Source of the DNA: an uncultured Pelagibacteraceae bacterium
Lineage (GTDB): Bacteria > Pseudomonadota > Alphaproteobacteria > Pelagibacterales > Pelagibacteraceae
Assembly (NCBI GenBank): GCA_902627735.1
Contig: CACOKI010000002.1
Location: forward strand, 36,673 to 100,672
Reading direction: 5' to 3'
DNA length: 64,000 nt
Of the stretch, positions 1 through 64,000 are shown one piece after another. The position numbers and the translations under genes are program-made. How positions within the stretch are numbered: the first letter of the stretch is position 1; each line of letters opens with the position of its first letter. The notes under the pieces were generated by a model that saw only the letters and a list, made by a program, of their open reading frames with translations, did not search any database and was not told the DNA's origin.

Positions 1-854
1 CATGGCACGAGAGACATCTCGTTACATGACATTCCACCCATAATACTTTCTTTTTTTATTTTAATTTTTTTTAACTTATTGTCTTTTATACTCTGAAGTA
101 CACAATCTGCCTTATCAGGTTCAACTATGATAATTTTTGGTATTCTTTTAAAATATTTTGCTACTCCAGCAACTATTCCAGCTGCCAATCCTCCAACGCC
201 AGCTTGAAGAAATATGTGAGTTATATATTGGTTCGTTTGTTTAGAAATTTCTTTTATCATAATTGAATATCCTGCCATAGTAAGTTGAGGTATATATTTG
301 TAATTTTTTGTCGATACATCTTGAACAATTTTCCAATTATTTTTTTTTGATAATTTTTGACATTCTTTTAAAGAATCTTCATAATTTCCCTTAACTCTAA
401 TAACTTCCGCACCAAATTTTTTTATTTCATCCACTCTAGCATCGCTGACATATTGGCTAACAAAAATTTTACATCTTAACTTTAATCTTTGTGCACCCCA
501 CGCAACCGATCTACCATGATTACCAGCAGTAGCTGACGATATAATAATATTTCTTGTTCCCTTAGAAATTTTTTCTACGGCATAAGCACCACCTAAAGCT
601 TTAAAAGATTTTAAGTGAAATCTTTTTGACTCATCTTTGTAAAAAATATTCTTAACTTTCAAATTTTTTTTTAATTTATCAAGAGTTAAAAGGGGACTTA
701 TATTATAACTTTTCCAATTAGAAATAGAATTATAAGCATTAGCAAGCATAGTTGAAGGCATATAATTTAAAACATGACTTCTCTTAAATTGAAAGTTTTT
801 GTTAATTAAAAATTTTGTTAACTTCCAACCTTTAATCTTCTTTGAATAACTCAC
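1..854 (-). CDS. PLP-dependent diaminopropionate ammonia-lyase-like protein (3' end off window)
   Basis: A fold-type II pyridoxal-phosphate enzyme of the threonine dehydratase/diaminopropionate ammonia-lyase group. About 284 codons are visible and the C-terminal part lies beyond the left edge. KSFKALGGAYAV (near residue 90) carries the probable Schiff-base lysine, ATAGNHGRSVAWGA is the substrate/phosphate loop, and QAGVGGLAAG is the glycine-rich cofactor phosphate loop. The RFHLKSFKALGGAYAV context is more typical of diaminopropionate ammonia-lyase (YgeX) than of biosynthetic threonine deaminase. The start is a GTG one base after the stop of the upstream ligase, so the two are probably cotranscribed and translationally coupled. 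Substrate unproven; an amino acid released in the amine pathway is possible. Confidence 0.75.
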   Translation of the reverse strand, partial: MSYSKKIKGWKLTKFLINKNFQFKRSHVLNYMPSTMLANAYNSISNWKSYNISPLLTLDKLKKNLKVKNIFYKDESKRFHLKSFKALGGAYAVEKISKGTRNIIISSATAGNHGRSVAWGAQRLKLRCKIFVSQYVSDARVDEIKKFGAEVIRVKGNYEDSLKECQKLSKKNNWKIVQDVSTKNYKYIPQLTMAGYSIMIKEISKQTNQYITHIFLQAGVGGLAAGIVAGVAKYFKRIPKIIIVEPDKADCVLQSIKDNKLKKIKIKKESIMGGMSCNEMSLVP

Positions 855-855
855 T

Positions 856-2184
856 CTAGCAGTCTAAAGTATTTTGGCTTTCCCATTCGGTAACGGGCTT
901 TGATTTATCAAATTTTTCTTTACTATTAAATTCTTTTATTTCAGAACTTCTAAGCTTTATAAAGCTATTTATAGTATCTCTCCCAAAACTTTTATTCATC
1001 TCCTTATTATTATTTAATTGCTCTAAAGATTGTTTAAGTTCATTAGGAAGTTTTGGTAGATTAGGGTATTTTTTGTAGTCTGTGTACATATTACAATATA
1101 AAGGTTTTCCAGGATTGATTTTATTTTTTAAACCATGTAGTCCAGCAGCTAGAACTCCGGCTTGTAATAAATATGGATTAGCAGATCCATCCATTAATCT
1201 TAATTCAAATCTTCCAGGATCTGGAATTCTTATCATGTGGGTTCTGTTATTTCCTGTGAAAGAAATACTACTTGGAGACCATGAAGCTCCTGATTTTGTT
1301 GGTGGAGCATTAATTCTTCTATAACTATTTATTGTAGGATTGAAGAATGCAGATAATGATGAAGCATTTTTAATTACTCCTCCTAAAAAATTATATGCCA
1401 TTTTACTTAAACCAAGCTTATCTGTTTTATCTAAGAATTTATTCTTTTTACCTTGCCAAACGGAAATATGTGCATGACAACCATTGCCTGTTAAATTTTG
1501 AAATGGTTTTGGCATAAAAGTTGCTCTTAGCCCATGTTTTTCTGCAATTGTTTTTACCATGTATTTAAAGAATGTATGTCTATCAGCTGTTGTTAAACAA
1601 TTTGAATAATTCCAATTCATTTCAAATTGTCCATTAGCATCTTCATGATCGTTTTGGTAGGGACCCCATCCCATTTCAATCATGCAATCACAAATTTCTT
1701 TAATAAGTTCATATCTTCTCATCAATGCAGATTGATCATAACAAGGTTTTGATTGTGTATCTCTTGGATCTGCTATTGATTTTCCGTCTTCAGAAATCAA
1801 AAAATATTCACATTCCACACCAGATTTCATTGTTAAACCTTGTTTTGCAAGTTCTTTAATTTGTTTTTTGAGCATTACTCTAGGTGATGCTTCTACTGGT
1901 TTTCCATTCATCCAAAGATCAGATGCTAACCAACCTATTTCTTTTTTCCAAGGTAGTTGAATCAGACTATCTGGGTCTGGAATTCCAAACATATCAGCAT
2001 CAGCAGGAGACATATCTAACCATGCAGCAAATCCGGCAAATCCTGCACCTGTCTCTTGCATTTCTTTAATTGCATGCGCTGGAACTAATTTTGATCTTAA
2101 TACACCAAATAAATCTACAAAACTTATGAGAAAGTATTTTATTTTTTTTTCTTTAGCTATTTTGAACAAATTTTTTGGCATCAA
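856..2184 (-). CDS. gmaS: Glutamine synthetase-family ligase, GlnT/gamma-glutamylmethylamide synthetase type
   Basis: A 442-residue ATP-dependent glutamate-amine ligase. In the indirect methylamine pathway GmaS joins methylamine to glutamate, giving gamma-glutamylmethylamide, which MgsABC then uses. The family metal-site motifs are visible: GVECEYFLI, NDHEDANGQFEMNW, GNGCHAHISVW and the late FELRLMDGSANPYLL. Length matches GlnT/GmaS proteins, not the roughly 470-residue type I GlnA, and the N-terminus (FAGFAAWLDMSPAD) is GlnT-like. Linkage to mgsABC and amt supports a methylamine role. A plain type III glutamine synthetase cannot be excluded from sequence. MM at the start gives two adjacent ATGs; the second is equally possible. 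Confidence 0.72.
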   Translation of the reverse strand: MMPKNLFKIAKEKKIKYFLISFVDLFGVLRSKLVPAHAIKEMQETGAGFAGFAAWLDMSPADADMFGIPDPDSLIQLPWKKEIGWLASDLWMNGKPVEASPRVMLKKQIKELAKQGLTMKSGVECEYFLISEDGKSIADPRDTQSKPCYDQSALMRRYELIKEICDCMIEMGWGPYQNDHEDANGQFEMNWNYSNCLTTADRHTFFKYMVKTIAEKHGLRATFMPKPFQNLTGNGCHAHISVWQGKKNKFLDKTDKLGLSKMAYNFLGGVIKNASSLSAFFNPTINSYRRINAPPTKSGASWSPSSISFTGNNRTHMIRIPDPGRFELRLMDGSANPYLLQAGVLAAGLHGLKNKINPGKPLYCNMYTDYKKYPNLPKLPNELKQSLEQLNNNKEMNKSFGRDTINSFIKLRSSEIKEFNSKEKFDKSKPVTEWESQNTLDC

Positions 2185-2198
2185 TTAGATTATCATAT

Positions 2199-2354
2199 TC
2201 ATTTAAAAAAAGATAAAATTGTTTCCTTGTAAAAAATTATATTTACAACAATGATTACAATGACTGCTAATATTGCACCATATTTTGCTTTTGGAAATGC
2301 AACTCCTCTCATTTTACTAGGTCTCAATTCTTCGTTATTATTTTCTTCAGACAT
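2199..2354 (-). CDS. 51-aa single-pass membrane microprotein
   Basis: A small reading frame with ATG at 2354 and TGA at 2199-2201. The N-terminal 24 residues are acidic then basic (MSEENNNEELRPSK), followed by a hydrophobic helix of about 17 residues (AILAVIVIIVVNIIF) and a short KETILSFFK tail. It starts about 20 bases downstream of the terminator hairpin at 2375-2400 and ends 14 bases before the gmaS-type gene, so it may share that gene's promoter. No strong Shine-Dalgarno is visible. The composition (one clean transmembrane segment, charged ends) favours a real gene. No family recognised. Confidence 0.55.
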   Translation of the reverse strand: MSEENNNEELRPSKMRGVAFPKAKYGAILAVIVIIVVNIIFYKETILSFFK

Positions 2355-2374
2355 TATTGATTTTGATTTAAAAA

Positions 2375-2400
2375 TGGGCGCTAGAGTATCCTAGCGCCCA
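2375..2400 (-). terminator. Intrinsic terminator after amt and the 76-aa gene
   Basis: A perfect 10-bp inverted repeat (TGGGCGCTAG/CTAGCGCCCA) with a 6-base loop. Read on the minus strand it is followed by a run of five T. It lies 18 bases beyond the stop of the 76-aa gene and separates the amt transcript from the gmaS-type gene. Confidence 0.85.
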
Positions 2401-2417
2401 AATTTTATTATATTATC

Positions 2418-2648
2418 TTACCATTCAGCCATATTGCTTTTATGGTCATTAGCCCCATGTCTTTTTCTTGCAAGTCTTTCGAGTTCTTCACTCTCAGATT
2501 TGGAAGTTAAAACATGCCAACCAACCCATATAATGATGGCAAGTATCACTAGTATTCCCTCACTAGATCCAGCACCAGGATAAACTGCACCCGCAACTTG
2601 TTCTGCAGGTTTGTTAAGGTGATCGATCCAATTTGTTACTGTAGCCAT
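2418..2648 (-). CDS. 76-aa membrane protein encoded next to amt
   Basis: A small protein with one hydrophobic segment at about residues 31-47 (GILVILAIIIWVGWHVL) and a charged C-terminal half (SESEELERLARKRHGANDH). It starts 12 bases after the amt stop, with GGAGAAACA just upstream of the ATG as ribosome site, and is followed by the terminator at 2375-2400, so amt and this gene form one unit. Family not recognised. Its tight coupling to a transporter suggests an accessory or regulatory partner of the channel, but this is inference. Confidence 0.8.
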   Translation of the reverse strand: MATVTNWIDHLNKPAEQVAGAVYPGAGSSEGILVILAIIIWVGWHVLTSKSESEELERLARKRHGANDHKSNMAEW

Positions 2649-2660
2649 ATTGTTTCTCCT

Positions 2661-4061
2661 TTACCTGGTTGCAGACGAAACAGCTCTTTCGTCTTTTTTA
2701 GCAGTTTCCATTATTTCATAGTCTAGTCCAGCTATTTCCACTTCACGTGGGATTCTTAATTTACCCATTCCATGAAGCACTTTAGCTATAACATAACCTG
2801 GTATTAGTCCAAGAACTACGAACATTATTAATGCTCCCAAGAACTGTCCTAACGGATTAATTGATGCATAAGTAGTTCCATCCCACATAGCTCCAACACT
2901 ATATCCAGAAGCTGGATAACCATTTAAAACAAAACCGCAAATTATTAAACCAATAAATCCAGCATAACCATGAACTGCTACTGCACCAACCGCATCATCA
3001 ATTTTGAACTTACGTTCAACCCAATAATGAAGTTTATATGAAAGTACAACTCCGATCATACCAATGATCATTGCTTGAATTGGATGATATAAATCATTTC
3101 CAGCTGAAGCACATATGATACCAGCTAGTCCACTTGAGTATGTCCAGAAAGGATCACCTTTTGCAATCCAGTATCCAGCTAATAAGCCTCCTGATAATGA
3201 CATCAAGAAGTTAAAAGTAATACCACTAAGTGTAGTAGGAGTTACATAAATGTTTGTAGCTGTCCAATAAGATATACCTTCCATACCATATTCAGGTCCA
3301 AGATCAAATATTGGAATATTACAAGCCGCATAAAATCCCCAGAAACCAGTATAAATTAGAAACAATCCAATTGTTACTAACCAAGGATTTCTTGGTCCTA
3401 TGTTTCTTGGCTCACCACTTGATGAGAACTTTCCAATTCTTGGTCCTAAAACCATTAGTACACCTAAGGCAAATCCACCAGCGATTGCGTGAATTACCCC
3501 TGAAGCGTAAGCATCATGGTAACCTAATAGTTTAAGCATCCAGCCATCAAAGTGCCATCCCCAAGCAGCATCTATTACCCAGAAAACAGAACCAATTGCA
3601 ATTGCTAAAATTCCAAATGCAAAAGTAGTAATTCTCTCGATGATTGCTCCTGAGACTATTGAAGCAGCGGTCCAAGAAAATAAAAGGAACGCAGCCCAAA
3701 AGACACCCGAAATGTGGTCACCTAAGTTAACAGCCATTAATTGGCTTGTTGCAGTATAGAATTTGGCACTGAATGCCGAGTCATCGGTAATTAATGCAGT
3801 GCTTTCATTCATTATTGATGGCGCTAATCCCGGTCCTGTTGGGAAAGCCCAATAAATCCACCAACCAAACAAAAACCAAGTTACTGTTACCAAAGGTATC
3901 AGCATCGTGTTTTTCATTAGAGTATGTTGGTGATGTTTGTATCGCGAAGCTCCAACCTCATACATACAGAAACCGACGTGAATTAAAAACATCAGTACTA
4001 CTGTTACCCAGTAATAAAATTCTGTAAATATGGTAGTAAGAGCTGCTAACTGATCAGTCAT
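2661..4061 (-). CDS. amt: Ammonium/methylammonium transporter (Amt family)
   Basis: A 466-residue polytopic inner-membrane channel with about 11 transmembrane segments. The two Amt pore histidines appear in SGVIHAIAGG (around residue 190) and GAVAVHGYAGF (around residue 360). The first helix region (YYWVTVVLMFLIHVGFCMYEVG) corresponds to the family's N-terminal segment. It lies in the mgs/gmaS cluster, so methylammonium or ammonium released by the pathway is the probable substrate. The sequence departs from the usual Amt consensus around the pore, consistent with a specialised paralogue. Start ATG at 4061; the 124-base leader to the next gene shows no recognisable riboswitch. Confidence 0.9.
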   Translation of the reverse strand: MTDQLAALTTIFTEFYYWVTVVLMFLIHVGFCMYEVGASRYKHHQHTLMKNTMLIPLVTVTWFLFGWWIYWAFPTGPGLAPSIMNESTALITDDSAFSAKFYTATSQLMAVNLGDHISGVFWAAFLLFSWTAASIVSGAIIERITTFAFGILAIAIGSVFWVIDAAWGWHFDGWMLKLLGYHDAYASGVIHAIAGGFALGVLMVLGPRIGKFSSSGEPRNIGPRNPWLVTIGLFLIYTGFWGFYAACNIPIFDLGPEYGMEGISYWTATNIYVTPTTLSGITFNFLMSLSGGLLAGYWIAKGDPFWTYSSGLAGIICASAGNDLYHPIQAMIIGMIGVVLSYKLHYWVERKFKIDDAVGAVAVHGYAGFIGLIICGFVLNGYPASGYSVGAMWDGTTYASINPLGQFLGALIMFVVLGLIPGYVIAKVLHGMGKLRIPREVEIAGLDYEIMETAKKDERAVSSATR

Positions 4062-4185
4062 ATCCTATCTCCATATTAGTTTCTAAAACCCTATAAAATT
4101 TCTATGGGTGTGACAAATGAAACAATAAAATAAAACCTAATATTGACAATAGATTTTAAAATAAAATCAACTTAAGATTGTGTAA

Positions 4186-4602
4186 CTAGAATTTTAGGTA
4201 AGCTTTTTTCAGATCAACAAGAGGATGTTTTGGAGACATTTGAAATTTTACTAAAAGCTCTCTTGCTATCATATCTCTATCTTGTTGATTGTTAGGTAAT
4301 TTAATTGATTTTGGAATTGTAACCCAACCATTAGCATTTCTACAAAATACTGCTGGTCTTCCTTCTTCATAACCCATATGTACATCTTCTAACCAATTAA
4401 GATCATCCCAGCCCATCGCTTCGATATATTTTTTTAAAAAAGGAGTGATCTTTTTATAGTCTGGAAGAAGATTAACGTCATATCTATAACCGATAGATTG
4501 ACCAATCATTTTTTCTCTAGCTGTTTCTTTTTTCTTACCTAACTGTTGGTCTTTGACGGCTACTGATTTTGTAACTTTATTTTTATTCTTTTTTTTAACC
4601 AT
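4186..4602 (-). CDS. Lysine-rich conserved-looking protein between mgsC and amt
   Basis: A 138-residue protein of unknown function. The start at 4602 is preferred over an upstream ATG inside mgsC because AAGGTAACT precedes it as ribosome site. The first 30 residues are lysine-rich and probably disordered (MVKKKNKNKVTKSVAVK). The remainder is a compact domain with many aromatics (GWDDLNWLEDVHMGYEEG, FCRNANGWVTIPKSIK) and a C-terminal FQMSPKHPLVDLKKAY. It follows mgsC by 7 bases and is evidently cotranscribed with mgsABC. It could be a small auxiliary subunit or assembly factor of the synthase; no family was recognised. Confidence 0.75.
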   Translation of the reverse strand: MVKKKNKNKVTKSVAVKDQQLGKKKETAREKMIGQSIGYRYDVNLLPDYKKITPFLKKYIEAMGWDDLNWLEDVHMGYEEGRPAVFCRNANGWVTIPKSIKLPNNQQDRDMIARELLVKFQMSPKHPLVDLKKAYLKF

Positions 4603-4609
4603 AGTTACC

Positions 4610-6028
4610 TTAAATTTTATGGAAGTTATCAACCCCAACAGTATAATTAGTACCTGCCAAAGGAACTTTTGCTAAAGCAGATGCTTCAGAAGTTAGAGCT
4701 GCCAAATCTTCGGGCTCAAGAGAATGAATATTAGTTTTACCACATGCTCTAGCTAATAATTGTGCTTCAAGAGTCATTGAGTGAAGATAATTATAAACTC
4801 TTAGAGCAGCATCATCAGGATTTAATCTAGCTCTAAGTTTTGGATCTTGAGTAGCAACACCTACCGGACATCTTCCAGTATGGCAATGGTAACACTCACC
4901 AGCTTTTACACCCATCTCTTTTTCAAAATTTGCTTCTGGAATATCTTTATTGCAATTAAGTGCGATCATAGAACCTGTTCCAATAGCTATTGCATCTGCA
5001 CCCAAAGCTAATGCTTTAGCCATGTCAGCACCATCTCTCACACCACCAGCATAAATTAATGTTACTTTCCCAGTTTTACCTACATCATCTAACGCTCTTC
5101 GAGCCTCTCTGATTGCAGCAATACCTGGAATACCTGTATTAGCTGCTGCGATGTGCGGACCTGCTCCTGTTGATCCTTCCATACCATCTAAGTATATAGA
5201 GTCAGGATCACATTTCGCTGCCATACGTACATCATCATAAACTTTAGATGCACCTAATTTTAATTGAATTGGAACTTTATTTTTTGTCAGTTGCCTTAAT
5301 TCGTCTACTTTTAAAGCTAAATCATCTGGACCCAACCAATCAGGATGTCTTGCTGGAGATCTTTGATCAATACCAGATGGTAATGATCTCATCTCAGCAA
5401 CTTGGTCAGTTACTTTTTGACCCATTAAGTGTCCACCCATCCCAACTTTTTGTCCTTGCCCAATAAATACTTCTATTCCATCTGCAAGTTGCGCATGATG
5501 TGGGTTAAATCCATATCTTGATTGAATACATTGATAGAACCATTTTTCTGAATATCTTCTTTCATCAGGTATCATTCCACCTTCACCTGAACATGTTGCA
5601 CTACCAGCCATTGTTGCTCCTCTTGCAAGAGCTGTTTTAGCCTCGTATGATAATGCTCCAAAACTCATACCAGTGATGTAAACTGGGATATCCAACTCAA
5701 TTGGATTTTCACATCTTGGACCAATTACAGTCTTTGTCTCACATTTTTCTCTATAACCTTCAATTACAAATCTAGTAAGAGTACCTGGTAGGAAAACTAA
5801 ATCATCAAAAGTAGGAATCTTTTTCATTAAAGCCATTCCACGCATTCTGTATCTTCCTAATTGAGATTTTATATGAATATCATCTATTACTTCTGGAGTA
5901 AAAATTGCATTATGACCAAGTAGACTTTTATTTCTTGATCCATTACTACTTAAATGAACGTCAGCTTTTCCGCCAACATTCCCATTAGTTTTTAATTTAC
6001 CGTTTTTTTTCTTTTTTTTCTTTGGCAT
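4610..6028 (-). CDS. mgsC: N-methylglutamate synthase subunit C (FMN/Fe-S glutamate synthase domain)
   Basis: A 472-residue homologue of the FMN-binding central domain of glutamate synthase (GltB2/GlxD). In MgsABC it catalyses the synthase half-reaction making N-methylglutamate. A TIM-barrel flavin domain is evident from GMSFGALSYEAKTALARG, IQLKLGASK and DAIAIGTGSMIAL. The cysteine cluster CYHCHTGRCPVGVATQDP near residue 390 matches the 3Fe-4S region of glutamate synthases. The N-terminus is an unusual poly-lysine stretch (MPKKKKKKNGKLK) encoded by two runs of eight A. It abuts mgsB (the stop and start share base 6028). A glxD-type paralogue with another amine substrate is the alternative. 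Confidence 0.85.
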   Translation of the reverse strand: MPKKKKKKNGKLKTNGNVGGKADVHLSSNGSRNKSLLGHNAIFTPEVIDDIHIKSQLGRYRMRGMALMKKIPTFDDLVFLPGTLTRFVIEGYREKCETKTVIGPRCENPIELDIPVYITGMSFGALSYEAKTALARGATMAGSATCSGEGGMIPDERRYSEKWFYQCIQSRYGFNPHHAQLADGIEVFIGQGQKVGMGGHLMGQKVTDQVAEMRSLPSGIDQRSPARHPDWLGPDDLALKVDELRQLTKNKVPIQLKLGASKVYDDVRMAAKCDPDSIYLDGMEGSTGAGPHIAAANTGIPGIAAIREARRALDDVGKTGKVTLIYAGGVRDGADMAKALALGADAIAIGTGSMIALNCNKDIPEANFEKEMGVKAGECYHCHTGRCPVGVATQDPKLRARLNPDDAALRVYNYLHSMTLEAQLLARACGKTNIHSLEPEDLAALTSEASALAKVPLAGTNYTVGVDNFHKI

Positions 6029-6882
6029 TAAATTGCTCCTTTTTTCTCAGTAGGTTCTAAGTTATCGTAGTTCCATAATTTTTTACCAGCTACAATTTTT
6101 TTCATTTTGCTCACATCAAAATTGTCACCAATTTCAGCAACCTTCAATTTTCTTTTTAACCAATCTTGATCACTTTTAGTTAATTCAGCGTCAACTGCAT
6201 CACTACCATAAGAACCAATTTCTCCACCTACGAAAATTGTCCCATCATACATTGAGTCACCTAAATTTATCCCTACATTACCCAAGATAATTATTCTTCC
6301 TCTTTGCATCATAAAGCCTGTAAAAGCACCAGCGTCTCCACCAATAATTATAGTTCCACCCTTCATATCAATACCAGTTCTAGCACCAACGCTACCTTTA
6401 CATATTAAATCTCCGCCTCTAATGGCTGCTCCAAAACAAGATCCAGCATTTTTTTCAATAACCACCTTACCAGCCATTAAATTTTCAGCACAAGACCATC
6501 CAACTCGACCATTGATTCGAACTATTGGTCCATCGCAAGAACCTATTCCAAAGTAACCTAAACTACCCTCAAAAATTAAATTTAGTTTATTTAAAATTCC
6601 AACACCAATACTGTGCTTACCTTGTGGATTCTTAATAACTATAGTTCCATAGCCTTGGCTCATTAAATTATCAATTTCTTTATTTGCATCTGCTGCTGTC
6701 ATATCTTTAACATCAAGATCTGTTCTTTTATTGAAATCTACATCGTACGTTCCAAAATAATAAAAATTTTCAGCCTCATCAGGATTAAAAAATTTTTGTT
6801 GCGTTCTACCTGTTAAAACTTCAGTATGCATACCCATAGCTTGGGCCTTAGTTTTTTTTGTAACATTTTTTAAATTTGCCAT
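6028..6882 (-). CDS. mgsB: N-methylglutamate synthase subunit B (GXGXG domain)
   Basis: A 284-residue protein with the glutamate synthase alpha-subunit C-terminal beta-helix (GXGXG) fold. Repeated glycine motifs such as GYFGIGSCDGPIVRINGRVG, GSCFGAAIRGGDLICKG, GGDAGAFTGFMMQRG and GGEIGSYGSDAV lie between residues 125 and 230. It is the structural subunit linking the amidotransferase to the FMN barrel in three-gene synthases (MgsB/GlxC). It overlaps mgsA by 13 bases and adjoins mgsC, so subunit synthesis is translationally coupled. Confidence 0.85.
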   Translation of the reverse strand: MANLKNVTKKTKAQAMGMHTEVLTGRTQQKFFNPDEAENFYYFGTYDVDFNKRTDLDVKDMTAADANKEIDNLMSQGYGTIVIKNPQGKHSIGVGILNKLNLIFEGSLGYFGIGSCDGPIVRINGRVGWSCAENLMAGKVVIEKNAGSCFGAAIRGGDLICKGSVGARTGIDMKGGTIIIGGDAGAFTGFMMQRGRIIILGNVGINLGDSMYDGTIFVGGEIGSYGSDAVDAELTKSDQDWLKRKLKVAEIGDNFDVSKMKKIVAGKKLWNYDNLEPTEKKGAI

Positions 6883-7814
6883 ACCTTTACCTCTCCATCA
6901 AACGGATCATAAGTATCTATTTCTTGAGGCAATATTGATCTTATTGCTATTTCCTCAGAGCCCATTGCTACCAACTCATCAGACTCATATAAAACTAAAG
7001 GTTTTGCAGCCATTGTATCCTTTGCCATACCCAATGAATCTTTTGTTGCAACAAAATAAGTAAACACACCATCTAATCCAGTTAATGACTCTTTCATACC
7101 TTCTTCTAGTGAAGCCCCATCTCTCATTTTTTCTGCCAAATAAACAGCGATAAGTTCTGAATCACACTCTGACATAAATCTCATTCCTTTATTTTCTAAA
7201 GCACGTCTATTATTCCAATAATTGGTTAATTGACCATTGTGAACTACTGATACATCACTAAATGGGTAGCCCCAAAAAGGGTGAGCTGACTTAATATCTA
7301 CCCCAGACTCAGTAGCCATCCTCGCGTGACCAATAGCATGGGTTCCAATAAGTTTATCTAAATTATATCTATCACACACCATTTTGGCATTACCAAGATC
7401 TTTTATTACTTCTAAAGATTTACCCATTGAAAGAATTTCAACACCAGGGATACTTTCTATTTTTTGTGAAAATTCCAATAAATCTTTTTTATTGTATTCA
7501 ATTTCATATCTTAAAGAGTATGGAAGAATTCTATCTTCTTTAATAATTTTTGCTCCCATTTCTGAAAGGTAACTATCTACAATCTTTTTTCTTTCATCAT
7601 AAACTGATACATCTTCTGCAACTGATGTACTACCTTCACCAACATTTTCACCTACTTTGAATCTCATGATGAAATTTTTTCCATCAGTATCTCCATATAA
7701 TGCATAACCAGTAGAGTCTTCACCCCTATGCTTTAAGGCTTGTAACATACCTTGTAATTCATGACCAACTTTTGAAGATTTTCCTCTATGAATTAATCCG
7801 GCTATTCCGCACAT
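6870..7814 (-). CDS. mgsA: N-methylglutamate synthase subunit A (class II amidotransferase)
   Basis: A 314-residue class II (Ntn) glutamine amidotransferase. Translation begins MCGIAG, so Cys2 becomes the N-terminal nucleophile after Met removal. KHRGEDSTGYALYG, IGHARMATESGVDI, AHPFWGYPFSDVSVVHNGQL and SECDSELIAVYLAEKM are typical substrate-binding loops of this family. In N-methylglutamate synthase this domain handles the gamma-glutamyl amide donor. Residues 75-150 hold an inserted segment of lower similarity. It is first in the mgsABC run, overlaps mgsB by 13 bases, and has a TTTAAAGAGGAAAAG ribosome site. Confidence 0.85.
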   Translation of the reverse strand: MCGIAGLIHRGKSSKVGHELQGMLQALKHRGEDSTGYALYGDTDGKNFIMRFKVGENVGEGSTSVAEDVSVYDERKKIVDSYLSEMGAKIIKEDRILPYSLRYEIEYNKKDLLEFSQKIESIPGVEILSMGKSLEVIKDLGNAKMVCDRYNLDKLIGTHAIGHARMATESGVDIKSAHPFWGYPFSDVSVVHNGQLTNYWNNRRALENKGMRFMSECDSELIAVYLAEKMRDGASLEEGMKESLTGLDGVFTYFVATKDSLGMAKDTMAAKPLVLYESDELVAMGSEEIAIRSILPQEIDTYDPFDGEVKVWQI

Positions 7815-7836
7815 ATACTTTTCCTCTTTAAATTTA

Positions 7837-9306
7837 TTAAGGCAAACAATCTAGATATGTATCTAGATCCCATTGTGTTGTTGCACCTAAAAATCTTTCC
7901 CACTCATCATTTTTGTACCAGTGGAAAACTTTATACATTTCATCTGGCATTGCAGATTTGATAACTTCATCTTCAGATAATCTTTCTAAAGCTTCACCTA
8001 AACTTAGAGGTAGTTTCTTAACATCTTTACCTGCTTTTTGAGCTTCATAAATATTTCTAGATTCTGGGTCTGCTGGTTTCATTTTATTACTAATTCCATG
8101 ATCACAAGCTTTTAGTAAAGCTGCACCTAATAAGTATGGATTATGCATAGAGTCTACTGATCTGTATTCAAATCTTCCAGGTGCAGATACTCTTAATCCA
8201 CAAGTTCTATTTTGATAACCCCAGTCAGCATAAACAGGTGCCCAAAAACCTTGGTCCCATAATCTTCTGTAAGAGTTTACTGTTGATGAACCTAAAGCAG
8301 TTAATGCAGGTAAATGTTCCATGATACCAGCTATCGATTGCAAACCAATTTTACCTGGCAACTGCATATCTTTTGTATCTGGCATAAAGGTATTAGTTCC
8401 ACCTTCAACATAGCTAAAAACCTCTTCAACACCTGGTAAAGTTTTATTTCCAAGTTTATTTAGTTTAATTTTTCCACCTTTCCATAAAGACATGTTTGTA
8501 TGACATCCACTTGCTGAAACGCCCATAAAAGGTTTAGTCATAAAACACGCAATCAAACCATGTTCTCTTGCAACTTGAGCACAAATTTGTCTGTATGTAG
8601 ATAATCTATCTGCATTTCTTAATACGTTATCGTATGTCCAGTTTAATTCTAATTGACCAGGAGCATCTTCATGATCACCTTGAATCATGTCTAGACCCAT
8701 TGCTTTTGCATATTCTATTACCTTCATAAATACTGGTCTTAAAGACTCGAATTGATCTATGTGATAACAGAAGGGTTTAGAAAACCCTTTACCTGTTGGA
8801 GTACCATCCTGATTTTTTGTAAGCCACATCATTTCTGGTTCAGTTCCAACTCTTAATTCAAGACCATGTTTTTTTTGGAATTCATCCATAAAAATTCTTA
8901 AATTTCCTCTGCAATCAGAAGTTAAATGACCACCTGGATTATTTCTTTCTTCTCTATTTCTAAAACAAGTTACAAAAACTCTGCCTACTCTTTTATCCCA
9001 AGGTAATTGACAAAATGTTTCAGGATCAGGAATACCCACAAGCTCCATTGCTTCAGGTCCATACCCAATATAATTGTTGTGACGATCTAAAAATAAATTT
9101 GCTGTAGCTCCATATACTAATTGAAAGCCTTTTTCTGCTGTTCTTTCCCAATGATCTGCTGGAATTCCTTTTCCTACTACTCTTCCTGTTACTGAAATAA
9201 ATTGATAATAAATATATGTTATTCCTAACTCGTTAATTTTCTCCCTTACTCTTTTAACTAATTTAGCTCTACCTGGTTGGTTAACATGTTTTTCTAGATC
9301 CGTCAT
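7837..9306 (-). CDS. Second glutamine synthetase-family ligase upstream of mgsA
   Basis: A 489-residue ATP-dependent ligase of the glutamine synthetase superfamily, clearly divergent from the 442-residue one at 856-2184. Metal and ATP motifs are GTEPEMMWL, GDHEDAPGQLELNW, ASGCHTNMSLWKGG and GRFEYRSVDSMHNPYLLGAAL. It sits 22 bases upstream of mgsA in the same direction, the position expected for the enzyme making the MgsABC substrate, so it is a second candidate gamma-glutamylmethylamide synthetase or a ligase for another amine. An additional central segment (EEVFSYVEGGTNTFMPDTKD) is absent from the shorter homologue. The substrate cannot be decided from sequence. Confidence 0.78.
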   Translation of the reverse strand: MTDLEKHVNQPGRAKLVKRVREKINELGITYIYYQFISVTGRVVGKGIPADHWERTAEKGFQLVYGATANLFLDRHNNYIGYGPEAMELVGIPDPETFCQLPWDKRVGRVFVTCFRNREERNNPGGHLTSDCRGNLRIFMDEFQKKHGLELRVGTEPEMMWLTKNQDGTPTGKGFSKPFCYHIDQFESLRPVFMKVIEYAKAMGLDMIQGDHEDAPGQLELNWTYDNVLRNADRLSTYRQICAQVAREHGLIACFMTKPFMGVSASGCHTNMSLWKGGKIKLNKLGNKTLPGVEEVFSYVEGGTNTFMPDTKDMQLPGKIGLQSIAGIMEHLPALTALGSSTVNSYRRLWDQGFWAPVYADWGYQNRTCGLRVSAPGRFEYRSVDSMHNPYLLGAALLKACDHGISNKMKPADPESRNIYEAQKAGKDVKKLPLSLGEALERLSEDEVIKSAMPDEMYKVFHWYKNDEWERFLGATTQWDLDTYLDCLP

Positions 9307-9374
9307 TTTCCCCTCAATGAATTAATATTTACTCAAACGTAGCTGAAAAATTTATTAGTGTCTAGGCTTGAAGT

Positions 9375-10721
9375 TTAACTCCAAGGAAAAGGACTGTTCG
9401 AAGTAGGGTGAAGTTCACCCTTCTCGTAACGGTTGAATCTAAACGGTTTTAATAAATCACTTTCAGTACCAAGAATTTCTTTTGCTACAAGCTCTCCAAC
9501 TCCAATCATTTTGTATCCATGATTTGCATCAGCTATCATATAAACATTCTCAAAAAATCTATCGAAGATTGGAAACGAGTCCGGGGTCATACATCCAAGT
9601 CCTCCCGATGGACCTTTTCGATATAAATCAGATTTTCCCTCAAATCTTTTTTGGCAATGAGCTAGTGCTGAACACCACATTTCACTAAATGCATCAGTAG
9701 TTTGATATTCTGGTGACTCAATTCCATACGGATCAACATTAACTTTATCAAAATGTTTTTTTACTATGTAAGGAGATGTTCCACCCTGAACTCCTAAACC
9801 TTCAATATCTGGTTTGTAATAAATTCCCCATATTTTATCTGTAATTAATTTTTTTGTTTTGTCAGAATATAGTGGCGCAGTAGAATCTACATGAACAACA
9901 GGTGGTTGTTTTCCATCGTTTGTTTTTAAGAAATCAGCTTCAACTCCAATAACACCTTCTTGAAGCATCCAATAAGTCCACATATCAGTAACATGCATTT
10001 TACCATCTTTACCTTTTATATTTGCAGTTTTAGGCAATTCTAACATATTCCAAAAATCTCTAGCCCAAGGTCCAGCTCCAATAACCACTTGTTCACAATC
10101 AATTGTACCTTTATCTGTTTCAACACCTGTTACCGCTTTACTATTACTTCCTCTTTTAAAACCTGTAACTTTTACACCTTTCATTACTTGAACACCATTT
10201 GAAGTGGATTTTTTTTCGAGAGCTTTAATTGAGTCTTTATTAAATGCATAACCACCTTTTTTTTCATGAAGAATTGATGTGATGCCTTGTGCCTGCCAAT
10301 CATCAAAAATACCTTTCATATAATTCGTGCAATCTTTTTCACCTTCTATAAAAACAGATTCATACCCAATAGCTTTTTGTTGTTTGTAAATACTTGCTAC
10401 ATCCTCATGCATTACCTCTGGTGAGATTTGTAAATATCCTACTGGATTGTATTTAAATGCTTTTGGGTCACTTTCCCAAACAGAAACTGAATGAGCCATT
10501 AATTCTCTCATTGCTGGTTGGAAGTAATTATTTCTCACTACACCGCAAGCTATTCCGCTTGCACCAGCAGCAGTATCTTTTTTTTCTAAAACTATTATGT
10601 CACCGGGATTTTTATAAGTTTCTGATAATTTCCAAGCAGTACTTAAACCGTGGATACCTCCACCAATTATAACTACTTTTGCTTTTGTCGGTAATGACAT
10701 ACATGCATCTTTATTTTTCAT
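9375..10721 (-). CDS. FAD-dependent amine oxidoreductase (DAO family, sarcosine oxidase beta-like)
   Basis: A 448-residue flavoprotein of the D-amino-acid oxidase/sarcosine oxidase superfamily. The N-terminal Rossmann motif VVIIGGGIHGLSTAWKL (residue 16 on) and an acidic IIVLEKKD binding FAD ribose are clear; GIACGVVRNNYFQPAMREL resembles the flavin-contacting loop of SoxB-type enzymes, and the C-terminal FAD motif is MIADANHGYKMIGVG. It precedes the ligase at 7837-9306 by 68 bases. Its placement in the methylamine cluster suggests oxidation of a secondary or N-methylated amine. ATG at 10700 is an alternative start, and neither start has a clear ribosome site. Confidence 0.78.
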   Translation of the reverse strand: MKNKDACMSLPTKAKVVIIGGGIHGLSTAWKLSETYKNPGDIIVLEKKDTAAGASGIACGVVRNNYFQPAMRELMAHSVSVWESDPKAFKYNPVGYLQISPEVMHEDVASIYKQQKAIGYESVFIEGEKDCTNYMKGIFDDWQAQGITSILHEKKGGYAFNKDSIKALEKKSTSNGVQVMKGVKVTGFKRGSNSKAVTGVETDKGTIDCEQVVIGAGPWARDFWNMLELPKTANIKGKDGKMHVTDMWTYWMLQEGVIGVEADFLKTNDGKQPPVVHVDSTAPLYSDKTKKLITDKIWGIYYKPDIEGLGVQGGTSPYIVKKHFDKVNVDPYGIESPEYQTTDAFSEMWCSALAHCQKRFEGKSDLYRKGPSGGLGCMTPDSFPIFDRFFENVYMIADANHGYKMIGVGELVAKEILGTESDLLKPFRFNRYEKGELHPTSNSPFPWS

Positions 10722-10782
10722 GCGACGTAAATATATAATTTTTTATATATATAAAATATATAAGTAATTAATTACTTATCCT

Positions 10783-11133
10783 TTAGAAGCTAAGATTTTT
10801 AAGCGTAGCCAAATATTGATTGAATTCCTCAATGAATGCTTCACTAGGTTTTATGTGTTTTTTTCTTTGATCACCAGAAGTTTTTTCAAGGAAAAAAAAA
10901 CCTTTTTCACATGCCTCATTTATCATTAAAGCAGACTTTGGTCGTGAAGTTTTAAACAATTTTGTCTTCAATTCCTCAACAGTCAGATTTTCTTTATATT
11001 TAAAAGCATGCATTACAAGAAGCATCATATGATAATGTGATGGTGATTTTCTAAAAAAGTAATTACTAGACATATGAGATAGTTTCATTTGATCTTCCCA
11101 AAACTCTAATAAATCTTTTGTAGTTTTTGCCAT
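10783..11133 (-). CDS. MarR-like winged-helix regulator adjoining tdm
   Basis: A 116-residue protein whose size and pattern fit a winged helix-turn-helix domain: a helical N-terminus with many His/Tyr/Met (NYFFRKSPSHYHMMLLV), LTVEELKTKLF followed by RPKSALMINEACEKGFF as candidate helix-turn-helix, and a wing-like TSGDQRKKHIKPSEAF, where MarR proteins carry D-x-R. The ATG overlaps the tdm stop by one base, so it is cotranscribed with TMAO demethylase and is a plausible autoregulator or pathway regulator. The family call is pattern-based; a catabolic accessory protein cannot be excluded. Confidence 0.6.
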   Translation of the reverse strand: MAKTTKDLLEFWEDQMKLSHMSSNYFFRKSPSHYHMMLLVMHAFKYKENLTVEELKTKLFKTSRPKSALMINEACEKGFFFLEKTSGDQRKKHIKPSEAFIEEFNQYLATLKNLSF

Positions 11134-13472
11134 TAAGATCTTACTCTAGTCTTTTTGGGGTCAAAATGAGGAAATGCTACAACTTTTGCAGAAATTCTTT
11201 TTTGATGACCATCAATTTTTCCAACCTCAACTTCTGTTCCAGGTTCTGAATATTGAGTATCAATTCTGCATAAAGCTATATTTTTATTTAGAGTTGTTGA
11301 TAAACAGCCACTTGTCACTATTCCAACTTGTGATCTTCCAACATGCACACAATCACCGTGACCAGCATGTTCTTTTCCAATAAGCTCTAAACCAACAAGT
11401 TTTTTTTGAGGATTTGCTTTTCTTTCTTTTAAAATTTCTTTTCCTATAAAATCTTCCTCTTTTGTTTTTAGGGGTACTGCAAAACCGATCCCAGCTTCAA
11501 AGGGATCTTGTTGACCATCAAACTCATTACCAAATAAAATTAAACCTGCTTCAATTCTTAATTTATCTAAAGCTGCGAATCCTGCAGGAATTAAACCATG
11601 ATCTTTTCCAGCTTCCATGAGTTTATCCCACACCTCAGGCGCATTTTTTGGATGACACCAAACCTCATAACCAAGCTCACCTGTATAACCTGTTCTTGAA
11701 ACTATTAGTGGAATACCTTGAAGTTCTTCAACTCTACAAATTGTAAACCTAAACCACTCTAATTCATCTATTGATGGTTGAGTAGGAGGAGTAAAAATTA
11801 ATTTTTTTAGTATTTCTCTACTTTTAGGTCCTTGAATAGAAACATTGCTAATTTGATCTGTAGAATTTTTTACATTTACTTTAAAGTTTTTTTTCTTAGC
11901 CACTTCCTTTAACCATTCACCAGCATATTCATCACCACAAATCCATCGAAAACCAGTTTCGCTTAATCTTAACAATGTACCATCATCAAACATCATTCCA
12001 TTTTCATAACACATTGCAGAATAAACAACCTGGCCAACTGAAAGCTTTTTGATATTTCTTGTTAATGTGTAATTCATTAACTCTTCAGCATCTGGTCCAA
12101 TAACTTCAAATTTTCTTAAAGATGATAAATCAATTAGTACAGCTTTTTCCCTACAAGCATTATATTCTTCAACTACACCATGTTTAGTGTAGTCGTTAGG
12201 TAACCAAAATCCTCTTGCATCAATAAAGTTTCTCGTTAATTTCGATGTTCTCTCATAAAAACCAGAATTTCTTGTTAGTTTTTTTTCAGAGTCTGTTTTC
12301 ATTCTAAAAGCAAATGATTTTGAAAATTCTTTTTTTTTGTCATAAGTTCTAACAAAAATATCAGTTGGATTCCACGAATTACATGCATCGATATCACTTG
12401 GACATGCAGTAGTTCCAATGGTTAAATCCTTTAGAGCTCTAAACATTACATAGTCGCCAGGCCTTGCAAACGATTCATCAGAAATAACAGAATTTAATCC
12501 CGAAGATGAAGTATTAAAAAATAAGTTGATAGCATGCCAACCTTTTTGTTTTTGAACACCATATTTAGACATTGAATTTGTTAAGTTATCTGAGCAATTT
12601 GAGTGACCAAAATATCCTGCATCTTCGTAATATTTTGAAGTACAAGCTAAGTTAAATGTATCATGTTTTCCAACTGTGTCTCTGATAACTTCAACAAGGG
12701 GTTCATGATCAGTATCATAGAATTTTGAAAATAAACCTGGTCCTGGAAAAGTATTACCCATAAATGTTCTAGTTGTTTGCCAATCGAGACCCTTTTCAAT
12801 TTTTTTATCCAGCTTTCTAGTATCAAATGCTACAAAGTCAGAACATTGTCTTCCTGCCGGGCTAATAATTTGAATATAATCACCTTCTTTAACTTGATAA
12901 GAAATTGAAGTCATTCTATCTATATTTTTTTCATAATTTGGTTCAAAAACTGGATCAGGTATAATTGATAATTCTTTATCATTAATAATTTTGGCTCTTT
13001 TTATAAATATTGTTAAATCACTTGAGGGATTTTGTTCACTTACTAGCATATCATTTTGTGGGGCTGAAAAAATTACATAGCATTTATCTTTTGATTTGAT
13101 TTTTATTTTTTCGCCACTAGGAGTTTTTTCATCAAATAAAATAGATGATTTGGATTTATTAATATCTAAGTTTCTTTTTTTTAATTGTAGATTTGTAATT
13201 AAGGAACTTTCATCTTTTTTTTTTAGTATTTCCTTAATAAAACTTATTTTGCCATTTTCTTTTTGATTTAGAATTCCAAGTTCAGATTTTCCATCTTTAT
13301 CAAAACAAATTATTTCACAAATTTGATTTCCTTCATCGTTTATTATTTCTATTTCATCATCAGGAAAAATTTGTAAACCAGTAAGACCACCAGCATTTAC
13401 AACGTGCCTTTCAACTCCAGGTGGTAGCACATTTAGTCCCGGCTCTTTAATATCTAAAGTAGTTTGCGACAT
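11133..13472 (-). CDS. tdm: Trimethylamine N-oxide demethylase
   Basis: A 779-residue cytosolic enzyme converting TMAO to dimethylamine and formaldehyde, with the formaldehyde captured by tetrahydrofolate. The N-terminal half (about 1-385) is a DUF1989-type domain with a Cys/His-rich metal region (ACTSKYYEDAGYFGHSNCSD, TACPSDIDACNSW). The C-terminal half (about 395-779) is a GcvT-like aminomethyltransferase fold (SLRKFEVIGPDAEELM, GMMFDDGTLLRL, SRTGYTGELGYEVWCHP, PAGFAALDKLRIEAGL). This domain order and length are diagnostic of Tdm. It diverges from tmoX across a 100-base promoter region, coupling TMAO uptake and breakdown. Confidence 0.92.
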   Translation of the reverse strand: MSQTTLDIKEPGLNVLPPGVERHVVNAGGLTGLQIFPDDEIEIINDEGNQICEIICFDKDGKSELGILNQKENGKISFIKEILKKKDESSLITNLQLKKRNLDINKSKSSILFDEKTPSGEKIKIKSKDKCYVIFSAPQNDMLVSEQNPSSDLTIFIKRAKIINDKELSIIPDPVFEPNYEKNIDRMTSISYQVKEGDYIQIISPAGRQCSDFVAFDTRKLDKKIEKGLDWQTTRTFMGNTFPGPGLFSKFYDTDHEPLVEVIRDTVGKHDTFNLACTSKYYEDAGYFGHSNCSDNLTNSMSKYGVQKQKGWHAINLFFNTSSSGLNSVISDESFARPGDYVMFRALKDLTIGTTACPSDIDACNSWNPTDIFVRTYDKKKEFSKSFAFRMKTDSEKKLTRNSGFYERTSKLTRNFIDARGFWLPNDYTKHGVVEEYNACREKAVLIDLSSLRKFEVIGPDAEELMNYTLTRNIKKLSVGQVVYSAMCYENGMMFDDGTLLRLSETGFRWICGDEYAGEWLKEVAKKKNFKVNVKNSTDQISNVSIQGPKSREILKKLIFTPPTQPSIDELEWFRFTICRVEELQGIPLIVSRTGYTGELGYEVWCHPKNAPEVWDKLMEAGKDHGLIPAGFAALDKLRIEAGLILFGNEFDGQQDPFEAGIGFAVPLKTKEEDFIGKEILKERKANPQKKLVGLELIGKEHAGHGDCVHVGRSQVGIVTSGCLSTTLNKNIALCRIDTQYSEPGTEVEVGKIDGHQKRISAKVVAFPHFDPKKTRVRS

Positions 13473-13512
13473 TTTTTATAATCTATTGTTATATTATATA
13501 AATATCTAGTAG

Positions 13513-13541
13513 TTGACTATCATTTTACTTAAGCACATACT
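13513..13541 (+). promoter_or_regulatory. Candidate sigma-70 promoter for tmoX
   Basis: TTGACT (13513-13518) and CATACT (13536-13541) are separated by 17 bases, matching -35/-10 spacing with 5/6 and 4/6 consensus bases. The tmoX ATG follows 31 bases later, with an AAGAAAGGGG ribosome site. The site lies in the tdm/tmoX divergent region, a likely place for operator sequences. Confidence 0.45.
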
Positions 13542-13572
13542 AACGTCACTTAATATTAAGAAAGGGGAATAA

Positions 13573-14520
13573 ATGCGAAAAATAATATCATTATTATCTG
13601 CTATGATAATCTCAGCAGTAAGTTTTGCTGGAATTTCAAATGCTGCAGATAGTAAAAAGCCCATCGTGATCCCAACTCATAACTGGTCAAGCCAAATTGT
13701 AATGGCTTACGTTATTGGTGGAATTATGGAAGATATGGGAAATAATGTTAAATATGTTAACGCTGACTCACAAGCAGTTTACGAGTCAATTAGAATTGGC
13801 GATGTAACTATATCTCACGAAGTGTGGGAATCAGCTTTTGGTAAATCATTCACAACAGCATTGGATAAAGGTGGATTGCTTGACTGGGGTGACCATGAAG
13901 CAAGAACACTTGAAGATATGGGATATCCAAACTGGGTTGCTGAAAAAGGGTTATGCCCTGGATTACCAGACTGGACTGCTTTAAAAAATCCTGACTGTGC
14001 TAAAAACTTTACAACACCTGACTCTCCAGATGGAAAAGGAAGAATGTTGGAAGGTCCACAAACTTGGCATGGTGACTTAATTCCACAAAGGGTTGACGCT
14101 TTAGGTTTAGGAGATCTTTGGTGGGTTAAATTTGCTGGAAGTGCTGATGCACTTTGGGCAGAGTTAGCAGCAGCTGAAAAAGAAGGAAGAGGAACAATCA
14201 TCTTTAACTGGACGCCTAACTTTACAGATGGTGCTGGTTTTACATTTATAGATTTTCCTCCATACACAGCAGGTTGCAGACCTGAAGATGGTGGAGATGG
14301 AAAATGTGGTTCGCCAGATGGTTATTTGAAAAAAGCAGTTAACGCTGATTTTCCAAAAACTCATCCAAAAGCAGCAGCTATGTTCAAAAAACTTTCTTTC
14401 ACAACAAGTCAAATTGGTGCAATGGCAGCTTTAGTTGACATTGATAAGATGACTCACGAAGATGCAGCTAAGAAATGGCTGAAAGATAATAAGAAAGTTT
14501 GGAAAGCTTTTACTAAATAA
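13573..14520 (+). CDS. tmoX: TMAO ABC transporter, substrate-binding protein
   Basis: A 315-residue periplasmic binding protein of the ProX/OpuAC family for quaternary amines. Residues 1-24 are a Sec signal peptide ending SNAADS. The mature part is rich in Trp/Tyr/Phe (THNWSSQIVMAY, VWESAFGK, GDLWWVKFAG, FNWTPNF), as in aromatic-cage binders of trimethylated ligands. Pairing with the divergent tdm and the downstream tmoW/tmoV identifies TMAO as the likely ligand; betaine or choline would be alternatives on sequence alone. The ribosome site AAAGGGG is strong. A terminator follows at 14543-14580, so tmoX can be expressed in excess over the membrane components. Confidence 0.88.
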   Translation: MRKIISLLSAMIISAVSFAGISNAADSKKPIVIPTHNWSSQIVMAYVIGGIMEDMGNNVKYVNADSQAVYESIRIGDVTISHEVWESAFGKSFTTALDKGGLLDWGDHEARTLEDMGYPNWVAEKGLCPGLPDWTALKNPDCAKNFTTPDSPDGKGRMLEGPQTWHGDLIPQRVDALGLGDLWWVKFAGSADALWAELAAAEKEGRGTIIFNWTPNFTDGAGFTFIDFPPYTAGCRPEDGGDGKCGSPDGYLKKAVNADFPKTHPKAAAMFKKLSFTTSQIGAMAALVDIDKMTHEDAAKKWLKDNKKVWKAFTK

Positions 14521-14542
14521 GGATAAGAGCTATTAAATCTTT

Positions 14543-14580
14543 AAATCTCCCCCAACAATGTTGGGGGAGATTTTTTTTTT
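14543..14580 (+). terminator. Strong intrinsic terminator after tmoX
   Basis: A 14-bp perfect stem (AAATCTCCCCCAAC/GTTGGGGGAGATTT) with a 3-base loop runs directly into a ten-T tract. It ends or attenuates transcription after tmoX. Confidence 0.92.
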
Positions 14581-14586
14581 AAAAAT

Positions 14587-15048
14587 ATGAGTAAATACTT
14601 TTTAAGCATATTCATTAGTTTATCATTTTTTGGTCAAACTTTTGCAAAAGATGTAAGTATTAATGAGAATATTGATCTTAAGTTTGTTTGTGATTTAGAG
14701 AAAAAAATAATTAAAAATTCAGAATATAATTATCAAACTTTTTTAGCCAAAGATTTGAATGAAAAAGGTTTGGATAAATTTGAAATTCAATCAAAACAAC
14801 CAGAGACACTTTTAATTAGAGGATTATCATTATTTCTCTCCGATACAAAAAAATTAAATGTTAAGGTTGTTAATAAAGATGTGGTTTTATTTAAATCGAT
14901 TGATCAAGAAAAAAATTATTCAGAGTCAGGTATTATCACGAGAAAAACAGGAGAGTTAATTCATGAAATTACAAGAAATATAAAAAGTGAAAATGCAGAA
15001 AAATATATTTCAATATATTCATGCATGAAACATGATCAAAAAGTCTGA
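14587..15048 (+). CDS. Secreted protein of unknown function
   Basis: A 153-residue protein with an N-terminal signal peptide (hydrophobic core FLSIFISLSFFGQTF, cleavage near FAKD). The mature part has a lysine-rich, mixed alpha/beta-type pattern with cysteines at FVCDLEKK and IYSCMKHD that could form one disulfide. No family recognised. It begins only six bases after the tmoX terminator T-tract and is followed by the MORN gene 34 bases on. Position between tmoX and tmoW does not prove a role in TMAO uptake. Confidence 0.7.
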   Translation: MSKYFLSIFISLSFFGQTFAKDVSINENIDLKFVCDLEKKIIKNSEYNYQTFLAKDLNEKGLDKFEIQSKQPETLLIRGLSLFLSDTKKLNVKVVNKDVVLFKSIDQEKNYSESGIITRKTGELIHEITRNIKSENAEKYISIYSCMKHDQKV

Positions 15049-15082
15049 TTTTTTTTTGGTAAATTTTGTGTAAAGTGTTGTT

Positions 15083-15460
15083 ATGAAAAAATATCTTCTC
15101 AGCATAATTTTAAGTTTATTAATTACATCAGTTGCTTTAGCACGAAGTACGGGCTGCAAAGAGGGCAATTGTGAAAATGGTTTTGGTAAATGGGTTTATA
15201 CAGATAAAACTACTTATGAAGGAGAATGGGTAGGAACTAAAAAAAATGGTCAAGGAGTTGAAACTTGGCCTAATGGATACATTTATAAAGGTGAGTTTAA
15301 AAATAGTGAATGGAGTGGAGTAGGTGTTCTAACTTTTCCTGATGGCTCAACTTATGAAGGTGAATGGGCCAAAGGATTTATGAATGGAAAAGGAACTTTT
15401 ACCTCATCAGATGGCACACAGAAATCAGGCACATGGAAAAATGGAAAGCTACAAGAATAA
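15083..15460 (+). CDS. Secreted MORN-repeat protein
   Basis: A 125-residue protein with a signal peptide (residues 1-20, ending SVALARS) followed by at least three tandem MORN repeats: YEGEWVGTKKNGQGVETWPN, YKGEFKNSEWSGVGVLTFPD and YEGEWAKGFMNGKGTFTSSD, plus a partial fourth (KSGTWKNGKLQE). Two cysteines (GCKEGNCENG) precede the repeats. MORN repeats form beta-hairpin arrays that bind proteins or envelope components; the exported location suggests a periplasmic scaffold role, but the function is unknown. Its stop overlaps the start of the next gene by one base (TAATG). Confidence 0.85.
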   Translation: MKKYLLSIILSLLITSVALARSTGCKEGNCENGFGKWVYTDKTTYEGEWVGTKKNGQGVETWPNGYIYKGEFKNSEWSGVGVLTFPDGSTYEGEWAKGFMNGKGTFTSSDGTQKSGTWKNGKLQE

Positions 15461-16011
15461 TGTCAAAAGAAAATTATTTAAACAAAATTAAGGATTTGCC
15501 AGAAACTGTAAAACAATTTGGAGGTTTAGTGTTAATAGTCCTTATCATATTTTTCTCTTTTTCAATTTTAAACATAATGTTTGGCGGGGGTGATGAGTTA
15601 GTAAGAAAAATGAAATTGGAGGAAGAGAGAATTGCTAAAGAAAAAAAATTAAGTGAATTAATATCTAAATTACCTTCTGGAATATTAGTAACTTTTGATG
15701 GTACTGATCATTATAAGTTAACAGATGAAGTATATGAACAGGTTTGTAAAGCAACAAAACTCATTCCTCAAAGAGCAATTATGGGTGCAAATTTTTTAAA
15801 TTTTAGAGCACACGAAATTTACACAATTAATGGGAATAAAATTGATGAAACTTTTGTTAAGTGGGATGAAGAAAAAAATAAATGTTACGCAGGTTTTACA
15901 GTAAGTGGAGATAATGTTGGAGTTAATGAGTCTATAAGTGTGAGTGGTGAGGCATTAAGTTTTTTAAGCACAGGAATTGATACTAGGGTTTATTACATTA
16001 AAAATTTTTAA
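15460..16011 (+). CDS. Inner-membrane-anchored protein of unknown function
   Basis: A 183-residue protein. The start is placed at the ATG overlapping the stop of the MORN gene (TAATG); a longer reading frame starting at 15364 would run through the MORN gene and is not believed. One transmembrane helix lies at about residues 18-37 (FGGLVLIVLIIFFSFSILNI), followed by a charged helix (KMKLEEERIAKEKKLSEL) and a roughly 120-residue domain predicted to be periplasmic, with two cysteines. Translational coupling to the MORN protein suggests a joint envelope function. No family recognised. Confidence 0.75.
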   Translation: MSKENYLNKIKDLPETVKQFGGLVLIVLIIFFSFSILNIMFGGGDELVRKMKLEEERIAKEKKLSELISKLPSGILVTFDGTDHYKLTDEVYEQVCKATKLIPQRAIMGANFLNFRAHEIYTINGNKIDETFVKWDEEKNKCYAGFTVSGDNVGVNESISVSGEALSFLSTGIDTRVYYIKNF

Positions 16012-16076
16012 GGAGGAAAAACGTTAATATTATGGATTTAATTTTATCTTAATTTCATATAACTTGATTAAAATTT

Positions 16077-17105
16077 ATGTCTGAACCAGTAATCAAATGT
16101 GAAAATGTTTATAAAATCTTTGGCGCAAATGCTCAAAAAATGCTCCAAGATTCTAATGGGAATGTTGACGCTAAAACTTTTCAAGAAAATGGATGTATTG
16201 TGGGAGTTAATAATGCTTCATTTGAAGTTTCTAAAGGTGAGATGTTGGTTGTAATGGGTTTATCTGGCTCAGGAAAATCAACTTTATTAAGATGTATTTC
16301 AAGATTAACTGATGCAACAGGTGGAAAAATTTTTATAGAAGGTCAAGATTTATTACAATTAAACAACAAAGATCTCATTGATCTTAGACGAAATAAAATG
16401 GGAATGGTTTTTCAAAGTTTTGCTTTGCTTCCACACAAAACTGTAGTTGAGAATATAGCTTTTCCACTCCAAATTAAAGGAGTGAAAACTGAAGAAAGTA
16501 TTAGTAAAGCAATGGACATGGTTAAGTTGGTCGGACTTGACGGAAGAGAAAATTATTTCCCAAGAGAATTATCAGGAGGACAACAACAAAGAGTTGGTAT
16601 TGCAAGATCGTTAGCAGTTGAACCTGATATATGGTTTTTAGATGAACCTTTTTCTGCTTTAGATCCATTAATTAGAAAAGAAATGCAAGATGAGTTTTTA
16701 AGACTTCAAGAAAAGTTACAAAAAACAATCATGTTTATTACTCATGACTTTGATGAAGCTTTAAAACTTGCAGATCGTATTGCAATTATGAAAGATGGTA
16801 TTATTGAGCAGTTGGATACTCCAGCTAATATCGTTTTAAATCCGGCTACTGAGTATGTAAGAAAGTTCACTGAGGAAGTACCTAGAGAAAAAGTTTTATT
16901 AATAGAAGATGTTATGGATAAATCTAAAGACAACTTAGGTGATTTAAAAGTTTCGAAAGATGAAATTATAGAAAATGTTGCTGAAAAAATTCTTACTCAA
17001 GAAAAATCAGTAGCAGTGGTGGATAGCAATAAAAATATTATTGGTTCTATCAACCCAGCTAAAATAATCAACACAGTTTTTGGGGGAAGAAAAAATAATA
17101 ATTGA
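16077..17105 (+). CDS. tmoW: TMAO ABC transporter, ATPase (ProV-like)
   Basis: A 342-residue ATPase of the quaternary-amine uptake family. Walker A GLSGSGKSTLL, Q-loop MVFQSFALLPH, signature LSGGQQQRVGIARSL, Walker B DIWFLDEPFSALD and H-loop FITHDFDEAL are all canonical. The C-terminal extension (about 275-342: DVMDKSKDNL, VAVVDSNKNIIGSINPAKI) looks like a shortened CBS-type regulatory region, as in ProV. Its stop adjoins the permease start, and it is the only ATPase gene in the cluster, serving both permease halves of TmoV. Substrate assigned from linkage to tmoX and tdm. Confidence 0.87.
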   Translation: MSEPVIKCENVYKIFGANAQKMLQDSNGNVDAKTFQENGCIVGVNNASFEVSKGEMLVVMGLSGSGKSTLLRCISRLTDATGGKIFIEGQDLLQLNNKDLIDLRRNKMGMVFQSFALLPHKTVVENIAFPLQIKGVKTEESISKAMDMVKLVGLDGRENYFPRELSGGQQQRVGIARSLAVEPDIWFLDEPFSALDPLIRKEMQDEFLRLQEKLQKTIMFITHDFDEALKLADRIAIMKDGIIEQLDTPANIVLNPATEYVRKFTEEVPREKVLLIEDVMDKSKDNLGDLKVSKDEIIENVAEKILTQEKSVAVVDSNKNIIGSINPAKIINTVFGGRKNNN

Positions 17106-17107
17106 TT

Positions 17108-19261
17108 ATGGAACTTTTAAAGAAATATCCCAAAACATTTCAATGGTTATTTTTATTAGTTGTATTTTTTGCTTTGTGTTTTGCAATCGAAGTTCCTGAA
17201 ACATATAAATTTATTAGAGGTCAAGCAGAATTTGTAAAAGATCCCAATCAGAGTAGCTATGTATTTTTAGGTAAAGAAGTAAGATACTATGCTTTTGATG
17301 TTTTTTGGAGATTACCTCCATTGCTTGGATGGCTACCTATTTGGATAAACGACTCTTTATTTTTTCTAATGAATGAATGGATGCCAATTGAAGTTTGGAA
17401 TGAAGATACTCAAGAATTTAAAAGTCGTCCGATAGTTTTACAAATAAGTAGAAATTTAACAGCATTCATGACTTTTCTAATACAGTTAATCAGAGAAATT
17501 TTGTTAGGAGGTCTTGAAACTATAGTGGCTTTTACCAGTTGGGATTGGATAGATAAAAATTCTTGGGCAGAGTTGCCAGGATTACCATGGACAATTGTTG
17601 CAGCAGGTGCAGCATTACTTTCTTATAAACTTAGTGGTAAAGGTTTGGCTTTATTCGCAGGGTTGACCATGGTTTATATTTCTGTCTTTGGTCAATGGAA
17701 ACCATCAATGCAGACTCTTTCATTTATATTGGTTGCAGCACCGTTGTCTTTTATTTTTGGTTTAGGCTTAGGAATTGCAGCATTTAAAAGTAAACGAGTT
17801 GAAAAAGCTTTATATCCAATATTGTTAGTAATGCAGACAATGCCACAATACGCAGTATTGGTTCCTGCATTAGTTCTTTTTGGTGTTGGTGATCATGCTG
17901 CAGTAATAATAACTATGGTTGTAGCTGTACCACCAATGATATTATTGACTATACTAGGCTTAAGAGCTGTACCACCAGAAGTTATTGAAGCTGGTAGAAT
18001 GAGTGGATGTAACAATTTTCAATTAATGTTTAAAGTATTAATCCCAACTGCAAGAAGAGATATCTTAATTGGAGTTAACCAAGTTATCATGGTTTGTTTT
18101 TCAATGGCAGTTATTTCAGCTTTTATTGGTGCAAAAGGTTTAGGATTCAATTTATTATTAGCATTAAACCAGTTAAATATTGGATTAGCACTAGAGGCAG
18201 GATTATGTATTAGTTTAATTGCAATTTTATTAGACAAGATGTCATTGGCTTGGGCAAATAAACAAGAAGATTATTTTGGCAACTTAACGTTTTTCCAAAG
18301 AAATAAAAATTTACTATTTTTTGCAGTAACAGTAGTGGTTGGAATAATACTTGCTTATATCGGAACATTTTTGTTCAAAGGTTCATTCAATTATTTGTTT
18401 GAGATTCCGCACAATAAAGGAATATCAACTGCTGATTTCTGGAATAAAGGAGTTGATTGGATTTTTGATACTTTCTTTGTATATATCAAGGCATTCAATA
18501 CTTGGTTAATTAAAGAAGTGCTTCAACCAATGAGAGCGCTGTATTTAAGAATGCCAGCAATAGCTACAATAGTTTTAGTTGTTGGTGCAGGATATTTAAT
18601 TGGTGGGTTACGTTCTGCTTTGGTTGTTTGTGCTCTAACTTTATTTATCGCATTTAGTCCGTGGTGGGATAGAGCGTTAGTTACAGCATATATGGCAACT
18701 TTTGGTGTGGTTGTTTCTTGTATTATTGGATTTACTGTTGGAACTTTATGTTTTCAAAATAAGCATTCGGCAAACTTTATGTTGGGTGTATGCGATATTT
18801 TTCAAACATTCCCATCTTTTGTATATTTGATACCTGTCATGATGTTGTTTGGTATAACTGATACATCAGTATTAATTGCTGTAATAGTTTACGCAACAAT
18901 ACCAGCAACAAGATATACAATTGAAGGACTTAGAAGTGTTCCAGCTGGTTTACATGACGCAGCAACGATGTCAGGTGTAAATAAATTTCAAAGATTAACA
19001 AAAATAGAATTTCCTTTAGCATTCCCACATATGATGCTAGGAATAAATCAAACAATCGTATTTGCTTTATTTATGGTAATCATTGGAGCATTCATTGGTA
19101 CAGAAGATTTAGGCCAATATATTTTAAAAGCATTATCAGATAAAAAGGGTGCAGGTATAGGATTAACACTTGGTATATGCGTAGCCTTCATAGCTTTGAT
19201 ATTTGATAATTTAATAAGAGCCTATGTTCAAAAAAGAAAAAAACACCTAGGGATTGATTAA
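17108..19261 (+). CDS. tmoV: TMAO ABC transporter, duplicated-permease protein
   Basis: A 717-residue inner-membrane protein containing two ProW-like permease modules in one chain. Each has an ATPase-coupling EAA loop: EAGRMSGCNNFQLMFKVLIP in the first half and DAATMSGVNKFQRLTKIEFP in the second. Many hydrophobic helices flank them. Fused permeases of this size are typical of TmoV. The start is placed at ATG 17108; an in-frame TTG at 17102 overlapping the tmoW stop is the alternative. It is convergent with tmm, the stops being seven bases apart, with no terminator between. Confidence 0.87.
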   Translation: MELLKKYPKTFQWLFLLVVFFALCFAIEVPETYKFIRGQAEFVKDPNQSSYVFLGKEVRYYAFDVFWRLPPLLGWLPIWINDSLFFLMNEWMPIEVWNEDTQEFKSRPIVLQISRNLTAFMTFLIQLIREILLGGLETIVAFTSWDWIDKNSWAELPGLPWTIVAAGAALLSYKLSGKGLALFAGLTMVYISVFGQWKPSMQTLSFILVAAPLSFIFGLGLGIAAFKSKRVEKALYPILLVMQTMPQYAVLVPALVLFGVGDHAAVIITMVVAVPPMILLTILGLRAVPPEVIEAGRMSGCNNFQLMFKVLIPTARRDILIGVNQVIMVCFSMAVISAFIGAKGLGFNLLLALNQLNIGLALEAGLCISLIAILLDKMSLAWANKQEDYFGNLTFFQRNKNLLFFAVTVVVGIILAYIGTFLFKGSFNYLFEIPHNKGISTADFWNKGVDWIFDTFFVYIKAFNTWLIKEVLQPMRALYLRMPAIATIVLVVGAGYLIGGLRSALVVCALTLFIAFSPWWDRALVTAYMATFGVVVSCIIGFTVGTLCFQNKHSANFMLGVCDIFQTFPSFVYLIPVMMLFGITDTSVLIAVIVYATIPATRYTIEGLRSVPAGLHDAATMSGVNKFQRLTKIEFPLAFPHMMLGINQTIVFALFMVIIGAFIGTEDLGQYILKALSDKKGAGIGLTLGICVAFIALIFDNLIRAYVQKRKKHLGID

Positions 19262-19268
19262 TTCTAAT

Positions 19269-20600
19269 TTATTTATCTAAAAAAGTTTTTAATGAATCAT
19301 CCATAGCGGTTGCCCATGGAGTATGATGAATTGGTGCAACAGATCCTGTCACAGGTGAAGAAAAAGATTTGTTTCTATAAGTTAAAATATCCTCAACTTT
19401 ATGATGTTCCCATTCTTTAAAATGTTTTCTTATCAATTCAAAATCTATTTTTGGATAATCTGACATTTCATGGAGCTCTTTTGTGTACTCTGTTTGAAAA
19501 TCGATCATTTGATCTGGATTTTCTAATTTTTCCTCCATAGCAACCCATTTATTAATATCAGTTTCAATTTCTTTATCATTTGGAATCTTTATTTTATTCA
19601 TTATCACATCTCTTGCATACCAAGCCTGACAATCAAACATGTTAAATGTATGAAATTGATCTTGCATACCAAGGTATAAAAGTTTGTGATTATCTTGCCA
19701 AACAACACCTTTGTATAGTTTTGGTGGATAAAGTCTGTTTCTAGTTTTTAATTGTAGACTTTCTTCTAAAAAAGGAAAATGATGAAGATAACCAGTACAT
19801 AAAATTACAACATCTGCTTCTTGTTCTGTACCATCTTTAAAAATTGCTTTTTTTCCATCTAATCTATCTAAGTAATGAACTTCCTTCATTCCTTTTGGCC
19901 ATTTAAATCCCATTGGATTATGTCTATATCCAATAGTTACACTTTTAGCGCCATATTTATTACATTGAAGGGCCACATCTTCAGCAGAATAGCTGCTTCC
20001 TAAAACAATTACATCTTTATTTCTAAATTCCTCTGCATCTCTAAAATCATGAGAGTGCATAATTCTTCCAGGAAAAGAATTCATTCCTTTATATTCTGGG
20101 ATGAAGGGAACTGAAAAATGTCCAGTTGAAACTACTACAAAATCAAAATTGTCTTTTAATACTTTATCGTTAACTTTATCTTGATAACTTACTTCAAATT
20201 TATCATTTTTATAAATTGTATTTACCACTCTAGTATTGAATTTGATTTTACTTTTCATATTTCCTTTATTGACTCTTCCAATAATATAGTCATACAAAAC
20301 TGCCCTAGGAGGAAAAGATGGTATAGGTTTTCCAAAATGCTCATCAAATGAATAATCCGCAAACTCTAAACATTCTTTTGGTCCGTTAGACCAAAGATAT
20401 CTGTACATGCTATTATGAACTGGATCTCCATATTGATCTGAACCAGTTCTCCAATTATAATTCCATAATCCTCCCCAATCTTCTTGTTTTTCAAAACAAA
20501 CAATCTCTGGGATTTTCTCACCATTTTTTTCAGCTAATTCAAAAGATCTGAGCATAGACAAACCACATGGTCCAGCCCCAATTATTGCAACTTTTGTCAT
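19269..20600 (-). CDS. tmm: Trimethylamine monooxygenase (FMO family)
   Basis: A 443-residue flavin monooxygenase oxidising trimethylamine to TMAO with NADPH and O2. The FAD motif IGAGPCGLSML (residue 7 on), the FMO signature FPGRIMHSHDFRD and the NADPH motif GSSYSAEDVALQ are present, as is the second-half CTGYLHHFPF. Length and sequence pattern (EDWGGLWNYNW, GSDQYGDPVHNSMY) match bacterial Tmm rather than Baeyer-Villiger enzymes. It lies beside the TMAO import genes, so TMA and TMAO converge on Tdm. It shares an 80-base divergent region with glpK. Confidence 0.93.
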   Translation of the reverse strand: MTKVAIIGAGPCGLSMLRSFELAEKNGEKIPEIVCFEKQEDWGGLWNYNWRTGSDQYGDPVHNSMYRYLWSNGPKECLEFADYSFDEHFGKPIPSFPPRAVLYDYIIGRVNKGNMKSKIKFNTRVVNTIYKNDKFEVSYQDKVNDKVLKDNFDFVVVSTGHFSVPFIPEYKGMNSFPGRIMHSHDFRDAEEFRNKDVIVLGSSYSAEDVALQCNKYGAKSVTIGYRHNPMGFKWPKGMKEVHYLDRLDGKKAIFKDGTEQEADVVILCTGYLHHFPFLEESLQLKTRNRLYPPKLYKGVVWQDNHKLLYLGMQDQFHTFNMFDCQAWYARDVIMNKIKIPNDKEIETDINKWVAMEEKLENPDQMIDFQTEYTKELHEMSDYPKIDFELIRKHFKEWEHHKVEDILTYRNKSFSSPVTGSVAPIHHTPWATAMDDSLKTFLDK

Positions 20601-20680
20601 TTATTTATTAACAATTTTAAAATTTTATAAAAGCATTTTACTAACAAATTATTAAAAATTGCAATAAAATAAATTTTAAT

Positions 20681-22162
20681 ATGAAAAAATTTATAATTTC
20701 AATTGATCAAGGAACTACTTCTAGTAGAGCTGTATTATTTGATCTTAAAGGTAAACCAATATTTATTTCACAATTAGAATTTACACAATACTTCCCAAAG
20801 GACGGTTGGGTTGAACATAATCCAGAGGAAATTTGGTCAACAACAAAAAAAGTATTAATAAATGTAATTAAAAAAAGCAAAAGTTTAAAGGGTAAAATCT
20901 TAACAATAGGTATAACTAATCAAAGAGAAACAACCATTCTTTGGGATAAACATACAGGCAAACCAGTTTACAATGCAATCGTATGGCAAGATAGAAGAGC
21001 AGTTGAATACTGTAATAAACTTATCAAACAAAAAAAAGAAACAATTATTTATAATAAAACAGGCTTGTTAATCGATGCATACTTTTCTGCAACAAAAATT
21101 AAATGGATAATAGACAATGTTTCTAAGGCTAAAAAATTATTAAAACAAAAAAGACTTTTATTTGGCACTGTAGATTGTTTTTTGTTATGGAGACTTACAG
21201 GAGGCACAAATCATTCAACAGATGCAACAAATGCTAGCCGTACAATGTTATTTAATATTGTAAATAATAAATGGGATAAACAGATCCTAGATATACTAAA
21301 AATACCTGAACATATATTACCTGAAGTTAAAGATTGTTCAGATGATTTTGGTCACACTGATCCTAAGATTACAGGAGAGTCTTTTTCGATTACTGGTATG
21401 GTTGGTGATCAACAATCTGCAACGATAGGACAGTGTTGTTTTGAGCCAGGATCATTAAAAAGCACTTATGGCACTGGAGCATTTGTTTTATTAAATACTG
21501 GAAATAAAGTCATTTATTCTAAAAATAGACTTTTAACTACAATCGGTTACAGAGTAGATGGAAAAACCACTTATGCTTTGGAAGGTTCAATATTTGTTGC
21601 AGGAGCAGGGGTTCAATGGTTAAGAGATAAAATTAATTTTATTAAAAAAGCATCTGATACAGAAAAAATTCTTAAAAGTCTTGAGACAAATAAAGGTATT
21701 TATTTGGTACCAGCGTTTACAGGTTTAGGAACTCCATATTGGAACGCAAAATCAAGAGGGGTGTTGAGTGGATTAACAAGAGATACTGGAATTAAAGAAA
21801 TTGTAAGAGCAACAGTAGAGTCAGTTGCTTATCAAACTTATGATTTATTTGAGGCAATGAAAAATGATGGTTTGAGACCTAAGATAGTTAGAGTAGATGG
21901 TGGTATGGTAAAAAATAATTGGTTTTCTCAATTTCTGAGCGATATTGTTAATGTGAAAGTTTTGAGACCAAAAGTAGACGAGACAACTGCACTTGGAGCT
22001 GCATTTATGGCAGGACTTAAAATTGGAGTTTATAAATCTTTAAAAGATATTTCAAAAAATTGGTCGTTAGATAAAAAATTTTCTCCACGAATGAAAAAAT
22101 CAAAAAGAAAATTAAACGTTCAAGGTTGGGGAAAGGCTATAAAACGAAGCCTAATCACTTAG
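20681..22162 (+). CDS. glpK: Glycerol kinase
   Basis: A 493-residue FGGY-family kinase making glycerol 3-phosphate from glycerol and ATP in the cytosol. The N-terminal SIDQGTTSSRAVLFD phosphate loop, the WQDRRAVEYC substrate motif, GMVGDQQSATIGQ, STYGTGAFVLLNTG and GLGTPYWNAKSRG are typical of GlpK, and FGGY near-C-terminal features (VDGGMVKNNWFSQFLSD, TTALGAAFMAGL) are present. It opens the glycerol operon and precedes the transporter binding-protein gene by 93 bases. Confidence 0.94.
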   Translation: MKKFIISIDQGTTSSRAVLFDLKGKPIFISQLEFTQYFPKDGWVEHNPEEIWSTTKKVLINVIKKSKSLKGKILTIGITNQRETTILWDKHTGKPVYNAIVWQDRRAVEYCNKLIKQKKETIIYNKTGLLIDAYFSATKIKWIIDNVSKAKKLLKQKRLLFGTVDCFLLWRLTGGTNHSTDATNASRTMLFNIVNNKWDKQILDILKIPEHILPEVKDCSDDFGHTDPKITGESFSITGMVGDQQSATIGQCCFEPGSLKSTYGTGAFVLLNTGNKVIYSKNRLLTTIGYRVDGKTTYALEGSIFVAGAGVQWLRDKINFIKKASDTEKILKSLETNKGIYLVPAFTGLGTPYWNAKSRGVLSGLTRDTGIKEIVRATVESVAYQTYDLFEAMKNDGLRPKIVRVDGGMVKNNWFSQFLSDIVNVKVLRPKVDETTALGAAFMAGLKIGVYKSLKDISKNWSLDKKFSPRMKKSKRKLNVQGWGKAIKRSLIT

Positions 22163-22255
22163 TTCAACTAAAAAGTGAAAACAATTTTAACTCTTTACAC
22201 GAGTATTAAATTCTTGTTAGACTTTATTTTTAAAACACAAACAAGGGGAAAAATA

Positions 22256-23974
22256 ATGCTAAATAAAATAAATAAGATCCTTGCTTTTGTAGTTACATTC
22301 TCAATATTTGTTACATCTTCTTATGCTGATGCTATTAAGAAGTATGCAACAGGTGAGTTTAGTCTTTCTACTTTATCGGAGAAAGAAAGAATTAAGGAAC
22401 TAAAATGGTTTCAAAAAGCTGCAAAGCCTTTTAAAGGAATGGAAATAAATGTCCTTTCTGAAACAATTCCTACTCACGAATATGAGTCTAAAACACTAAC
22501 AAAAGCATTTGAAGAAATAACAGGAATAAAAGTAAATCACCAACTTTTAGGAGAAGGTGAGGTTGTTCAAGCTGTTCAAACACAAATGCAAACTGGAAGA
22601 AACTTGTATGATGCTTACATAAATGATTCTGATTTAATTGGTACTCACTCAAGACTTCAACTTGCTGTAAATTTAACAGACTGGATGGCTGGTGAAGGTA
22701 AAAAAGTAACTTTACCAACACTAGACGTTGATGATTTTATTGGTAAATCATTTACAACAGGTCCAGATGGAAAACTTTATCAGTTACCTGATCAACAGTT
22801 TGCTAATCTTTATTGGTTTAGAAAAGATTGGTTTGATAAACCTGAAATCAAAAAAGGTTTTAAAGCTAAATATGGTTATGATTTAGGTGTACCAGTTAAT
22901 TGGTCTGCATATGAAGATATCGCTGAATATTTTACAAATGATGTAAAAAATATTGATGGCGTGAGAGTTTATGGACACATGGACTATGGTAAAAGAGCTC
23001 CTGACTTAGGTTGGAGAATGACTGATGCATGGTTATCTATGGCTGGTGCAGGTTCTGTTGGAAAACCAAATGGTGTTCCAGTTGATGAATGGGGTATCAG
23101 AATGGAAAAAGGCACATGTAATCCAGTTGGAGCAGATGTAGCTAGAGGTGGAGCTGCAAATGGTCCAGCGGCAGTGTATGCAATCAGAAAATGGGATGAA
23201 TGGTTAAGAGCTTATGCTCCTCCAGGTGCTGCAAGTATGGACTTTTATCAGTCTCTACCAGCATTATCATCTGGTAACGTTGCTCAGCAAATATTCTGGT
23301 ATACAGCGTTTACTGCATCGATGGTTGCTCCGAAGAGTTCAGGTAATAAAACAGTTGATGACAATGGAAATCCTTTATGGAGAATGGGTCCATCACCAAA
23401 GGGACCTTATTGGGATGAAGGTATGAAGCTTGGTTATCAAGATGCTGGTTCATGGACTTTGTTTAAGTCTACTCCAGTTGATAGAAGAAAAGCTGCATGG
23501 TTATATGCTCAATTCGTTGTATCAAAAACTGTATCTCTAAAGAAAAGTCATGTTGGTTTAACTATTATAAGAGATAGTGATATCAATCATAAATCTTTCA
23601 CTGAGAGAGCTCCAAAATTAGGTGGATTAGTAGAATTTTACAGATCGCCTAACAGAGTATTATGGTCACCAACAGGTATAAATGTTCCGGATTATCCGAA
23701 ACTTGCTCAAATCTGGTGGCAACAAATTGGAGATGTAAACTCAGGTGCGTTTAGTCCACAAGAAGCGATGGATCGTCTTGCTGAAGAGATGAACTTAGTA
23801 ATGTCACGTATGGAAGCTGCTGATAAAGCAAACAATACATATGGTGGATGTGGTCCAAGATTATCTAAGCCGAAAGGTGCAGATTATTGGTTAGGTCAAC
23901 CAGGATCACCAAAAGCTAAGCGTAACGAGAAACCACAAGGTAAAACAGTTCCTTACGAAAAAGCTTGGAACTAA
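22256..23974 (+). CDS. glpV: Glycerol ABC transporter, substrate-binding protein (GlpV-like)
   Basis: A 572-residue periplasmic binding protein. The start at 22256 is chosen because AAGGGG precedes it and a signal peptide follows at once (LAFVVTFSIFVTSSYADA); upstream in-frame codons lack a ribosome site. The large, aromatic-rich mature domain (MDYGKRAPDLGWRMTDAWLS, GLGTPYW-like loops absent) and its linkage to two ATPases, two permeases and a DUF2160 membrane protein match the GlpSTPQUV glycerol importer known from Rhizobium. A terminator/attenuator follows at 24001. The glycerol substrate is inferred from glpK and the gpsA-like gene in the same run. Confidence 0.83.
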   Translation: MLNKINKILAFVVTFSIFVTSSYADAIKKYATGEFSLSTLSEKERIKELKWFQKAAKPFKGMEINVLSETIPTHEYESKTLTKAFEEITGIKVNHQLLGEGEVVQAVQTQMQTGRNLYDAYINDSDLIGTHSRLQLAVNLTDWMAGEGKKVTLPTLDVDDFIGKSFTTGPDGKLYQLPDQQFANLYWFRKDWFDKPEIKKGFKAKYGYDLGVPVNWSAYEDIAEYFTNDVKNIDGVRVYGHMDYGKRAPDLGWRMTDAWLSMAGAGSVGKPNGVPVDEWGIRMEKGTCNPVGADVARGGAANGPAAVYAIRKWDEWLRAYAPPGAASMDFYQSLPALSSGNVAQQIFWYTAFTASMVAPKSSGNKTVDDNGNPLWRMGPSPKGPYWDEGMKLGYQDAGSWTLFKSTPVDRRKAAWLYAQFVVSKTVSLKKSHVGLTIIRDSDINHKSFTERAPKLGGLVEFYRSPNRVLWSPTGINVPDYPKLAQIWWQQIGDVNSGAFSPQEAMDRLAEEMNLVMSRMEAADKANNTYGGCGPRLSKPKGADYWLGQPGSPKAKRNEKPQGKTVPYEKAWN

Positions 23975-24000
23975 TTTTATTTTGTAAAAAATCTATTAAT

Positions 24001-24033
24001 AAAGAGGGGTATAAAAGCCCCTCTTTATTTTTT
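24001..24033 (+). terminator. Terminator or attenuator between glpV and glpS
   Basis: A 9-bp stem (AAAGAGGGG/CCCCTCTTT) with an 8-base loop is followed by ATTTTTTT. It lies inside the operon, 16 bases before the glpS ATG, so it probably reduces read-through and gives more binding protein than ATPase/permease. Confidence 0.85.
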
Positions 24034-24049
24034 TAATCAAAAAAAATTT

Positions 24050-25114
24050 ATGAGTCTAGAACTTAAAGGAATAGAGAAAAAAATTGGAGAAGAGACTCAT
24101 ATTTATACCACAGATCTTAAATTCGAAAAAAATACAATCAATGTTTTGTTAGGCTCAACATTAGCAGGCAAGACAACTCTAATGCAAATAATGGCTGGTT
24201 TAGACAAACCTACAAAAGGTGAAATTTGGTTCAATGATCAAAACGTAACTGGAGTAAAAGTTCAAAAACGAAATGTATCAATGGTCTATCAACAGTTTAT
24301 AAATTACCCAAATTTTACAGTTAAAGAAAACATTGCATCTCCACTAAAAATTACTGGAATAGATAATCAAGAAATAGATCAAAGAGTTAGTAAAGTAGCT
24401 GATTTATTAAAATTAACTCCAATGCTTGATAAAAAGCCAAATGAGTTATCGGGAGGTCAACAACAAAGAACAGCTTTAGCAAGAGCTTTGGTAAAAGACT
24501 CAGATTTAATTCTGTTAGATGAGCCTTTAGCTAATTTAGATTTTAAATTAAGAGAGGAACTTAGAGAAGAATTACCAAAATTATTCAAAGATAGAGACTG
24601 TATAGTTGTGTATGCAACAACTGAACCATCTGACGCTTTATTGATTGGAGGTTACACAGCCACTTTATTAGAGGGAAAAGTTATTCAGCACGGTAAAACT
24701 CTGGAAGTTTATAATAAACCAAACAACTTAGACTCTGCAAAAGTATTCAGTGATCCTCCTATGAATATTGCAAATATAAATAAGAAAGGGGAAATTTGCT
24801 CCCTATTAGCTGACAATGTGACTTGGAAAACAAACTTAAATTTAAGAGATGGGAACTACAAAGTTGGTATTAGACCACACAATATTACAACATATAAAGA
24901 GGGAAAAAATTCAATTGAAATTAGTGGGAAAGTTTTAATTTCTGAATTAAGTGGATCTGAAAGTATGATTCATTTTACTAACGGAGATTTGAACTGGGTA
25001 TCATTATCTGAAGGTATTCATCAAAAGGATGTTGGAGAAGAAACAAAATTATTCATGAATTCTGATGAGTTCTTGTATTTTGATAACAACGATAGATTGG
25101 TAGGCAATGTCTAA
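24050..25114 (+). CDS. glpS: Glycerol ABC transporter ATPase 1 (GlpS-like)
   Basis: A 354-residue MalK/UgpC-type ATPase. Walker A GSTLAGKTT satisfies GxxxxGKT but differs from the usual PSGxGKST. Q-loop MVYQQF, signature LSGGQQQRTALARAL and Walker B LILLDEPLANLD are intact. The H-loop is lost: YATTEPSDAL has threonine where the switch histidine (THDxxEA) is expected. A C-terminal regulatory beta domain (about 240-354) is present. It overlaps glpT by 8 bases, and the two presumably form a heterodimer in which their defects fall at one composite site. Confidence 0.87.
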   Translation: MSLELKGIEKKIGEETHIYTTDLKFEKNTINVLLGSTLAGKTTLMQIMAGLDKPTKGEIWFNDQNVTGVKVQKRNVSMVYQQFINYPNFTVKENIASPLKITGIDNQEIDQRVSKVADLLKLTPMLDKKPNELSGGQQQRTALARALVKDSDLILLDEPLANLDFKLREELREELPKLFKDRDCIVVYATTEPSDALLIGGYTATLLEGKVIQHGKTLEVYNKPNNLDSAKVFSDPPMNIANINKKGEICSLLADNVTWKTNLNLRDGNYKVGIRPHNITTYKEGKNSIEISGKVLISELSGSESMIHFTNGDLNWVSLSEGIHQKDVGEETKLFMNSDEFLYFDNNDRLVGNV

Positions 25115-26177
25115 AATTACTCTCCAAGATTTAAGTCACAGTTATTTACAATCTCAAAATAAAGATGAGGACTGGGCAATAAGAAATGTAAATATTGATT
25201 GGCAGGACGGAGGTGCTTATGCCTTGTTAGGACCTTCTGGTTGTGGAAAAACTACTCTTTTAAATATTATTTCAGGGTTAATAAATCCAACAAAAGGAAA
25301 GATACTTTTTAATGATGAAGATATAACAAAAAAAAATCCAGTAGAAAGAAACATAGCTCAAATATTTCAATTTCCTGTGATTTACGATACTATGACAGTG
25401 TTTGAAAACCTAGCATTTCCACTAAGAAATAGACAAATTCCTGAAGATGAAATTAATAATAAAGTAAATGAAATTGCTGAGATGTTAGAACTTACATCTA
25501 CTTTGAATAACAGAGCTTCAGGTTTAACAGCTGATGGAAAACAAAAAATTTCTCTAGGAAGAGGATTAGCAAGGTCAGATGTAAATGTAATAATGTTTGA
25601 CGAGCCACTAACAGTTATTGACCCACACCTTAAATGGATCTTAAGATCAAAATTAAAAGAACTTCATCAAAAAATTAAAAGAACAATGATATATGTTACA
25701 CATGATCAAACGGAAGCTCTTACTTTTGCGGATCAAGTAGTCGTAATGCATGATGGTCAAATAGTTCAGACAGGAACACCTGTAGAATTGTTTGAGAAAC
25801 CAAAGCATACATTTGTTGGTCATTTTATAGGCTCTCCAGGAATGAATATTTTGTCTTGTCAAATAAACAACGGTTCAGTTGCAATAAATGGCACAAAAAT
25901 TGAAACTTCAAATTCTAAAATTGGTACTTCAAATTTTTCAAAAATAGAATTAGGCATTAGGCCAGAATTTATTTCCTTTGATAAGAAGGGTTTACCAGTA
26001 AAAATATTAAATGTGAGTAACACCGGAAAAAATAAGATTATAGAAACGGAAAGTGATGGTGGAAAAATTAAATTAATTATTAAAGCTGCAGAAAAAGTAC
26101 CTGAAGGATCAGCTTTCTTAACTTTTAAAAAAGATTACACATATGTTTATGGAGATGACTGGATAATAGAAAAATGA
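25107..26177 (+). CDS. glpT: Glycerol ABC transporter ATPase 2 (GlpT-like)
   Basis: A 356-residue ATPase paired with GlpS. Walker A GPSGCGKTTLL, Q-loop AQIFQFPVIY, Walker B VIMFDEPLTVID and H-loop YVTHDQTEAL are canonical. The family signature is degenerate: GLTADGKQKISLGRGLA stands where LSGGQxQRxxxARAL should be. It has the C-terminal regulatory domain of the MalK group. It overlaps glpS by 8 bases and the next permease gene by 4. Not to be confused with the enterobacterial glycerol-3-phosphate antiporter also named GlpT. Confidence 0.86.
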   Translation: MSKITLQDLSHSYLQSQNKDEDWAIRNVNIDWQDGGAYALLGPSGCGKTTLLNIISGLINPTKGKILFNDEDITKKNPVERNIAQIFQFPVIYDTMTVFENLAFPLRNRQIPEDEINNKVNEIAEMLELTSTLNNRASGLTADGKQKISLGRGLARSDVNVIMFDEPLTVIDPHLKWILRSKLKELHQKIKRTMIYVTHDQTEALTFADQVVVMHDGQIVQTGTPVELFEKPKHTFVGHFIGSPGMNILSCQINNGSVAINGTKIETSNSKIGTSNFSKIELGIRPEFISFDKKGLPVKILNVSNTGKNKIIETESDGGKIKLIIKAAEKVPEGSAFLTFKKDYTYVYGDDWIIEK

Positions 26178-27040
26178 ATAAAACTGTAAATCAAAAGGCC
26201 TGGTTTTTTGTAATACCTGTTTTTGTTTTAGTTGCATTTAACGCAATTATTCCTCTTATGACAGTTGTTAATTATGCATTTCAAGAAACTTTTGGAAATA
26301 ATCAATTCATGTGGGAAGGAACAAGATGGTTTAAGCAAATATTAGTTTCTGAAAGATTTCATGCAGCACTTGGACGACAAGTACTATTTACATTAATAAT
26401 TTTAGTCATACAGATACCTCTTGGAATTTTTATTGCTCTTAACATGCCAAAAGAAGGAATTGGTGTTCCAATTTGTTTGGTATTGATGTCTATGCCACTT
26501 TTAATTCCATGGAATGTAGTAGGAGCAATGTGGAATATTTTTGCTCTTCCAGATATTGGTTTTCTTGGTCATTCATTAAATGCAATGGGATTCGATTATA
26601 ATTTTACACAACAAAGTGGAGATGCATGGTTCACAACAATATTAATGGATGTTTGGCACTGGACTTCATTAGTAGTTTTATTGTCATATGCAGGACTAAG
26701 ATCAATTCAACCTGCTTATTATCAAGCAGCAGAAATTGATGGTGCAACAAGGTGGGCAGTATTTAGACATATTGAACTTCCTAAAATGAAAAAAGTTTTA
26801 ACTATTGCAATTTTACTAAGATTCATGGATAGCTTTATGATTTATACTGAGCCTTTTGTTTTAACTGGTGGTGGGCCTGGTAATGCAACAGCTTTTTTAT
26901 CTATCGATTTAGTTAAAATGGCATTGGGACAGTTTGATTTGGGACCTGCTGCTGCAATGTCTTTAATTTATTTTTTTATAGTATTAACTGTTTGTTGGGT
27001 TTTCTATAATCTAATGATGAGAAATGAGAGTAAATCATGA
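26174..27040 (+). CDS. glpP: Glycerol ABC transporter permease 1 (GlpP-like)
   Basis: A 288-residue inner-membrane permease of the MalF/UgpA type with six predicted helices. The ATPase-coupling EAA loop is AAEIDGATRWAVFRHIELP near residue 200. It opens with a basic segment and helix WFFVIPVFVLVAFNAIIPL. It overlaps glpT (upstream) and the second permease gene (downstream) by 4 bases each, so all transporter parts are made in step. Confidence 0.88.
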   Translation: MNKTVNQKAWFFVIPVFVLVAFNAIIPLMTVVNYAFQETFGNNQFMWEGTRWFKQILVSERFHAALGRQVLFTLIILVIQIPLGIFIALNMPKEGIGVPICLVLMSMPLLIPWNVVGAMWNIFALPDIGFLGHSLNAMGFDYNFTQQSGDAWFTTILMDVWHWTSLVVLLSYAGLRSIQPAYYQAAEIDGATRWAVFRHIELPKMKKVLTIAILLRFMDSFMIYTEPFVLTGGGPGNATAFLSIDLVKMALGQFDLGPAAAMSLIYFFIVLTVCWVFYNLMMRNESKS

Positions 27041-27837
27041 AAAAATTTAAGTGGTTAGTACCTACAATTTATATAATTTTTTTAATGTTACCAATTTATT
27101 GGTTATTAAATATGTCATTCAAAACTACAACTGAAATTATAAATACTTATACATTGTGGCCACAAGAATTTACTTTGGATAATTACAAGAAAATTTTTAC
27201 TGATAGTACTTGGTACACAGGATATCTTAATTCAATATATTATGTTGTATTAAATACATTTATATCGGTTGCAGCTGCACTTCCAGCTGCGTACGCTTTT
27301 TCAAGGTACAAATTTTTAGGAGATAAACATCTATTTTTCTGGCTTTTAACTAATAGGATGGCACCTCCCGCAGTGTTTGCATTGCCATTTTTTCAGTTTT
27401 ATTCATCAGTAAATTTATTTGATACGCATGTAGCTGTAGCTCTCTCGCATTGCTTATTCAATATACCTTTAGCTGTTTGGATTTTAGAAGGATTCATGTC
27501 TTCAGTGCCAAAAGAATTAGACGAGACTGCTTATGTAGATGGTTACTCGTTTTGGAAGTTTTTTTTCAAAATTTTTATCCCAACAATAACTGCTGGAATA
27601 GGAATTACTATGTTTTTCTGTTTTATGTTTTCGTGGGTAGAATTATTACTTGCAAAAACTTTAACAGCTGTCGCTGCAAAACCTATTGCAGCTACAATGA
27701 CTCGAACTGCAAGTACCTCAGGTTATGAACTAGGATTGTTAGCAGCTGCTGGAAGTTTAACTATTGTGCCTGGTGCGATAGTTATTTATTTTGTAAGAAA
27801 TTATATTGCGAAAGGTTTTGCGTTAGGAAGAGTATGA
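27037..27837 (+). CDS. glpQ: Glycerol ABC transporter permease 2 (GlpQ-like)
   Basis: A 266-residue permease of the MalG/UgpE type. It has an N-terminal helix (LVPTIYIIFLMLPIYWLLNM), an AAALPAAYAFSRYKF segment typical of MalG-like proteins, and the EAA loop ETAYVDGYSFWKFFFKIFIP. It forms the membrane channel with the preceding permease and overlaps the downstream small membrane gene by 4 bases. The symbol follows the Rhizobium transporter naming, not the glycerophosphodiesterase of that name. Confidence 0.88.
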   Translation: MKKFKWLVPTIYIIFLMLPIYWLLNMSFKTTTEIINTYTLWPQEFTLDNYKKIFTDSTWYTGYLNSIYYVVLNTFISVAAALPAAYAFSRYKFLGDKHLFFWLLTNRMAPPAVFALPFFQFYSSVNLFDTHVAVALSHCLFNIPLAVWILEGFMSSVPKELDETAYVDGYSFWKFFFKIFIPTITAGIGITMFFCFMFSWVELLLAKTLTAVAAKPIAATMTRTASTSGYELGLLAAAGSLTIVPGAIVIYFVRNYIAKGFALGRV

Positions 27838-28193
27838 TATTTACTAATTCATATGCCGCAAACTCTTGGGATTCTGTTGCCAAATCACAAGAAAAAGGAT
27901 TTTTTGACTTTGAATTTATTACTTGGATGGCATGGACATGGCAAACTGCAGCTTTTTTTTTGTTTATTGTTCTTTGTTTTGTAGTCATGATTATTTGGGA
28001 GAAGAAAAAGCCTGGAGGTAGTCCAAGGAAAGGTATTTTAGGATTAGATACGACAAGAGGAGATAGATTGTTCATATCATTGTTAAGTTCTGCTTATATT
28101 CATTTAGGATGGCTAGGACTTATCGGTCCAATGTTGTGGATTGCAACAATAATTTCTTTTATTTTTGCAATTTTTGTTTTTAGGTTTGTTTAA
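27834..28193 (+). CDS. glpU: Small membrane protein of the glycerol transporter (DUF2160, GlpU-like)
   Basis: A 119-residue protein with helices around residues 34-54 (TAAFFLFIVLCFVVMIIW), 77-92 and 96-116. RGDRLFISLLSSAYIHLGWLG and KPGGSPRKGILGLDTTRGDR are typical of the DUF2160 family found in glp ABC operons. The N-terminal WMAWTWQTAAFFLF lies just before the first helix. It overlaps the second permease gene by 4 bases. It probably associates with the permease pair, but its mechanism is not known. Confidence 0.82.
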   Translation: MIFTNSYAANSWDSVAKSQEKGFFDFEFITWMAWTWQTAAFFLFIVLCFVVMIIWEKKKPGGSPRKGILGLDTTRGDRLFISLLSSAYIHLGWLGLIGPMLWIATIISFIFAIFVFRFV

Positions 28194-28198
28194 ATTAT

Positions 28199-29227
28199 AT
28201 GAAAAAAATAGTGATTATTGGAGCAGGTGCAATGGGTTCAGCTTTTTCTGTTCCATGTGCTGATAATTCTCACGAAGTATTTTTAGTTGGTTCTTTTTTA
28301 GAAGACGATTTAATAAATGAAATTAATAAATTAAACAATTTTCATCCTATATTAAAATGTCAACTGCCAAAAGAAGTTAAAGTAATTAAATTCTCAGAAT
28401 TTGAAAAGGAAATTAACAAGAAAATTGATTTATTAGTTGTTGGTGTAAGCTCCAAAGGTATTGATTGGATTGGAGATGAAATATCAAAATTTTATAATAA
28501 AAACACTAATATACTTCTATTAACAAAAGGTTTAACTATAATTGAAAATAGATTTGAAACTTTAGCTGAAAAATTAAAAAAAATTTTAATTAAAAAAGGT
28601 ATTAATGACTCAAAAATTTCTGCAGTAGGGGGACCTTGTCTAGCAAACGGTTTGGCAAATAGAATAAACAGTAGCGTAGTTCTTGCTAATGAAGATATCA
28701 ATATTGTTAGCGAAATTGGTAAAATAATTTCCACTAGTTATTATTCTACAGAATATTCAGATGATTTAATAGGAGTTGAGGTTTGTGCAGCTACAAAAAA
28801 CATTTACTCTATGCTAATAGGGGCCTCAGAGGGCTTAAGCAGCAAATCTCAGAGTAATGAGATTAAAAATAAATATTATTTAAATACTGCTGCCTCTTTA
28901 GCCTACAAAGCAGTTTCAGAGATGAAAAATTTAACAAAAAAATTAAGTGGCAAACAAGAAACGGCATATGGTTTGGCAGGACTGGGAGATTTATATGTAA
29001 GCTCTGCTGGGGGAAGAAATAGTAAGATGGGATATTATTTAGGTCAAGGACACCTATTTAAAGATGCAAAAGAAAAATTCATGAAAGAAGTTACTGTTGA
29101 AGGAGCAGATCTTGCTTTTGCTATTGGTTCAAAAATTTTAAAAGAATTTAATAAAGAAGAATTCCCACTATTATTAAGTATGGTAGATTGTATTTTTAAC
29201 AATAAGAAATTAGAAATTAATTGGTAA
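28199..29227 (+). CDS. gpsA: NAD(P)-dependent glycerol-3-phosphate dehydrogenase (GpsA-like)
   Basis: A 342-residue dehydrogenase. The N-terminal Rossmann motif VIIGAGAMGSAFSVPCADN binds NAD(P); LLLTKGL, VGGPCLANGLANR, VEVCAATKNIYSMLIG (with the catalytic lysine) and GLAGLGDLYVSSAGGRNSKMG follow in GpsA order. It ends the glycerol operon, five bases after the DUF2160 gene, implying that glycerol 3-phosphate made by GlpK is oxidised to DHAP (or equilibrated for lipids) by this soluble enzyme rather than by membrane GlpD, which is absent here. It is more divergent than biosynthetic GpsA, so a catabolic paralogue is plausible. Confidence 0.82.
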   Translation: MKKIVIIGAGAMGSAFSVPCADNSHEVFLVGSFLEDDLINEINKLNNFHPILKCQLPKEVKVIKFSEFEKEINKKIDLLVVGVSSKGIDWIGDEISKFYNKNTNILLLTKGLTIIENRFETLAEKLKKILIKKGINDSKISAVGGPCLANGLANRINSSVVLANEDINIVSEIGKIISTSYYSTEYSDDLIGVEVCAATKNIYSMLIGASEGLSSKSQSNEIKNKYYLNTAASLAYKAVSEMKNLTKKLSGKQETAYGLAGLGDLYVSSAGGRNSKMGYYLGQGHLFKDAKEKFMKEVTVEGADLAFAIGSKILKEFNKEEFPLLLSMVDCIFNNKKLEINW

Positions 29228-29228
29228 A

Positions 29229-30920
29229 TTAGAATAGTCCTTCAATCTCACCTTTTTTATTAAGTTTTATTGAGTCAGCAGCTGGAACTCTAGGTAAGCC
29301 TGGCATTGTCATTATTGACCCACATACAACAACTACAAATTCAGCTCCCGAAGATAGTCTTACCTCTCTAATTGGTATTTCGTGATTTGAAGGTGCGCCC
29401 TTAAGTTTAGGATCTGTAGAAAAGCTATACTGCGTTTTTGCAATACATACTGGTAGATGTCCATGGCCATTGTTTTCAAAAATTTTTAATTGCTCTTTTA
29501 CTTGATCGCTAGCTGTAATATTACTAGCTTTATAAATTTTTTTGGCAATTAATTCAATTTTATTCCATAATTTAAGATTATCTTTATATAAAAATTGAAA
29601 TTTATTTTTACTTTTTTTATTATTGCAAATCTTAACAATTTTTTTTGCAAGATCTGTTGTTCCTTTACCACCTTTTGCCCAATGTTTACATTCACTTACT
29701 TTAACTTTTAAATTCTCACAAAATTTTAAAACTGTTTTAACTTCTTTTTCAGTATCTAATGCAAAATGATTTATTGCTATAATTGGTTCTAAACCAAATT
29801 GTTTAATATTTGAAATATGTCTTTCTAAGTTTACTAATCCTTTTTTTAATGCCTTTACATCTTCATTTTTTAAATCCTCTTTTTCAACTCCTCCATGCAT
29901 TTTTAGAGCTCTGATAGTAGCAACGATGACTACACAACTTGGAGTGAGACCTGCTTTTCTACATTTAATATTTAAAAATTTTTCAGCACCAAGATCTGCA
30001 CCAAAACCCGCTTCAGTTACAACATAATCTGATAATTTAAGTGCTGTTTTGGTTGCAATAACAGAATTACATCCATGTGCGATATTTGCAAAAGGACCCC
30101 CATGAATTATTGCAGGGTTATTTTCTAAACTTTGAGTTACATTTGGTCTTATCGCCTCTTTTAATAGAACGGTCATTGGACCATGAGCATTTAAATCTCT
30201 TGCGTAAATAGGATTTCCCTCTTTATTGTAGGCGATCGTGATGCTTCCAATTTTTTTTTCTAAATCATTTAAGTCATTAGACAGACAGAATATTGCCATT
30301 ACTTCAGATGCAACGGTAATATCAAAACCATCCACTCTCTTGAAATCTTTAGCTACTCCACTTGTATTAATATCAATAAACCTTAGAGCACGGTCATTCA
30401 TGTCCATCACACGCTTCCATACAATTCTATTTTCATCTATATTCAGCTTATTCCCCCAATAGATATGATTATCAATCATTGCTGACAATAAATTATGAGC
30501 TGATGTTATTGCATGAAAATCACCAGTAAAATGTAAATTTATTTGCTCCATAGGAACAACTTGAGCATAGCCTCCTCCGGCCGCACCACCCTTCATTCCA
30601 AATGATGGGCCTAGACTTGGTTCTCTAAGACAAACAATTGATTTTTTCCCGATTTTATTTAAACCATCACTCAAACCTACTGAGGTTGTGGTTTTTCCTT
30701 CACCAGCTGGTGTAGGAGTAATGGCAGTGACTAAAATCAAATTGCCATCCCTTTTTTTCTTAAGTTTGTCTAAGAATTCAAAATTTATTTTGGCTATATG
30801 TCTACCCATTGGGCTAAAAGCACTGCTTTTATCTGGAACATTGATTTTAGATAAAATTTTATTGATTGGCTTCATTTTAGCTTTTCTTGCTATTTCTATA
30901 TCTGATTTAATTTTTGCCAT
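29229..30920 (-). CDS. fhs: Formate--tetrahydrofolate ligase
   Basis: A 563-residue enzyme interconverting formate, THF and ATP with 10-formyl-THF. The phosphate loop [59 protein letters not shown] and [14 protein letters not shown] are highly characteristic. It stands beside the sox/mgd operon (divergent) and in a region with several THF-dependent demethylases, so it probably conserves ATP while turning C1 units into formate. It is convergent with the gpsA-like gene, the stops separated by one base. Confidence 0.96.
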
Positions 30921-31042
30921 TTGAAGATTTTATTTAAATATAAAAGCTGATTAGTATCTCTTTTTAGAGGCTTTGGAAATATCTAAAAATTATATATAAA
31001 AAAAATAGGAACTATTTATATTCATTATTATAAAATTCTTAA

Positions 31043-32299
31043 ATGCAAAAATACTCAATATTTAGCTTAATTAAAAACGCCTTTTCTAATCATGAAAAAT
31101 GGGATTTGGCTTGGAAAGACCCATCTCCAAAGAAAGAATATGACGTTGTTATAATTGGTGGTGGAGGTCATGGCTTAGCAACAGCTTATTATTTGGCAAA
31201 AGAACACAAAATTACAAATGTAGCTATAATTGAAAAAGGATGGATTGGTGGAGGAAATATTGGAAGAAATACAACAATCATTAGATCAAATTTTATGTAC
31301 GATGATAATGCAAGATTTAATGAGTTTGGAATGAATTTGTGGAGAAATATGAGCCAAGAATTAAATTTTAATGTCATGTTTTCTCCAAGAGGAATAATAA
31401 ATTTAGCTCATTCTGATGCACAAATGAATGCATATGCTCGTAGAGGTAATTCTATGAGATTAAATGGTATTGATGCTGTTTTACTTAACAGGGAAGAAAT
31501 AAAAAAAATTATTCCTATGGCAGATTTTTCTGAGGATGTTAGATATCCAATTTTTGGTGGATTAGCTCAACCTAGCGCTGGCACTGCAAGACATGATGCT
31601 GTTGCGTGGGGATATGCCCGGCAAGCTGATTCAATGGGTGTAGATATTATTCAAAATTGCGAAGTTACTGGGTTTGATGTTTCAGGTGGAAAAATTCAAG
31701 GAGTGAGAACTTCAAGGGGCGATATTAAAACAAAAAAAATTGGTCTTTGTGTAGCTGGCAGTACAAATGTTTTAGCAGAAAAATTAAATATAACATTGCC
31801 GATTGAGACACATCTTTTACAAGCATGTGTTTCTGAACCAGTAAAACCTGTCTTAGATGGGGTAGTAACTTTTGGTGCAGGACATTTTTATATAAGCCAA
31901 TCAGATAAAGGTGAAATGGTAATGGGTGGAGATTTAGATGGATATAACAGTTATGCTCAAAAAGGAAATTTACCAACAATTCAACATGTATTAACTGGTG
32001 GTATAGCATTGTTTCCTTTTTTAAGTAGGTTGAAAATGCTTAGAACATGGGGAGGTATAATGGACATGTCTATGGATGGATCGCCAATAATTGATAAAAC
32101 TCATATTGATGGATTATATTTAAATTGTGGTTGGTGTTATGGAGGATTTAAATCTGTACCATCATCAGGATGGACTTTCGCTCATACTATTGCTCAAGAT
32201 AGAGTACATGAATTAAATGAGGGTTTCAGTTTAAATAGATTTGCAAAAGGATATTTGTTGGACGAAAAGGGACTTGGAACAAAAACTTGGATTTCGTAA
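31043..32299 (+). CDS. soxB: Sarcosine oxidase / N-methylglutamate dehydrogenase beta-type subunit
   Basis: A 418-residue FAD/FMN subunit of the heterotetrameric sarcosine oxidase family; the homologous MgdA belongs to N-methylglutamate dehydrogenase. The FAD motif DVVIIGGGGHGLATAYYLAK, GWIGGGNIGRNTTIIRSNF and TARHDAVAWGYAR (with the His that covalently binds FMN in SoxB) are present. The C-terminus has the flavin-proximal YLNCGWCYGGFKSVPSSGW. First of four contiguous genes. Sarcosine or N-methylglutamate is oxidised to glycine or glutamate; the mgsABC genes in the window make N-methylglutamate a credible substrate. Confidence 0.88.
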   Translation: MQKYSIFSLIKNAFSNHEKWDLAWKDPSPKKEYDVVIIGGGGHGLATAYYLAKEHKITNVAIIEKGWIGGGNIGRNTTIIRSNFMYDDNARFNEFGMNLWRNMSQELNFNVMFSPRGIINLAHSDAQMNAYARRGNSMRLNGIDAVLLNREEIKKIIPMADFSEDVRYPIFGGLAQPSAGTARHDAVAWGYARQADSMGVDIIQNCEVTGFDVSGGKIQGVRTSRGDIKTKKIGLCVAGSTNVLAEKLNITLPIETHLLQACVSEPVKPVLDGVVTFGAGHFYISQSDKGEMVMGGDLDGYNSYAQKGNLPTIQHVLTGGIALFPFLSRLKMLRTWGGIMDMSMDGSPIIDKTHIDGLYLNCGWCYGGFKSVPSSGWTFAHTIAQDRVHELNEGFSLNRFAKGYLLDEKGLGTKTWIS

Positions 32300-32569
32300 A
32301 TGCTTAATATCAATTGTCCCTACTGTGGAGATAGATCTCAAAAAGAATTTGCTTATGGCGGAGATGCAACAGTAAAAAGACCAGAATTAAATAAAGAAGT
32401 GTCAGATGAAAAATGGAATGAATTTATCTATTTAAGAAAAAGTCCAAGAGGAAAACATATTGAGTTATGGCATCATATTGCTGGTTGTAGACAATGGTTT
32501 AAAGTTCAAAGAGATACAGTCACACACGAAATTTTTAAAACTGCAAAAATGAATGAAGAAATAAAATGA
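32300..32569 (+). CDS. soxD: Sarcosine oxidase / N-methylglutamate dehydrogenase delta-type subunit
   Basis: An 89-residue zinc-binding subunit. CPYCGDRSQKEFAYGG near the N-terminus, ELWHHIAGCRQWFKVQRDT near the middle-to-end and the overall size are diagnostic of SoxD/MgdB. It directly follows soxB with no gap and overlaps the next gene by 4 bases. Confidence 0.92.
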   Translation: MLNINCPYCGDRSQKEFAYGGDATVKRPELNKEVSDEKWNEFIYLRKSPRGKHIELWHHIAGCRQWFKVQRDTVTHEIFKTAKMNEEIK

Positions 32570-35562
32570 GTCAGTCATATCGATTAAAAAATGAAGGTTT
32601 AATAAATAGAAATAAAGAAATAATTTTCAAGTTTAATGGAAAAAAATATAAAGGATATGAAGGAGATACTTTAGCTTCAGCTTTACTTGCAAATGGAGTT
32701 CACTTAGTAGGAAGAAGTTTTAAATATCATAGACCAAGAGGTTTCTTTGGTGCGGGCGTTGATGAACCAAACGCGAAGTTGCAAATCCAATTAAATGGTC
32801 ACTCAGAACCTAATGTAAATGCTACAGAATTTGAATTAGTGGAGGGTGTTGAAGCTAGTAGTCAAAACTGCTGGCCTTCAGTAGAATTTGATATAGGAGC
32901 TGTAAATAATTTTTTGAATAGATTTTTTCCTGCTGGTTTTTATTACAAAACATTTATGTGGCCAAAAAGCTTTTGGTATAAAATTTATGAACCATTTATC
33001 AGAAAAGCGGCTGGACTTGGTATTGCATCTGTGGAGAAAGATAAAGAAAGATATGAACATAAATATGAATATTGTGATTTACTTGTTACTGGATCTGGCC
33101 CTGCTGGTTTATCAAGTGCCTATTCAGCTGCAAAGAATGGAGCAAAAGTTATTTTGGCTGAGGATAAACCAAGGTTTGGCGGGTCATTACTAACAGATGA
33201 TGTAACTATAGATAATTTATCAGGTAAAGACTGGGCAGATAAAATTATTACTGAGCTGAAAGAAATGCCTAACGTGATTGTTAAGAATAGATCACAGGTT
33301 TTTGGTTACTATGATCATAATATGATGGTTATGTTTGAAAGAACAGGGGATCATTTGAATGATAAACCTAAATATACTCCAAGACAAAGGTTATGGTATG
33401 TAAGAGCTAAAGAAGTATTGTTGTCCACAGGTTCAATAGAAAGACCGATAGTCTTTGGAAATAATGATACCCCTGGAGTATTTTTATCAGCTGCAGCAAA
33501 AGAATATATAAAAGTTTATGGAGTTTTGGTTGGTAAAAAACCTTTAATATTTACGAATAATGATAGTGCATATGAAACTGCCTTAGAGTTTAAAAAACAA
33601 GGTATTGAACCTATAATTTTAGATACAAGGGAGGAACAATCATCTGAATTAATAAACAGTGCAAAAAATCAAAATATTCAAATAAAATTTTGTCATGCTG
33701 TAATTGCTGCAAACGGATATAAAAAAGTTAGATCGGCACAAATTGGTAAATTGAATAAAGAGAAAACAGGATTTGAAAATATTCAAACTATTGAATGTGA
33801 TTGTATATGTGTATCAGGATTTTGGACTCCAACAGTCCATCTAGCATCACAATCAGGTAATAAACTTAAGTTTAATGATGATATAGATGCTTTTATTCCT
33901 GATAAATCAAAACAAAACGAAAAATCTGTAGGAGCTTCGAATGGAACTTTTACATTAAAGAAAACTTTAGAGGATGGATTTAAAACTGGATTTGAAGTCT
34001 CGAAAAATATAACTAATAATAACATTTCAACCTCAACTCCAAATTCAAATGAAACTAAGAAAAGTGTACATGATAAATTTTGGTGCTCTCCGTTACCTAA
34101 TGGGAAAAACTACAAACGTTTTGTAGATTTTCAAAATGATGTCGCGGTTTCAGATATTGAAGTTGCTTTACGGGAAGGTTATAGATCAATTGAACATGTT
34201 AAAAGATATACAACATTAGGAATGGCAACCGATCAAGGTCGTACTAGTAATCTTAATGGTCTTCAATTGGTTGCAAATGTTGAAAAAAAAATTGTTCCAC
34301 AAGTTGGCCATACAACTTTCAGACCACCATTTACTCCTATTACGATAGGTACAATTGTTGGAAGAGAAATAGATATGGAATATATGCCAACAAGAAAAAC
34401 GCCAATGCACACATGGCATGAAAAAAATAATGCAGTTTTTGTTGATGCGGGTGCTTGGAAGAGACCAAGATATTACAAACAAGGTAATGAGTCTTTATTT
34501 GAGGCTTCGAAAAGAGAAGCAAAAAATGTTAGAGACCATGTAGGTATTTGTGATGTAACTACTTTAGGAAAAATTGATATTAAAGGACCAGACTCAGCAG
34601 AATTTTTAAATAGAGTTTATACCAATGCATGGTTAAAGCTTCCAATTGGTAAAGCAAGATATGGCGTTATGCTGAGAGAAGATGGAATAGTAATGGATGA
34701 TGGAACTACAACTAGAATTTCTGAAAATCACTATCACATGACAACGACAACAGCACAGGCAGCGAATGTGTTGTCTCATTTGGAATATTATCTTCAAATT
34801 GTTTGGCCAGAGTTAAATGTAAACGTTATATCAACAACCGAGCAATGGGCTGGAGCTGCACTTGCAGGCCCTAAATCAAGAGATGTATTAGCAAAATTAT
34901 TTCCTAATCTTGATGTAACTAATGAATCTCTACCATTTATGGGTTACATGGAAGGAGATTTATTTGGTGTAAAAGCAAGAATATTTAGAATTTCATTTTC
35001 AGGAGAGCTTGCATACGAAATTAATGTTGAGTCTGATTACGGTCTTTATATGTGGGAGAAAATGATCGAAATTGGTAAAGAATTTAATATCCAGCCTTAT
35101 GGAACTGAAGCATTATCAACATTAAGAATCGAAATGGGTCATGTAGCTGGACCTGAACTCGATGGAAGAACTATTCCTTATGACGTTTCTTTAGAAGGTT
35201 TACTGTCAAAGAAAAAAGATTTTATTGGTAAAAGGTCTTTGCAAAAAGAAGCATTTAATAAAAATGATAGGCAAAAAATAGTTGGTCTTGTTCCAACAGA
35301 TAAAAAATCTAGTATACCAGAGGGCTCACATTTAGTTTTAGATAAAAATGCCAAACTTCCGAATCCAAAATTAGGACATGTATCTTCATCTTGTTGGAGT
35401 GTAGAAAATAATAATCCTTTTTCTTTGGCAATAGTAAAAGATGGAAAAAATATGATTGGTAAAAAATTATTTGCAGTATCTCCATTAAAAAATACCGCTA
35501 TAGAGGTTGAAATAATCTCTTCTCATTATGTTGATCATGAAGGAAAGAGAGTTAGATCATGA
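32566..35562 (+). CDS. soxA: Sarcosine oxidase / N-methylglutamate dehydrogenase alpha-type subunit
   Basis: A 998-residue multidomain subunit. Residues about 15-100 form a 2Fe-2S-ferredoxin-like fold (FKYHRPRGFFGAGVDEPNA) that lacks the cluster, as in SoxA. From about 165, a pyridine-nucleotide binding domain begins with LLVTGSGPAGLSSAYSAAKNG. From about 600, a GcvT-type folate domain follows (GICDVTTLGKIDIKGPDSAE, GAALAGPKSRDVLAKL, RISFSGELAYEINVES), transferring the oxidised methyl to THF. It overlaps soxD and soxG by 4 bases each. The MgdC reading is equally consistent. Confidence 0.9.
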   Translation: MSQSYRLKNEGLINRNKEIIFKFNGKKYKGYEGDTLASALLANGVHLVGRSFKYHRPRGFFGAGVDEPNAKLQIQLNGHSEPNVNATEFELVEGVEASSQNCWPSVEFDIGAVNNFLNRFFPAGFYYKTFMWPKSFWYKIYEPFIRKAAGLGIASVEKDKERYEHKYEYCDLLVTGSGPAGLSSAYSAAKNGAKVILAEDKPRFGGSLLTDDVTIDNLSGKDWADKIITELKEMPNVIVKNRSQVFGYYDHNMMVMFERTGDHLNDKPKYTPRQRLWYVRAKEVLLSTGSIERPIVFGNNDTPGVFLSAAAKEYIKVYGVLVGKKPLIFTNNDSAYETALEFKKQGIEPIILDTREEQSSELINSAKNQNIQIKFCHAVIAANGYKKVRSAQIGKLNKEKTGFENIQTIECDCICVSGFWTPTVHLASQSGNKLKFNDDIDAFIPDKSKQNEKSVGASNGTFTLKKTLEDGFKTGFEVSKNITNNNISTSTPNSNETKKSVHDKFWCSPLPNGKNYKRFVDFQNDVAVSDIEVALREGYRSIEHVKRYTTLGMATDQGRTSNLNGLQLVANVEKKIVPQVGHTTFRPPFTPITIGTIVGREIDMEYMPTRKTPMHTWHEKNNAVFVDAGAWKRPRYYKQGNESLFEASKREAKNVRDHVGICDVTTLGKIDIKGPDSAEFLNRVYTNAWLKLPIGKARYGVMLREDGIVMDDGTTTRISENHYHMTTTTAQAANVLSHLEYYLQIVWPELNVNVISTTEQWAGAALAGPKSRDVLAKLFPNLDVTNESLPFMGYMEGDLFGVKARIFRISFSGELAYEINVESDYGLYMWEKMIEIGKEFNIQPYGTEALSTLRIEMGHVAGPELDGRTIPYDVSLEGLLSKKKDFIGKRSLQKEAFNKNDRQKIVGLVPTDKKSSIPEGSHLVLDKNAKLPNPKLGHVSSSCWSVENNNPFSLAIVKDGKNMIGKKLFAVSPLKNTAIEVEIISSHYVDHEGKRVRS

Positions 35563-36143
35563 TGAATATTTCAGCTCTAAACTTTATTCATAAAATTGGA
35601 AAATTTGGCGATCATAATGGAAAAAATGATGAAACTTTATTAAAAGTCTCTGAATTAAATAAATTATTGATATTTCAAATCGCTAAATTTAAAAATTCTG
35701 ATTTTGATATTTCTAAAATAAAAGTAGATGGATTAAATCTTCCATCATCATTAAAATCATCTTCTAATTCGAATACAAGGGTATTATGGTTTGGGCCTGA
35801 CAATTGGTTAGTTTTTTCATCTGATTTAAATTTAATTGAAAAAGAAAAAAAACAATTTAATGAATTAGACTTTGCTATAACTGATATTTCACATTCAAGA
35901 GCTATAATTGAATTAGAAGGAAATTTGGTTAACGAAGTTTTAAAAAAAGGATGTCCTTTGGATATTAATTCTTTTAAAGAAGGTGATTGTGCAAACTCAG
36001 TTTATAACGGAATAACAGTTACAATTGACTTTGTCTCAGATAATCCTAAAAAAGTAAGAATATCTGGTTTAAGAAGTTTTGGTGAATCTCTTCATCACTC
36101 AATTACTGACTCTTGTTTAGAATTTGGATATAAATCAATTTAG
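35559..36143 (+). CDS. soxG: Sarcosine oxidase / N-methylglutamate dehydrogenase gamma-type subunit
   Basis: A 194-residue SoxG/MgdD-like protein with a GcvT-related N-terminal domain fold. WFGPDNWLVFSSD, TDISHSRAIIELEG, KGCPLDINSF and the C-terminal RSFGESLHHSITDSCLEFG match the family. It ends the four-gene operon. The start ATG overlaps the soxA stop, with a second ATG directly after; either could be used. It converges with the EamA transporter gene two bases away. Confidence 0.85.
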   Translation: MMNISALNFIHKIGKFGDHNGKNDETLLKVSELNKLLIFQIAKFKNSDFDISKIKVDGLNLPSSLKSSSNSNTRVLWFGPDNWLVFSSDLNLIEKEKKQFNELDFAITDISHSRAIIELEGNLVNEVLKKGCPLDINSFKEGDCANSVYNGITVTIDFVSDNPKKVRISGLRSFGESLHHSITDSCLEFGYKSI

Positions 36144-36145
36144 AT

Positions 36146-36994
36146 TTATTTTCGGGTAGCAATATAAACTCCAGTAGATGCAATTAGAAAACCAACAAGA
36201 TCTATTTTAGTTAATATTTCATCAAGAAAAAACCATCCCATAAAAGCAGAAACTGCAGGAATTAAAAAAAATATTGAAACTGTTTTACTTGCAGAATTTT
36301 TTTTGATTAAAAACATTAATATCGTAAAAGCTCCAAAAGAGACTAAAAATATTTGGTGGCTCATAGCTATTATAAAGGTTGTTGAAAAATTTATAAAAGG
36401 TTTTGCAAAAAAAATGACTACTAAAACATGAAATAAACATCCACCAGCAGCTTGATAAAAGTTACTAACTGATAAAGGTAACTTATTACTTAATTTCTTT
36501 TGCCAGATTGTAGACGTAGTAATTGAAATCAAAGCGATTACAGTCGCTACCAAACCTAAAACAGGTATTTTTGAACCCAAATCAAAACCTAAAACTAAAA
36601 TAGCACCAACAAAACCAAGAAGTGCACCAATCCACTGTTTGATTGTAATTTTTTCATTTAAAATAGGGCCACTAAGTACATTTGTTAAAATTGGTTGTAG
36701 AGTTACTATTAAAGCAGCTATTCCAGCAGGCATCCCAATCGAAATAGAAAAAAAAACTCCCCCTAAATAAAATCCGTGAAAAAGAACTCCACTAAGAACC
36801 GACTCTATAAGATTATCTCTTTTGATTGTGATTGAATTTTTTGAGTAAAGACAAAAAAAATAAAATCCAATAGCCACTAAGAAAAATCTAAATGCTAGTG
36901 CAGAAAATGGATCACTATTATCTACAATTGGTTTGGTGGTTATGAAAGCTGATGACCATAACAAAATAAATATAAACGGATAAATTCTGATCAT
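36146..36994 (-). CDS. DMT-superfamily (EamA) transporter
   Basis: A 282-residue inner-membrane protein with ten predicted helices and two EamA repeats; the first repeat starts FIFILLWSSAFITTKPIVDN, the second LGLVATVIALISITTSTIWQKK. The start at 36994 is preferred because the hydrophobic first helix follows it immediately; a start at 37036 would add 14 charged residues. The substrate is unknown for most EamA proteins (metabolite or amino acid export is common). Divergent from the lipoprotein gene. Confidence 0.87.
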   Translation of the reverse strand: MIRIYPFIFILLWSSAFITTKPIVDNSDPFSALAFRFFLVAIGFYFFCLYSKNSITIKRDNLIESVLSGVLFHGFYLGGVFFSISIGMPAGIAALIVTLQPILTNVLSGPILNEKITIKQWIGALLGFVGAILVLGFDLGSKIPVLGLVATVIALISITTSTIWQKKLSNKLPLSVSNFYQAAGGCLFHVLVVIFFAKPFINFSTTFIIAMSHQIFLVSFGAFTILMFLIKKNSASKTVSIFFLIPAVSAFMGWFFLDEILTKIDLVGFLIASTGVYIATRK

Positions 36995-37129
36995 TTTAGG
37001 TTTTATAAAAAAATTATGCTTACATTTGATTCTCAAATTTAGTTAAATTTGTCCATGAAAATAAAGCTTTTAAAGATTAATTTAAATACTACCTTGAGTT
37101 GTAAATTAAAATGCTTAAAGTTCTTTAAA

Positions 37130-37441
37130 ATGATTTATAAAAAAATAACTTTGGGATTATTTTCTTTGATATTTTTAGGGGCTTGCACAACACCTACAGC
37201 TATGTTGGGACCAGCTTATACTCTAACTTCATCAGGTAATGTGCTTCAAGCAGGTTTCTCTTATGGATCTAGTGAACTTGTTACAATGTATACTGGTAAA
37301 ACACCGATGGAAAATGTAATTGAAATTACTTCAATTGAAAATAATATTCAAAAGAATACTCTTGAAAGTCATGATTTCAAAGCTTTAGTCATAAGTAGAG
37401 TTGAAAAAGCTAACAGAATTTTAAATAACTCTAATCGATAA
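37130..37441 (+). CDS. Small lipoprotein
   Basis: A 103-residue protein with a lipoprotein signal: a basic start (MIYKK), hydrophobic core and lipobox LGAC (cysteine at residue 19). The start at 37130 is chosen because the signal peptide begins there; upstream in-frame ATGs would place 27 extra residues before it. The mature part has YTLTSSGNVLQAGFSYGSSELV and a C-terminal helix (DFKALVISRVEKANRIL). Family not recognised. Its 3' end overlaps the convergent gene by 11 bases. Confidence 0.8.
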   Translation: MIYKKITLGLFSLIFLGACTTPTAMLGPAYTLTSSGNVLQAGFSYGSSELVTMYTGKTPMENVIEITSIENNIQKNTLESHDFKALVISRVEKANRILNNSNR

Positions 37442-37871
37442 TATTTAATTCAATTAAATCTATTTGTTTAGTTTCTTTGCACCATAATTCATAGCTTTCA
37501 CACATTCTCCAGAGATGATCAAATGCTCTTTGAGAAATTTCTAGAGGAAAATGACTTTTTGCATAATACAAATTAGGAAATTGAATTAATTGCTTAATCA
37601 TCATATCTTTCTGTATGTTGAGTAATTTTATTGTTTCATTAGGTATTTTTTTTTTAGTTTTTTTATCTACAAAATTATTTTGCTCTAATTCTTTGAACCA
37701 TTTATCATGGAATTTACCACTACTAACAAGATTATAGGTATCTGAACCAATGAATGTATCAAAAGCATCTAAAGTTGATAAATCAGGATTTTTTTTTTTA
37801 ATTTCTACTATTTCATCATAGATTTTTTTAGCAACAAACAAAATATATGGACGATCTTTAGATTGTTTCAT
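37431..37871 (-). CDS. Hypothetical protein, 146 aa
   Basis: A soluble, mostly helical-looking protein with YILFVAKKIYDEIVEIKKKN, DAFDTFIGSDTYNLVSSGKF and a C-terminal segment rich in Trp/Cys (FDHLWRMCESYELWCKE). No signal peptide or membrane segment. Its ATG is next to the stop of the upstream racemase gene (no gap), so they are probably cotranscribed. No family recognised; a metabolic accessory role to the racemase is only a guess. Confidence 0.65.
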   Translation of the reverse strand: MKQSKDRPYILFVAKKIYDEIVEIKKKNPDLSTLDAFDTFIGSDTYNLVSSGKFHDKWFKELEQNNFVDKKTKKKIPNETIKLLNIQKDMMIKQLIQFPNLYYAKSHFPLEISQRAFDHLWRMCESYELWCKETKQIDLIELNIID

Positions 37872-38618
37872 CTATTTTTTGTATTTTTTCATAGCAGCAT
37901 TAGCTAGAATTAAATTTGGATCTAAAAAAATTTTTGAAGATTTAACAGTTTCAATCGATTTAAAGGCAAAAATTGCTATTGGTAATTCAGTGCAGCCAAG
38001 AATAATTTTTTTACATTTATTTTTGATTAAATAATTTATTGCGGGTTGAATTACTTTAGAGGCTTTTTTAACTTCACCCATTTTTACATATTTAATTGCT
38101 TTATTTACACATCTTTTTTGAAGATTGTTATTTGGAAAAAATAATTCATAGTCATTATCAAAAATTTTATCATAAACTTTAGTTTTTAAAGTACCTTCTG
38201 TTGCCAACAAACCTATTCTAGAATTTTTTTTGCAGTTTTTCTTGGTATGATTGAATACTTCTTTAGGCATATTTATAATTGGAATTTTTATTTTTTTTTG
38301 AAGATCTTGGTACCAATAGTGAGCAGTATTACATGGTATCACAATAAATTTACATTTTGATTTTTCTAATTTTTTACATCCATCAATTAAACTATCTAAT
38401 ACTTTTTCATATTTTCTTTTTGAAGAAATATTTTTTGATTTATCAGAAAGCACACCTGTAGTTTTTCCAATAGACTCTGGTCTTCCAGGGATATTAGATT
38501 TATTATATAGATAAAATAATGGATAATCTTGATCAATCTTTCCTCTGTATTGGATCGCTAATTTATTACAGAAATCCAATCCAGCTTGTGTTCCCATCCC
38601 TCCAAGAATACCAATCAT
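37872..38618 (-). CDS. Aspartate/glutamate racemase family protein
   Basis: A 248-residue cofactor-independent racemase-family enzyme. Both catalytic cysteines are in place: VIPCNTAHYWY (N-terminal half) and LGCTELPIAIF (C-terminal half). The start MIGILGGMGTQAG is the standard family beginning. Middle residues KCVNKAIKYVKMGEV separate the lobes. Substrate (Asp, Glu or another acidic amino acid) not inferable. Upstream of the 146-aa gene and downstream of cspA. Confidence 0.85.
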   Translation of the reverse strand: MIGILGGMGTQAGLDFCNKLAIQYRGKIDQDYPLFYLYNKSNIPGRPESIGKTTGVLSDKSKNISSKRKYEKVLDSLIDGCKKLEKSKCKFIVIPCNTAHYWYQDLQKKIKIPIINMPKEVFNHTKKNCKKNSRIGLLATEGTLKTKVYDKIFDNDYELFFPNNNLQKRCVNKAIKYVKMGEVKKASKVIQPAINYLIKNKCKKIILGCTELPIAIFAFKSIETVKSSKIFLDPNLILANAAMKKYKK

Positions 38619-38642
38619 AATTTTAATTTTATCTAGAATAGA

Positions 38643-38698
38643 TTATTGGCTATAAAAATAAACAATTCTTTAAATTATTAAATCGATATAGCCAATAA
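38643..38698. repeat. Perfect 11-bp inverted repeat downstream of cspA
   Basis: TTATTGGCTAT (38643-38653) and ATAGCCAATAA (38688-38698) can form a stem around a 34-base AT-rich loop, in the gap between cspA and the racemase gene. It could act as a weak terminator or mRNA-stabilising hairpin for cspA; there is no T-run to make a confident terminator call. Confidence 0.5.
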
Positions 38699-38713
38699 AT
38701 TATATAATGAAAA

Positions 38714-38920
38714 TTATGCAGTTTTTAAGTTAACTGCTGAAGGACCTTTAGGACCATCTTCAACATCGAAAGTCAAAGCTTGACCCTCATCTAAACCGTT
38801 CATACCAGCATCTCTTACTGCTGAAACATGTACAAACACATCTTTTTCTTTATCTTCTCTTTCAATAAAACCATATCCTTTGGTTGGATTGAACCACTTT
38901 ACTTTTCCTTGTAGACTCAT
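38714..38920 (-). CDS. cspA: Cold-shock domain protein
   Basis: A 68-residue single-domain OB-fold protein. RNP1-like [10 protein letters not shown] and RNP2-like [13 protein letters not shown] motifs, the [10 protein letters not shown] opening and the [20 protein letters not shown] end are diagnostic. It binds single-stranded RNA/DNA as an RNA chaperone. The upstream 116-base gap (to 39036) is AT-rich and may hold its leader. Confidence 0.94.
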
Positions 38921-39036
38921 ATTTTTTTCTTACTTATTGTTACGTTAATTTATTACTTATAATTAAGTAATTTACGCTTTCTTTAGAATTTTATGACTTT
39001 TGTCAACAAAATAGATGTATTTATGAGTATTTAATC

Positions 39037-39504
39037 TTATTCGTTGCTTATTAGTTTCGTTAAATAAAGCGAATTAACATCAGTTTTGTAATGTGCAAAT
39101 GGCTCACATAATTCAAAATTGCATTTTTTAAATAGTTTTCTTGCTGGCTCAAAAAATTTTCCTGCTCCAGTCTCAATACTTATTCTCTTTATATTTAGTT
39201 TTTTTGCTTCACTTATAAGGTGATTTATTACTTTTATGCCATTTCCTTTATTTCTAAAATTGTCATGAATTCTAATAGATTTAAATTCACCATGCTCCTC
39301 ATTTAAAAACTTTAACGCACCACAACCCATCAATTGGTCATTTTCCCATAAACTCCAGAATTTTATAGAAGATACTTGTAAACCAGGAATATCTAAAACA
39401 TGCGCACTTCCTTCTGGTGATGCTGCTCTAAGTTCGATAAAATGTTTACTAAGAAGTTCGTTAACTTCGGGATGATCAAAATTTCCTTCAACTGATTTAA
39501 TCAT
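39037..39504 (-). CDS. GNAT-family N-acetyltransferase
   Basis: A 155-residue GNAT protein. The beta-strand/acetyl-CoA region HGEFKSIRIHDNFRNKGNGI, where RNKGNGI corresponds to the Q/R-x-x-G-x-G/A loop, is clear, followed by INHLISEAKKLNIKRISIETG. Substrate unknown. Its start overlaps the purK stop by 4 bases, so it is carried on the pur transcript. Confidence 0.85.
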   Translation of the reverse strand: MIKSVEGNFDHPEVNELLSKHFIELRAASPEGSAHVLDIPGLQVSSIKFWSLWENDQLMGCGALKFLNEEHGEFKSIRIHDNFRNKGNGIKVINHLISEAKKLNIKRISIETGAGKFFEPARKLFKKCNFELCEPFAHYKTDVNSLYLTKLISNE

Positions 39505-40550
39505 TTGTACAGAGTTGTTATATGACCCATTTTTCTTTTATTTTTTACCTCTTTTTTCAAATAATCAAAGAAAAATTCATTATCATTAAACTTTATTTTT
39601 TTTCTATAAGGCTCTATTTGATCACCTATTAGATTAATCATTTTTGCATTAGATAACTTTTTCAATGGAATTTTTTCAAGTGAGCAAACAGCTCTAATGT
39701 GGTTTTCAAACTGACTTATATTATATGCATTAATGGTCAAATGACCTGAATTATGAACTCTTGGAGCTATTTCATTAACATATAAATTTTCATTTCTATC
39801 TATAAAAAACTCCACACATAAAGTTCCAATATATTTTAATTCCTCAGAAATATTAATTGCCCAATCTTTTGATTGGTTGAATATATCTTTACTAATTTCA
39901 GCTGGTATTTTTGAATATTTTAATATTTGGTCCTCATGAACATTTTCTATTGGTTCATAAACTACATAATTATTACTACCAAATCTTGTGACAATAACTG
40001 AAATTTCTTTTTTAAGTTTTACAAGTTTTTCTAAAATATATTCTTTTGAAAAATCAATTTTCAAAGATTGAATATCTTCAATTCTTTTAATTGGGTATTG
40101 ACCTTTGCCGTCGTATCCTAAAGTAGTTGTTTTTAAAATCCCTGGAATAAAATCTACTAAAGATTCTAATTCTGATTTTTTTTTAACAGATGAATATTTT
40201 GTAGTTCTAATATTTAATTTATTTATAAAATCTTTTTCAGATAATCTATGTTGTATCAATTTATTTATAGAAGGTTTTGGTAAAACAGGTTTTTCTTTAT
40301 TGATTTCATTGAGAGTTTCGTAGGGTATATTTTCAAATTCATAAGTAATTAAATTTACTTTATTAGCAAATTCCAAAATTTTTTTTTTATCATCATATTT
40401 ACCAAATATGAATTCATCACAAAAATTTTGTGCAGGAGCGTTTATATCATCACAATAAACAATTGTTTTAATATTTATCTTTTTAGCTGCAGCTGACAAC
40501 ATACTCCCAAGTTGACCACCACCAATAATACCCAAATATATTTGAGACAT
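39501..40550 (-). CDS. purK: 5-(carboxyamino)imidazole ribonucleotide synthase
   Basis: A 349-residue ATP-grasp enzyme of purine synthesis: AIR + ATP + bicarbonate gives N5-CAIR. The N-terminal LGIIGGGQLGSMLSAAAKK, TTLGYDGKGQYPIK, EKLVKLKKEISVIVTR and EIAPRVHNSGHLTINAY match PurK. Encoded just downstream of purE (5-base gap) and overlapping the acetyltransferase gene by 4 bases. Confidence 0.95.
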   Translation of the reverse strand: MSQIYLGIIGGGQLGSMLSAAAKKINIKTIVYCDDINAPAQNFCDEFIFGKYDDKKKILEFANKVNLITYEFENIPYETLNEINKEKPVLPKPSINKLIQHRLSEKDFINKLNIRTTKYSSVKKKSELESLVDFIPGILKTTTLGYDGKGQYPIKRIEDIQSLKIDFSKEYILEKLVKLKKEISVIVTRFGSNNYVVYEPIENVHEDQILKYSKIPAEISKDIFNQSKDWAINISEELKYIGTLCVEFFIDRNENLYVNEIAPRVHNSGHLTINAYNISQFENHIRAVCSLEKIPLKKLSNAKMINLIGDQIEPYRKKIKFNDNEFFFDYLKKEVKNKRKMGHITTLYK

Positions 40551-40555
40551 ATATT

Positions 40556-41047
40556 TTATTTAGGTTTCTTTTTAACAGATTTTGTTTGTACTAATCTAAA
40601 ATTCTCTATTTTTTTTCTTACCTTTAAATTATTATTTGCAATTATAGAAGCTGCTAGCAGAGCTGAATTAATTGCTCCATCCTCGCCAATAGCTAAAGTT
40701 CCTACAGGAATACCTTTAGGCATTTGGGCAATTGATAACAGGCTATCTATTCCTTTAAGCTTTTTACTCTCAATAGGAACGCCAAGAACTGGAATAGTTG
40801 TTAAAGCTGCAATCATACCTGGCAAGTGTGCGGATCCACCGGCTCCAGCAATAATAACCCCAAATTTATTTTTTTTAGCCGAAGTTGCAAATTCATACAT
40901 TCTTTTTGGAGTTCTGTGTGCTGAAACTATCTTCGTTTCAAATTTAATACCAACATTTTTAAGTACTTTTTCAGCTAATTTCATTGTTTTATAGTCAGAT
41001 TGGCTACCCATAACAATAGCGACTTTAAGATTTTTATTCTTTTTCAT
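40556..41047 (-). CDS. purE: 5-(carboxyamino)imidazole ribonucleotide mutase
   Basis: A 163-residue class I PurE converting N5-CAIR to CAIR. The motifs IVMGSQSDYKTMKLAEKVL, SAHRTPKRMYEFA (catalytic His) and GAGGSAHLPGMIAALTTIPV are diagnostic. A lysine-rich tail (KSVKKKPK) extends the end. First gene of the purE-purK-acetyltransferase unit. Confidence 0.96.
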   Translation of the reverse strand: MKKNKNLKVAIVMGSQSDYKTMKLAEKVLKNVGIKFETKIVSAHRTPKRMYEFATSAKKNKFGVIIAGAGGSAHLPGMIAALTTIPVLGVPIESKKLKGIDSLLSIAQMPKGIPVGTLAIGEDGAINSALLAASIIANNNLKVRKKIENFRLVQTKSVKKKPK

Positions 41048-41151
41048 GAGTTTTTTTAGTTTAAAATTTATTTCAATATTAAATTAAAATTTCAATAAAA
41101 TAAATAGAATTTAAAAAAACATATTGATATGGTTTAAACAAAATTAACAAA

Positions 41152-42117
41152 ATGAAATTTAAAATTGACAATCTGCAGTATTGTAATTGGACAAGAGATG
41201 TATTTCAGATAAATAGAGAAGCAGGTCTTGATGCAGTGCACGTTACAATAGTCTATCATGAAGATTTTAATGAACTTGGCAATCAAATTAAGAAGTGGGA
41301 CAACTTATTTAAAGATAATTCAGATCTAATATTTCAAGGTAAAAATTTTAAAGACATAGAAAAAGCAAACAATGAAAAAAAAACAGCTATTTTTTTTGGT
41401 TTTCAAAATTGTTCTCCTATTGAAGATGACATCAATCTAGTTGAGAAAGTTCATGAATTAGGGTGTCGATTTATGCAATTAACTTATAACAATCAATCAT
41501 TATTAGCTACGGGTTGTTATGAAAAAATAGATAGTGGTGTTACAAATTTTGGTAGAGAGGTAATAAAAGAAATGAATAGAGTAGGCGTTGTAGTTGACAT
41601 GTCTCATTCAGCTGAGAAGAGCACCTTTGATGCTATTGATCTTAGCGAAAAACCTATTGCGATAACACATGCCAACCCTTCATTTTGGCATCCAGCCAAA
41701 AGAAATAAATCCTCGGAATTACTAAAAGTTCTAAGTGAAAGTGGTGGAATATTAGGATTGTCTTTATATCCTCATCACTTAAAAAATAACACAAACTGTA
41801 CCATTGAAAGTTTTTGTGAAATGGTTGCTAGAACAGCAGAGATAATGAATATCAAAAATATTGGAATAGGATCTGATCTTTGCTTGAACCAACCAGATAA
41901 CGTTGTTGAATGGATGAGAAATGGAACATGGTCGAAAAAAAAAAATTATGGAGAGGGTACTAAGAATAAACCTGGTTTTCCAAAACAACCAGAATGGTTT
42001 GAAGATGCTAGAGGTTTTGTAAATATAGAAAAAGGATTAAGAAAAATAGGTTTTAAAGAAACGGAAATTGACGGAATACTTGGTAATAATTGGTATAACT
42101 TTTATAAGATAATTTAA
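41152..42117 (+). CDS. M19 (membrane dipeptidase)-like protein lacking some metal ligands
   Basis: A 321-residue TIM-barrel protein of the renal dipeptidase family. Later zinc-ligand histidines look intact: VVVDMSHSAEKST and AITHANPSFWHP, and GIGSDL fits the later Asp site. The first H-x-D pair of M19 is absent (the N-terminus reads NLQYCNWTRDVF) and the bridging glutamate region IEGGHA appears as FFGFQNCSPIE. It may bind one metal or have another reaction. It heads a tight run with a 553-aa unknown, DUF3726 and a CxxC microprotein (gaps of 2 and 3 bases, then overlap). Ordinary dipeptidase action is not assumed. Confidence 0.75.
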   Translation: MKFKIDNLQYCNWTRDVFQINREAGLDAVHVTIVYHEDFNELGNQIKKWDNLFKDNSDLIFQGKNFKDIEKANNEKKTAIFFGFQNCSPIEDDINLVEKVHELGCRFMQLTYNNQSLLATGCYEKIDSGVTNFGREVIKEMNRVGVVVDMSHSAEKSTFDAIDLSEKPIAITHANPSFWHPAKRNKSSELLKVLSESGGILGLSLYPHHLKNNTNCTIESFCEMVARTAEIMNIKNIGIGSDLCLNQPDNVVEWMRNGTWSKKKNYGEGTKNKPGFPKQPEWFEDARGFVNIEKGLRKIGFKETEIDGILGNNWYNFYKII

Positions 42118-42119
42118 GC

Positions 42120-43781
42120 ATGGAAATAGAATTAAGAGATCCTAATATAATCATGAAACTTTCAAGGCTAGGATCTTTTCATCAGTCTAAATTATCATTT
42201 CTGAGAAGTTTTTTATCTGAATTTAAAGATTGGGAATATAAAAGAGATTTATTTGATTTAGATAAAAATGGATTTGGTGTTGCAGTTTATTCATTTAAAA
42301 AAAAAGATAGAGTTTATTCTTTAATATGTTTTGCAAATAAAATTCAGGATGATGAAAGATCAGATCGAGTAATTGCTACAAAATGGGATGCAGCTTTTAC
42401 TTTATATGATGGTATTCCAAGTAATAAAGATATTGAAAGGTTAAAACAGGAAGTACCTAAACAAGAAGTTGGTAGATTGTCTTACAAGGAATTAACTTTA
42501 TCGAGAGCAAATAAATCAGTAAGAGTTTTTGATCATGTTGTAGAAAGTTTAAGTAATGGCAAACAACCAAATTTAGATTTATTAGAAAAAGTTGGTTATC
42601 TTTATAGAACAACTGCGGTTTACGGTTCTGGTAAATTTGGACTTGCAGATCGTTTTAGAATAAAAAACAGGGAAGAAATTAATGGTCCATTTAGATTAGA
42701 AATGATGCTAGTCTACCTGGTAAGACAATTTACTTTCGATCAAGTTAACCATGTAGCTCAAAATAAGAACCCAGAAAAAGCTGTTAAACTTGATGCTAAA
42801 ATTTGTAAAAATCTTGGTATTGGAAATTCGACAGGCTTAGGAATGGCTCCATTTATAGTTAATCATCCAACCTTATTGAATAATTGGATAATGAGTAGAG
42901 AAAAAGCACTAAAAAAAATTAGAGAAATTAAAAAAATAGATCAACAAGATAGCGATTTATTTAAACAATGTTTAAGAAATTCAATTAAAAATATAACAAG
43001 TTGGAATACTGAAAGTGAATATCAGTTAAAAAAGATAAAAGATTTATTAAATGATTTAAAAAAATTTTTAGATTTCATTGAGACAAAGTTTGATTTTGAA
43101 ATAGATTATGCATTTAATCAATTATATTTGTGGGTTGAGAAAGAAACTTGCGAAGAATGTATAGAATTTATTGTTTCCCTTATGATGGAACCATACAACA
43201 AAATTATCGCACCACTTGTAAAACAAATGAGTTCTGAAGAGGATAAGTATTTCACAATACCTACAAATAGAAAAGTTCAGGAATTAAAACTCATAATTGA
43301 TTCAAAATATTCAAATATTTTATCTGTTGATTTTGAAAAAAAACAAAATTATAAAAAATTTTGGTTTATTTCAAAAAATAAAGAAGAGCCTAGAATTGCT
43401 GATAGATTTGAAGAAAAGGGATGTGAATTAGAACAACCACTTGCAATCGCTAGGGATATAAAAAAACTATACGAAAAATTATTAATTACAAAAAAAGATA
43501 TGAAAATTGATAAATTTCTAAGTGAAAATGCAGATTTAAGACATGTAGTTAGAAGAGCTTTTATAATTGAAAAATTTCCTTATTCTGAAATCCAGGACAA
43601 TACAATTAGTCAAAATACGATTCCAATAGATATGTTAAGATTAAAACTATCTTTTTTTGGTGCATTAAAATTTGATCCCCGGTCTGATAAATGGCTTAGA
43701 ATATGCATGTTTCAGGGTGCACCATTACCCAATGAATTAAAAAATTATGATGACCATTGGGTTTATAAAATAAACTCTTAA
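42120..43781 (+). CDS. Large conserved-looking protein of unknown function (553 aa)
   Basis: No family recognised. It is cytosolic (no signal or membrane helix). Notable segments: SDRVIATKWDAAFTLYDG, GYLYRTTAVYGSGKFGLADR (about 161-180), GPFRLEMMLVYLVRQFTFD, GIGNSTGLGMAPFIVNHP (about 238-255, loop-like Gly/Pro pattern), a long charged coil (about 260-330), and RHVVRRAFIIEKFPYSEIQ near the C-terminus. Position between the M19-like and DUF3726 genes, two and three bases apart, strongly implies joint function. A ligand- or nucleotide-binding enzyme is possible but not shown. Confidence 0.75.
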   Translation: MEIELRDPNIIMKLSRLGSFHQSKLSFLRSFLSEFKDWEYKRDLFDLDKNGFGVAVYSFKKKDRVYSLICFANKIQDDERSDRVIATKWDAAFTLYDGIPSNKDIERLKQEVPKQEVGRLSYKELTLSRANKSVRVFDHVVESLSNGKQPNLDLLEKVGYLYRTTAVYGSGKFGLADRFRIKNREEINGPFRLEMMLVYLVRQFTFDQVNHVAQNKNPEKAVKLDAKICKNLGIGNSTGLGMAPFIVNHPTLLNNWIMSREKALKKIREIKKIDQQDSDLFKQCLRNSIKNITSWNTESEYQLKKIKDLLNDLKKFLDFIETKFDFEIDYAFNQLYLWVEKETCEECIEFIVSLMMEPYNKIIAPLVKQMSSEEDKYFTIPTNRKVQELKLIIDSKYSNILSVDFEKKQNYKKFWFISKNKEEPRIADRFEEKGCELEQPLAIARDIKKLYEKLLITKKDMKIDKFLSENADLRHVVRRAFIIEKFPYSEIQDNTISQNTIPIDMLRLKLSFFGALKFDPRSDKWLRICMFQGAPLPNELKNYDDHWVYKINS

Positions 43782-43784
43782 GTT

Positions 43785-44396
43785 ATGAAATCTCTTAGTG
43801 AAATAGAAACTACATCAAAAAGAGCAACTAGAGCAGCTGGATTTTCATGGGGTGTTTCTGAAGAAGTTGGGAAATGTATTAGATTACTAGAACTTTTTGG
43901 TCTTCCTGGCATAAAAAATTTAAATTCTTATTTTAATGAAAAAAAATTAAATAACTTTGAAGATTTAAAATTGATTAGTAAAGAAAATCAACCTAAAAAA
44001 AATATATTTTGCCCAATAAATCTTGGAGTAAGTTTTTTAGACCAAATTAGAACTTTAGAAACATTCAAGCATTGTTCATTTAAAGATATCGCCTATCCAA
44101 TTTTGTTTTTACCTTTTTTAAGTAGGGCTTCAGAGGTGATTGGAAAAAAAATTATTTTTAATTTTGATAAAAATCAATTTTTATTGAATTTTAATACAAG
44201 TATCTCATCAAATTTTACTCAAGAACAATGCCCTTTAATAGCGAAAGATATAAAAATTAATTTTTTAGATAATAAAGATAACTTTAGTGAATTAGAATGG
44301 ATAAATCTTTACAAACTTTCTGAAGAAACCTTTGTTGAAGAAACAGATAGTTTAAAACAAGGTGCTGCTGGAGCTGGATTAACTGATAATGATTGA
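43785..44396 (+). CDS. DUF3726 family protein
   Basis: A 203-residue protein beginning SLSEIETTSKRATRAAGFSW, GVSEEVGKCIRLLELFGLPG, the conserved opening of DUF3726. The rest has FCPINLGVSFLDQ and a middle KIIFNFDKNQFLLNF strand pattern. The function is not known. It follows the 553-aa gene by 3 bases, and its 3' end overlaps the CxxC microprotein gene by 8 bases, so all are probably translated from one transcript. Confidence 0.78.
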   Translation: MKSLSEIETTSKRATRAAGFSWGVSEEVGKCIRLLELFGLPGIKNLNSYFNEKKLNNFEDLKLISKENQPKKNIFCPINLGVSFLDQIRTLETFKHCSFKDIAYPILFLPFLSRASEVIGKKIIFNFDKNQFLLNFNTSISSNFTQEQCPLIAKDIKINFLDNKDNFSELEWINLYKLSEETFVEETDSLKQGAAGAGLTDND

Positions 44397-44550
44397 GGAT
44401 GAAGATTTAAAAGAAAAAGATCTGAAGGAATTAGATAATATATGTGATGAATGTAAAGAAAAAGATGAGAGCGTTTCTCAAAATTTGATTTTAACAGGTT
44501 TTAAGATTTGCAAATCTTGCAGAGTATCAAAGACTATATTTCCAATTTAG
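44389..44550 (+). CDS. 53-aa double-CxxC microprotein
   Basis: A small reading frame from ATG at 44389 to TAG at 44548, in a different frame from DUF3726 and overlapping it by 8 bases. It encodes an acidic N-terminus (MIEDEDLKEKDLKELDN) and two CxxC knuckles, CDEC (residues 19-22) and CKSC (residues 41-44), spaced as in a minimal zinc ribbon. Coupling and the paired cysteines support a real protein that could be a metal-bound partner of the operon's other products. Overlaps the convergent gene's end by 4 bases. Confidence 0.68.
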   Translation: MIEDEDLKEKDLKELDNICDECKEKDESVSQNLILTGFKICKSCRVSKTIFPI

Positions 44551-45113
44551 CTTATAACACCATTTGCACCTTGAAATAGTGAAAGTATATACAAAAAGAA
44601 AATAATCTGAGGAGCTAAAGAAATTAATGTGGTTTTAAAATAATTATCATAATTCAAAATTATATTTAAACCAATAATTAATGAAATATTATACCATACG
44701 TATGAAATTAGAATAAAAAATAAAAACACTTGATTAATTACAATAAAATTTAGAAGTAACGGAGATTGTGCAAAAGCAACTAAAATAATAATTTTTCTAA
44801 AATTACAATTAGTTTTTTTATTTGGAAATAAAGTTACTCCAACAAAATACAAATAAGTTGTTTTTAGAACCCACATTATAAAAGAAGACAACATTACAGC
44901 TTTTAAAGTTGGTCCTTTAATTACTCCCAGATTAAAATTAAGATTCATGTAGTTGAGGAAAGAACTATTAGGTATAATACTTATGATTGATCCAAGTAAA
45001 ATAATTAAGATTGCATAATAAATAGATGCTTCACCAAAGTTTTTATTATCTTTATAGAGTGATTTATCTAATTTAATTGATCTTAATATTATACTTAAAA
45101 ATTCTGCTAACAT
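44547..45113 (-). CDS. Yip1-like multi-pass membrane protein
   Basis: A 188-residue inner-membrane protein with about five hydrophobic helices (ASIYYAILIILLGSIISI, AVMLSSFIMWVLKTTYLYFV, IIILVAFAQSPLLLNFIVI, VFLFFILISYVWYNISLII, TLISLAPQIIFFLYILSLF). The pattern and size fit bacterial Yip1-domain proteins, of unknown role. Its ATG directly follows the stop of a 34-aa membrane microprotein (TAAATG), suggesting coupled translation. Confidence 0.7.
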   Translation of the reverse strand: MLAEFLSIILRSIKLDKSLYKDNKNFGEASIYYAILIILLGSIISIIPNSSFLNYMNLNFNLGVIKGPTLKAVMLSSFIMWVLKTTYLYFVGVTLFPNKKTNCNFRKIIILVAFAQSPLLLNFIVINQVFLFFILISYVWYNISLIIGLNIILNYDNYFKTTLISLAPQIIFFLYILSLFQGANGVIS

Positions 45114-45218
45114 TTATTTTTTGTTATTTTTTTGATCCTTATAAGAAACTATCAATGGGAAGATTATTAATGCAATAATAATTATAATGCAAACTGCAAT
45201 TAAAAAAACTTTAGACAT
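45114..45218 (-). CDS. 34-aa single-helix membrane microprotein
   Basis: ATG at 45218, TAA at 45114-45116. It encodes MSKVFLIAVC, a continuous Ile/Leu/Val helix of about 20 residues, then a basic tail SYKDQKNNKK. The stop abuts the ATG of the Yip1-like gene, and the start lies 13 bases past the terminator stem at 45231-45253. A one-helix topology with a positive cytoplasmic tail is plausible for a helper of the downstream membrane protein. No family recognised. Confidence 0.55.
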   Translation of the reverse strand: MSKVFLIAVCIIIIIALIIFPLIVSYKDQKNNKK

Positions 45219-45224
45219 TGAAGT

Positions 45225-45253
45225 GAAAAAGGGAGGGGATTAACTCCCCTCCC
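45225..45253 (-). terminator. Intrinsic terminator of the DmdA-like/MetF-like unit
   Basis: A 9-bp stem (GGGAGGGGA/TCCCCTCCC) with a 5-base loop; read on the minus strand it continues into TTTTT. It lies eight bases after the stop of the DmdA-like gene. Confidence 0.88.
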
Positions 45254-45261
45254 AAGAAATA

Positions 45262-46626
45262 TTAACCTTTAACAACTTCTCTAGTATTAGCGTTGAAAGA
45301 CTCTTTAAATGGTATATCTACTATTACAGCATCTACAGGTTTGCCTGGAGTCTCCGAGTATTTTTCAGGTAAATGAACTTTATATTTTGTTCCAACTTTA
45401 CCTTTTGGAAACCCATTGGCGTTTAATGTTCCATCAAAAGGCACATAACCCATAGCAATATTTGTTTTTTTCTCTGGGTGATACCAAGGTGACGTTACAA
45501 AACCTATTGGATCACCACCGTTTGCGCCTGAAATTAACCAAAAATCTGGTGCATAGTCCTCAATTGGTTTTCCACCAAGTTCGAAACCAACTAATTGTAA
45601 TTTGTATGGTTTTTTACCATCTTTCAGTTCTTTACCCATTTTTTCTAATGCAGCCTTACCAACATAATCACCTTTTTTATTCCATTCTCCTTTTCCAGAT
45701 AAAGAAACTTGATAACCTAAATTACATTGAAAAGGATTATGTTGCTGATCCATGTCTTGTCCCCAAGAAAGAATTCCAGCTTGAATTCTTCTGTGGTGCG
45801 CTGGCGCAATAACCATAAGTTTATGTTTTTTTCCGGCTTCAAGAACTGCATTCCACATATCTTCTGCATATAGAGTAGCATTTCTTAAATAAATTTCATA
45901 TCCAGCCTCTCCTGAAAAGCCTGATTGTGAAATTACACAACTTCTTCCTCCAACCTTCACCTCTGCTAAACCATAGAAAGGCATGTTATCAAAATCAACT
46001 TGATCTCCACATAAATCTTTCATTAAAGCTTTTGATTTAGGACCTTGAATTTGAACAGGACATGCATCTATTTCTTCGACTGTGCAATTAAATCTACCAT
46101 CAGCATTAACACCTTGAAGATACATTCCAATGTCAGAGTCTGATAAAGAAAACCAAAACTCATCTTTTGAGATTCTCAAAAGAATTGGATCATTTAAAAC
46201 GCCTCCATATGCATTACATAGGATTACGTATCTTGCTCGCATTGGTGAAATTTTTGTAGCATCTCTAGTTATGACATAATCAACAAATTTTTCTGCATCT
46301 GGACCTTTAACCTGGATTTGTCTTTCAACAGCAACGTTCCACATTGTTACATGATTTACGATTGCATCATATTCCACCATTGCTCCACCATCTTCAGGTT
46401 TTACATAACCCCTTGGATGATAAATTCGATTGTATACAGTTGCTCTCCAACAACCTGCCTGCATTGATAAATGCCAATAAGGCGATTTTCTTACCCTTGT
46501 TGAAATTAACATTTCAACTTTAGTCGGCCCACTTTGTCTTAAATTGTATGGTACTTTCCGATCTGATTGATCAACAGAAGTAACATGTTTTAGTTTAGTA
46601 TAGTCAAATTCTTTAGACATAACCAT
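45262..46626 (-). CDS. DmdA-like GcvT-fold methyltransferase of unknown substrate
   Basis: A 454-residue THF-dependent aminomethyltransferase-fold protein. It shares layout and motifs with DMSP demethylase (WNVAVERQIQVKGPDAEKF, LSDSDIGMYLQG, VQIQGPKSKALM, SQSGFSGEAGYEIYLR, FECGL-like NPFQCNLGY) but has a distinct N-terminal part (RKSPYWHLSMQAGCWRAT) and is longer than DmdA. It overlaps a MetF-like gene by 14 bases. DmdA passes methyl to THF as 5-methyl-THF, and MetF oxidises that, so the pair suggests demethylation of an unknown methylated compound. M3 (MSKEFDYTKL) is an alternative start. Confidence 0.78.
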   Translation of the reverse strand: MVMSKEFDYTKLKHVTSVDQSDRKVPYNLRQSGPTKVEMLISTRVRKSPYWHLSMQAGCWRATVYNRIYHPRGYVKPEDGGAMVEYDAIVNHVTMWNVAVERQIQVKGPDAEKFVDYVITRDATKISPMRARYVILCNAYGGVLNDPILLRISKDEFWFSLSDSDIGMYLQGVNADGRFNCTVEEIDACPVQIQGPKSKALMKDLCGDQVDFDNMPFYGLAEVKVGGRSCVISQSGFSGEAGYEIYLRNATLYAEDMWNAVLEAGKKHKLMVIAPAHHRRIQAGILSWGQDMDQQHNPFQCNLGYQVSLSGKGEWNKKGDYVGKAALEKMGKELKDGKKPYKLQLVGFELGGKPIEDYAPDFWLISGANGGDPIGFVTSPWYHPEKKTNIAMGYVPFDGTLNANGFPKGKVGTKYKVHLPEKYSETPGKPVDAVIVDIPFKESFNANTREVVKG

Positions 46627-47341
46627 TCTCCTTCAACCACTTGTTAGTTTCCTTCAAGCCGCCGAATGTATAAATGTGGAAGAAATCAGTATGCGATTTA
46701 ACTTTCCCAATTAAATCATTAGGGTCTTTAGGTTTCAATAAATCTAATGCCTTATTAAAATTAGACTTAAGAAAGTTAATGGAATTTTTTGCTCCAACAA
46801 TATTAGCAAATTTAATCAAGCTTGATATTTTTAGAGGTCCAGTAATTCCAACATGCACTGGTACGCTTTGTTTAGAAATAAAATCTATGATAGGCTGAGG
46901 ATCTAATAACCACTGGGTTACAATATAGTCAGCATAAGGCTTTTTATCTTTCATAGCTTTTTCTAAATCTGAGTCGGATATATCAGGACTCCCCTCTGGG
47001 TGTCCAGCAATTCCTATTGTCATCTTCTCAAAATAACCAGTTTCTAAAAGTTGAAATGAGCTATCAAATTTACCAAGAGGCTCCCTTCCTCCACCAATTA
47101 TTAGAACCTGTTTAACTCCTCCATCTTTGCACCTTGATACGTAATCTTTTAGCTGTTTTTCATCATGCATTGATCTGGCAGGAAAATGAGGTACTGGATT
47201 AAAACCTTTTTTAACCAACTCAACTGCTTGTTGAGCCGTTTCTTTGTAGTCTCCTCCAGGCAACATTGTGATGTAAATATCATTTACTGGTGGTACTGTT
47301 GATAGGTCGGTTTGGGGACCAATTTCCAAAGAAAATTTCAT
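46613..47341 (-). CDS. Methylenetetrahydrofolate reductase-like protein
   Basis: A 242-residue TIM-barrel protein of the MetF family, shorter than usual MetF (about 290). The N-terminal SLEIGPQTDLSTVPP corresponds to the MetF glutamate-containing first strand, and VNDIYITMLPGG, VPHFPARSMHD, GGVKQVLIIGGG, GIAGHPEGSPD and DYIVTQWLLDPQPIIDF follow in family order, with FAD/THF-contacting loops expected here. It is encoded first in a two-gene unit with the DmdA-like gene (14-base overlap), suggesting it runs as a 5-methyl-THF oxidiser for that enzyme. A plain biosynthetic MetF is the alternative. Confidence 0.8.
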   Translation of the reverse strand: MKFSLEIGPQTDLSTVPPVNDIYITMLPGGDYKETAQQAVELVKKGFNPVPHFPARSMHDEKQLKDYVSRCKDGGVKQVLIIGGGREPLGKFDSSFQLLETGYFEKMTIGIAGHPEGSPDISDSDLEKAMKDKKPYADYIVTQWLLDPQPIIDFISKQSVPVHVGITGPLKISSLIKFANIVGAKNSINFLKSNFNKALDLLKPKDPNDLIGKVKSHTDFFHIYTFGGLKETNKWLKENGYV

Positions 47342-47419
47342 TTTAAGATCATTATCTTATTTGAAAAAGCTGTCAAAGAAATTCATTGTAGAGTGTGACG
47401 AAATTTGTTGCCAAAAAAT

Positions 47420-48637
47420 ATGCTCATGTTAATTTTTTTTGTGGACCAAAATATCAAAAATTTCCCTCTCTCAAAAATACTAGATATTGAAAAACTAAAT
47501 AATGTTGATAAACCAATAGAAGTGGCCAATGGCCTTCCCAATGAGTGTTATACTAGTAAAGATTATTTTATACACGAAAGGGAAAAGGTTTTTTTCAATA
47601 AATGGACTGTTGTTGGGGTAGCAAGTTCTTTACCTAACCCTGGAGATGCTAAACCTTACAGTCTTTTAGGTATCCCATTGATTATTTTAAGAGATAAAAA
47701 AATGCAGATTCGTGTTTTTCATAATGTATGTAGTCACAGAGGTTTTAAACTTCTAGATGAAACATGTACTTTAAAAAATGTTCTCAGATGTATGTATCAT
47801 TCTTGGTCTTATGATTTTAGTGGTAAACTTGTTGCAACACCACATATTGGTGGATTGAATAATCATAAATCAAACAATTTTGATAAAACAAAAAGTAATT
47901 TAAAAGAAGTAAAAACCAAAGTTTGGATGGATATAATTTTTGTTAATATCAATTCAAATGAAATTGATTTTGATGAATATATTAAACCTTTAGAAAACAG
48001 ATGGTCAAAGTTTATAAGTAAAGAGGATCATAATCTTCTAGTGCATTCAAATGATTATGGCTATTTCAATTTAGAAGTAGAATGTAATTGGAAATTTGCA
48101 ATTGAAAATTATTGTGAAAGTTATCATTTGCCTACAATTCATCCAGAGTTAAATAAAGTTTCAAACATTAATGATCATTATCATATTCAAGGATTACCGA
48201 ATAGATTTGCTGGTCAAGGAAGTAAAAAGTACGAACAACCCATGGAGGGTAATAAAAAATTCAATACTTTTCATAATTGGGATAAAGATATGTTAAAAAA
48301 TTCTGAGTATGTAGCTCTGTTTCCAAATGTAATGATAGGCTTGCACATAGATCATTTTTATGTTTTTTGGTTAGAACCTTTAGCAATAAATAAAACTAAA
48401 GAACATATGCAAATGTATTATGTTGGAAGTGAAAGTGCTAACGGTAATGAATTAAAAGATTTAAGAAAAGAAAATTCAAGGTTCTGGAAAGATGTTATGT
48501 TAGAGGATGTAAGAGCAATTGAGGGAATGCAAGATGGAAGAAATTCACCTGTTTATAATGGTGGAAATTTTTCTCCTGTAATGGATAAACCAACTCACCA
48601 ATTTCATAAATGGGTAGCAAATAGTTTAATGAGGTAA
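47420..48637 (+). CDS. Rieske 2Fe-2S aromatic-ring/quaternary-amine-type oxygenase alpha subunit
   Basis: About 405 residues. The Rieske cluster ligands are CSHRGFK and CMYHSW; the catalytic mononuclear iron region is ENYCESYHLPTIHPEL, with a later acidic LEDVRAIEGMQDG. This layout fits the COG4638 group that includes glycine betaine, stachydrine and carnitine oxygenases. ATG at 47420 is used; 47426 or 47441 (GTG) are possible. No dedicated reductase gene follows. It starts about 80 bases from the divergent MetF-like gene, so both may share a promoter region. Substrate unknown. Confidence 0.82.
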   Translation: MLMLIFFVDQNIKNFPLSKILDIEKLNNVDKPIEVANGLPNECYTSKDYFIHEREKVFFNKWTVVGVASSLPNPGDAKPYSLLGIPLIILRDKKMQIRVFHNVCSHRGFKLLDETCTLKNVLRCMYHSWSYDFSGKLVATPHIGGLNNHKSNNFDKTKSNLKEVKTKVWMDIIFVNINSNEIDFDEYIKPLENRWSKFISKEDHNLLVHSNDYGYFNLEVECNWKFAIENYCESYHLPTIHPELNKVSNINDHYHIQGLPNRFAGQGSKKYEQPMEGNKKFNTFHNWDKDMLKNSEYVALFPNVMIGLHIDHFYVFWLEPLAINKTKEHMQMYYVGSESANGNELKDLRKENSRFWKDVMLEDVRAIEGMQDGRNSPVYNGGNFSPVMDKPTHQFHKWVANSLMR

Positions 48638-48643
48638 AAGATA

Positions 48644-49273
48644 ATGGCACTTAAAGATGTTGGAAACAAAGTTCCTATTTATAAACTCAAAACAACTAAT
48701 GAGGTAATGAAATTCTATGACGAGTGGGGTGAGCATAACAAATATAATAAAGACATGGTTGAATGGAATTATACGGGTCCACAAGAAACCGTCGAAGTTT
48801 TTAAAAAATATGAACAGAATAAGGATGCACTAATCTTTGATGCTGGTTGTGGAACTGGTTTAGTAGGATTAGAATTAAAAAAATTTGGTTATAAAAACTT
48901 TTATGGAGCTGATCTTTCACAAAAGTTATTAGATACAATTCCCAACAATCTTTATAAAAAATTAATTAAAGTTGATTTAAACAAAACTATAGATGAAAAA
49001 AATGATTTTTACGACTCTGTAATGTGTGTTGGAACTTTTACTTTTGGACATGTTAAACCACAGGCCCTTGATGAGTTTATAAGAATAACAAAAAAAGGTG
49101 GATTGATATGCTTCACAATAAATGAAGGTATTTATAAGGAATATGGTTTTGATAAAAAGATTGATACATTAAAAATGGAAGGTAAATGGAAAGAATTGGA
49201 ATTTTTTAAATCTGATTATATAGCTAGTAAAGATGTAAATGCATGGCTCGGATTATATAGAGTGAATAAATGA
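48644..49273 (+). CDS. Class I SAM-dependent methyltransferase
   Basis: A 209-residue protein. LIFDAGCGTGLVGLELKK is SAM motif I (residues about 64-81), NFYGADLSQKLLD fits motif II, and FYDSVMCVGTFTFGHV the motif IV/V region. A small-molecule methyltransferase is likely, given the size. It follows the Rieske gene by 6 bases and overlaps the P-loop kinase gene by 4 bases (ATGA). Confidence 0.85.
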   Translation: MALKDVGNKVPIYKLKTTNEVMKFYDEWGEHNKYNKDMVEWNYTGPQETVEVFKKYEQNKDALIFDAGCGTGLVGLELKKFGYKNFYGADLSQKLLDTIPNNLYKKLIKVDLNKTIDEKNDFYDSVMCVGTFTFGHVKPQALDEFIRITKKGGLICFTINEGIYKEYGFDKKIDTLKMEGKWKELEFFKSDYIASKDVNAWLGLYRVNK

Positions 49274-49677
49274 AAATAATTTTAATTATGGGACTACCAG
49301 GATCTGGAAAAACTACTTTGGCTAACGAACTTGGTCCAATGTTAAATGCAAAAAGGTTGAATGCGGATGAAGTTAGAAAAGCTGCCAACGATTGGGATTT
49401 TTCTGAGGAAGGTAGAAAAAGACAAGCTAAAAGAATGGCTGATTTTGCAATTAAGTTAAAAGAGACTGGAAACTTTGTTGTTGCAGATTTTATTTGTCCA
49501 ACACCAGAAGCAAGAAGTTTATTTCCCGCAGATTATATTATTTGGGTAGATACGATTAAAGAGGGAAGATTTGACGATACAAACAAAATGTTTGTTAAAC
49601 CTGATAAGTATGACTTTCATGTGACTACACAAGATGCTAAAAACTGGGCACCAAAAATATACAAGGAGATCAAATAA
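49270..49677 (+). CDS. Small P-loop kinase, APS kinase/AAA_33-like
   Basis: A 135-residue protein with Walker A LIMGLPGSGKTTLANEL at the N-terminus and LNADEVRKAANDWDFS, KRMADFAIKLKETGNFVVAD and YIIWVDTIKEGRFDDT downstream, the order seen in CysC-like small-molecule kinases. It is shorter than CysC (about 180-200). It is wedged between a methyltransferase and a nucleotidyltransferase gene (overlaps of 4 and 1 base). Substrate unknown; no ATP sulfurylase or sulfate reduction genes were seen here. Confidence 0.8.
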   Translation: MKIILIMGLPGSGKTTLANELGPMLNAKRLNADEVRKAANDWDFSEEGRKRQAKRMADFAIKLKETGNFVVADFICPTPEARSLFPADYIIWVDTIKEGRFDDTNKMFVKPDKYDFHVTTQDAKNWAPKIYKEIK

Positions 49678-50051
49678 TGACTTACGAATGGGATAACAAA
49701 AAACCGACCGCTCAAATGTTAGGAAGATGGCAACCGTTTCATGATGGTCATTATACTTTATTTAAAGAAATTATAAAAAAAACAGGTCAAGTTTGTATTC
49801 AAGTAAGAGATGTCCAAGGAGTAGATGATAACCCTTTTGATTTTGAAACTGTGAAAAAAAATATTGAAGTTAGATTAAATCCAGAATTTGAGGGAAGATT
49901 TAAAATCATGTTAGTACCCAATATAACAAATATATGTTACGGCAGAGGAGTTGGTTATAAAATAGAAGAGATTGTATTATCTGATGAAATTCAAAAAATT
50001 TCAGCTACTAAAATAAGAGCTAAAATGAGAGAAGAAGGAAAGCTTAAATAG
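49677..50051 (+). CDS. HxGH-type nucleotidyltransferase (cytidylyl/adenylyltransferase-like)
   Basis: A 124-residue protein of the HIGH superfamily. GRWQPFHDGHYTLFKEII holds an H-D-G-H motif, and KISATKIRAKM is the ISSTxIR-type motif near the C-terminus. It is small (others are 140-210). It joins the kinase gene by one base (TAATG). Together they could phosphorylate and then nucleotidylate a small metabolite. Ligand not inferable. Confidence 0.8.
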   Translation: MTYEWDNKKPTAQMLGRWQPFHDGHYTLFKEIIKKTGQVCIQVRDVQGVDDNPFDFETVKKNIEVRLNPEFEGRFKIMLVPNITNICYGRGVGYKIEEIVLSDEIQKISATKIRAKMREEGKLK

Positions 50052-50059
50052 AATTTTTA

Positions 50060-50833
50060 ATGAACATTAAAGTTAAAAATTTATCAGGTGGAATATCTAT
50101 TATCACTATTAATGAACCTAAAACATACAATTCATTATCATATAAAAATTTAATAGATTTAATAAGGGTTTTTCAAAAGGTTGATAAAGACAAAAAAATA
50201 AAAGTTATTATTCTTGAAGGAGCAGGTAAAGGTTTTAGTGCAGGACATAATTTAAAAGAGGTTAAAAATCTAAAACGGAAAAATAGATATCAAAAATTAT
50301 TTAATCTTTGTTCAAAATTAATGCTTCAAATAGTTGAAGGAAAAAAACCAGTTATTGCCAAAGTACATGGAGCTGCTTATGCTGCTGGCTGTCAATTAGT
50401 TGCTAGTTGCGATTTAGCTTACAGCACAAAAGAAGCCTTATTTGCGACACCTGGTGTAAATATTGGATTATTTTGTAGTACACCAATGGTAGCAGTCAGT
50501 AGAAAAATCAATAGAAAGCCGATGATGAAAATGTTGTTAACAGGAGAACCAATTAGAGCTAATTATGCTAAAGATATTGGTTTGATAAATGATTATTTTT
50601 CAAAATCTAAATTAAATAAAGAAGTTTTGAAAGTTGCAAAAAAAATAGCATCTAAATCAAATCTTACTATAAAAATTGGTAAACAAGCTTTTTATAAGCA
50701 ATTAGAAATGCCTTTAAGAAAAGCCTATGCATATACGAGTAAAATGATGACAATTAACATGATGGCTTTGGATGCTAAAGAGGGAATCTCTGCTTTTTTG
50801 GAAAAAAGAAAACCAAAATGGAAAAATAAGTGA
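50060..50833 (+). CDS. Enoyl-CoA hydratase/isomerase family protein
   Basis: A 257-residue crotonase-fold protein. The oxyanion-hole segment GAGKGFSAGHNLKEVK and KVHGAAYAAGCQLVASCDLA are typical; catalytic glutamates are not clear in the ATPGVNIGLFCSTPM region, so the exact reaction (hydration, isomerisation or hydrolysis) is uncertain. Overlapped by the next small gene at its stop (GTGA). Confidence 0.85.
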   Translation: MNIKVKNLSGGISIITINEPKTYNSLSYKNLIDLIRVFQKVDKDKKIKVIILEGAGKGFSAGHNLKEVKNLKRKNRYQKLFNLCSKLMLQIVEGKKPVIAKVHGAAYAAGCQLVASCDLAYSTKEALFATPGVNIGLFCSTPMVAVSRKINRKPMMKMLLTGEPIRANYAKDIGLINDYFSKSKLNKEVLKVAKKIASKSNLTIKIGKQAFYKQLEMPLRKAYAYTSKMMTINMMALDAKEGISAFLEKRKPKWKNK

Positions 50834-51018
50834 AAGTAAAAAATATTATAACTATAGTTTTAATAATCTTTGGAATTTTTTTTATTTTTCTTTTTAGAGA
50901 CCATAATTTTAAAAGAGCTATAGATGCCTGTATTGCAGGTAGTCAGAAATTAGAGAAACCAATGACAATTCAAGAAGCTAAAAAGTTTTGTGAAAATAAA
51001 ATTATGAATAAGAATTAG
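50830..51018 (+). CDS. 62-aa membrane-anchored protein of unknown function
   Basis: Begins GTG overlapping the preceding stop (GTGA), codes for a transmembrane helix (ITIVLIIFGIFFIFLF, residues 7-22) and a soluble tail with two cysteines (IDACIAGSQKLEK and AKKFCENKIM). The stop is 3 bases before the next gene. Tight packing supports translation; no family recognised. Confidence 0.65.
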   Translation: MKVKNIITIVLIIFGIFFIFLFRDHNFKRAIDACIAGSQKLEKPMTIQEAKKFCENKIMNKN

Positions 51019-51021
51019 ACA

Positions 51022-51423
51022 ATGCAAGATACAAAAGAAATTTTAGAAAAATATAAAAAAATTGCTTTAGTTGGTGCTAGTAAGGACTTAACAAAAACAT
51101 CTTCAGTTGTTATGAAATATTTACAAAAATATGGATTTAAAGTTTATCCTGTTAATCCCTCTATGAAAGGTGAAGAAATATTAGGTGAAAAAGTTTTTGG
51201 TAGCGTTACTGAAATTGGTAGTCCAGTTGAAATAATTGATGTATTTAGACCATCTGATGAAGCAATTGAAATAGCTAAGGAGGCTGTCAAAATTAATGCG
51301 AAAGTTTTATGGTTACAATTAGATATCAAAAATGAAAAAGCAAAAAAAATAGTTGAGGAAAATAATATTCTTTATATAGAAGATAAGTGTACAAAAATAG
51401 AATTTGAAAAATATTTTAATTGA
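51022..51423 (+). CDS. CoA-binding domain protein (YccU-like)
   Basis: A 133-residue Rossmann-type protein of the CoA_binding_2 family. IALVGASKDLTKTSSVVMKYL (residues about 13-33), VYPVNPSMKGEEILGEKVF and EIIDVFRPSDEAIEIAKEA match. The role is unknown. Overlaps the flavodoxin-fold gene by one base (ATG at 51423). Confidence 0.87.
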   Translation: MQDTKEILEKYKKIALVGASKDLTKTSSVVMKYLQKYGFKVYPVNPSMKGEEILGEKVFGSVTEIGSPVEIIDVFRPSDEAIEIAKEAVKINAKVLWLQLDIKNEKAKKIVEENNILYIEDKCTKIEFEKYFN

Positions 51424-51992
51424 TGAAAAAAATATTTCTTATTTACGGACATTATAATGATAAATCATTTAATGCAGCTATTAAAGATACGTTCATTAAA
51501 ACTGTTGAAGAAAAAGGTCATTCAGTTGATACTGTTAATCTTTATAAGGAAAAATTTGATCCAGTTTTTGCAGGGGAGGAACCAGATAATGTAGTTTTAG
51601 ATCACAGAAAAAGAATAGAAAGTTCTAACGTTATTGTCTTAATCGCTCCTATATGGAATTTTAGAATGCCAGCTATCGTTGAGGGTTGGATAGATAAAGT
51701 TCTTGCTCCACCATGGGCATTTAGATTTAAAAAATTATTTGGAAATTATGGTTACCCTCTAGGTAATTTAAAAGGTAAAAAAGCAGTTGTATTTTGTACT
51801 TATGGATCTCCTCAATTTGCTGTTAGAACTTTCTTTTTAAATATGCCAACTAAAAGATTGAGAAGAGGAGTATTTAATATATGTGGCATAACGGATGTTG
51901 TTTATAGAAGATATTTTGCTGTACCATTTGTAAATGATAAAAAAAGAAAAGAATTTCTTAATGATGTTAAAAAAACTGCACTTAATATTTAG
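51423..51992 (+). CDS. NAD(P)H-dependent flavodoxin-fold oxidoreductase
   Basis: A 189-residue protein of the flavodoxin_2/NQO group. IFLIYGHYNDKSFNAAIKDT binds FMN/FAD phosphate, APIWNFRMPAIVEGWIDKVL and FCTYGSPQFAVRTFF are the following loops typical of quinone/azo reductases. The start is taken at ATG 51423, which overlaps the CoA-binding gene's stop; the in-frame TTG at 51420 is less likely. Overlaps the next gene by 32 bases. Confidence 0.85.
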   Translation: MKKIFLIYGHYNDKSFNAAIKDTFIKTVEEKGHSVDTVNLYKEKFDPVFAGEEPDNVVLDHRKRIESSNVIVLIAPIWNFRMPAIVEGWIDKVLAPPWAFRFKKLFGNYGYPLGNLKGKKAVVFCTYGSPQFAVRTFFLNMPTKRLRRGVFNICGITDVVYRRYFAVPFVNDKKRKEFLNDVKKTALNI

Positions 51993-52437
51993 TGCAACAA
52001 TAATTTTTTTAATTAGTTCATCAATACTTAAAGCAGAGCTTCAAGTTCCTAATAATTTGATTATGCCAAATGAGGTTATCAAAATTCAATTAGTTGGACT
52101 TATGAATAATGACAAAAGTTTTAAAGATAGTGGAATAGAGCAAACTTGGAATTTTGCCCATCCTGAAAATAAAAAGTATACAGGTCCTTTACCACACTTC
52201 AAAATGATGATTAAAGGTAAGTCATATCAGATGCTGCTTAATCATATAAGTCACACAATTACAGAAGTTGGCAGTAGTGACAAATGGGCTCAATTTGAGG
52301 TTATAATTTTAGACAAGGAAAAGATTTACCATAAATTTAACTGGCAAGTTGAAAAATATACAGGGGAAGGGCCTTTGAAAGATTGTTGGTTAACCACAAT
52401 GGTTTCAAGCCCCATCGCTTTAGGAAGTTCTATTTGA
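51961..52437 (+). CDS. Exported DUF4864-like protein
   Basis: About 158 residues, with a signal peptide (LKKLHLIFSATIIFLISSSILKA). MNNDKSFKDSGIEQTWNFAHP, GPLPHFKMMIKGKSYQMLLN and CWLTTMVSSPI match my memory of DUF4864, a small exported family of unknown role. The start lies within the end of the upstream gene; ATG 51961 or 51964 fits the signal peptide, whereas an earlier start at 51934 would add a charged stretch before it. Confidence 0.72.
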   Translation: MMLKKLHLIFSATIIFLISSSILKAELQVPNNLIMPNEVIKIQLVGLMNNDKSFKDSGIEQTWNFAHPENKKYTGPLPHFKMMIKGKSYQMLLNHISHTITEVGSSDKWAQFEVIILDKEKIYHKFNWQVEKYTGEGPLKDCWLTTMVSSPIALGSSI

Positions 52438-52493
52438 TTATCTACAATACAATTTTGTTTCGTTATGAATAAAAATTTAGTAGGAATCTGCTA

Positions 52494-54926
52494 ATGAAAT
52501 CTAAAACAAAAGTAGTAGTTGTTGGTGGCGGAGTAGTCGGAGTTAGTGCATTATATCATTTAGCAAAAAAAGGTTGGTCAGATGTTGTTTTAGTTGAAAG
52601 AAAAGAATTAACATCTGGTTCAACATGGCATGCTGCAGGATTATTACCTCTTTTTAATATGAGTTATTCTGTTGGACAACTACACAAGTATGCTGTTGAT
52701 CTTTACAAAAAATTAGAAGAGGAAACAGGAAAAAATGTAGGCTTTAGTGTTGTGTCAAATATTCGTTTAGCAAGTACTAAAGATAGAATGGATGAATATC
52801 ATCAATATGCTGGTGTAGCAAAAACTATTGGAGTTGATGTAAAATTTTTAACACCACAACAAGTTAAAGAAATTTGGCCGTTGTGTCATACAGATGATTT
52901 AGTTGGAGCCATTCAACATCCGGAGGATGGATATATTCAACCAGCAGACTTAACGCAAGCTCTTGCTACAGGCGCAAGAAATAGAGGAGCTGAAATTTAT
53001 AGAAATACAACTGTTATAGGTATGAAACAAACTAAAGATGGATGGATTGTTGAGACAGATAAAGGTTCAATAGAATGTGAACATGTAATTTCATGTTCAG
53101 GAAATTTTGCAAGACAAACAGGTGAGATGGTTGGATTAGATATTCCGGTTATACCAGTTGAGCACCAGTATATTGTAACAGAACCTCATCCAGAAATTCA
53201 AAAAAGAAAAAAAGAAGGACTTCCTGAAATGGGAGTATTAAGAGATAGTGATAGCAGATGGTATATGAGAGAAGAGGCTGGAGGATTAATTTTAGGCCCT
53301 TATGAAGATGGCGCACCTGCTTGTTACGTTGAAGGACCGTCAAAAAATTCAGAGTATGAATTATTTCAAGAAGATTTAGATAGACTTGCACCACATATTG
53401 AGGGAGCAATACATCGAGTTCCTGCATTCGGAGAAGTTGGTGTTAAAAAAGTTTATAATGGAGCAATTTGTTATACTCCCGATGGAAATCCAATAGTTGG
53501 TCCCGCATGGGGATTGAAAAACTTTTGGATTAATGAAGGGCATAGTTTTGGAATAACGGCAGCTGGTGGTGCTGGTTGGCAATTAGCTGAGTGGATTGTT
53601 GATGGGGAACCAACAATAGATATGCTTGGCGTAGAACCAAGACGTTATGGAAATTATGCAACAAAATCTTATTTAAAAGCTAAAAATGAAGAAGCATATA
53701 GCCATGTTTTTATTGTTCATTATCCAGATGAAGAAAGACCAGCAGCAAGACCCTTGAGAACTTCACCTTGCTACGAAAGAATGAAAGCTCTTGGAGCGGT
53801 ATTTGGACAAAAATTTGGCTGGGAAAGACCTAATTTTTTTGCAACTGATGGGATGGAACAAAAAGATGATTGGTCATTTAGAAGATCAAAATGGTTTGAT
53901 GCAATAAAAAAAGAATGTGAAAATGTAAAAAAGAATGTTGGACTTTTGGACATGACAGCATTTGCAAAATGTAGAATTAAAGGACCTAAAGCTGAAGAAT
54001 TTTTAGATTATCTAGTTGCAAACAAACTTCCTAAAAAGATTGGCAGAATTAATTTATGTCACGCACTAAATACAAAAGGTGGTGTGCATTCAGAATTCAC
54101 AATCATGAAAGAGGCAGAAAACAGTTATTATCTTGTTTCTGCAGGAGCAAATTTACGATTAGACCACGACTGGATACAAAAATGGATGCCAACAGACGGT
54201 TCAGTAATTTTTGAGGATCTTACAAATAGTAATGGAGTATTAGTTGTTGCAGGTCCTAAATCTAGAGAATTGATGCAAAAAGTTTCAACAGATGATTTTT
54301 CTAATGAAAACTTTAAATGGTTAACAGCTAAGAATGTAAATGTAGGATATGCTCCAGTAAATGCAATGAGAGTAAATTTTGTTGGAGAATTAGGCTGGGA
54401 ATTACATCATCCAATTGAATACCAAAATCATATTTTTGATAAATTAATGGAGGCTGGAAAAGATTTGGGATTAAAACCTTTTGGAATTAGAGCTATGAAT
54501 AGCTTAAGAGTGGAAAAGTCATATAAACTTGTAGGAACCGAATTATCAATTGAATATTCTCCTTACGAGTCTGGCTTAGATAGATTTATACATCCTAATA
54601 AAGGAAACTTTATTGGACTTGAAGCACTCAATAAATGGAGAGAAAAGGGTTTTGATAACAAATTGGTAACGCTTGAAGTTCATAATACCACAGACTCAGA
54701 TGTATTAGGGAATAACCCTATATATAAAGATGATAGAGTTGTTGGAAGAGCAACTGGTGGCGAATATGGATTTAGATTGGACAAGTCTATAGCATTAGCA
54801 ATGGTAAAACCTGATTTAGCAAATGTTGGAGAAAAACTTAAAGTTGATATTCTAGGAAAGATGTATGAGGCTACAATTTTGGAGGAAAGTCCATATGATG
54901 CTGAAAATAAATTATTGAGAGCTTAA
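52494..54926 (+). CDS. Dimethylglycine dehydrogenase-type FAD/folate enzyme
   Basis: An 810-residue protein with an N-terminal FAD amine-oxidase domain ([21 protein letters not shown]; covalent-flavin-site-like [13 protein letters not shown]) and, from about residue 430, a GcvT-type THF domain ([48 protein letters not shown]). Dimethylglycine or sarcosine is oxidised and the C1 unit goes to THF as 5,10-methylene-THF. The etfB start overlaps its stop by one base, fitting electron delivery to ETF. The symbol dmgdh would fit; sarcosine dehydrogenase is the alternative. Confidence 0.87.
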
Positions 54927-55675
54927 TGAAAATTTTAGTCGCAGTTAAAAGAGTTATTGATTATAATGTCCAAGTCAGAGTTAAAGAAGACAATACAGGT
55001 GTTGTTACTGACAATGTCAAAATGTCTACTAACCCCCCAGACGATAATGCAATTGAAGAGGCAGTTAAAATTAAAGAAGCTGGTAAAGCTAATGAAGTAA
55101 TAGCAGTTAGTATTGGGGAAGAAAAAGCTCAAGAAACAGTTCGTAAAGCTTTAGCAGTTGGAGCTGATAGAGGCATCCTTGTTAAAGCCGAAGGTATTAT
55201 AGAGCCTTTAGCAGTCTCTAAACTTTTACAAAAAATTGTTGAAAAAGAAAAACCAGATTTAGTTTTTATGGGAAAACAAGCAATTGATGATGATTGTAAT
55301 CAAACAGGTCAAATGTTAAGTGCTCTATTAAACTGGCCCCAAGCAACTTTTGCATCGAAAATTGAAATTAAAGATGGAAAATTGGAAGTTACGAGAGAAA
55401 TTGATGAGGGTCTTGAGACAATTGAGATAGCTACTCCAGCAATTGTTACATGTGATTTAAGATTAAATGAGCCAAGATATGCTTCATTACCCAATATAAT
55501 GAAAGCTAAGAAAAAACCCATTGAACAATTAAATGCGTCAGATTTAGGAGTAGATACTTCTCCAAGAATCGAACAAGTTAAAGTTGAGGAGCCACCAAAA
55601 AGAAAAGCAGGTATAAAAGTTTCTAGTGTGGCTGAATTGGTTCAAAAATTAAAAAATGAGGCAAAGGTAATTTAA
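54926..55675 (+). CDS. etfB: Electron transfer flavoprotein beta subunit
   Basis: A 249-residue ETF beta subunit. [39 protein letters not shown] and [20 protein letters not shown] (AMP/FAD region) match EtfB, as does [20 protein letters not shown]. Partner of EtfA (next gene, no gap) for electrons from the amine dehydrogenase. Confidence 0.95.
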
Positions 55676-56629
55676 ATGGCGGTTTTATTAATTGCAGAAC
55701 ATAATAATAAAGAATTAAGACCCTTTACACTAAATGCTGTAACTGCAGCATCTCAGATAGATAGTGATGTTCATGCAATAATAATTGGTCAAAACTCTGG
55801 AGATGCTGCTAAAGCATTATCAGAATTACCTTTAGTTAAAAAAGTTATTCATGTTGAAGCAGCTTATTATGAGAATTTTGTTGCAGAAAATTTCGCACCA
55901 GTAATTGTTAAGTTGGCTGATAATTATTCTCATATAATTTGTTCAGCAAATACATTTGGAAAAAATTTAATGCCAAGAATAGCAGCTGCATTAGATACAT
56001 CTCAAATAAGTGATATTATCAAAGTAATTTCACCCGATACATTTTTAAGACCAATTTATGCTGGAAATGCTTTTGCAACTGTTAAAAGTAAAGATGCAAA
56101 AAAATGTGTTACAATAAGACCTACATCATTTGATCCTTGTGAAAGTTCAGGTGGGTCAGCTCCAATTGAAAAAGCTGAACCTGGTGAAGAATTTGCCAAT
56201 ACTAAATTTATTAAAAGAGAAGAAATAAAATCTGATAGACCAGAGTTAGGAACTGCAAGAGTTGTCATCTCTGGAGGAAGAGGAATGCAAAGTGGAGACA
56301 ATTTTAAGTTAATTACATCGATTGCAGATAAATTAAATGCAGCGATCGGAGCATCAAGAGCAGCAGTTGATGCTGGATATATAAGCAATGATCACCAAGT
56401 AGGTCAAACAGGAAAAGTAGTAGTACCAGATTTATATATCGCGGTTGGTATATCGGGTGCTATTCAACATTTAGCAGGAATGAAGGAAAGTAAAATAATT
56501 GTAGCAATTAATAAAGATGGGGAAGCACCAATATTTAGCGTAGCAGATTATGGTCTTGAGGCTGATCTTTTTGAAGCTCTTCCACAATTCTTAGAAGAAT
56601 TGAACAAATTAAACACTATACAAAAATAA
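55676..56629 (+). CDS. etfA: Electron transfer flavoprotein alpha subunit
   Basis: A 317-residue ETF alpha subunit with the C-terminal FAD-binding domain: VVISGGRGMQSGDNFKLI, GASRAAVDAGYISNDHQVGQ, TGKVVVPDLYIAVGISGAIQH and INKDGEAPIFSVADYGLEAD. It binds the FAD of the ETF heterodimer. It follows etfB directly and precedes the ETF-quinone oxidoreductase gene by 23 bases. Confidence 0.95.
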   Translation: MAVLLIAEHNNKELRPFTLNAVTAASQIDSDVHAIIIGQNSGDAAKALSELPLVKKVIHVEAAYYENFVAENFAPVIVKLADNYSHIICSANTFGKNLMPRIAAALDTSQISDIIKVISPDTFLRPIYAGNAFATVKSKDAKKCVTIRPTSFDPCESSGGSAPIEKAEPGEEFANTKFIKREEIKSDRPELGTARVVISGGRGMQSGDNFKLITSIADKLNAAIGASRAAVDAGYISNDHQVGQTGKVVVPDLYIAVGISGAIQHLAGMKESKIIVAINKDGEAPIFSVADYGLEADLFEALPQFLEELNKLNTIQK

Positions 56630-56652
56630 TAGAATCTGTAAAAAATTAGATT

Positions 56653-58272
56653 ATGTCCAGAGAGACAATGGAATATGATGTTGTGATAATAGGTGGAGGT
56701 CCATCTGGTTTGTCAACAGCAATAAAATTAAAACAATTAGACGCAAATTTAAATGTATGTGTTTTAGAAAAAGCGTCAGAAATAGGTGCACATATATTAA
56801 GTGGAAATGTTTTTGAAACTAGAGCCTTAGATGAATTATTACCTAATTGGAAAGATTTAAACTCACCAATTAAAACTAAAGTTTCAAAAGAAAAATTTTT
56901 ATTTTTAGGAAAAACAAAATCTTTAAGTTGGCCGACATGGCTACTTCCTTCTGTTCAACAAAATCATAAAAATTATATTATTAGTTTAGCTAATTTATGC
57001 AGATGGCTTGCTGAACAAGCTGAAGCCCTAGGTGTTGAAATTTTTCCAGGATTTCCAGCTAGTGAAATTTTGTATGATGACAAAGGTTCAGTAAAAGGTG
57101 TTGTGACCCAAGATATGGGTATCGATAAAGAAGGAAATAAAAAAGATAGTTTTGAACCTGGGATAGAACTTTTAGGAAAGGTAACAGTATTTGCTGAGGG
57201 TTGCAGAGGTCATTTGGGAAAACAGTTGATTAAAAAATTTGAGTTAGACAAAGGTAAAGATCCTCAACAATATGGAATAGGTTTTAAAGAAATATGGGAA
57301 ATTAAAGAAGAAAATCATGAAGAAGGCTTGGTTATGCATACTGCAGGATGGCCTTTAGACAATAATACATATGGTGGAAGCTTTATTTATCATGCAGAAA
57401 ATAAGCAAGTTTTTTTGGGTTATGTTATTGGATTAGATTATAAAAATCCTCATTTATCCCCATTTGATGAATTTCAAAGATTTAAAACACATACAGCTAT
57501 AAGAAAGGTTATTGAAGGAGGAAAAAGAATTTCATATGGAGCTAGAGCATTAATTGAGGGTGGCTTTCAAAGTTTACCTAAAATGTATATGCCCGGAGCA
57601 TTACTAATAGGATGTGATGCTGGAACATTAAATATGCCAAAGATAAAAGGATCACATACAGCAATGAAAAGTGGGATCATTGCAGCTGAGACTATTGTTG
57701 AACATTTTAAATCTAAAAAAGATTTATCTTTATATGAAGAAAATTTTAAAAAAAGTTGGTTATATGAAGAACTCTATAAAGCAAGAAACGTTAAACCAAG
57801 TTTTAGCTGGGGATTGATTTTAGGAATAATATTTACAGGAATAGATCAAATATTATTTAGGGGACGATTACCTTTAACATTAAAGCACAAACATGCCGAT
57901 CATGAAACATTAAAACCTGCAAATGAGATGCCAAAAATTGAGTATCCAAAACCAGATAATAAAATCACTTTTGATAAAACAAGCTCTGTTTATTTAACTG
58001 GTACAAATCATGTAGATAATCAACCAGTACATTTGCAATTAAAAGATCCAAATTTACCAATCAGTTACACTTTAGAAAAATTTGATGAACCTGCTCAAAG
58101 GTATTGTCCTGCAGGAGTATACGAAATACAAAAAGAGAATAATATTAATAAATTTGTAATTAATTCTCAAAATTGTATTCATTGTAAAACTTGTGACATC
58201 AAAGAACCTTCTCAAAATATTGTTTGGGTAACTCCAGAGGGCGGTGGTGGACCTAAGTATGGGAATATGTAA
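56653..58272 (+). CDS. Electron transfer flavoprotein-ubiquinone oxidoreductase
   Basis: A 539-residue membrane-associated flavo-Fe-S protein passing electrons from ETF to the ubiquinone pool. The N-terminal YDVVIIGGGPSGLSTAIKLKQ binds FAD, with GCDAGTLNMPKIKGSHTAMK in the middle and the 4Fe-4S ligand region CPAGVY and CIHCKTCDIKEPSQNI at the end. It terminates the DMGDH-ETF operon. Convergent with the small membrane gene, the stops four bases apart. Confidence 0.95.
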   Translation: MSRETMEYDVVIIGGGPSGLSTAIKLKQLDANLNVCVLEKASEIGAHILSGNVFETRALDELLPNWKDLNSPIKTKVSKEKFLFLGKTKSLSWPTWLLPSVQQNHKNYIISLANLCRWLAEQAEALGVEIFPGFPASEILYDDKGSVKGVVTQDMGIDKEGNKKDSFEPGIELLGKVTVFAEGCRGHLGKQLIKKFELDKGKDPQQYGIGFKEIWEIKEENHEEGLVMHTAGWPLDNNTYGGSFIYHAENKQVFLGYVIGLDYKNPHLSPFDEFQRFKTHTAIRKVIEGGKRISYGARALIEGGFQSLPKMYMPGALLIGCDAGTLNMPKIKGSHTAMKSGIIAAETIVEHFKSKKDLSLYEENFKKSWLYEELYKARNVKPSFSWGLILGIIFTGIDQILFRGRLPLTLKHKHADHETLKPANEMPKIEYPKPDNKITFDKTSSVYLTGTNHVDNQPVHLQLKDPNLPISYTLEKFDEPAQRYCPAGVYEIQKENNINKFVINSQNCIHCKTCDIKEPSQNIVWVTPEGGGGPKYGNM

Positions 58273-58276
58273 TAAG

Positions 58277-58441
58277 TTATTTATAAAAATTTATTAAAAC
58301 AACAATTACTCCGACTATACCAATCCAAATAATTAAGTTTTTAAGAAAAATTTTTTTATTTTTATTTGCATATAAAAAACCAGGTAAGACTAAAGCTAAT
58401 ACTAATAAAAGATATATAACAGATAATATTTCATCACTCAT
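58277..58441 (-). CDS. 54-aa membrane protein
   Basis: ATG at 58441 is taken as start: MSDEILSVIYLLLVLALVLPGF and then a basic linker (YANKNKKIFLKN) and a second helix (LIIWIGIVGVIVVLINF). A longer version starting at 58543 would overlap the upstream DUF2237 gene by about 90 bases. Two helices, topology with the basic linker facing the cytosol. Unknown function; probably cotranscribed with DUF2237 and hisI. Confidence 0.68.
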   Translation of the reverse strand: MSDEILSVIYLLLVLALVLPGFLYANKNKKIFLKNLIIWIGIVGVIVVLINFYK

Positions 58442-58452
58442 AATAAAATCTT

Positions 58453-58827
58453 TTAAGAAATATCTATCGCAAATTTTTTTAAAGTCTCGATAGGTAAAAT
58501 ATCTAAAGTGTTTTGATGTGTTCTTTTTAGAAAAATAGGACATCCTTTTCCAGCCTCAACCGCTCTAGCATACCATGTTGCACAAACACACCAACCATCA
58601 CCATCTTTGAGACCTGGAAATCCAAATTCAGGATGTGGTGTAATCAAATCATTACCAGCCTCTTTACACCATTCTAAAAATTCTGTTGTTACTTTAGCAC
58701 ACACTGTGTGAAGTCCATGATCATTTTCATCAGTGTTACAACAACCGTCTCTATACCATCCTGTTAATGGATCTAATGAGCATTCTTCTAGATCTTCTCC
58801 TAGAACATTTTTTTGTTTTTTACTCAT
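58453..58827 (-). CDS. DUF2237 family protein
   Basis: A 124-residue cysteine-rich protein. NVLGEDLEECSLDPLTGWYR, DGCCNTDENDHGLHTVCA and GWCVCATWYARAVEAGKG are the typical DUF2237 blocks, which may bind a metal through their conserved Cys/His. No enzymatic role is established. It directly follows the hisI gene (one-base step). Confidence 0.9.
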   Translation of the reverse strand: MSKKQKNVLGEDLEECSLDPLTGWYRDGCCNTDENDHGLHTVCAKVTTEFLEWCKEAGNDLITPHPEFGFPGLKDGDGWCVCATWYARAVEAGKGCPIFLKRTHQNTLDILPIETLKKFAIDIS

Positions 58828-59295
58828 TTATATTTTAGTTGGATTAGGTTGATCTTTATATACTTCTTCAGGATCAAATTTTTTTTCTTTTTCCAAAAAC
58901 TTCATTTCAATTTCTCTTCCATTATCTATTTTTCCTAATGGCACTGATCTATAAAAACATGATCTATATCCTACATGACAACTAGCACCATCCCCTATAT
59001 CTACTGTTAACCAAATAGAGTCTTGATCATCATCTATTCTAATTTCTTTAACTTTCTGGATAAATCCACTGGTTCTTCCTTTATGCCATATTGCTTTTCT
59101 TGATCTACTAAAATAATGAGCTTCTTTCGTTTCAATGGTTTTCTTTAATGCTTCTACATTCATATAACCATGCATTAAAATATCCCTAGTCTTAGAACAC
59201 ATAGTGATAACTGGAATTAAACCATCATTATCAAATTTGGGCGAAAGCAGATTTCCTTCTTCTATTTCAGCTACATTTTCTCTTTTTTTGAACAT
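58828..59295 (-). CDS. hisI: Phosphoribosyl-AMP cyclohydrolase
   Basis: A 155-residue HisI enzyme opening the adenine ring of PR-AMP in histidine biosynthesis. YMNVEALKKTIETKEAHYFS, SRKAIWHKGRTSGFIQKVKE and the zinc/magnesium ligands in DIGDGASCHVGYRSCFYR are present. It is the monofunctional form (no HisE domain). The DUF2237 gene follows on the same strand. Confidence 0.93.
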   Translation of the reverse strand: MFKKRENVAEIEEGNLLSPKFDNDGLIPVITMCSKTRDILMHGYMNVEALKKTIETKEAHYFSRSRKAIWHKGRTSGFIQKVKEIRIDDDQDSIWLTVDIGDGASCHVGYRSCFYRSVPLGKIDNGREIEMKFLEKEKKFDPEEVYKDQPNPTKI

Positions 59296-59353
59296 TTTCG
59301 GTAATTATGTAGCACATATATGGATATAATAAATATTTTAAAAATAAGTATTT

Positions 59354-59986
59354 ATGGGTATAAAACGTCCAATGAAACTTGTAAAAAATACAGAAGATAA
59401 TAAAAATTTAAAAAAAGTATCTGACAAAGAGGCTGAAGATGCTTTTAGGACAATTTTATCATGGATGGGAGAAGACCCTTCAAGAGAGGGATTGTTGGAA
59501 ACTCCAAAAAGAGTAGTTAAGGCATTTAAAGAGTATTTTAAAGGATACCAAGAAGATCCAAATCAAATTTTAGATAAAACATTTGGTGATGTAGAGGGTT
59601 ATGACGATATGGTAATCCAAAAAAATATTTCAGTACAAAGTCATTGTGAGCATCATATGGCTCCAATTATAGGAAAAGCTCACGTGGCTTATATCCCAAA
59701 AGATAGAGTTGTGGGTCTAAGTAAATTAGCAAGAGTAGTTGAAGTTTTCTCAAAAAGACTGCAAACTCAGGAAAGATTAACTATGCAAATTGCGAATACA
59801 CTTATGGAGTCTTTAGATGCAAAAGGAGTAGCGGTGACTATAGATTCGACACATCAATGTATGACTATGCGGGGTATTAAAAAGGAACAAGCTACAACTG
59901 TAACAAATTATTATTTAGGTCAATTTAAAGAGGATCTTAGTTATCAAAATAGATATTTGAGATTTATTAGCATAGCAAAAGAATAA
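59354..59986 (+). CDS. folE: GTP cyclohydrolase I
   Basis: A 210-residue enzyme making 7,8-dihydroneopterin triphosphate for folate. Zinc-site motif QSHCEHHMAPIIGKAHVAYI, RVVGLSKLARVVEVFSKRLQ and the second Cys/His site STHQCMTMRGIKKEQ are diagnostic. Folate is needed by the demethylases in this window. Divergent from hisI across 58 bases. A four-base gap to the next gene suggests a transcript with acuI. Confidence 0.96.
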   Translation: MGIKRPMKLVKNTEDNKNLKKVSDKEAEDAFRTILSWMGEDPSREGLLETPKRVVKAFKEYFKGYQEDPNQILDKTFGDVEGYDDMVIQKNISVQSHCEHHMAPIIGKAHVAYIPKDRVVGLSKLARVVEVFSKRLQTQERLTMQIANTLMESLDAKGVAVTIDSTHQCMTMRGIKKEQATTVTNYYLGQFKEDLSYQNRYLRFISIAKE

Positions 59987-59990
59987 ACAA

Positions 59991-60995
59991 GTGTCTGAAC
60001 AATTCAAAGCCTTAGTTTTAAATCAAAAAGGTGAAGAATTCTCAAGAGAAATTAAGTCTATAGATAAAAGTTTTCTAAAACATGGTGATGTAACAATAAA
60101 AGTAGAATATTCAGGATTAAATTATAAAGATGCATTGATATTAAAAAATGGTGCAAGACTAGTAAAAGAGTTTCCACATATCCCTGGTATAGATTTTAGT
60201 GGTGTAGTCCATGAAAGTAATCATAAAAACTTTAAATCTGGAGATGAAATTATTCTTACAGGTTGGAGAGTAGGAGAAATATATTTTGGTGGTTATTCAC
60301 AATTTGCAAAAGTTAATGGTGATTTTTTAGTAAAAAAACCAAAAAATTTAGATTTAAGACAATCAATGATTATTGGAACAGCAGGTTTGACTGCTCTGAT
60401 GTGCTCTTTCACAACTAAGGCAACAAGAGAAGAATTGCTTTTAGGAGAAAAAGTTGAAAATGTCATTGTAAGTGGAGCCTCAGGTGGTGTGGGAAGTATG
60501 GCAGTAATGATGTTAAGTAAACTTGGTTGTAATGTTACTGCTGTGACAGGTAAAGAGAGTAATATAGATTATTTAAAATCAATAGGAGCAAAAAACGTTA
60601 TAAATACAAAAGAATTGAATAAAGACGCGAGACCTTTAGACAAAGGATTATGGGATGGTGCGGTCGATACAGTTGGTGGCAAAGTTTTAGAAAATATTTT
60701 GGCTCAAACTAAAGAAACAGGTATTGTAGCCGCCTGTGGTAATGCTGCTGATATCAAACTAAATACTACTGTAATGCCATTTATTATCAGAGGTGTAAAA
60801 CTTTGGGGAATCAATTCAGTTAATGCATCTATAAAAAGAAGAAATTTTTTATGGAATGAAGCTGGAAAGTTAATTGATTTTGGAATTCTTGAAAAATCTA
60901 TAAAAGAAATAAATTTAGACGAGGTAATCAATATTTTTCCAAAAATGCTAAAAGGAGAGACATCAGGTAGATATATTATAAACCTGAATAAATAA
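59991..60995 (+). CDS. acuI: Acrylyl-CoA reductase (AcuI)-like oxidoreductase
   Basis: A 334-residue zinc-independent MDR-family NADPH oxidoreductase. EYSGLNYKDALILKNGA, IPGIDFSGVVHES, VSGASGGVGSMAVMMLSKLG (NADPH loop) and VTGKESNIDYLKSIGA, with a final WGINSVNASIKRR, match AcuI/YhdH. AcuI reduces acrylyl-CoA during DMSP use. The start is GTG 59991, five bases after the folE stop; a LysR gene overlaps its end by one base. Alternative: generic quinone reductase. Confidence 0.78.
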   Translation: MSEQFKALVLNQKGEEFSREIKSIDKSFLKHGDVTIKVEYSGLNYKDALILKNGARLVKEFPHIPGIDFSGVVHESNHKNFKSGDEIILTGWRVGEIYFGGYSQFAKVNGDFLVKKPKNLDLRQSMIIGTAGLTALMCSFTTKATREELLLGEKVENVIVSGASGGVGSMAVMMLSKLGCNVTAVTGKESNIDYLKSIGAKNVINTKELNKDARPLDKGLWDGAVDTVGGKVLENILAQTKETGIVAACGNAADIKLNTTVMPFIIRGVKLWGINSVNASIKRRNFLWNEAGKLIDFGILEKSIKEINLDEVINIFPKMLKGETSGRYIINLNK

Positions 60996-61885
60996 TGGAT
61001 TGGGATAAACTAAAAATTTTTCACGCTGTTGCTGAAGCTGGTAGTTTTACAAATGCTACAATAAATTTAAATTTAAGTCAGTCAGCAATAAGTCGACAAA
61101 TTCAATCATTAGAGCAGGATTTAAAAGTTCAATTGTTTGAAAGACATGCAAGAGGCCTTACTTTAACAGAAAATGGAGAATATGTTTTCAAAACTGCTCA
61201 TGAGGTAATTAGTAAATTAAAAGAAGTTGAAACTTCTTTAGGAGATCAAAAAAATAAACCTACTGGAAAATTAACAATAACAACTGTAAGAAGTTTTGGT
61301 ACACACTGGTTAACACCAAGAATTCAAGAATTTATGAGATTGAATCCTGAGATTGAAATTGAATTGATTTTTGAGGATAAGGAGCTGGATTTAAGCACTA
61401 GACAAGCAGATATTGGTATTTTTATGAGAAGGCCTAAACAGCTTAATTATATTCAAAAAAAATTAATAGATTTAAAGTACTATATATATGGGTCTAACAA
61501 ATATTTAGAAAAAAATGGTATGCCAAAATCTTTAAACGATTTAAATAAACACAAATTTATTTCATTTGGTAAAGGTGCACCTTCACCAGTTTATAATCCT
61601 GATTGGGCACTAAAATTAGGAATGCCTGATGGAAAAAAGAGGAAACCAATTATGAAGGTAAATAGTGTTATGGGGCTACTATTAGCTGTTGAAAGTGGAG
61701 TAGGGTTAGCGGCATTACCTGAGTATTTGGTAACAAATTCAAATAATATAATTAAAGTGTTACCAAAATCAGAAGGTCCAATTACAGAGGCTCACTTTGT
61801 TTATCCTCAATCACTTAAAAATACAGCTAGGGTTCAAGCTTTTAGGAATTTTTTATTTAGCAAAATAGGCGATTGGAAATCATAA
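60995..61885 (+). CDS. LysR-family transcriptional regulator
   Basis: A 296-residue regulator. The N-terminal helix-turn-helix is LKIFHAVAEAGSFTNATINL, followed by NLSQSAISRQIQSLEQDLKV and LFERHARGLTLTENG. The C-terminal effector domain (about 90-290) includes LLLAVESGVGLAALPEYLV. It overlaps acuI by one base (TAATG) and is probably cotranscribed; the usual divergent target arrangement is not seen, so its regulon is uncertain. Confidence 0.92.
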   Translation: MDWDKLKIFHAVAEAGSFTNATINLNLSQSAISRQIQSLEQDLKVQLFERHARGLTLTENGEYVFKTAHEVISKLKEVETSLGDQKNKPTGKLTITTVRSFGTHWLTPRIQEFMRLNPEIEIELIFEDKELDLSTRQADIGIFMRRPKQLNYIQKKLIDLKYYIYGSNKYLEKNGMPKSLNDLNKHKFISFGKGAPSPVYNPDWALKLGMPDGKKRKPIMKVNSVMGLLLAVESGVGLAALPEYLVTNSNNIIKVLPKSEGPITEAHFVYPQSLKNTARVQAFRNFLFSKIGDWKS

Positions 61886-61935
61886 TTTCTTTAAAAATTG
61901 ATATAATCAAACTTAGGGTGCGACATACTTGCAAT

Positions 61936-61966
61936 TGATAATCATTCGCATTGCGAATAGTTATCA
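61936..61966 (+). promoter_or_regulatory. Fur-type iron operator
   Basis: A dyad of 15-base arms around a central T: TGATAATCATTCGCA (61936-61950) and TGCGAATAGTTATCA (61952-61966), 13 of 15 positions complementary. It resembles overlapping Fur boxes (GATAATNATT units) and lies about 29 bases upstream of the fbpA ATG (61995), in a spot suited to repress transcription when iron is plentiful. Confidence 0.82.
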
Positions 61967-61994
61967 TTCACATTCAATAATTATAAGGAGATTA

Positions 61995-63023
61995 ATGAAA
62001 AAAATATCAATACTAGCATTGATAGCGTCTTTATTTGTGTCAGCTTTTGCTGTTGCTAATGAAGTTAACGTTTTTAATGCAAGACACTATAAAGCAGATT
62101 CTGAGCTTTATTCTAAGTTTACAAATATGACAGGTATTAAAGTTAATTTGATAAATGGAAAATCAGGTGCTTTAGAGAAAAGAATTCTTAGCGAAGGTGC
62201 AGATTCTTCAGCTGACTTATATATAACAGCAGATGCAGGAAGATGTGGTGCTATGGATTCAAAAGGTGCGCTTCAGGGTGGTTTAACATCTGCAGCAATT
62301 AAAGATGCTGTTCCAAAAAGCTTTAGAACAAGTAAGTGGGTTGGAATAGCAAAAAGAGCTAGAATAATTTATTATTCACCAGAGAGAGTTACTGGTGCAG
62401 AGTTATCTGGAATGACTTATGAAGGTTTAGCTGATCCTAAATGGAAAGGCAGATTGGTAATAAGAAAATCTAGCAACATTTATAATAAGTCTCTTGTAGC
62501 ATCATTGATTAAAAACAATGGAAAAGCTGCAACAGCTGAATGGGCTGAAGGAGTTGTTGCCAATATGGCAAGAACACCAACAGGTAATGATAGAGCTCAA
62601 ATTATGGCAGTAGCAGCTGGAGAAGCTGATATTGCTGTTGCTAATACTTATTACTTAGCTTTAATGCTTTCTGGTAAAAAAGGTGCAGAACAACAAGAAG
62701 CTGCAAAAAAAGTAAAAGCTTTCTTTCCTAATCAAAATGATAGAGGAACGCATATGAATGTTAGTTGTGCAGCTTTAGTTAAAGGAGCACCTAATAAAGA
62801 AAATGCTATCAAACTTGTAGAGTTTTTATTAACTCCAGAGTCTCAAGAGCACTTTACAAATAATACTTTTGAGTTTCCAATGATTGATGGTGTTTCACCA
62901 AGTCCATTAGTAGTAAATAACTTAGGATTAGATTTCAAACAAGATATGAAAACTAAACTAGCCTCTTATGGAAAAAATCAAGCTGCTGCAGTAGAAGTAA
63001 TGACAGCTGCTGGTTGGAAGTAA
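61995..63023 (+). CDS. fbpA: Iron(III) ABC transporter substrate-binding protein
   Basis: A 342-residue periplasmic ferric-binding protein (FbpA/FutA type). The start at 61995 is chosen for its AAGGAG ribosome site and the signal peptide that follows (ISILALIASLFVSAFAVANE). The mature protein begins VNVFNARHYKADSELYSKF; twin tyrosines in ANTYYLALMLSGKK are usual iron ligands, and FPNQNDRGTHMNVSCAAL occurs in the second lobe. A Fur box upstream and a permease gene downstream support the call. Confidence 0.92.
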   Translation: MKKISILALIASLFVSAFAVANEVNVFNARHYKADSELYSKFTNMTGIKVNLINGKSGALEKRILSEGADSSADLYITADAGRCGAMDSKGALQGGLTSAAIKDAVPKSFRTSKWVGIAKRARIIYYSPERVTGAELSGMTYEGLADPKWKGRLVIRKSSNIYNKSLVASLIKNNGKAATAEWAEGVVANMARTPTGNDRAQIMAVAAGEADIAVANTYYLALMLSGKKGAEQQEAAKKVKAFFPNQNDRGTHMNVSCAALVKGAPNKENAIKLVEFLLTPESQEHFTNNTFEFPMIDGVSPSPLVVNNLGLDFKQDMKTKLASYGKNQAAAVEVMTAAGWK

Positions 63024-63025
63024 TA

Positions 63026-63199
63026 ATGGTGAAAGAAAAAGAAAAATTTATGTCTGATGTTGATTACAATAAATCTTCCGAAGCATGTTCCCCATGTAGT
63101 CAGGAGTGTGAAAAAATCAATAAAAGAATAAATAACAGAAAGATTTCAGAAATTGAAACTAAGGAGGTTCCGCATATCCTAAAAGTATTTAATTTTTGA
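63026..63199 (+). CDS. 57-aa Cys-rich peptide between iron-transport genes
   Basis: ATG at 63026 is two bases after the fbpA stop (63023), so it is likely coupled; no strong Shine-Dalgarno of its own. It encodes MVKEKEKFMSDVDYNK, then C21, C24 and C28 in a CxxCxxxC cluster (ACSPCSQEC), followed by a basic tail (KINKRINNRKISE). The cluster could hold zinc or an Fe-S centre. Family unknown; position in the Fur-regulated unit suggests a link to iron. Confidence 0.6.
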   Translation: MVKEKEKFMSDVDYNKSSEACSPCSQECEKINKRINNRKISEIETKEVPHILKVFNF

Positions 63200-63209
63200 T
63201 TTCTTCTGA

Positions 63210-63258
63210 GTGTCTACGCTTATTAGGTAAGATGTCTCCTTCCTCCTAGCGTAGACAC
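63210..63258 (+). repeat. Perfect 11-bp hairpin before the fbpB gene
   Basis: GTGTCTACGCT (63210-63220) and AGCGTAGACAC (63248-63258) pair exactly around a 27-base loop that includes a pyrimidine stretch (CTCCTTCCTCCT). No T-run follows, so it is not a typical terminator; it may be a leader structure or processing site that lowers expression of the permease relative to the binding protein. Confidence 0.65.
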
Positions 63259-63294
63259 AAATACTTTTCATTTTTATAAGGCGGATTATAAATA

Positions 63295-64000
63295 ATGAGA
63301 ATTAACCTTTGGTATATATCCTCTTTTTTAATTTCACTTTTTGTGATTATTCCAATATTCACAGTTTTCACAAGTTTTTTTCAAGATACAACAAACTATT
63401 TTGAAATACTTAAAGAAAGTTTTTTTCTCGAGTATATATTTAATTCTTTAACTCTTTTAATTGGAGTTTTGTTTTTGACATTTATTATAGGAGTAGGTTC
63501 TGCATACATAGTATCATTTTATGAATTTACTGGATCTAATTTTTTTAAATGGGCGTTAATTTTATCATTTGCAGTACCATCTTACATATATGCTTATTCT
63601 ATGTTTGCATTTTTTGATAATTATGGAACAGCTTTTACAATCTTAAAATTTTTATTTGGTGAGGGAGAATACAATAAAGATATACCAAAATTTAGTGGTA
63701 TGTTTGGATTGATTCTATCTATTTCATTTTCACTTTTTGCCTATGTATATATTTTAACTAGGGCATCTTTTCTATATCAATCACAAAGTTCGATAGATTT
63801 GGGAAAAAATCTTGGATTTTCAAAATTAAAGACTTTTTATTCGATTATTTTACCTGGCGCTAGACCAGCTATTGTTGCTGGCTTATCTTTAGTAGCAATG
63901 GAAACGTTAGCTGAATTTGGAGCGGTAGACTTTTTTTCTGTAAACACATTAACAACTGGTATTTATAATGCATGGATAGCTTTTGATGATTTGGCATTCG
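63295..64000 (+). CDS. fbpB: Iron(III) ABC transporter permease (FbpB-like), 3' end off window
   Basis: Start of an inner-membrane permease: 235 residues are visible. First helix LWYISSFLISLFVIIPIFTV, then LFLTFIIGVGSAYIVSFYEF, AVPSYIYAYSMFAF, SMFGLILSISFSLFAYVYIL and the coupling segment GKNLGFSKLKTFYSIILPGARP (EAA-like), followed by ETLAEFGAVDFFSVNTLTTG. This is the FbpB/FutB layout, whose full length (about 530) would continue past the edge. AAGGCGG is its ribosome site. Confidence 0.88.
   Translation, partial: MRINLWYISSFLISLFVIIPIFTVFTSFFQDTTNYFEILKESFFLEYIFNSLTLLIGVLFLTFIIGVGSAYIVSFYEFTGSNFFKWALILSFAVPSYIYAYSMFAFFDNYGTAFTILKFLFGEGEYNKDIPKFSGMFGLILSISFSLFAYVYILTRASFLYQSQSSIDLGKNLGFSKLKTFYSIILPGARPAIVAGLSLVAMETLAEFGAVDFFSVNTLTTGIYNAWIAFDDLAF

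Follow-up and report, generated by a model that had tools for sequence, protein, structure and literature searches.

The two ATPases GlpS and GlpT, encoded in a glycerol operon of an uncultured Pelagibacteraceae bacterium, probably form a heterodimeric MalK-type (type I) glycerol importer with one hydrolytic ATP site and one degenerate site that presumably still holds ATP. Judged from the motifs of its two subunits, this glycerol pump probably runs on a single working ATP site. The asymmetry between GlpS and GlpT is a fixed trait of the family and extends across several other major bacterial groups as well.

The glycerol operon and its two ATPase subunits

The operon lies in the window, the whole stretch of 64,000 nucleotides that we analysed, and contains the gene set expected of a GlpSTPQV-type glycerol importer, i.e., GlpV, two ATPases, two permeases, a DUF2160 protein and a nearby glpK (Table 1). 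The name GlpT is used here in the sense of the rhizobial glpSTPQV nomenclature, for an ABC ATPase, and not for the glycerol-3-phosphate antiporter. The same gene set, adjoining a glycerol kinase, is present in the GlpSTPQV systems of Rhizobium leguminosarum VF39 and Cupriavidus metallidurans; the gene order differs, being K-V-S-T-P-Q-U in the window and D-S-T-P-Q-U-V-K in rhizobia. The two-ATPase operon Rmet_2229-2234 of C. metallidurans resembles the rhizobial glycerol transporter and has been linked to glycerol (PMC7912956). Such work on relatives, together with the linkage to glpK, points to glycerol as the likely substrate of the transporter encoded in the window (PMC7912956). The genome is Pelagibacter-like; among the relatives found, the closest is L001, from an uncultured cell of the Pelagibacteraceae (99% in GlpV).

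Table 1. Genes of the glycerol operon and sequence motifs of its two ATPases; positions are those of the window.
Feature	Positions	Strand	Remarks
glpK, glycerol kinase	20681..22162	+	above curated cut-off, GlpK NF000756/TIGR01311
glpV, substrate-binding protein	22256..23974	+	Pfam SBP_bac_1; listed ORF starts at 22175
glpS, MalK-type ATPase, 354 aa	24050..25114	+	LSGGQ kept; H-loop His and A-loop aromatic missing
GlpS A-loop position, Ile12	24083..24085	+	F/Y/W in MalK-type proteins; aligned to 1v43
GlpS Walker A GSTLAGKTT, aa 35-43	24152..24178	+	Lys retained; STLA unusual
GlpS signature LSGGQ, aa 133-137	24446..24460	+	139/139; would complete the canonical site of GlpT
GlpS Walker B/D-loop LLDEPLANLD, aa 155-164	24512..24541	+	Asp-Glu intact; DEP 139/139
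GlpS H-loop position, Thr191 replacing His	24620..24622	+	motif YATTEP
glpT, MalK-type ATPase, 356 aa	25107..26177	+	H-loop kept; signature degenerate
GlpT A-loop Tyr13	25143..25145	+	invariant in a 26-sequence sample
GlpT Walker A GPSGCGKTT, aa 42-50	25230..25256	+	canonical (alignment)
GlpT signature column LTADG, aa 140-144	25524..25538	+	degenerate (alignment)
GlpT Walker B/D-loop MFDEPLTVID, aa 163-172	25593..25622	+	Glu intact; D-loop altered
GlpT H-loop His199	25701..25703	+	intact; YVTHDQ; 137/137 readable
glpP, permease	26174..27040	+	Pfam BPD_transp_1
glpQ, permease	27037..27837	+	Pfam BPD_transp_1
glpU, small membrane protein DUF2160	27834..28193	+	PF09928, E 6e-34

Both permeases are of the importer type, and an exporter-type membrane domain is present in neither GlpP nor GlpQ. 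Directly after the glycerol operon follows a gpsA-like gene for an NAD-type glycerol-3-phosphate dehydrogenase (28199-29227); rhizobial and Roseobacter glycerol operons carry glpD inside the cluster instead of the gpsA-like gene (L113, L116). A DUF2160 protein is also encoded in a Paracoccus rhamnose-type operon (L117:5968-11518) together with a single canonical UgpC-type ATPase and, because of this pairing, cannot be tied to an asymmetric pair of ATPases.

The glpS and glpT open reading frames of the window share 8 bases, and both products have the MalK-type architecture in which an ABC nucleotide-binding domain (NBD) is followed by a C-terminal regulatory domain. AlphaFold2 models of GlpS (pLDDT 91.6) and GlpT (pLDDT 88.9) gave MalK-type ATPases as their top fold matches, and fold and regulatory domain are common to them and the CUT1-type ATPases, e.g., E. 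coli MalK of MalFGK2 (Foldseek TM of about 0.8-0.9). E. coli MalK differs in forming a homodimer, whose two sites are identical and canonical, whereas neither GlpS nor GlpT combines an LSGGQ signature with the H-loop histidine as each canonical MalK-type subunit does. The Walker A Lys and the Walker B Asp-Glu are intact in both subunits; that the catalytic Glu is retained in both had gone unmentioned in the initial sequence-only reading.

Conservation of the complementary motifs

Glycerol operons were sampled with the neighbouring GlpV as bait (query: the part from position 22256), and hence independently of the ATPase motifs. The search yielded 80 loci in species genomes and 88 of 399 Pseudomonadota genomes, and a further one around a Desulfobacterota centre yielded 6 of 148 genomes; loci on plasmids were fetched in addition. 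The subset that was read fully comprises 138 loci with both ATPases (48 from Pelagibacterales and 90 others, including Nonomuraea), to which the window adds the 139th pair.

The complementary pattern, a GlpS with LSGGQ and without the histidine next to a GlpT without LSGGQ, was present in all 139 aligned pairs. At the H-loop position of GlpS, Thr (118 pairs), Ser (19) or Ala (2) was found and His never, and the replacement letters are conserved as T/S-E/D-P. In GlpT, the H-loop His is retained in each of the 137 pairs in which it can be read, two fragments stopping before the motif, and its signature column reads mostly L[T/S]AD, with positions 3-4 conserved as A/P/S-D and Asp in the fourth position of 137/139 sequences. 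The sequence-only reading had described an intact LSGGQ and a missing histidine for GlpS, and an intact H-loop and a degenerate signature for GlpT; these descriptions held for the window and for the family. It had further asked for the co-occurrence of both losses in many operons and named homologous pairs that keep both motifs as the observation that would speak against it; the losses coincided throughout, and no such pair was among the 139.

Two further changes go beyond that reading, and both fall into the degenerate site. The A-loop column of GlpS, occupied by Phe in 1v43, holds a non-aromatic residue (V, I, R and others) in 138 of the 139 pairs, and the D-loop of GlpT reads T-V-I/V-D in every pair vs. 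S/G-N/A-L/I-D in the comparison proteins. The Q-loop Gln of GlpS is retained, and the G and K of its Walker A motif are invariant (139/139).

The search around the Desulfobacterota centre contributed another three pairs (L191, L192 and L194), which fit the pattern, L194 with the variant letters VSGGQ and YATPES, and LNAAD. A full glycerol importer operon is present in Nonomuraea (Actinomycetota; L111:3619-5824), where the GlpT signature reads LDAGR and the GlpS H-loop YSTADP, and the rhizobial pairs L112 and L113 carry the lesions seen in the window. Every complete operon read contains both glpS and glpT. GlpV occurred without the pattern only as an orphan gene lacking an adjoining ATPase (L153-L156) or on a short contig. 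At 51-58% identity, the four orphans are paralogues of GlpV, and neither an ATPase nor a permease gene lies within 8 kb of them. Two of the genomes concerned, G372 and G386, carry the orphan as a second copy, with the full operon located elsewhere. MalK-type ATPases whose genes have no adjacent MalK-type partner are canonical in both motifs with few exceptions, namely L315 (MSGGQ) and L313, which was later placed in a two-ATPase operon.

The uniform occurrence in 139 pairs rules out chance, an isolated mutation or a sequencing error. It goes back to a single ancestral change, or to a small number of them, preserved by selection, and does not stand for 139 independent events. An alignment artefact is ruled out as well: the motif columns are unshifted, and each signature position leads into the usual helix in the models.

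A proposed dimer with one complete and one degenerate composite site

ABC proteins bring their NBDs together with two ATP molecules as the glue and open them again by hydrolysis. The operon, the motifs, their conservation and the fold of each subunit were observed directly, and it is established ABC architecture from which we infer the heterodimer and the make-up of its sites. Site 2 would be built from the A-loop, Walker A and B motifs, Q-loop and H-loop of GlpT and the LSGGQ and D-loop of GlpS, and would be complete. Site 1 would consist of the Walker A and B motifs and the Q-loop of GlpS, without aromatic residue or histidine, facing the LTADG and TVID of GlpT, and would consequently be degenerate. 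All four groups of changes (A-loop and H-loop of GlpS, signature and D-loop of GlpT) map to site 1 and none to site 2, so that the cis motifs of one NBD and the signature of the other are altered within one composite site, as is generally the case in degenerate sites. The proposal that both defects meet in one composite site while the other is complete is thereby supported, the motifs occupying identical columns of a common alignment.

Our working model envisages a single importer in which GlpS pairs with GlpT as its ATPase subunits. Once they have closed around ATP as a sandwich dimer, site 2 would be complete and would hydrolyse ATP; site 1 most likely holds ATP·Mg as a part of the dimer, with hydrolysis being slow or absent. 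Glycerol-loaded GlpV would trigger closure, after which site 2 would hydrolyse one ATP and the dimer would reset, at a presumed cost of one ATP per cycle rather than two. Both the nucleotide occupancy of site 1 and the one-ATP stoichiometry are predictions of this model. Slow hydrolysis at site 1 is possible since, unlike in degenerate exporter sites, the catalytic Glu is intact there, and the loss of the adenine-stacking aromatic residue together with the signature Asp could leave site 1 often empty. In the maltose transporter, a single mutant MalK has been reported to cut transport severely; operation with a single site would therefore need compensating changes.

The degenerate letters are conserved, and GlpS never departs from the Lys of Walker A or the Asp-Glu of Walker B, which indicates that site 1 is under selection. 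If both sites hydrolysed ATP, Thr/Ser191 of GlpS and the conserved Glu192 would have to stand in for the histidine, and the ADxKQK loop of GlpT would act as an alternative signature contacting the γ-phosphate. That the changed positions are conserved and not random agrees with this, as does the retention of the Walker A Lys, Walker B DE and Q-loop Gln in GlpS. We nevertheless consider two working sites unlikely: the adenine-stacking residue of GlpS and the D-loop of GlpT are altered too, an Asp in signature position 4 would face the γ-phosphate, and related systems (see below) lose the Glu, or the Gln and His, at the same site, which fits lost hydrolysis better than replacement. The opposite extreme, a nucleotide-free site 1 that serves as a purely structural contact while ATP is bound at site 2 only, could draw on the absence of the A-loop aromatic residue from 138/139 GlpS proteins and on the replacement of the signature by ADx; an unused site, however, would have no need for a Walker A Lys and a Walker B Asp-Glu that are invariant in 139/139 sequences, and we regard this arrangement as quite unlikely.

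The lesions would never meet if GlpS and GlpT formed separate homodimers, as is usual for MalK-type transporters with one ATPase gene, or if they paired with another ATPase. The homodimer alternative, already raised in the sequence-only reading, is possible in principle, but found no support here. As deduced from their motifs, GlpS2 would lack the histidine twice and GlpT2 the signature twice, so that neither homodimer would possess a complete site and the heterodimer would possess exactly one; moreover, glpS and glpT overlap and occur together in every complete operon read. As for another partner, none of the 14 ABC ATPase family hits in the 88% complete genome is an additional UgpC/MalK-like carbohydrate-type ATPase, the wider MalK group being represented otherwise by L208 alone, which has PotA-like motifs. 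Hence, we judge separate dimers or a foreign partner to be highly improbable, and a GlpS-GlpT heterodimer with one hydrolytic site remains our preferred reading.

Degenerate sites in related transporters and their significance

The pairing of a canonical with a degenerate composite site, the latter altered in its signature and cis residues, is known mainly from export pumps (TM287/288, TmrAB, TAP, the ABCC family and Pdr5). These degenerate exporters differ from GlpST in their membrane domain and in that the Walker B Glu is usually lost, whereas GlpS retains the DEP motif throughout. In Pdr5, the H-loop His is lost as well, the signature reads LNVEQ, and restoration of the degenerate site is reported to alter coupling or lower transport (PMC7756269). 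As a correction to the sequence-only reading, degenerate sites also occur in importers: the importer ATPases RbsA and NupO have been noted to contain one degenerate site (PMC11466899). Degenerate importer sites are not new per se, and GlpSTPQV is a known transporter type. RbsA and NupO differ, however, in that two NBDs are fused in one chain, in belonging to another importer type, and in the loss of the Walker A Lys from one NBD; glpS and glpT are separate genes, and the Lys is kept in both products.

Judged by its motifs, the branched-chain amino-acid importer LivF/LivG may be asymmetric too. The histidine is absent from LivF (EQN) in all loci sampled and kept in LivG, which resembles the GlpS/GlpT split. 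This ATPase family is another one and the case is less clean: the LivG signature is LSYG/LAMG in 4/7 and otherwise often LSGG, and the D-loops of LivF and LivG are both altered. In LivF (L243-L250, L213, L217), the Q-loop Gln is often replaced by Glu.

Other two-ATPase MalK-type importers, reached by way of GlpS-like hits, fall into four classes. Both subunits are near-canonical in class A (about 15 operons, e.g., L234, L270 and L273). In class B, the signature of the first subunit reads LSVN; the partner is intact in five operons (e.g., L253 and L254), and its Walker B Glu is changed to Asp (DDP) in L223 and L237. Class C (L199, L251, L252, L308-L310) combines a first subunit with a GGS/SAS/GAS signature and an NLE D-loop with a second subunit in which the Q-loop Gln is replaced by Glu/Asp and the H-loop His by Pro, and in class D (L321), one subunit reads VSEGE and its partner carries a His to Pro exchange. 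Throughout classes B to D, the lesions lie at one shared composite site, with the cis residues being lost by the second-type subunit. We count it in favour of the proposed mechanism that this is the same composite site as in GlpST. An asymmetry unique to GlpST is ruled out by classes B, C and D and by LivF.

In a tree calculated without the motif columns, the second-type subunits (GlpS, A2, B2, C2 and D2) cluster together (94/90), as do B1 and C1 (100/92); GlpT groups with B1/C1 in one tree (97/90), but not in the tree without the motif columns. On the latter tree, two changes are needed for the loss of the histidine and two for that of the signature, and a single origin is compatible with the data in both cases (AU p 0.33 and 0.11, respectively). 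The existence of class B suggests that the signature was lost first. GlpST might tentatively be viewed as the best-conserved member of an old heterodimeric MalK-type branch in which one site decayed stepwise, leaving one ATP per cycle, although we hold this to be somewhat less probable than its opposite. The steps would then have been the loss of the signature (class B, L253/L254), followed by a Glu to Asp exchange in the partner, by the loss of Q- and H-loop residues, or by that of A- and H-loop residues.

In the literature that we searched, of which most subscription papers were not a part, we found no description of site asymmetry in GlpS/GlpT or in two-ATPase MalK-type importers. Whether one or two ATP molecules are hydrolysed per cycle of a type I importer is a long-standing question, and most studies of it have introduced mutations into one of the two halves of a symmetric homodimer. 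GlpST provides a natural and deeply conserved experiment, with two ATPase genes, one site intact and the other degenerate, and the catalytic Glu in place. A ready comparison series is available in the related importers with two ATPases, whose sites range from intact through half-decayed to fully decayed; should the stepwise decay be true, this series would make it possible to examine which residues remain necessary in a site that no longer hydrolyses ATP. If the glycerol importer indeed operates with a single site, each glycerol taken up may cost these bacteria one ATP instead of two, a saving that could matter for marine cells limited by carbon, e.g., Pelagibacter.

Follow-up and report, generated by a model that had tools for sequence, protein, structure and literature searches.

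A pair of overlapping genes in a SAR11 genome probably encodes a two-enzyme module for the oxidation of methyl groups, consisting of a glycine betaine (GBT) demethylase and an oxidative MTHFR, with gene context as the pointer to the substrate. SAR11 are very abundant ocean bacteria. GBT is one of the major osmolytes of the sea, and SAR11 oxidizes its methyl groups for energy (PMC3160333). The DNA analyzed, called the window in the following, is a stretch of 64,000 nucleotides from a SAR11 (Pelagibacteraceae) genome of 1.03 Mb that is 88% complete. The family of the 454-aa protein of the pair is named C0. The pair and the motifs identified in C0 by alignment are:

45262..46626, minus strand: GcvT-fold methyltransferase (C0), 454 aa, SAR11_1265 ortholog; GCV_T 138.7 bits; proposed THF-dependent GBT demethylase
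46613..47341, minus strand: short MTHFR-like protein of 242 aa, orthologous to metF SAR11_1264; proposed 5-methyl-THF oxidase
46613..46626, minus strand: overlap of 14 bases between the end of metF and the start of C0
46558..46575, minus strand: VDQSDR, residues 18-23 of C0, N-terminal hallmark of the family
46318..46335, minus strand: VAVERQ, residues 98-103, common to DmdA
46132..46143, minus strand: SDSD, residues 162-165, ADSD in DmdA

In the proposed route, C0 would transfer a methyl group from GBT to THF, yielding dimethylglycine and 5-methyl-THF in a redox-neutral reaction like that of DmdA on DMSP. The 242-aa MetF would oxidize 5-methyl-THF to 5,10-methylene-THF, which would enter THF-linked C1 oxidation. 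The next two methyl groups would be converted to 5,10-methylene-THF by a DMGDH-like enzyme and sarcosine oxidase, leaving glycine, which could be channeled via serine into pyruvate where ammonia-lyases are present. Such a route would require neither cobalamin nor homocysteine. Very probably, judging from its family, C0 is a THF-dependent onium demethylase. Since the transfer needs an activated (onium) methyl donor, GBT would fit on chemical grounds, and the tertiary and secondary amines formed from it would not.

The original prediction had described a 454-aa GcvT-fold protein overlapping a 242-aa MetF-like protein by 14 bases, and this arrangement recurs throughout SAR11. Both genes are found in 79 of the 80 SAR11 loci fetched, including one with a partial metF (L036), and the overlap measures 14 bases in all 79; the locus without a complete pair, L074, starts 200 bases upstream of the gene. 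The pairing is thus not due to chance. Both ORFs begin with ATG, and translational coupling of metF and C0 through the overlap is likely. Across the 80 loci, C0 has a median identity of 94.3% (minimum 93.0%), and most flanking genes have medians of 64-87%, with the exception of a small kinase (90.4%) and a nucleotidyltransferase (93.5%). In both stationary conditions, the mRNAs of metF and SAR11_1265 drop jointly to 0.10-0.20, with protein at about 1.3-1.5, which shows co-regulation and gives no pointer to the substrate. No regulatory RNA was found at the gathering threshold within the window.

Among 167 Pelagibacterales genomes, C0 is present in 136 and MetF in 133. Both are encoded in 132 genomes, C0 alone in four (G756, G680, G710, and G720, with a partial C0 match in all), MetF alone in one (G726), and neither in 30 (Fisher 1.2e-27, a value inflated by assembly gaps because the genes are adjacent). 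The complete single-contig genomes G098, G375, and G658 carry neither gene. The expected co-occurrence of the pair was therefore found in 132 of the 133 MetF-positive genomes, and the pair also occurs in genomes of HIMB59 size, in another class, and in haloarchaea. A profile of 20 SAR11 C0 copies reaches 622-919 bits in 15 non-SAR11 Alphaproteobacteria among 385 genomes of the class, followed by G016 with 425-427 bits and then by DmdA-like proteins with at most 246 bits. Among 299 genomes of the phylum, three more were detected, all outside the class (G442, G535, and G502, 638-654 bits). A search of a plasmid collection with a C0 protein gave 23 matching records at E <= 1e-60, of which 16 are haloarchaeal; the haloarchaeal C0 proteins among the plasmid matches listed are 53.6-63.1% identical. 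HISP_RS18390 of Haloarcula hispanica is one haloarchaeal ortholog.

C0 forms a clade of its own outside DmdA and GcvT, which is new here. The window protein matches the Pfam families GCV_T (PF01571; cut-off 25.6) and GCV_T_C (26.4 bits), and the PDB entry that it matches best is DmdA 3tfh (E 8.4e-43). On the DmdA model NF009133, the window protein reaches 228.1 bits and C0 members range from 228 to 270 bits against a cut-off of 410, whereas the DmdA of the same genome reaches 572.7 bits. C0 also remains below both GcvT models (150.3 bits, cut-off 300; 130.4 bits, cut-off 235.85) and below the models for the aromatic O-demethylases LigM/DesA, NF047885 (36.5 bits, cut-off 580) and NF047633 (42.6 bits, cut-off 800). 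In a maximum-likelihood tree of 70 rows, the 34 C0 rows, which do not include G016, form one group with a support of 100/100 and no DmdA rows inside. The DmdA of the same genome falls among DmdA-like proteins and GcvT is separate from C0; the deep joins of this tree are unsure, with long branches. On the basis of model scores and tree, C0 was rejected as a true DmdA or GcvT. Structure predictions from 20-row SAR11 alignments were poor for both proteins of the pair (mean pLDDT 42.3 and 49.1).

The sequence motifs likewise agree with what had been predicted. VAVERQ and SDSD, proposed as DmdA signatures, correspond in the alignment to VAAERQ and ADSD in the DmdA of the same genome, and the different, longer N-terminus is real: V18-D-Q-S-D-R23 is conserved in 33 or more of the 34 C0 members, including the archaeal ones, and its positions are gapped in 18-21 of 22 DmdA and DmdA-like proteins. 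Conserved DmdA-type residues common to C0 and DmdA are E101/R102, Y133, D146, W158, D163/S164, E244, and R280. Of the invariant positions of C0, 47 are invariant in the 22 DmdA and DmdA-like proteins as well, and 60, including the VDQSDR block, are specific to C0. R67, H70, Q234, F237, and W288 are residues unique to the C0 family. Because the residues common to DmdA and GcvT are described as chiefly folate-binding (PMC5395565), we infer from the alignments that C0 has kept the folate site and has a changed donor site.

The 242-aa protein is an MTHFR of an unusual kind. Its match to the MTHFR Pfam family is marginal (24.4 bits, cut-off 24), and it falls below the canonical MTHFR models TIGR00676 (24.5 bits, cut-off 293.7) and TIGR00677 (30.7 bits, cut-off 310). 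A profile of the short MetF family has its best PDB match in 7xg9, a 288-aa 5,10-MTHFR (E 1.7e-35; similarity over the full length, profile positions 2-237 on 17-280), followed by the next MTHFR-like entry at E 0.0007. We take 7xg9 to be S6MTHFR of Sphingobium SYK-6. S6MTHFR has been reported to oxidize 5-methyl-THF and to partner LigM, a demethylase derived from GcvT (PMC12585457). Relatives of the short MetF are encoded in 65 of the 385 class genomes and 33 of the 299 phylum genomes. In the genome of the window, no canonical MTHFR was matched at E <= 1e-3, compared with matches in 11 of 14 control genomes. SAR11 bacteria are described as lacking MetE and MetH (PMC12478193), and 5-methyl-THF therefore has no known biosynthetic use in them. 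It is very likely, from family and context, that MetF works in the oxidative direction from 5-methyl-THF to 5,10-methylene-THF. The 7xg9 match and the analogy with S6MTHFR and LigM thus give good support to the earlier suggestion of DmdA-type chemistry coupled to a reversed MetF.

The window also encodes candidate enzymes for the subsequent steps:

52494..54926, plus strand: DMGDH-like FAD and GcvT protein, 810 aa; Pfam DAO, FAO_M, GCV_T, GCV_T_C; proposed pathway partner for the next step
54926-55675, plus strand: EtfB, downstream of dmgdh
55676-56629, plus strand: EtfA, downstream of dmgdh
56653-58272, plus strand: ETF-QO, downstream of dmgdh
31043-32299, plus strand: SoxB-like protein, in a heterotetrameric sarcosine oxidase-type set (31043..36143)
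32566-35562, plus strand: SoxA-like protein of the same set
35559-36143, plus strand: 194-aa ORF in the soxG position of the same set

The dmgdh gene starts 5.2 kb from metF, and EtfB, EtfA, and ETF-QO (54926..58272) are proposed to form the electron path of the DMGDH-like enzyme. The genes at 31043..36143 encode either a sarcosine oxidase or an N-methylglutamate dehydrogenase. Of the SAR11 genomes tested, 22 with the pair and 20 without it, 21 and 5, respectively, contain a DMGDH ortholog with at least 74% identity (p 2.5e-6). The five pair-negative genomes with the ortholog, two of which have only fragments, and the pair-positive genome G659, in which none was found, run counter to GBT as the substrate.

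The sarcosine oxidase-type set lies at the end of a dense methylated-amine region (2661-36143) with an ammonium transporter, genes like those for glutamate synthase and glutamine synthetase (4610-9306), a protein resembling TMAO demethylase (11133-13472; 1083.7 bits, cut-off 1100), and an FMO-type monooxygenase (19269-20600). A divergent cassette adjoining the pair (47405-50833) encodes a Rieske oxygenase (119.8 bits on the GbcA model, cut-off 670), a SAM methyltransferase, an APS-kinase-like, a small nucleotidyltransferase-like protein, and an enoyl-CoA hydratase. Its Rieske, methyltransferase, and kinase genes were rejected as parts of the module, as they vary among SAR11 genomes and do not accompany the pair outside SAR11; the Rieske homolog directly beside metF is absent from several of the 80 SAR11 loci.

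The prediction that the substrate is not visible in the sequence holds for the window alone, but gene neighborhoods elsewhere point to GBT as a strong candidate. They were compared for 19 non-SAR11 C0 loci from 13 genera, several per genus, in windows of about 19.5 kb, some of them shortened by contig ends; G016 (L198) was included and G456 (293 bits, L202) excluded. Comparison sets were 20 DmdA-like loci and 20 arbitrary windows of C0 genomes with hand-picked, not random, positions. DMGDH-like genes occur within about 10 kb in 12 of 19 C0 loci (6 of 13 genera) and in none of either comparison set (Fisher 1.3e-5; by genus 0.0036). SoxA, SoxB, and SoxD were each found in 7 of 19 C0 loci, the GBT regulator GbdR and the formate-THF ligase Fhs each in four, and the serine ammonia-lyase SdaA in three, all with zero counts in both comparison sets. 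MetF is encoded in 6 of 19 C0 loci, 1 of 20 DmdA-like loci, and none of the arbitrary windows; ETF-QO is encoded in 1 of 20 DmdA-like loci and none of the arbitrary windows. DMSP-type neighbors were not seen in the 19 C0 loci. Because DMGDH, Sox, GbdR, and BCCT genes neighbor C0, GBT is probably its main substrate. Against this stand the seven C0 loci in which no DMGDH-like neighbor was found, the enrichment of soxA in just 3 of 13 genera (p 0.078), and the ability of DMGDH and Sox homologs to act on other N-methyl compounds.

In L184-L186 (G337, G030, G259), the gene order is soxB-soxD-soxA-soxG-dmgdh-metF-C0, an operon in which every step from GBT to glycine is assigned except that from GBT to dimethylglycine. 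In L183, C0 is followed by dmgdh and ETF-QO; some 17 kb beyond these lie metF, fhs, and soxBDA (L274). The gammaproteobacteria-like loci L199-L201 have a DMGDH match of just 32-33% identity, and in L200 C0 lies beside GbdR (500.8 bits, cut-off 480), Fhs, and L-serine ammonia-lyase. In two loci, C0 is the end of overlong ORFs when the earliest start is taken (L188 7845-10430, 861 aa; L190 91-2961, 956 aa), probably an artefact of start-site choice in GC-rich DNA, with a fusion as the less probable case. G016 has several DmdA-like genes on different contigs (L239, L240), and the copy in L239 adjoins a MetF of the same family. On a Phaeobacter inhibens plasmid (L286 8064-12150), genes for OsmC, enoyl-CoA hydratase, and acyl-CoA synthetase come after a DmdA-like gene that scores 364.7 bits (cut-off 410).

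Haloarchaeal islands, examined in 8 of the 16 records, contain metF in seven, DMGDH-like genes and ilvA in six each, and a BCCT transporter, glyA, and formate-THF ligase in three each; the island L281 lacks them all. In L279, L282, and L284 there are also genes for folate synthesis (folP, pabB, or parts of aminodeoxychorismate synthase), as if the islands carried their own cofactor supply. In the GBT-like island of Haloarcula marismortui (L285 20043-21182), a ring-hydroxylating oxygenase gene lies between two DMGDH-like genes, and its presence there counts against the GBT reading.

The same MetF family is also found with a cobalamin system. In 20 MetF2 loci, picked mostly without C0, an MtgD-like pterin-binding methyltransferase is encoded in 14, a RACo-type corrinoid activator in 10, and an MtgC-like B12-binding protein in seven, whereas MtgD-, MtgC-, and RACo-type genes are found in 0 of 19 C0 loci. 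In Ruegeria pomeroyi, metF2 is located downstream of mtgD, and its product, MetF2, is the most differentially synthesized (induced) protein with three N-osmolytes (PMC12478193). Thus, one MetF family serves either C0 or a cobalamin system with demonstrated GBT demethylation. Among 22 C0 genomes, MtgB is above cut-off in three, two of them partial, and GbcA in none.

The same chemistry might act mainly on another onium donor, such as proline betaine, dimethylsulfonioacetate, carnitine, or a mixed betaine pool, with GBT as a minor substrate. Sequence does not reveal substrate specificity, the DMGDH-free C0 loci would fit, and C0 would be redundant for GBT in G301, which has C0 alongside three copies of MtgB and a protein resembling GbcA (635.6 bits, cut-off 670) and in this respect also speaks against GBT. 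However, the DMGDH, sarcosine oxidase, GbdR, and serine/threonine ammonia-lyase neighbors fit a sequence from dimethylglycine via glycine to serine, which makes another main donor rather unlikely. Homarine was rejected as a substrate, as in the literature at hand it is tied to N-methylglutamate dehydrogenase and not to the C0/MetF pair. The guess by Sun et al. (2011) that SAR11_1265, a relative of DmdA, takes the second methyl group of DMSP, from methylmercaptopropionate to mercaptopropionate (PMC3160333), and equally a role as second DMSP demethylase, appear highly improbable. As leading substrates these compounds are ruled out by the separate clade, the genome's own DmdA, and GBT genes in place of DMSP-type neighbors; furthermore, DmdB/DmdC steps on methylmercaptopropionate have been described for P. 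ubique, and C0 also occurs in haloarchaea.

For SAR11, Bhmt has been proposed as the sole enzyme of the first GBT step, without experimental validation there (PMC12478193, 2025), which would place C0 at a later step or elsewhere. Bhmt consumes one homocysteine per methyl group, and bhmT is controlled by a SAM-V riboswitch that is on at low SAM, properties ill-suited to an energy-yielding oxidation. The genome of the window and G207 each encode one PF02574 protein that falls below both the Bhmt and MmuM cut-offs. Strain HTCC1062 of Ca. Pelagibacter ubique oxidizes 14C-methyl GBT to CO2 and incorporates a negligible amount, in a medium described as containing 50 uM methionine (PMC3160333), a result not specific to the first GBT methyl group. 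That Bhmt alone performs this step is quite improbable, and both routes may coexist in SAR11. A biosynthetic direction, in which MetF would produce 5-methyl-THF for methylation of an acceptor by the GcvT-like protein, corresponds to the usual direction of MTHFR, and methyl transfer is reversible in principle. It is nevertheless extremely unlikely given the reported lack of MetE and MetH, the oxidation of 5-methyl-THF reported for the type to which the nearest solved MTHFR is assigned, and the catabolic neighbors (ammonia-lyases, Fhs, sarcosine oxidase).

With GBT as the preferred substrate, C0 would represent an unrecognized third kind of aerobic GBT demethylase from the GcvT/DmdA superfamily, independent of cobalamin, oxygen, and homocysteine, spread between domains on plasmids and replacing MtgBCD, GbcAB, or Bhmt. 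This broader reading, which we consider reasonably likely, would extend to the majority of SAR11 cells, to several further lineages of proteobacteria, and to haloarchaea, opening GBT to C1 oxidation together with an oxidative MTHFR. If true, the markers bhmt, mtgC, and gbcAB overlook a pathway found in the C0-positive majority (136/167) of the sampled Pelagibacterales genomes, and the catabolism of GBT in haloarchaea, which since 2011 has been suspected solely on the basis of genes for oxidases and transporters, gets its missing first enzyme. No folate- or GcvT-type GBT demethylase was found in the literature by title and abstract; unsearched papers and full texts may differ.

The closest known system is SAR11_1265/SAR11_1264 of HTCC1062, the same adjacent pair with a similarly distant dmgdh (SAR11_1253), in which SAR11_1265 was described as a DmdA-related aminomethyltransferase of unknown substrate adjoining metF (PMC3160333); SAR11_1265 is also named in PMC5069961. 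The window pair was equated with it by gene order and description. The pairing itself was thus already published in 2011, and new here are the separate clade, the reach of the family, the link to GBT genes, and the MetF type; the proposed substrate differs as well, being GBT instead of methylmercaptopropionate. DmdA (3tfh; NF009133) resembles C0 in fold, folate-site residues, and the VAxERQ and xDSD motifs, but C0 stays below its model cut-off and differs in its own clade, the VDQSDR N-terminal extension, and GBT rather than DMSP neighbors. GcvT, the glycine cleavage T-protein, has the same fold and domain families, yet C0 scores just 130-150 bits against cut-offs of 236-300 and is separate in the tree. 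LigM and S6MTHFR of Sphingobium lignivorans SYK-6 likewise combine a GcvT-derived THF demethylase with an oxidative MTHFR (PMC12585457), but LigM acts on vanillate methoxyl groups and its model matches C0 weakly. In R. pomeroyi, MtgBCD and MetF2 similarly supply 5-methyl-THF from GBT demethylation to MetF (PMC12478193), whereas the Mtg system requires cobalamin and three proteins, and its genes do not accompany C0 in the 19 loci compared.
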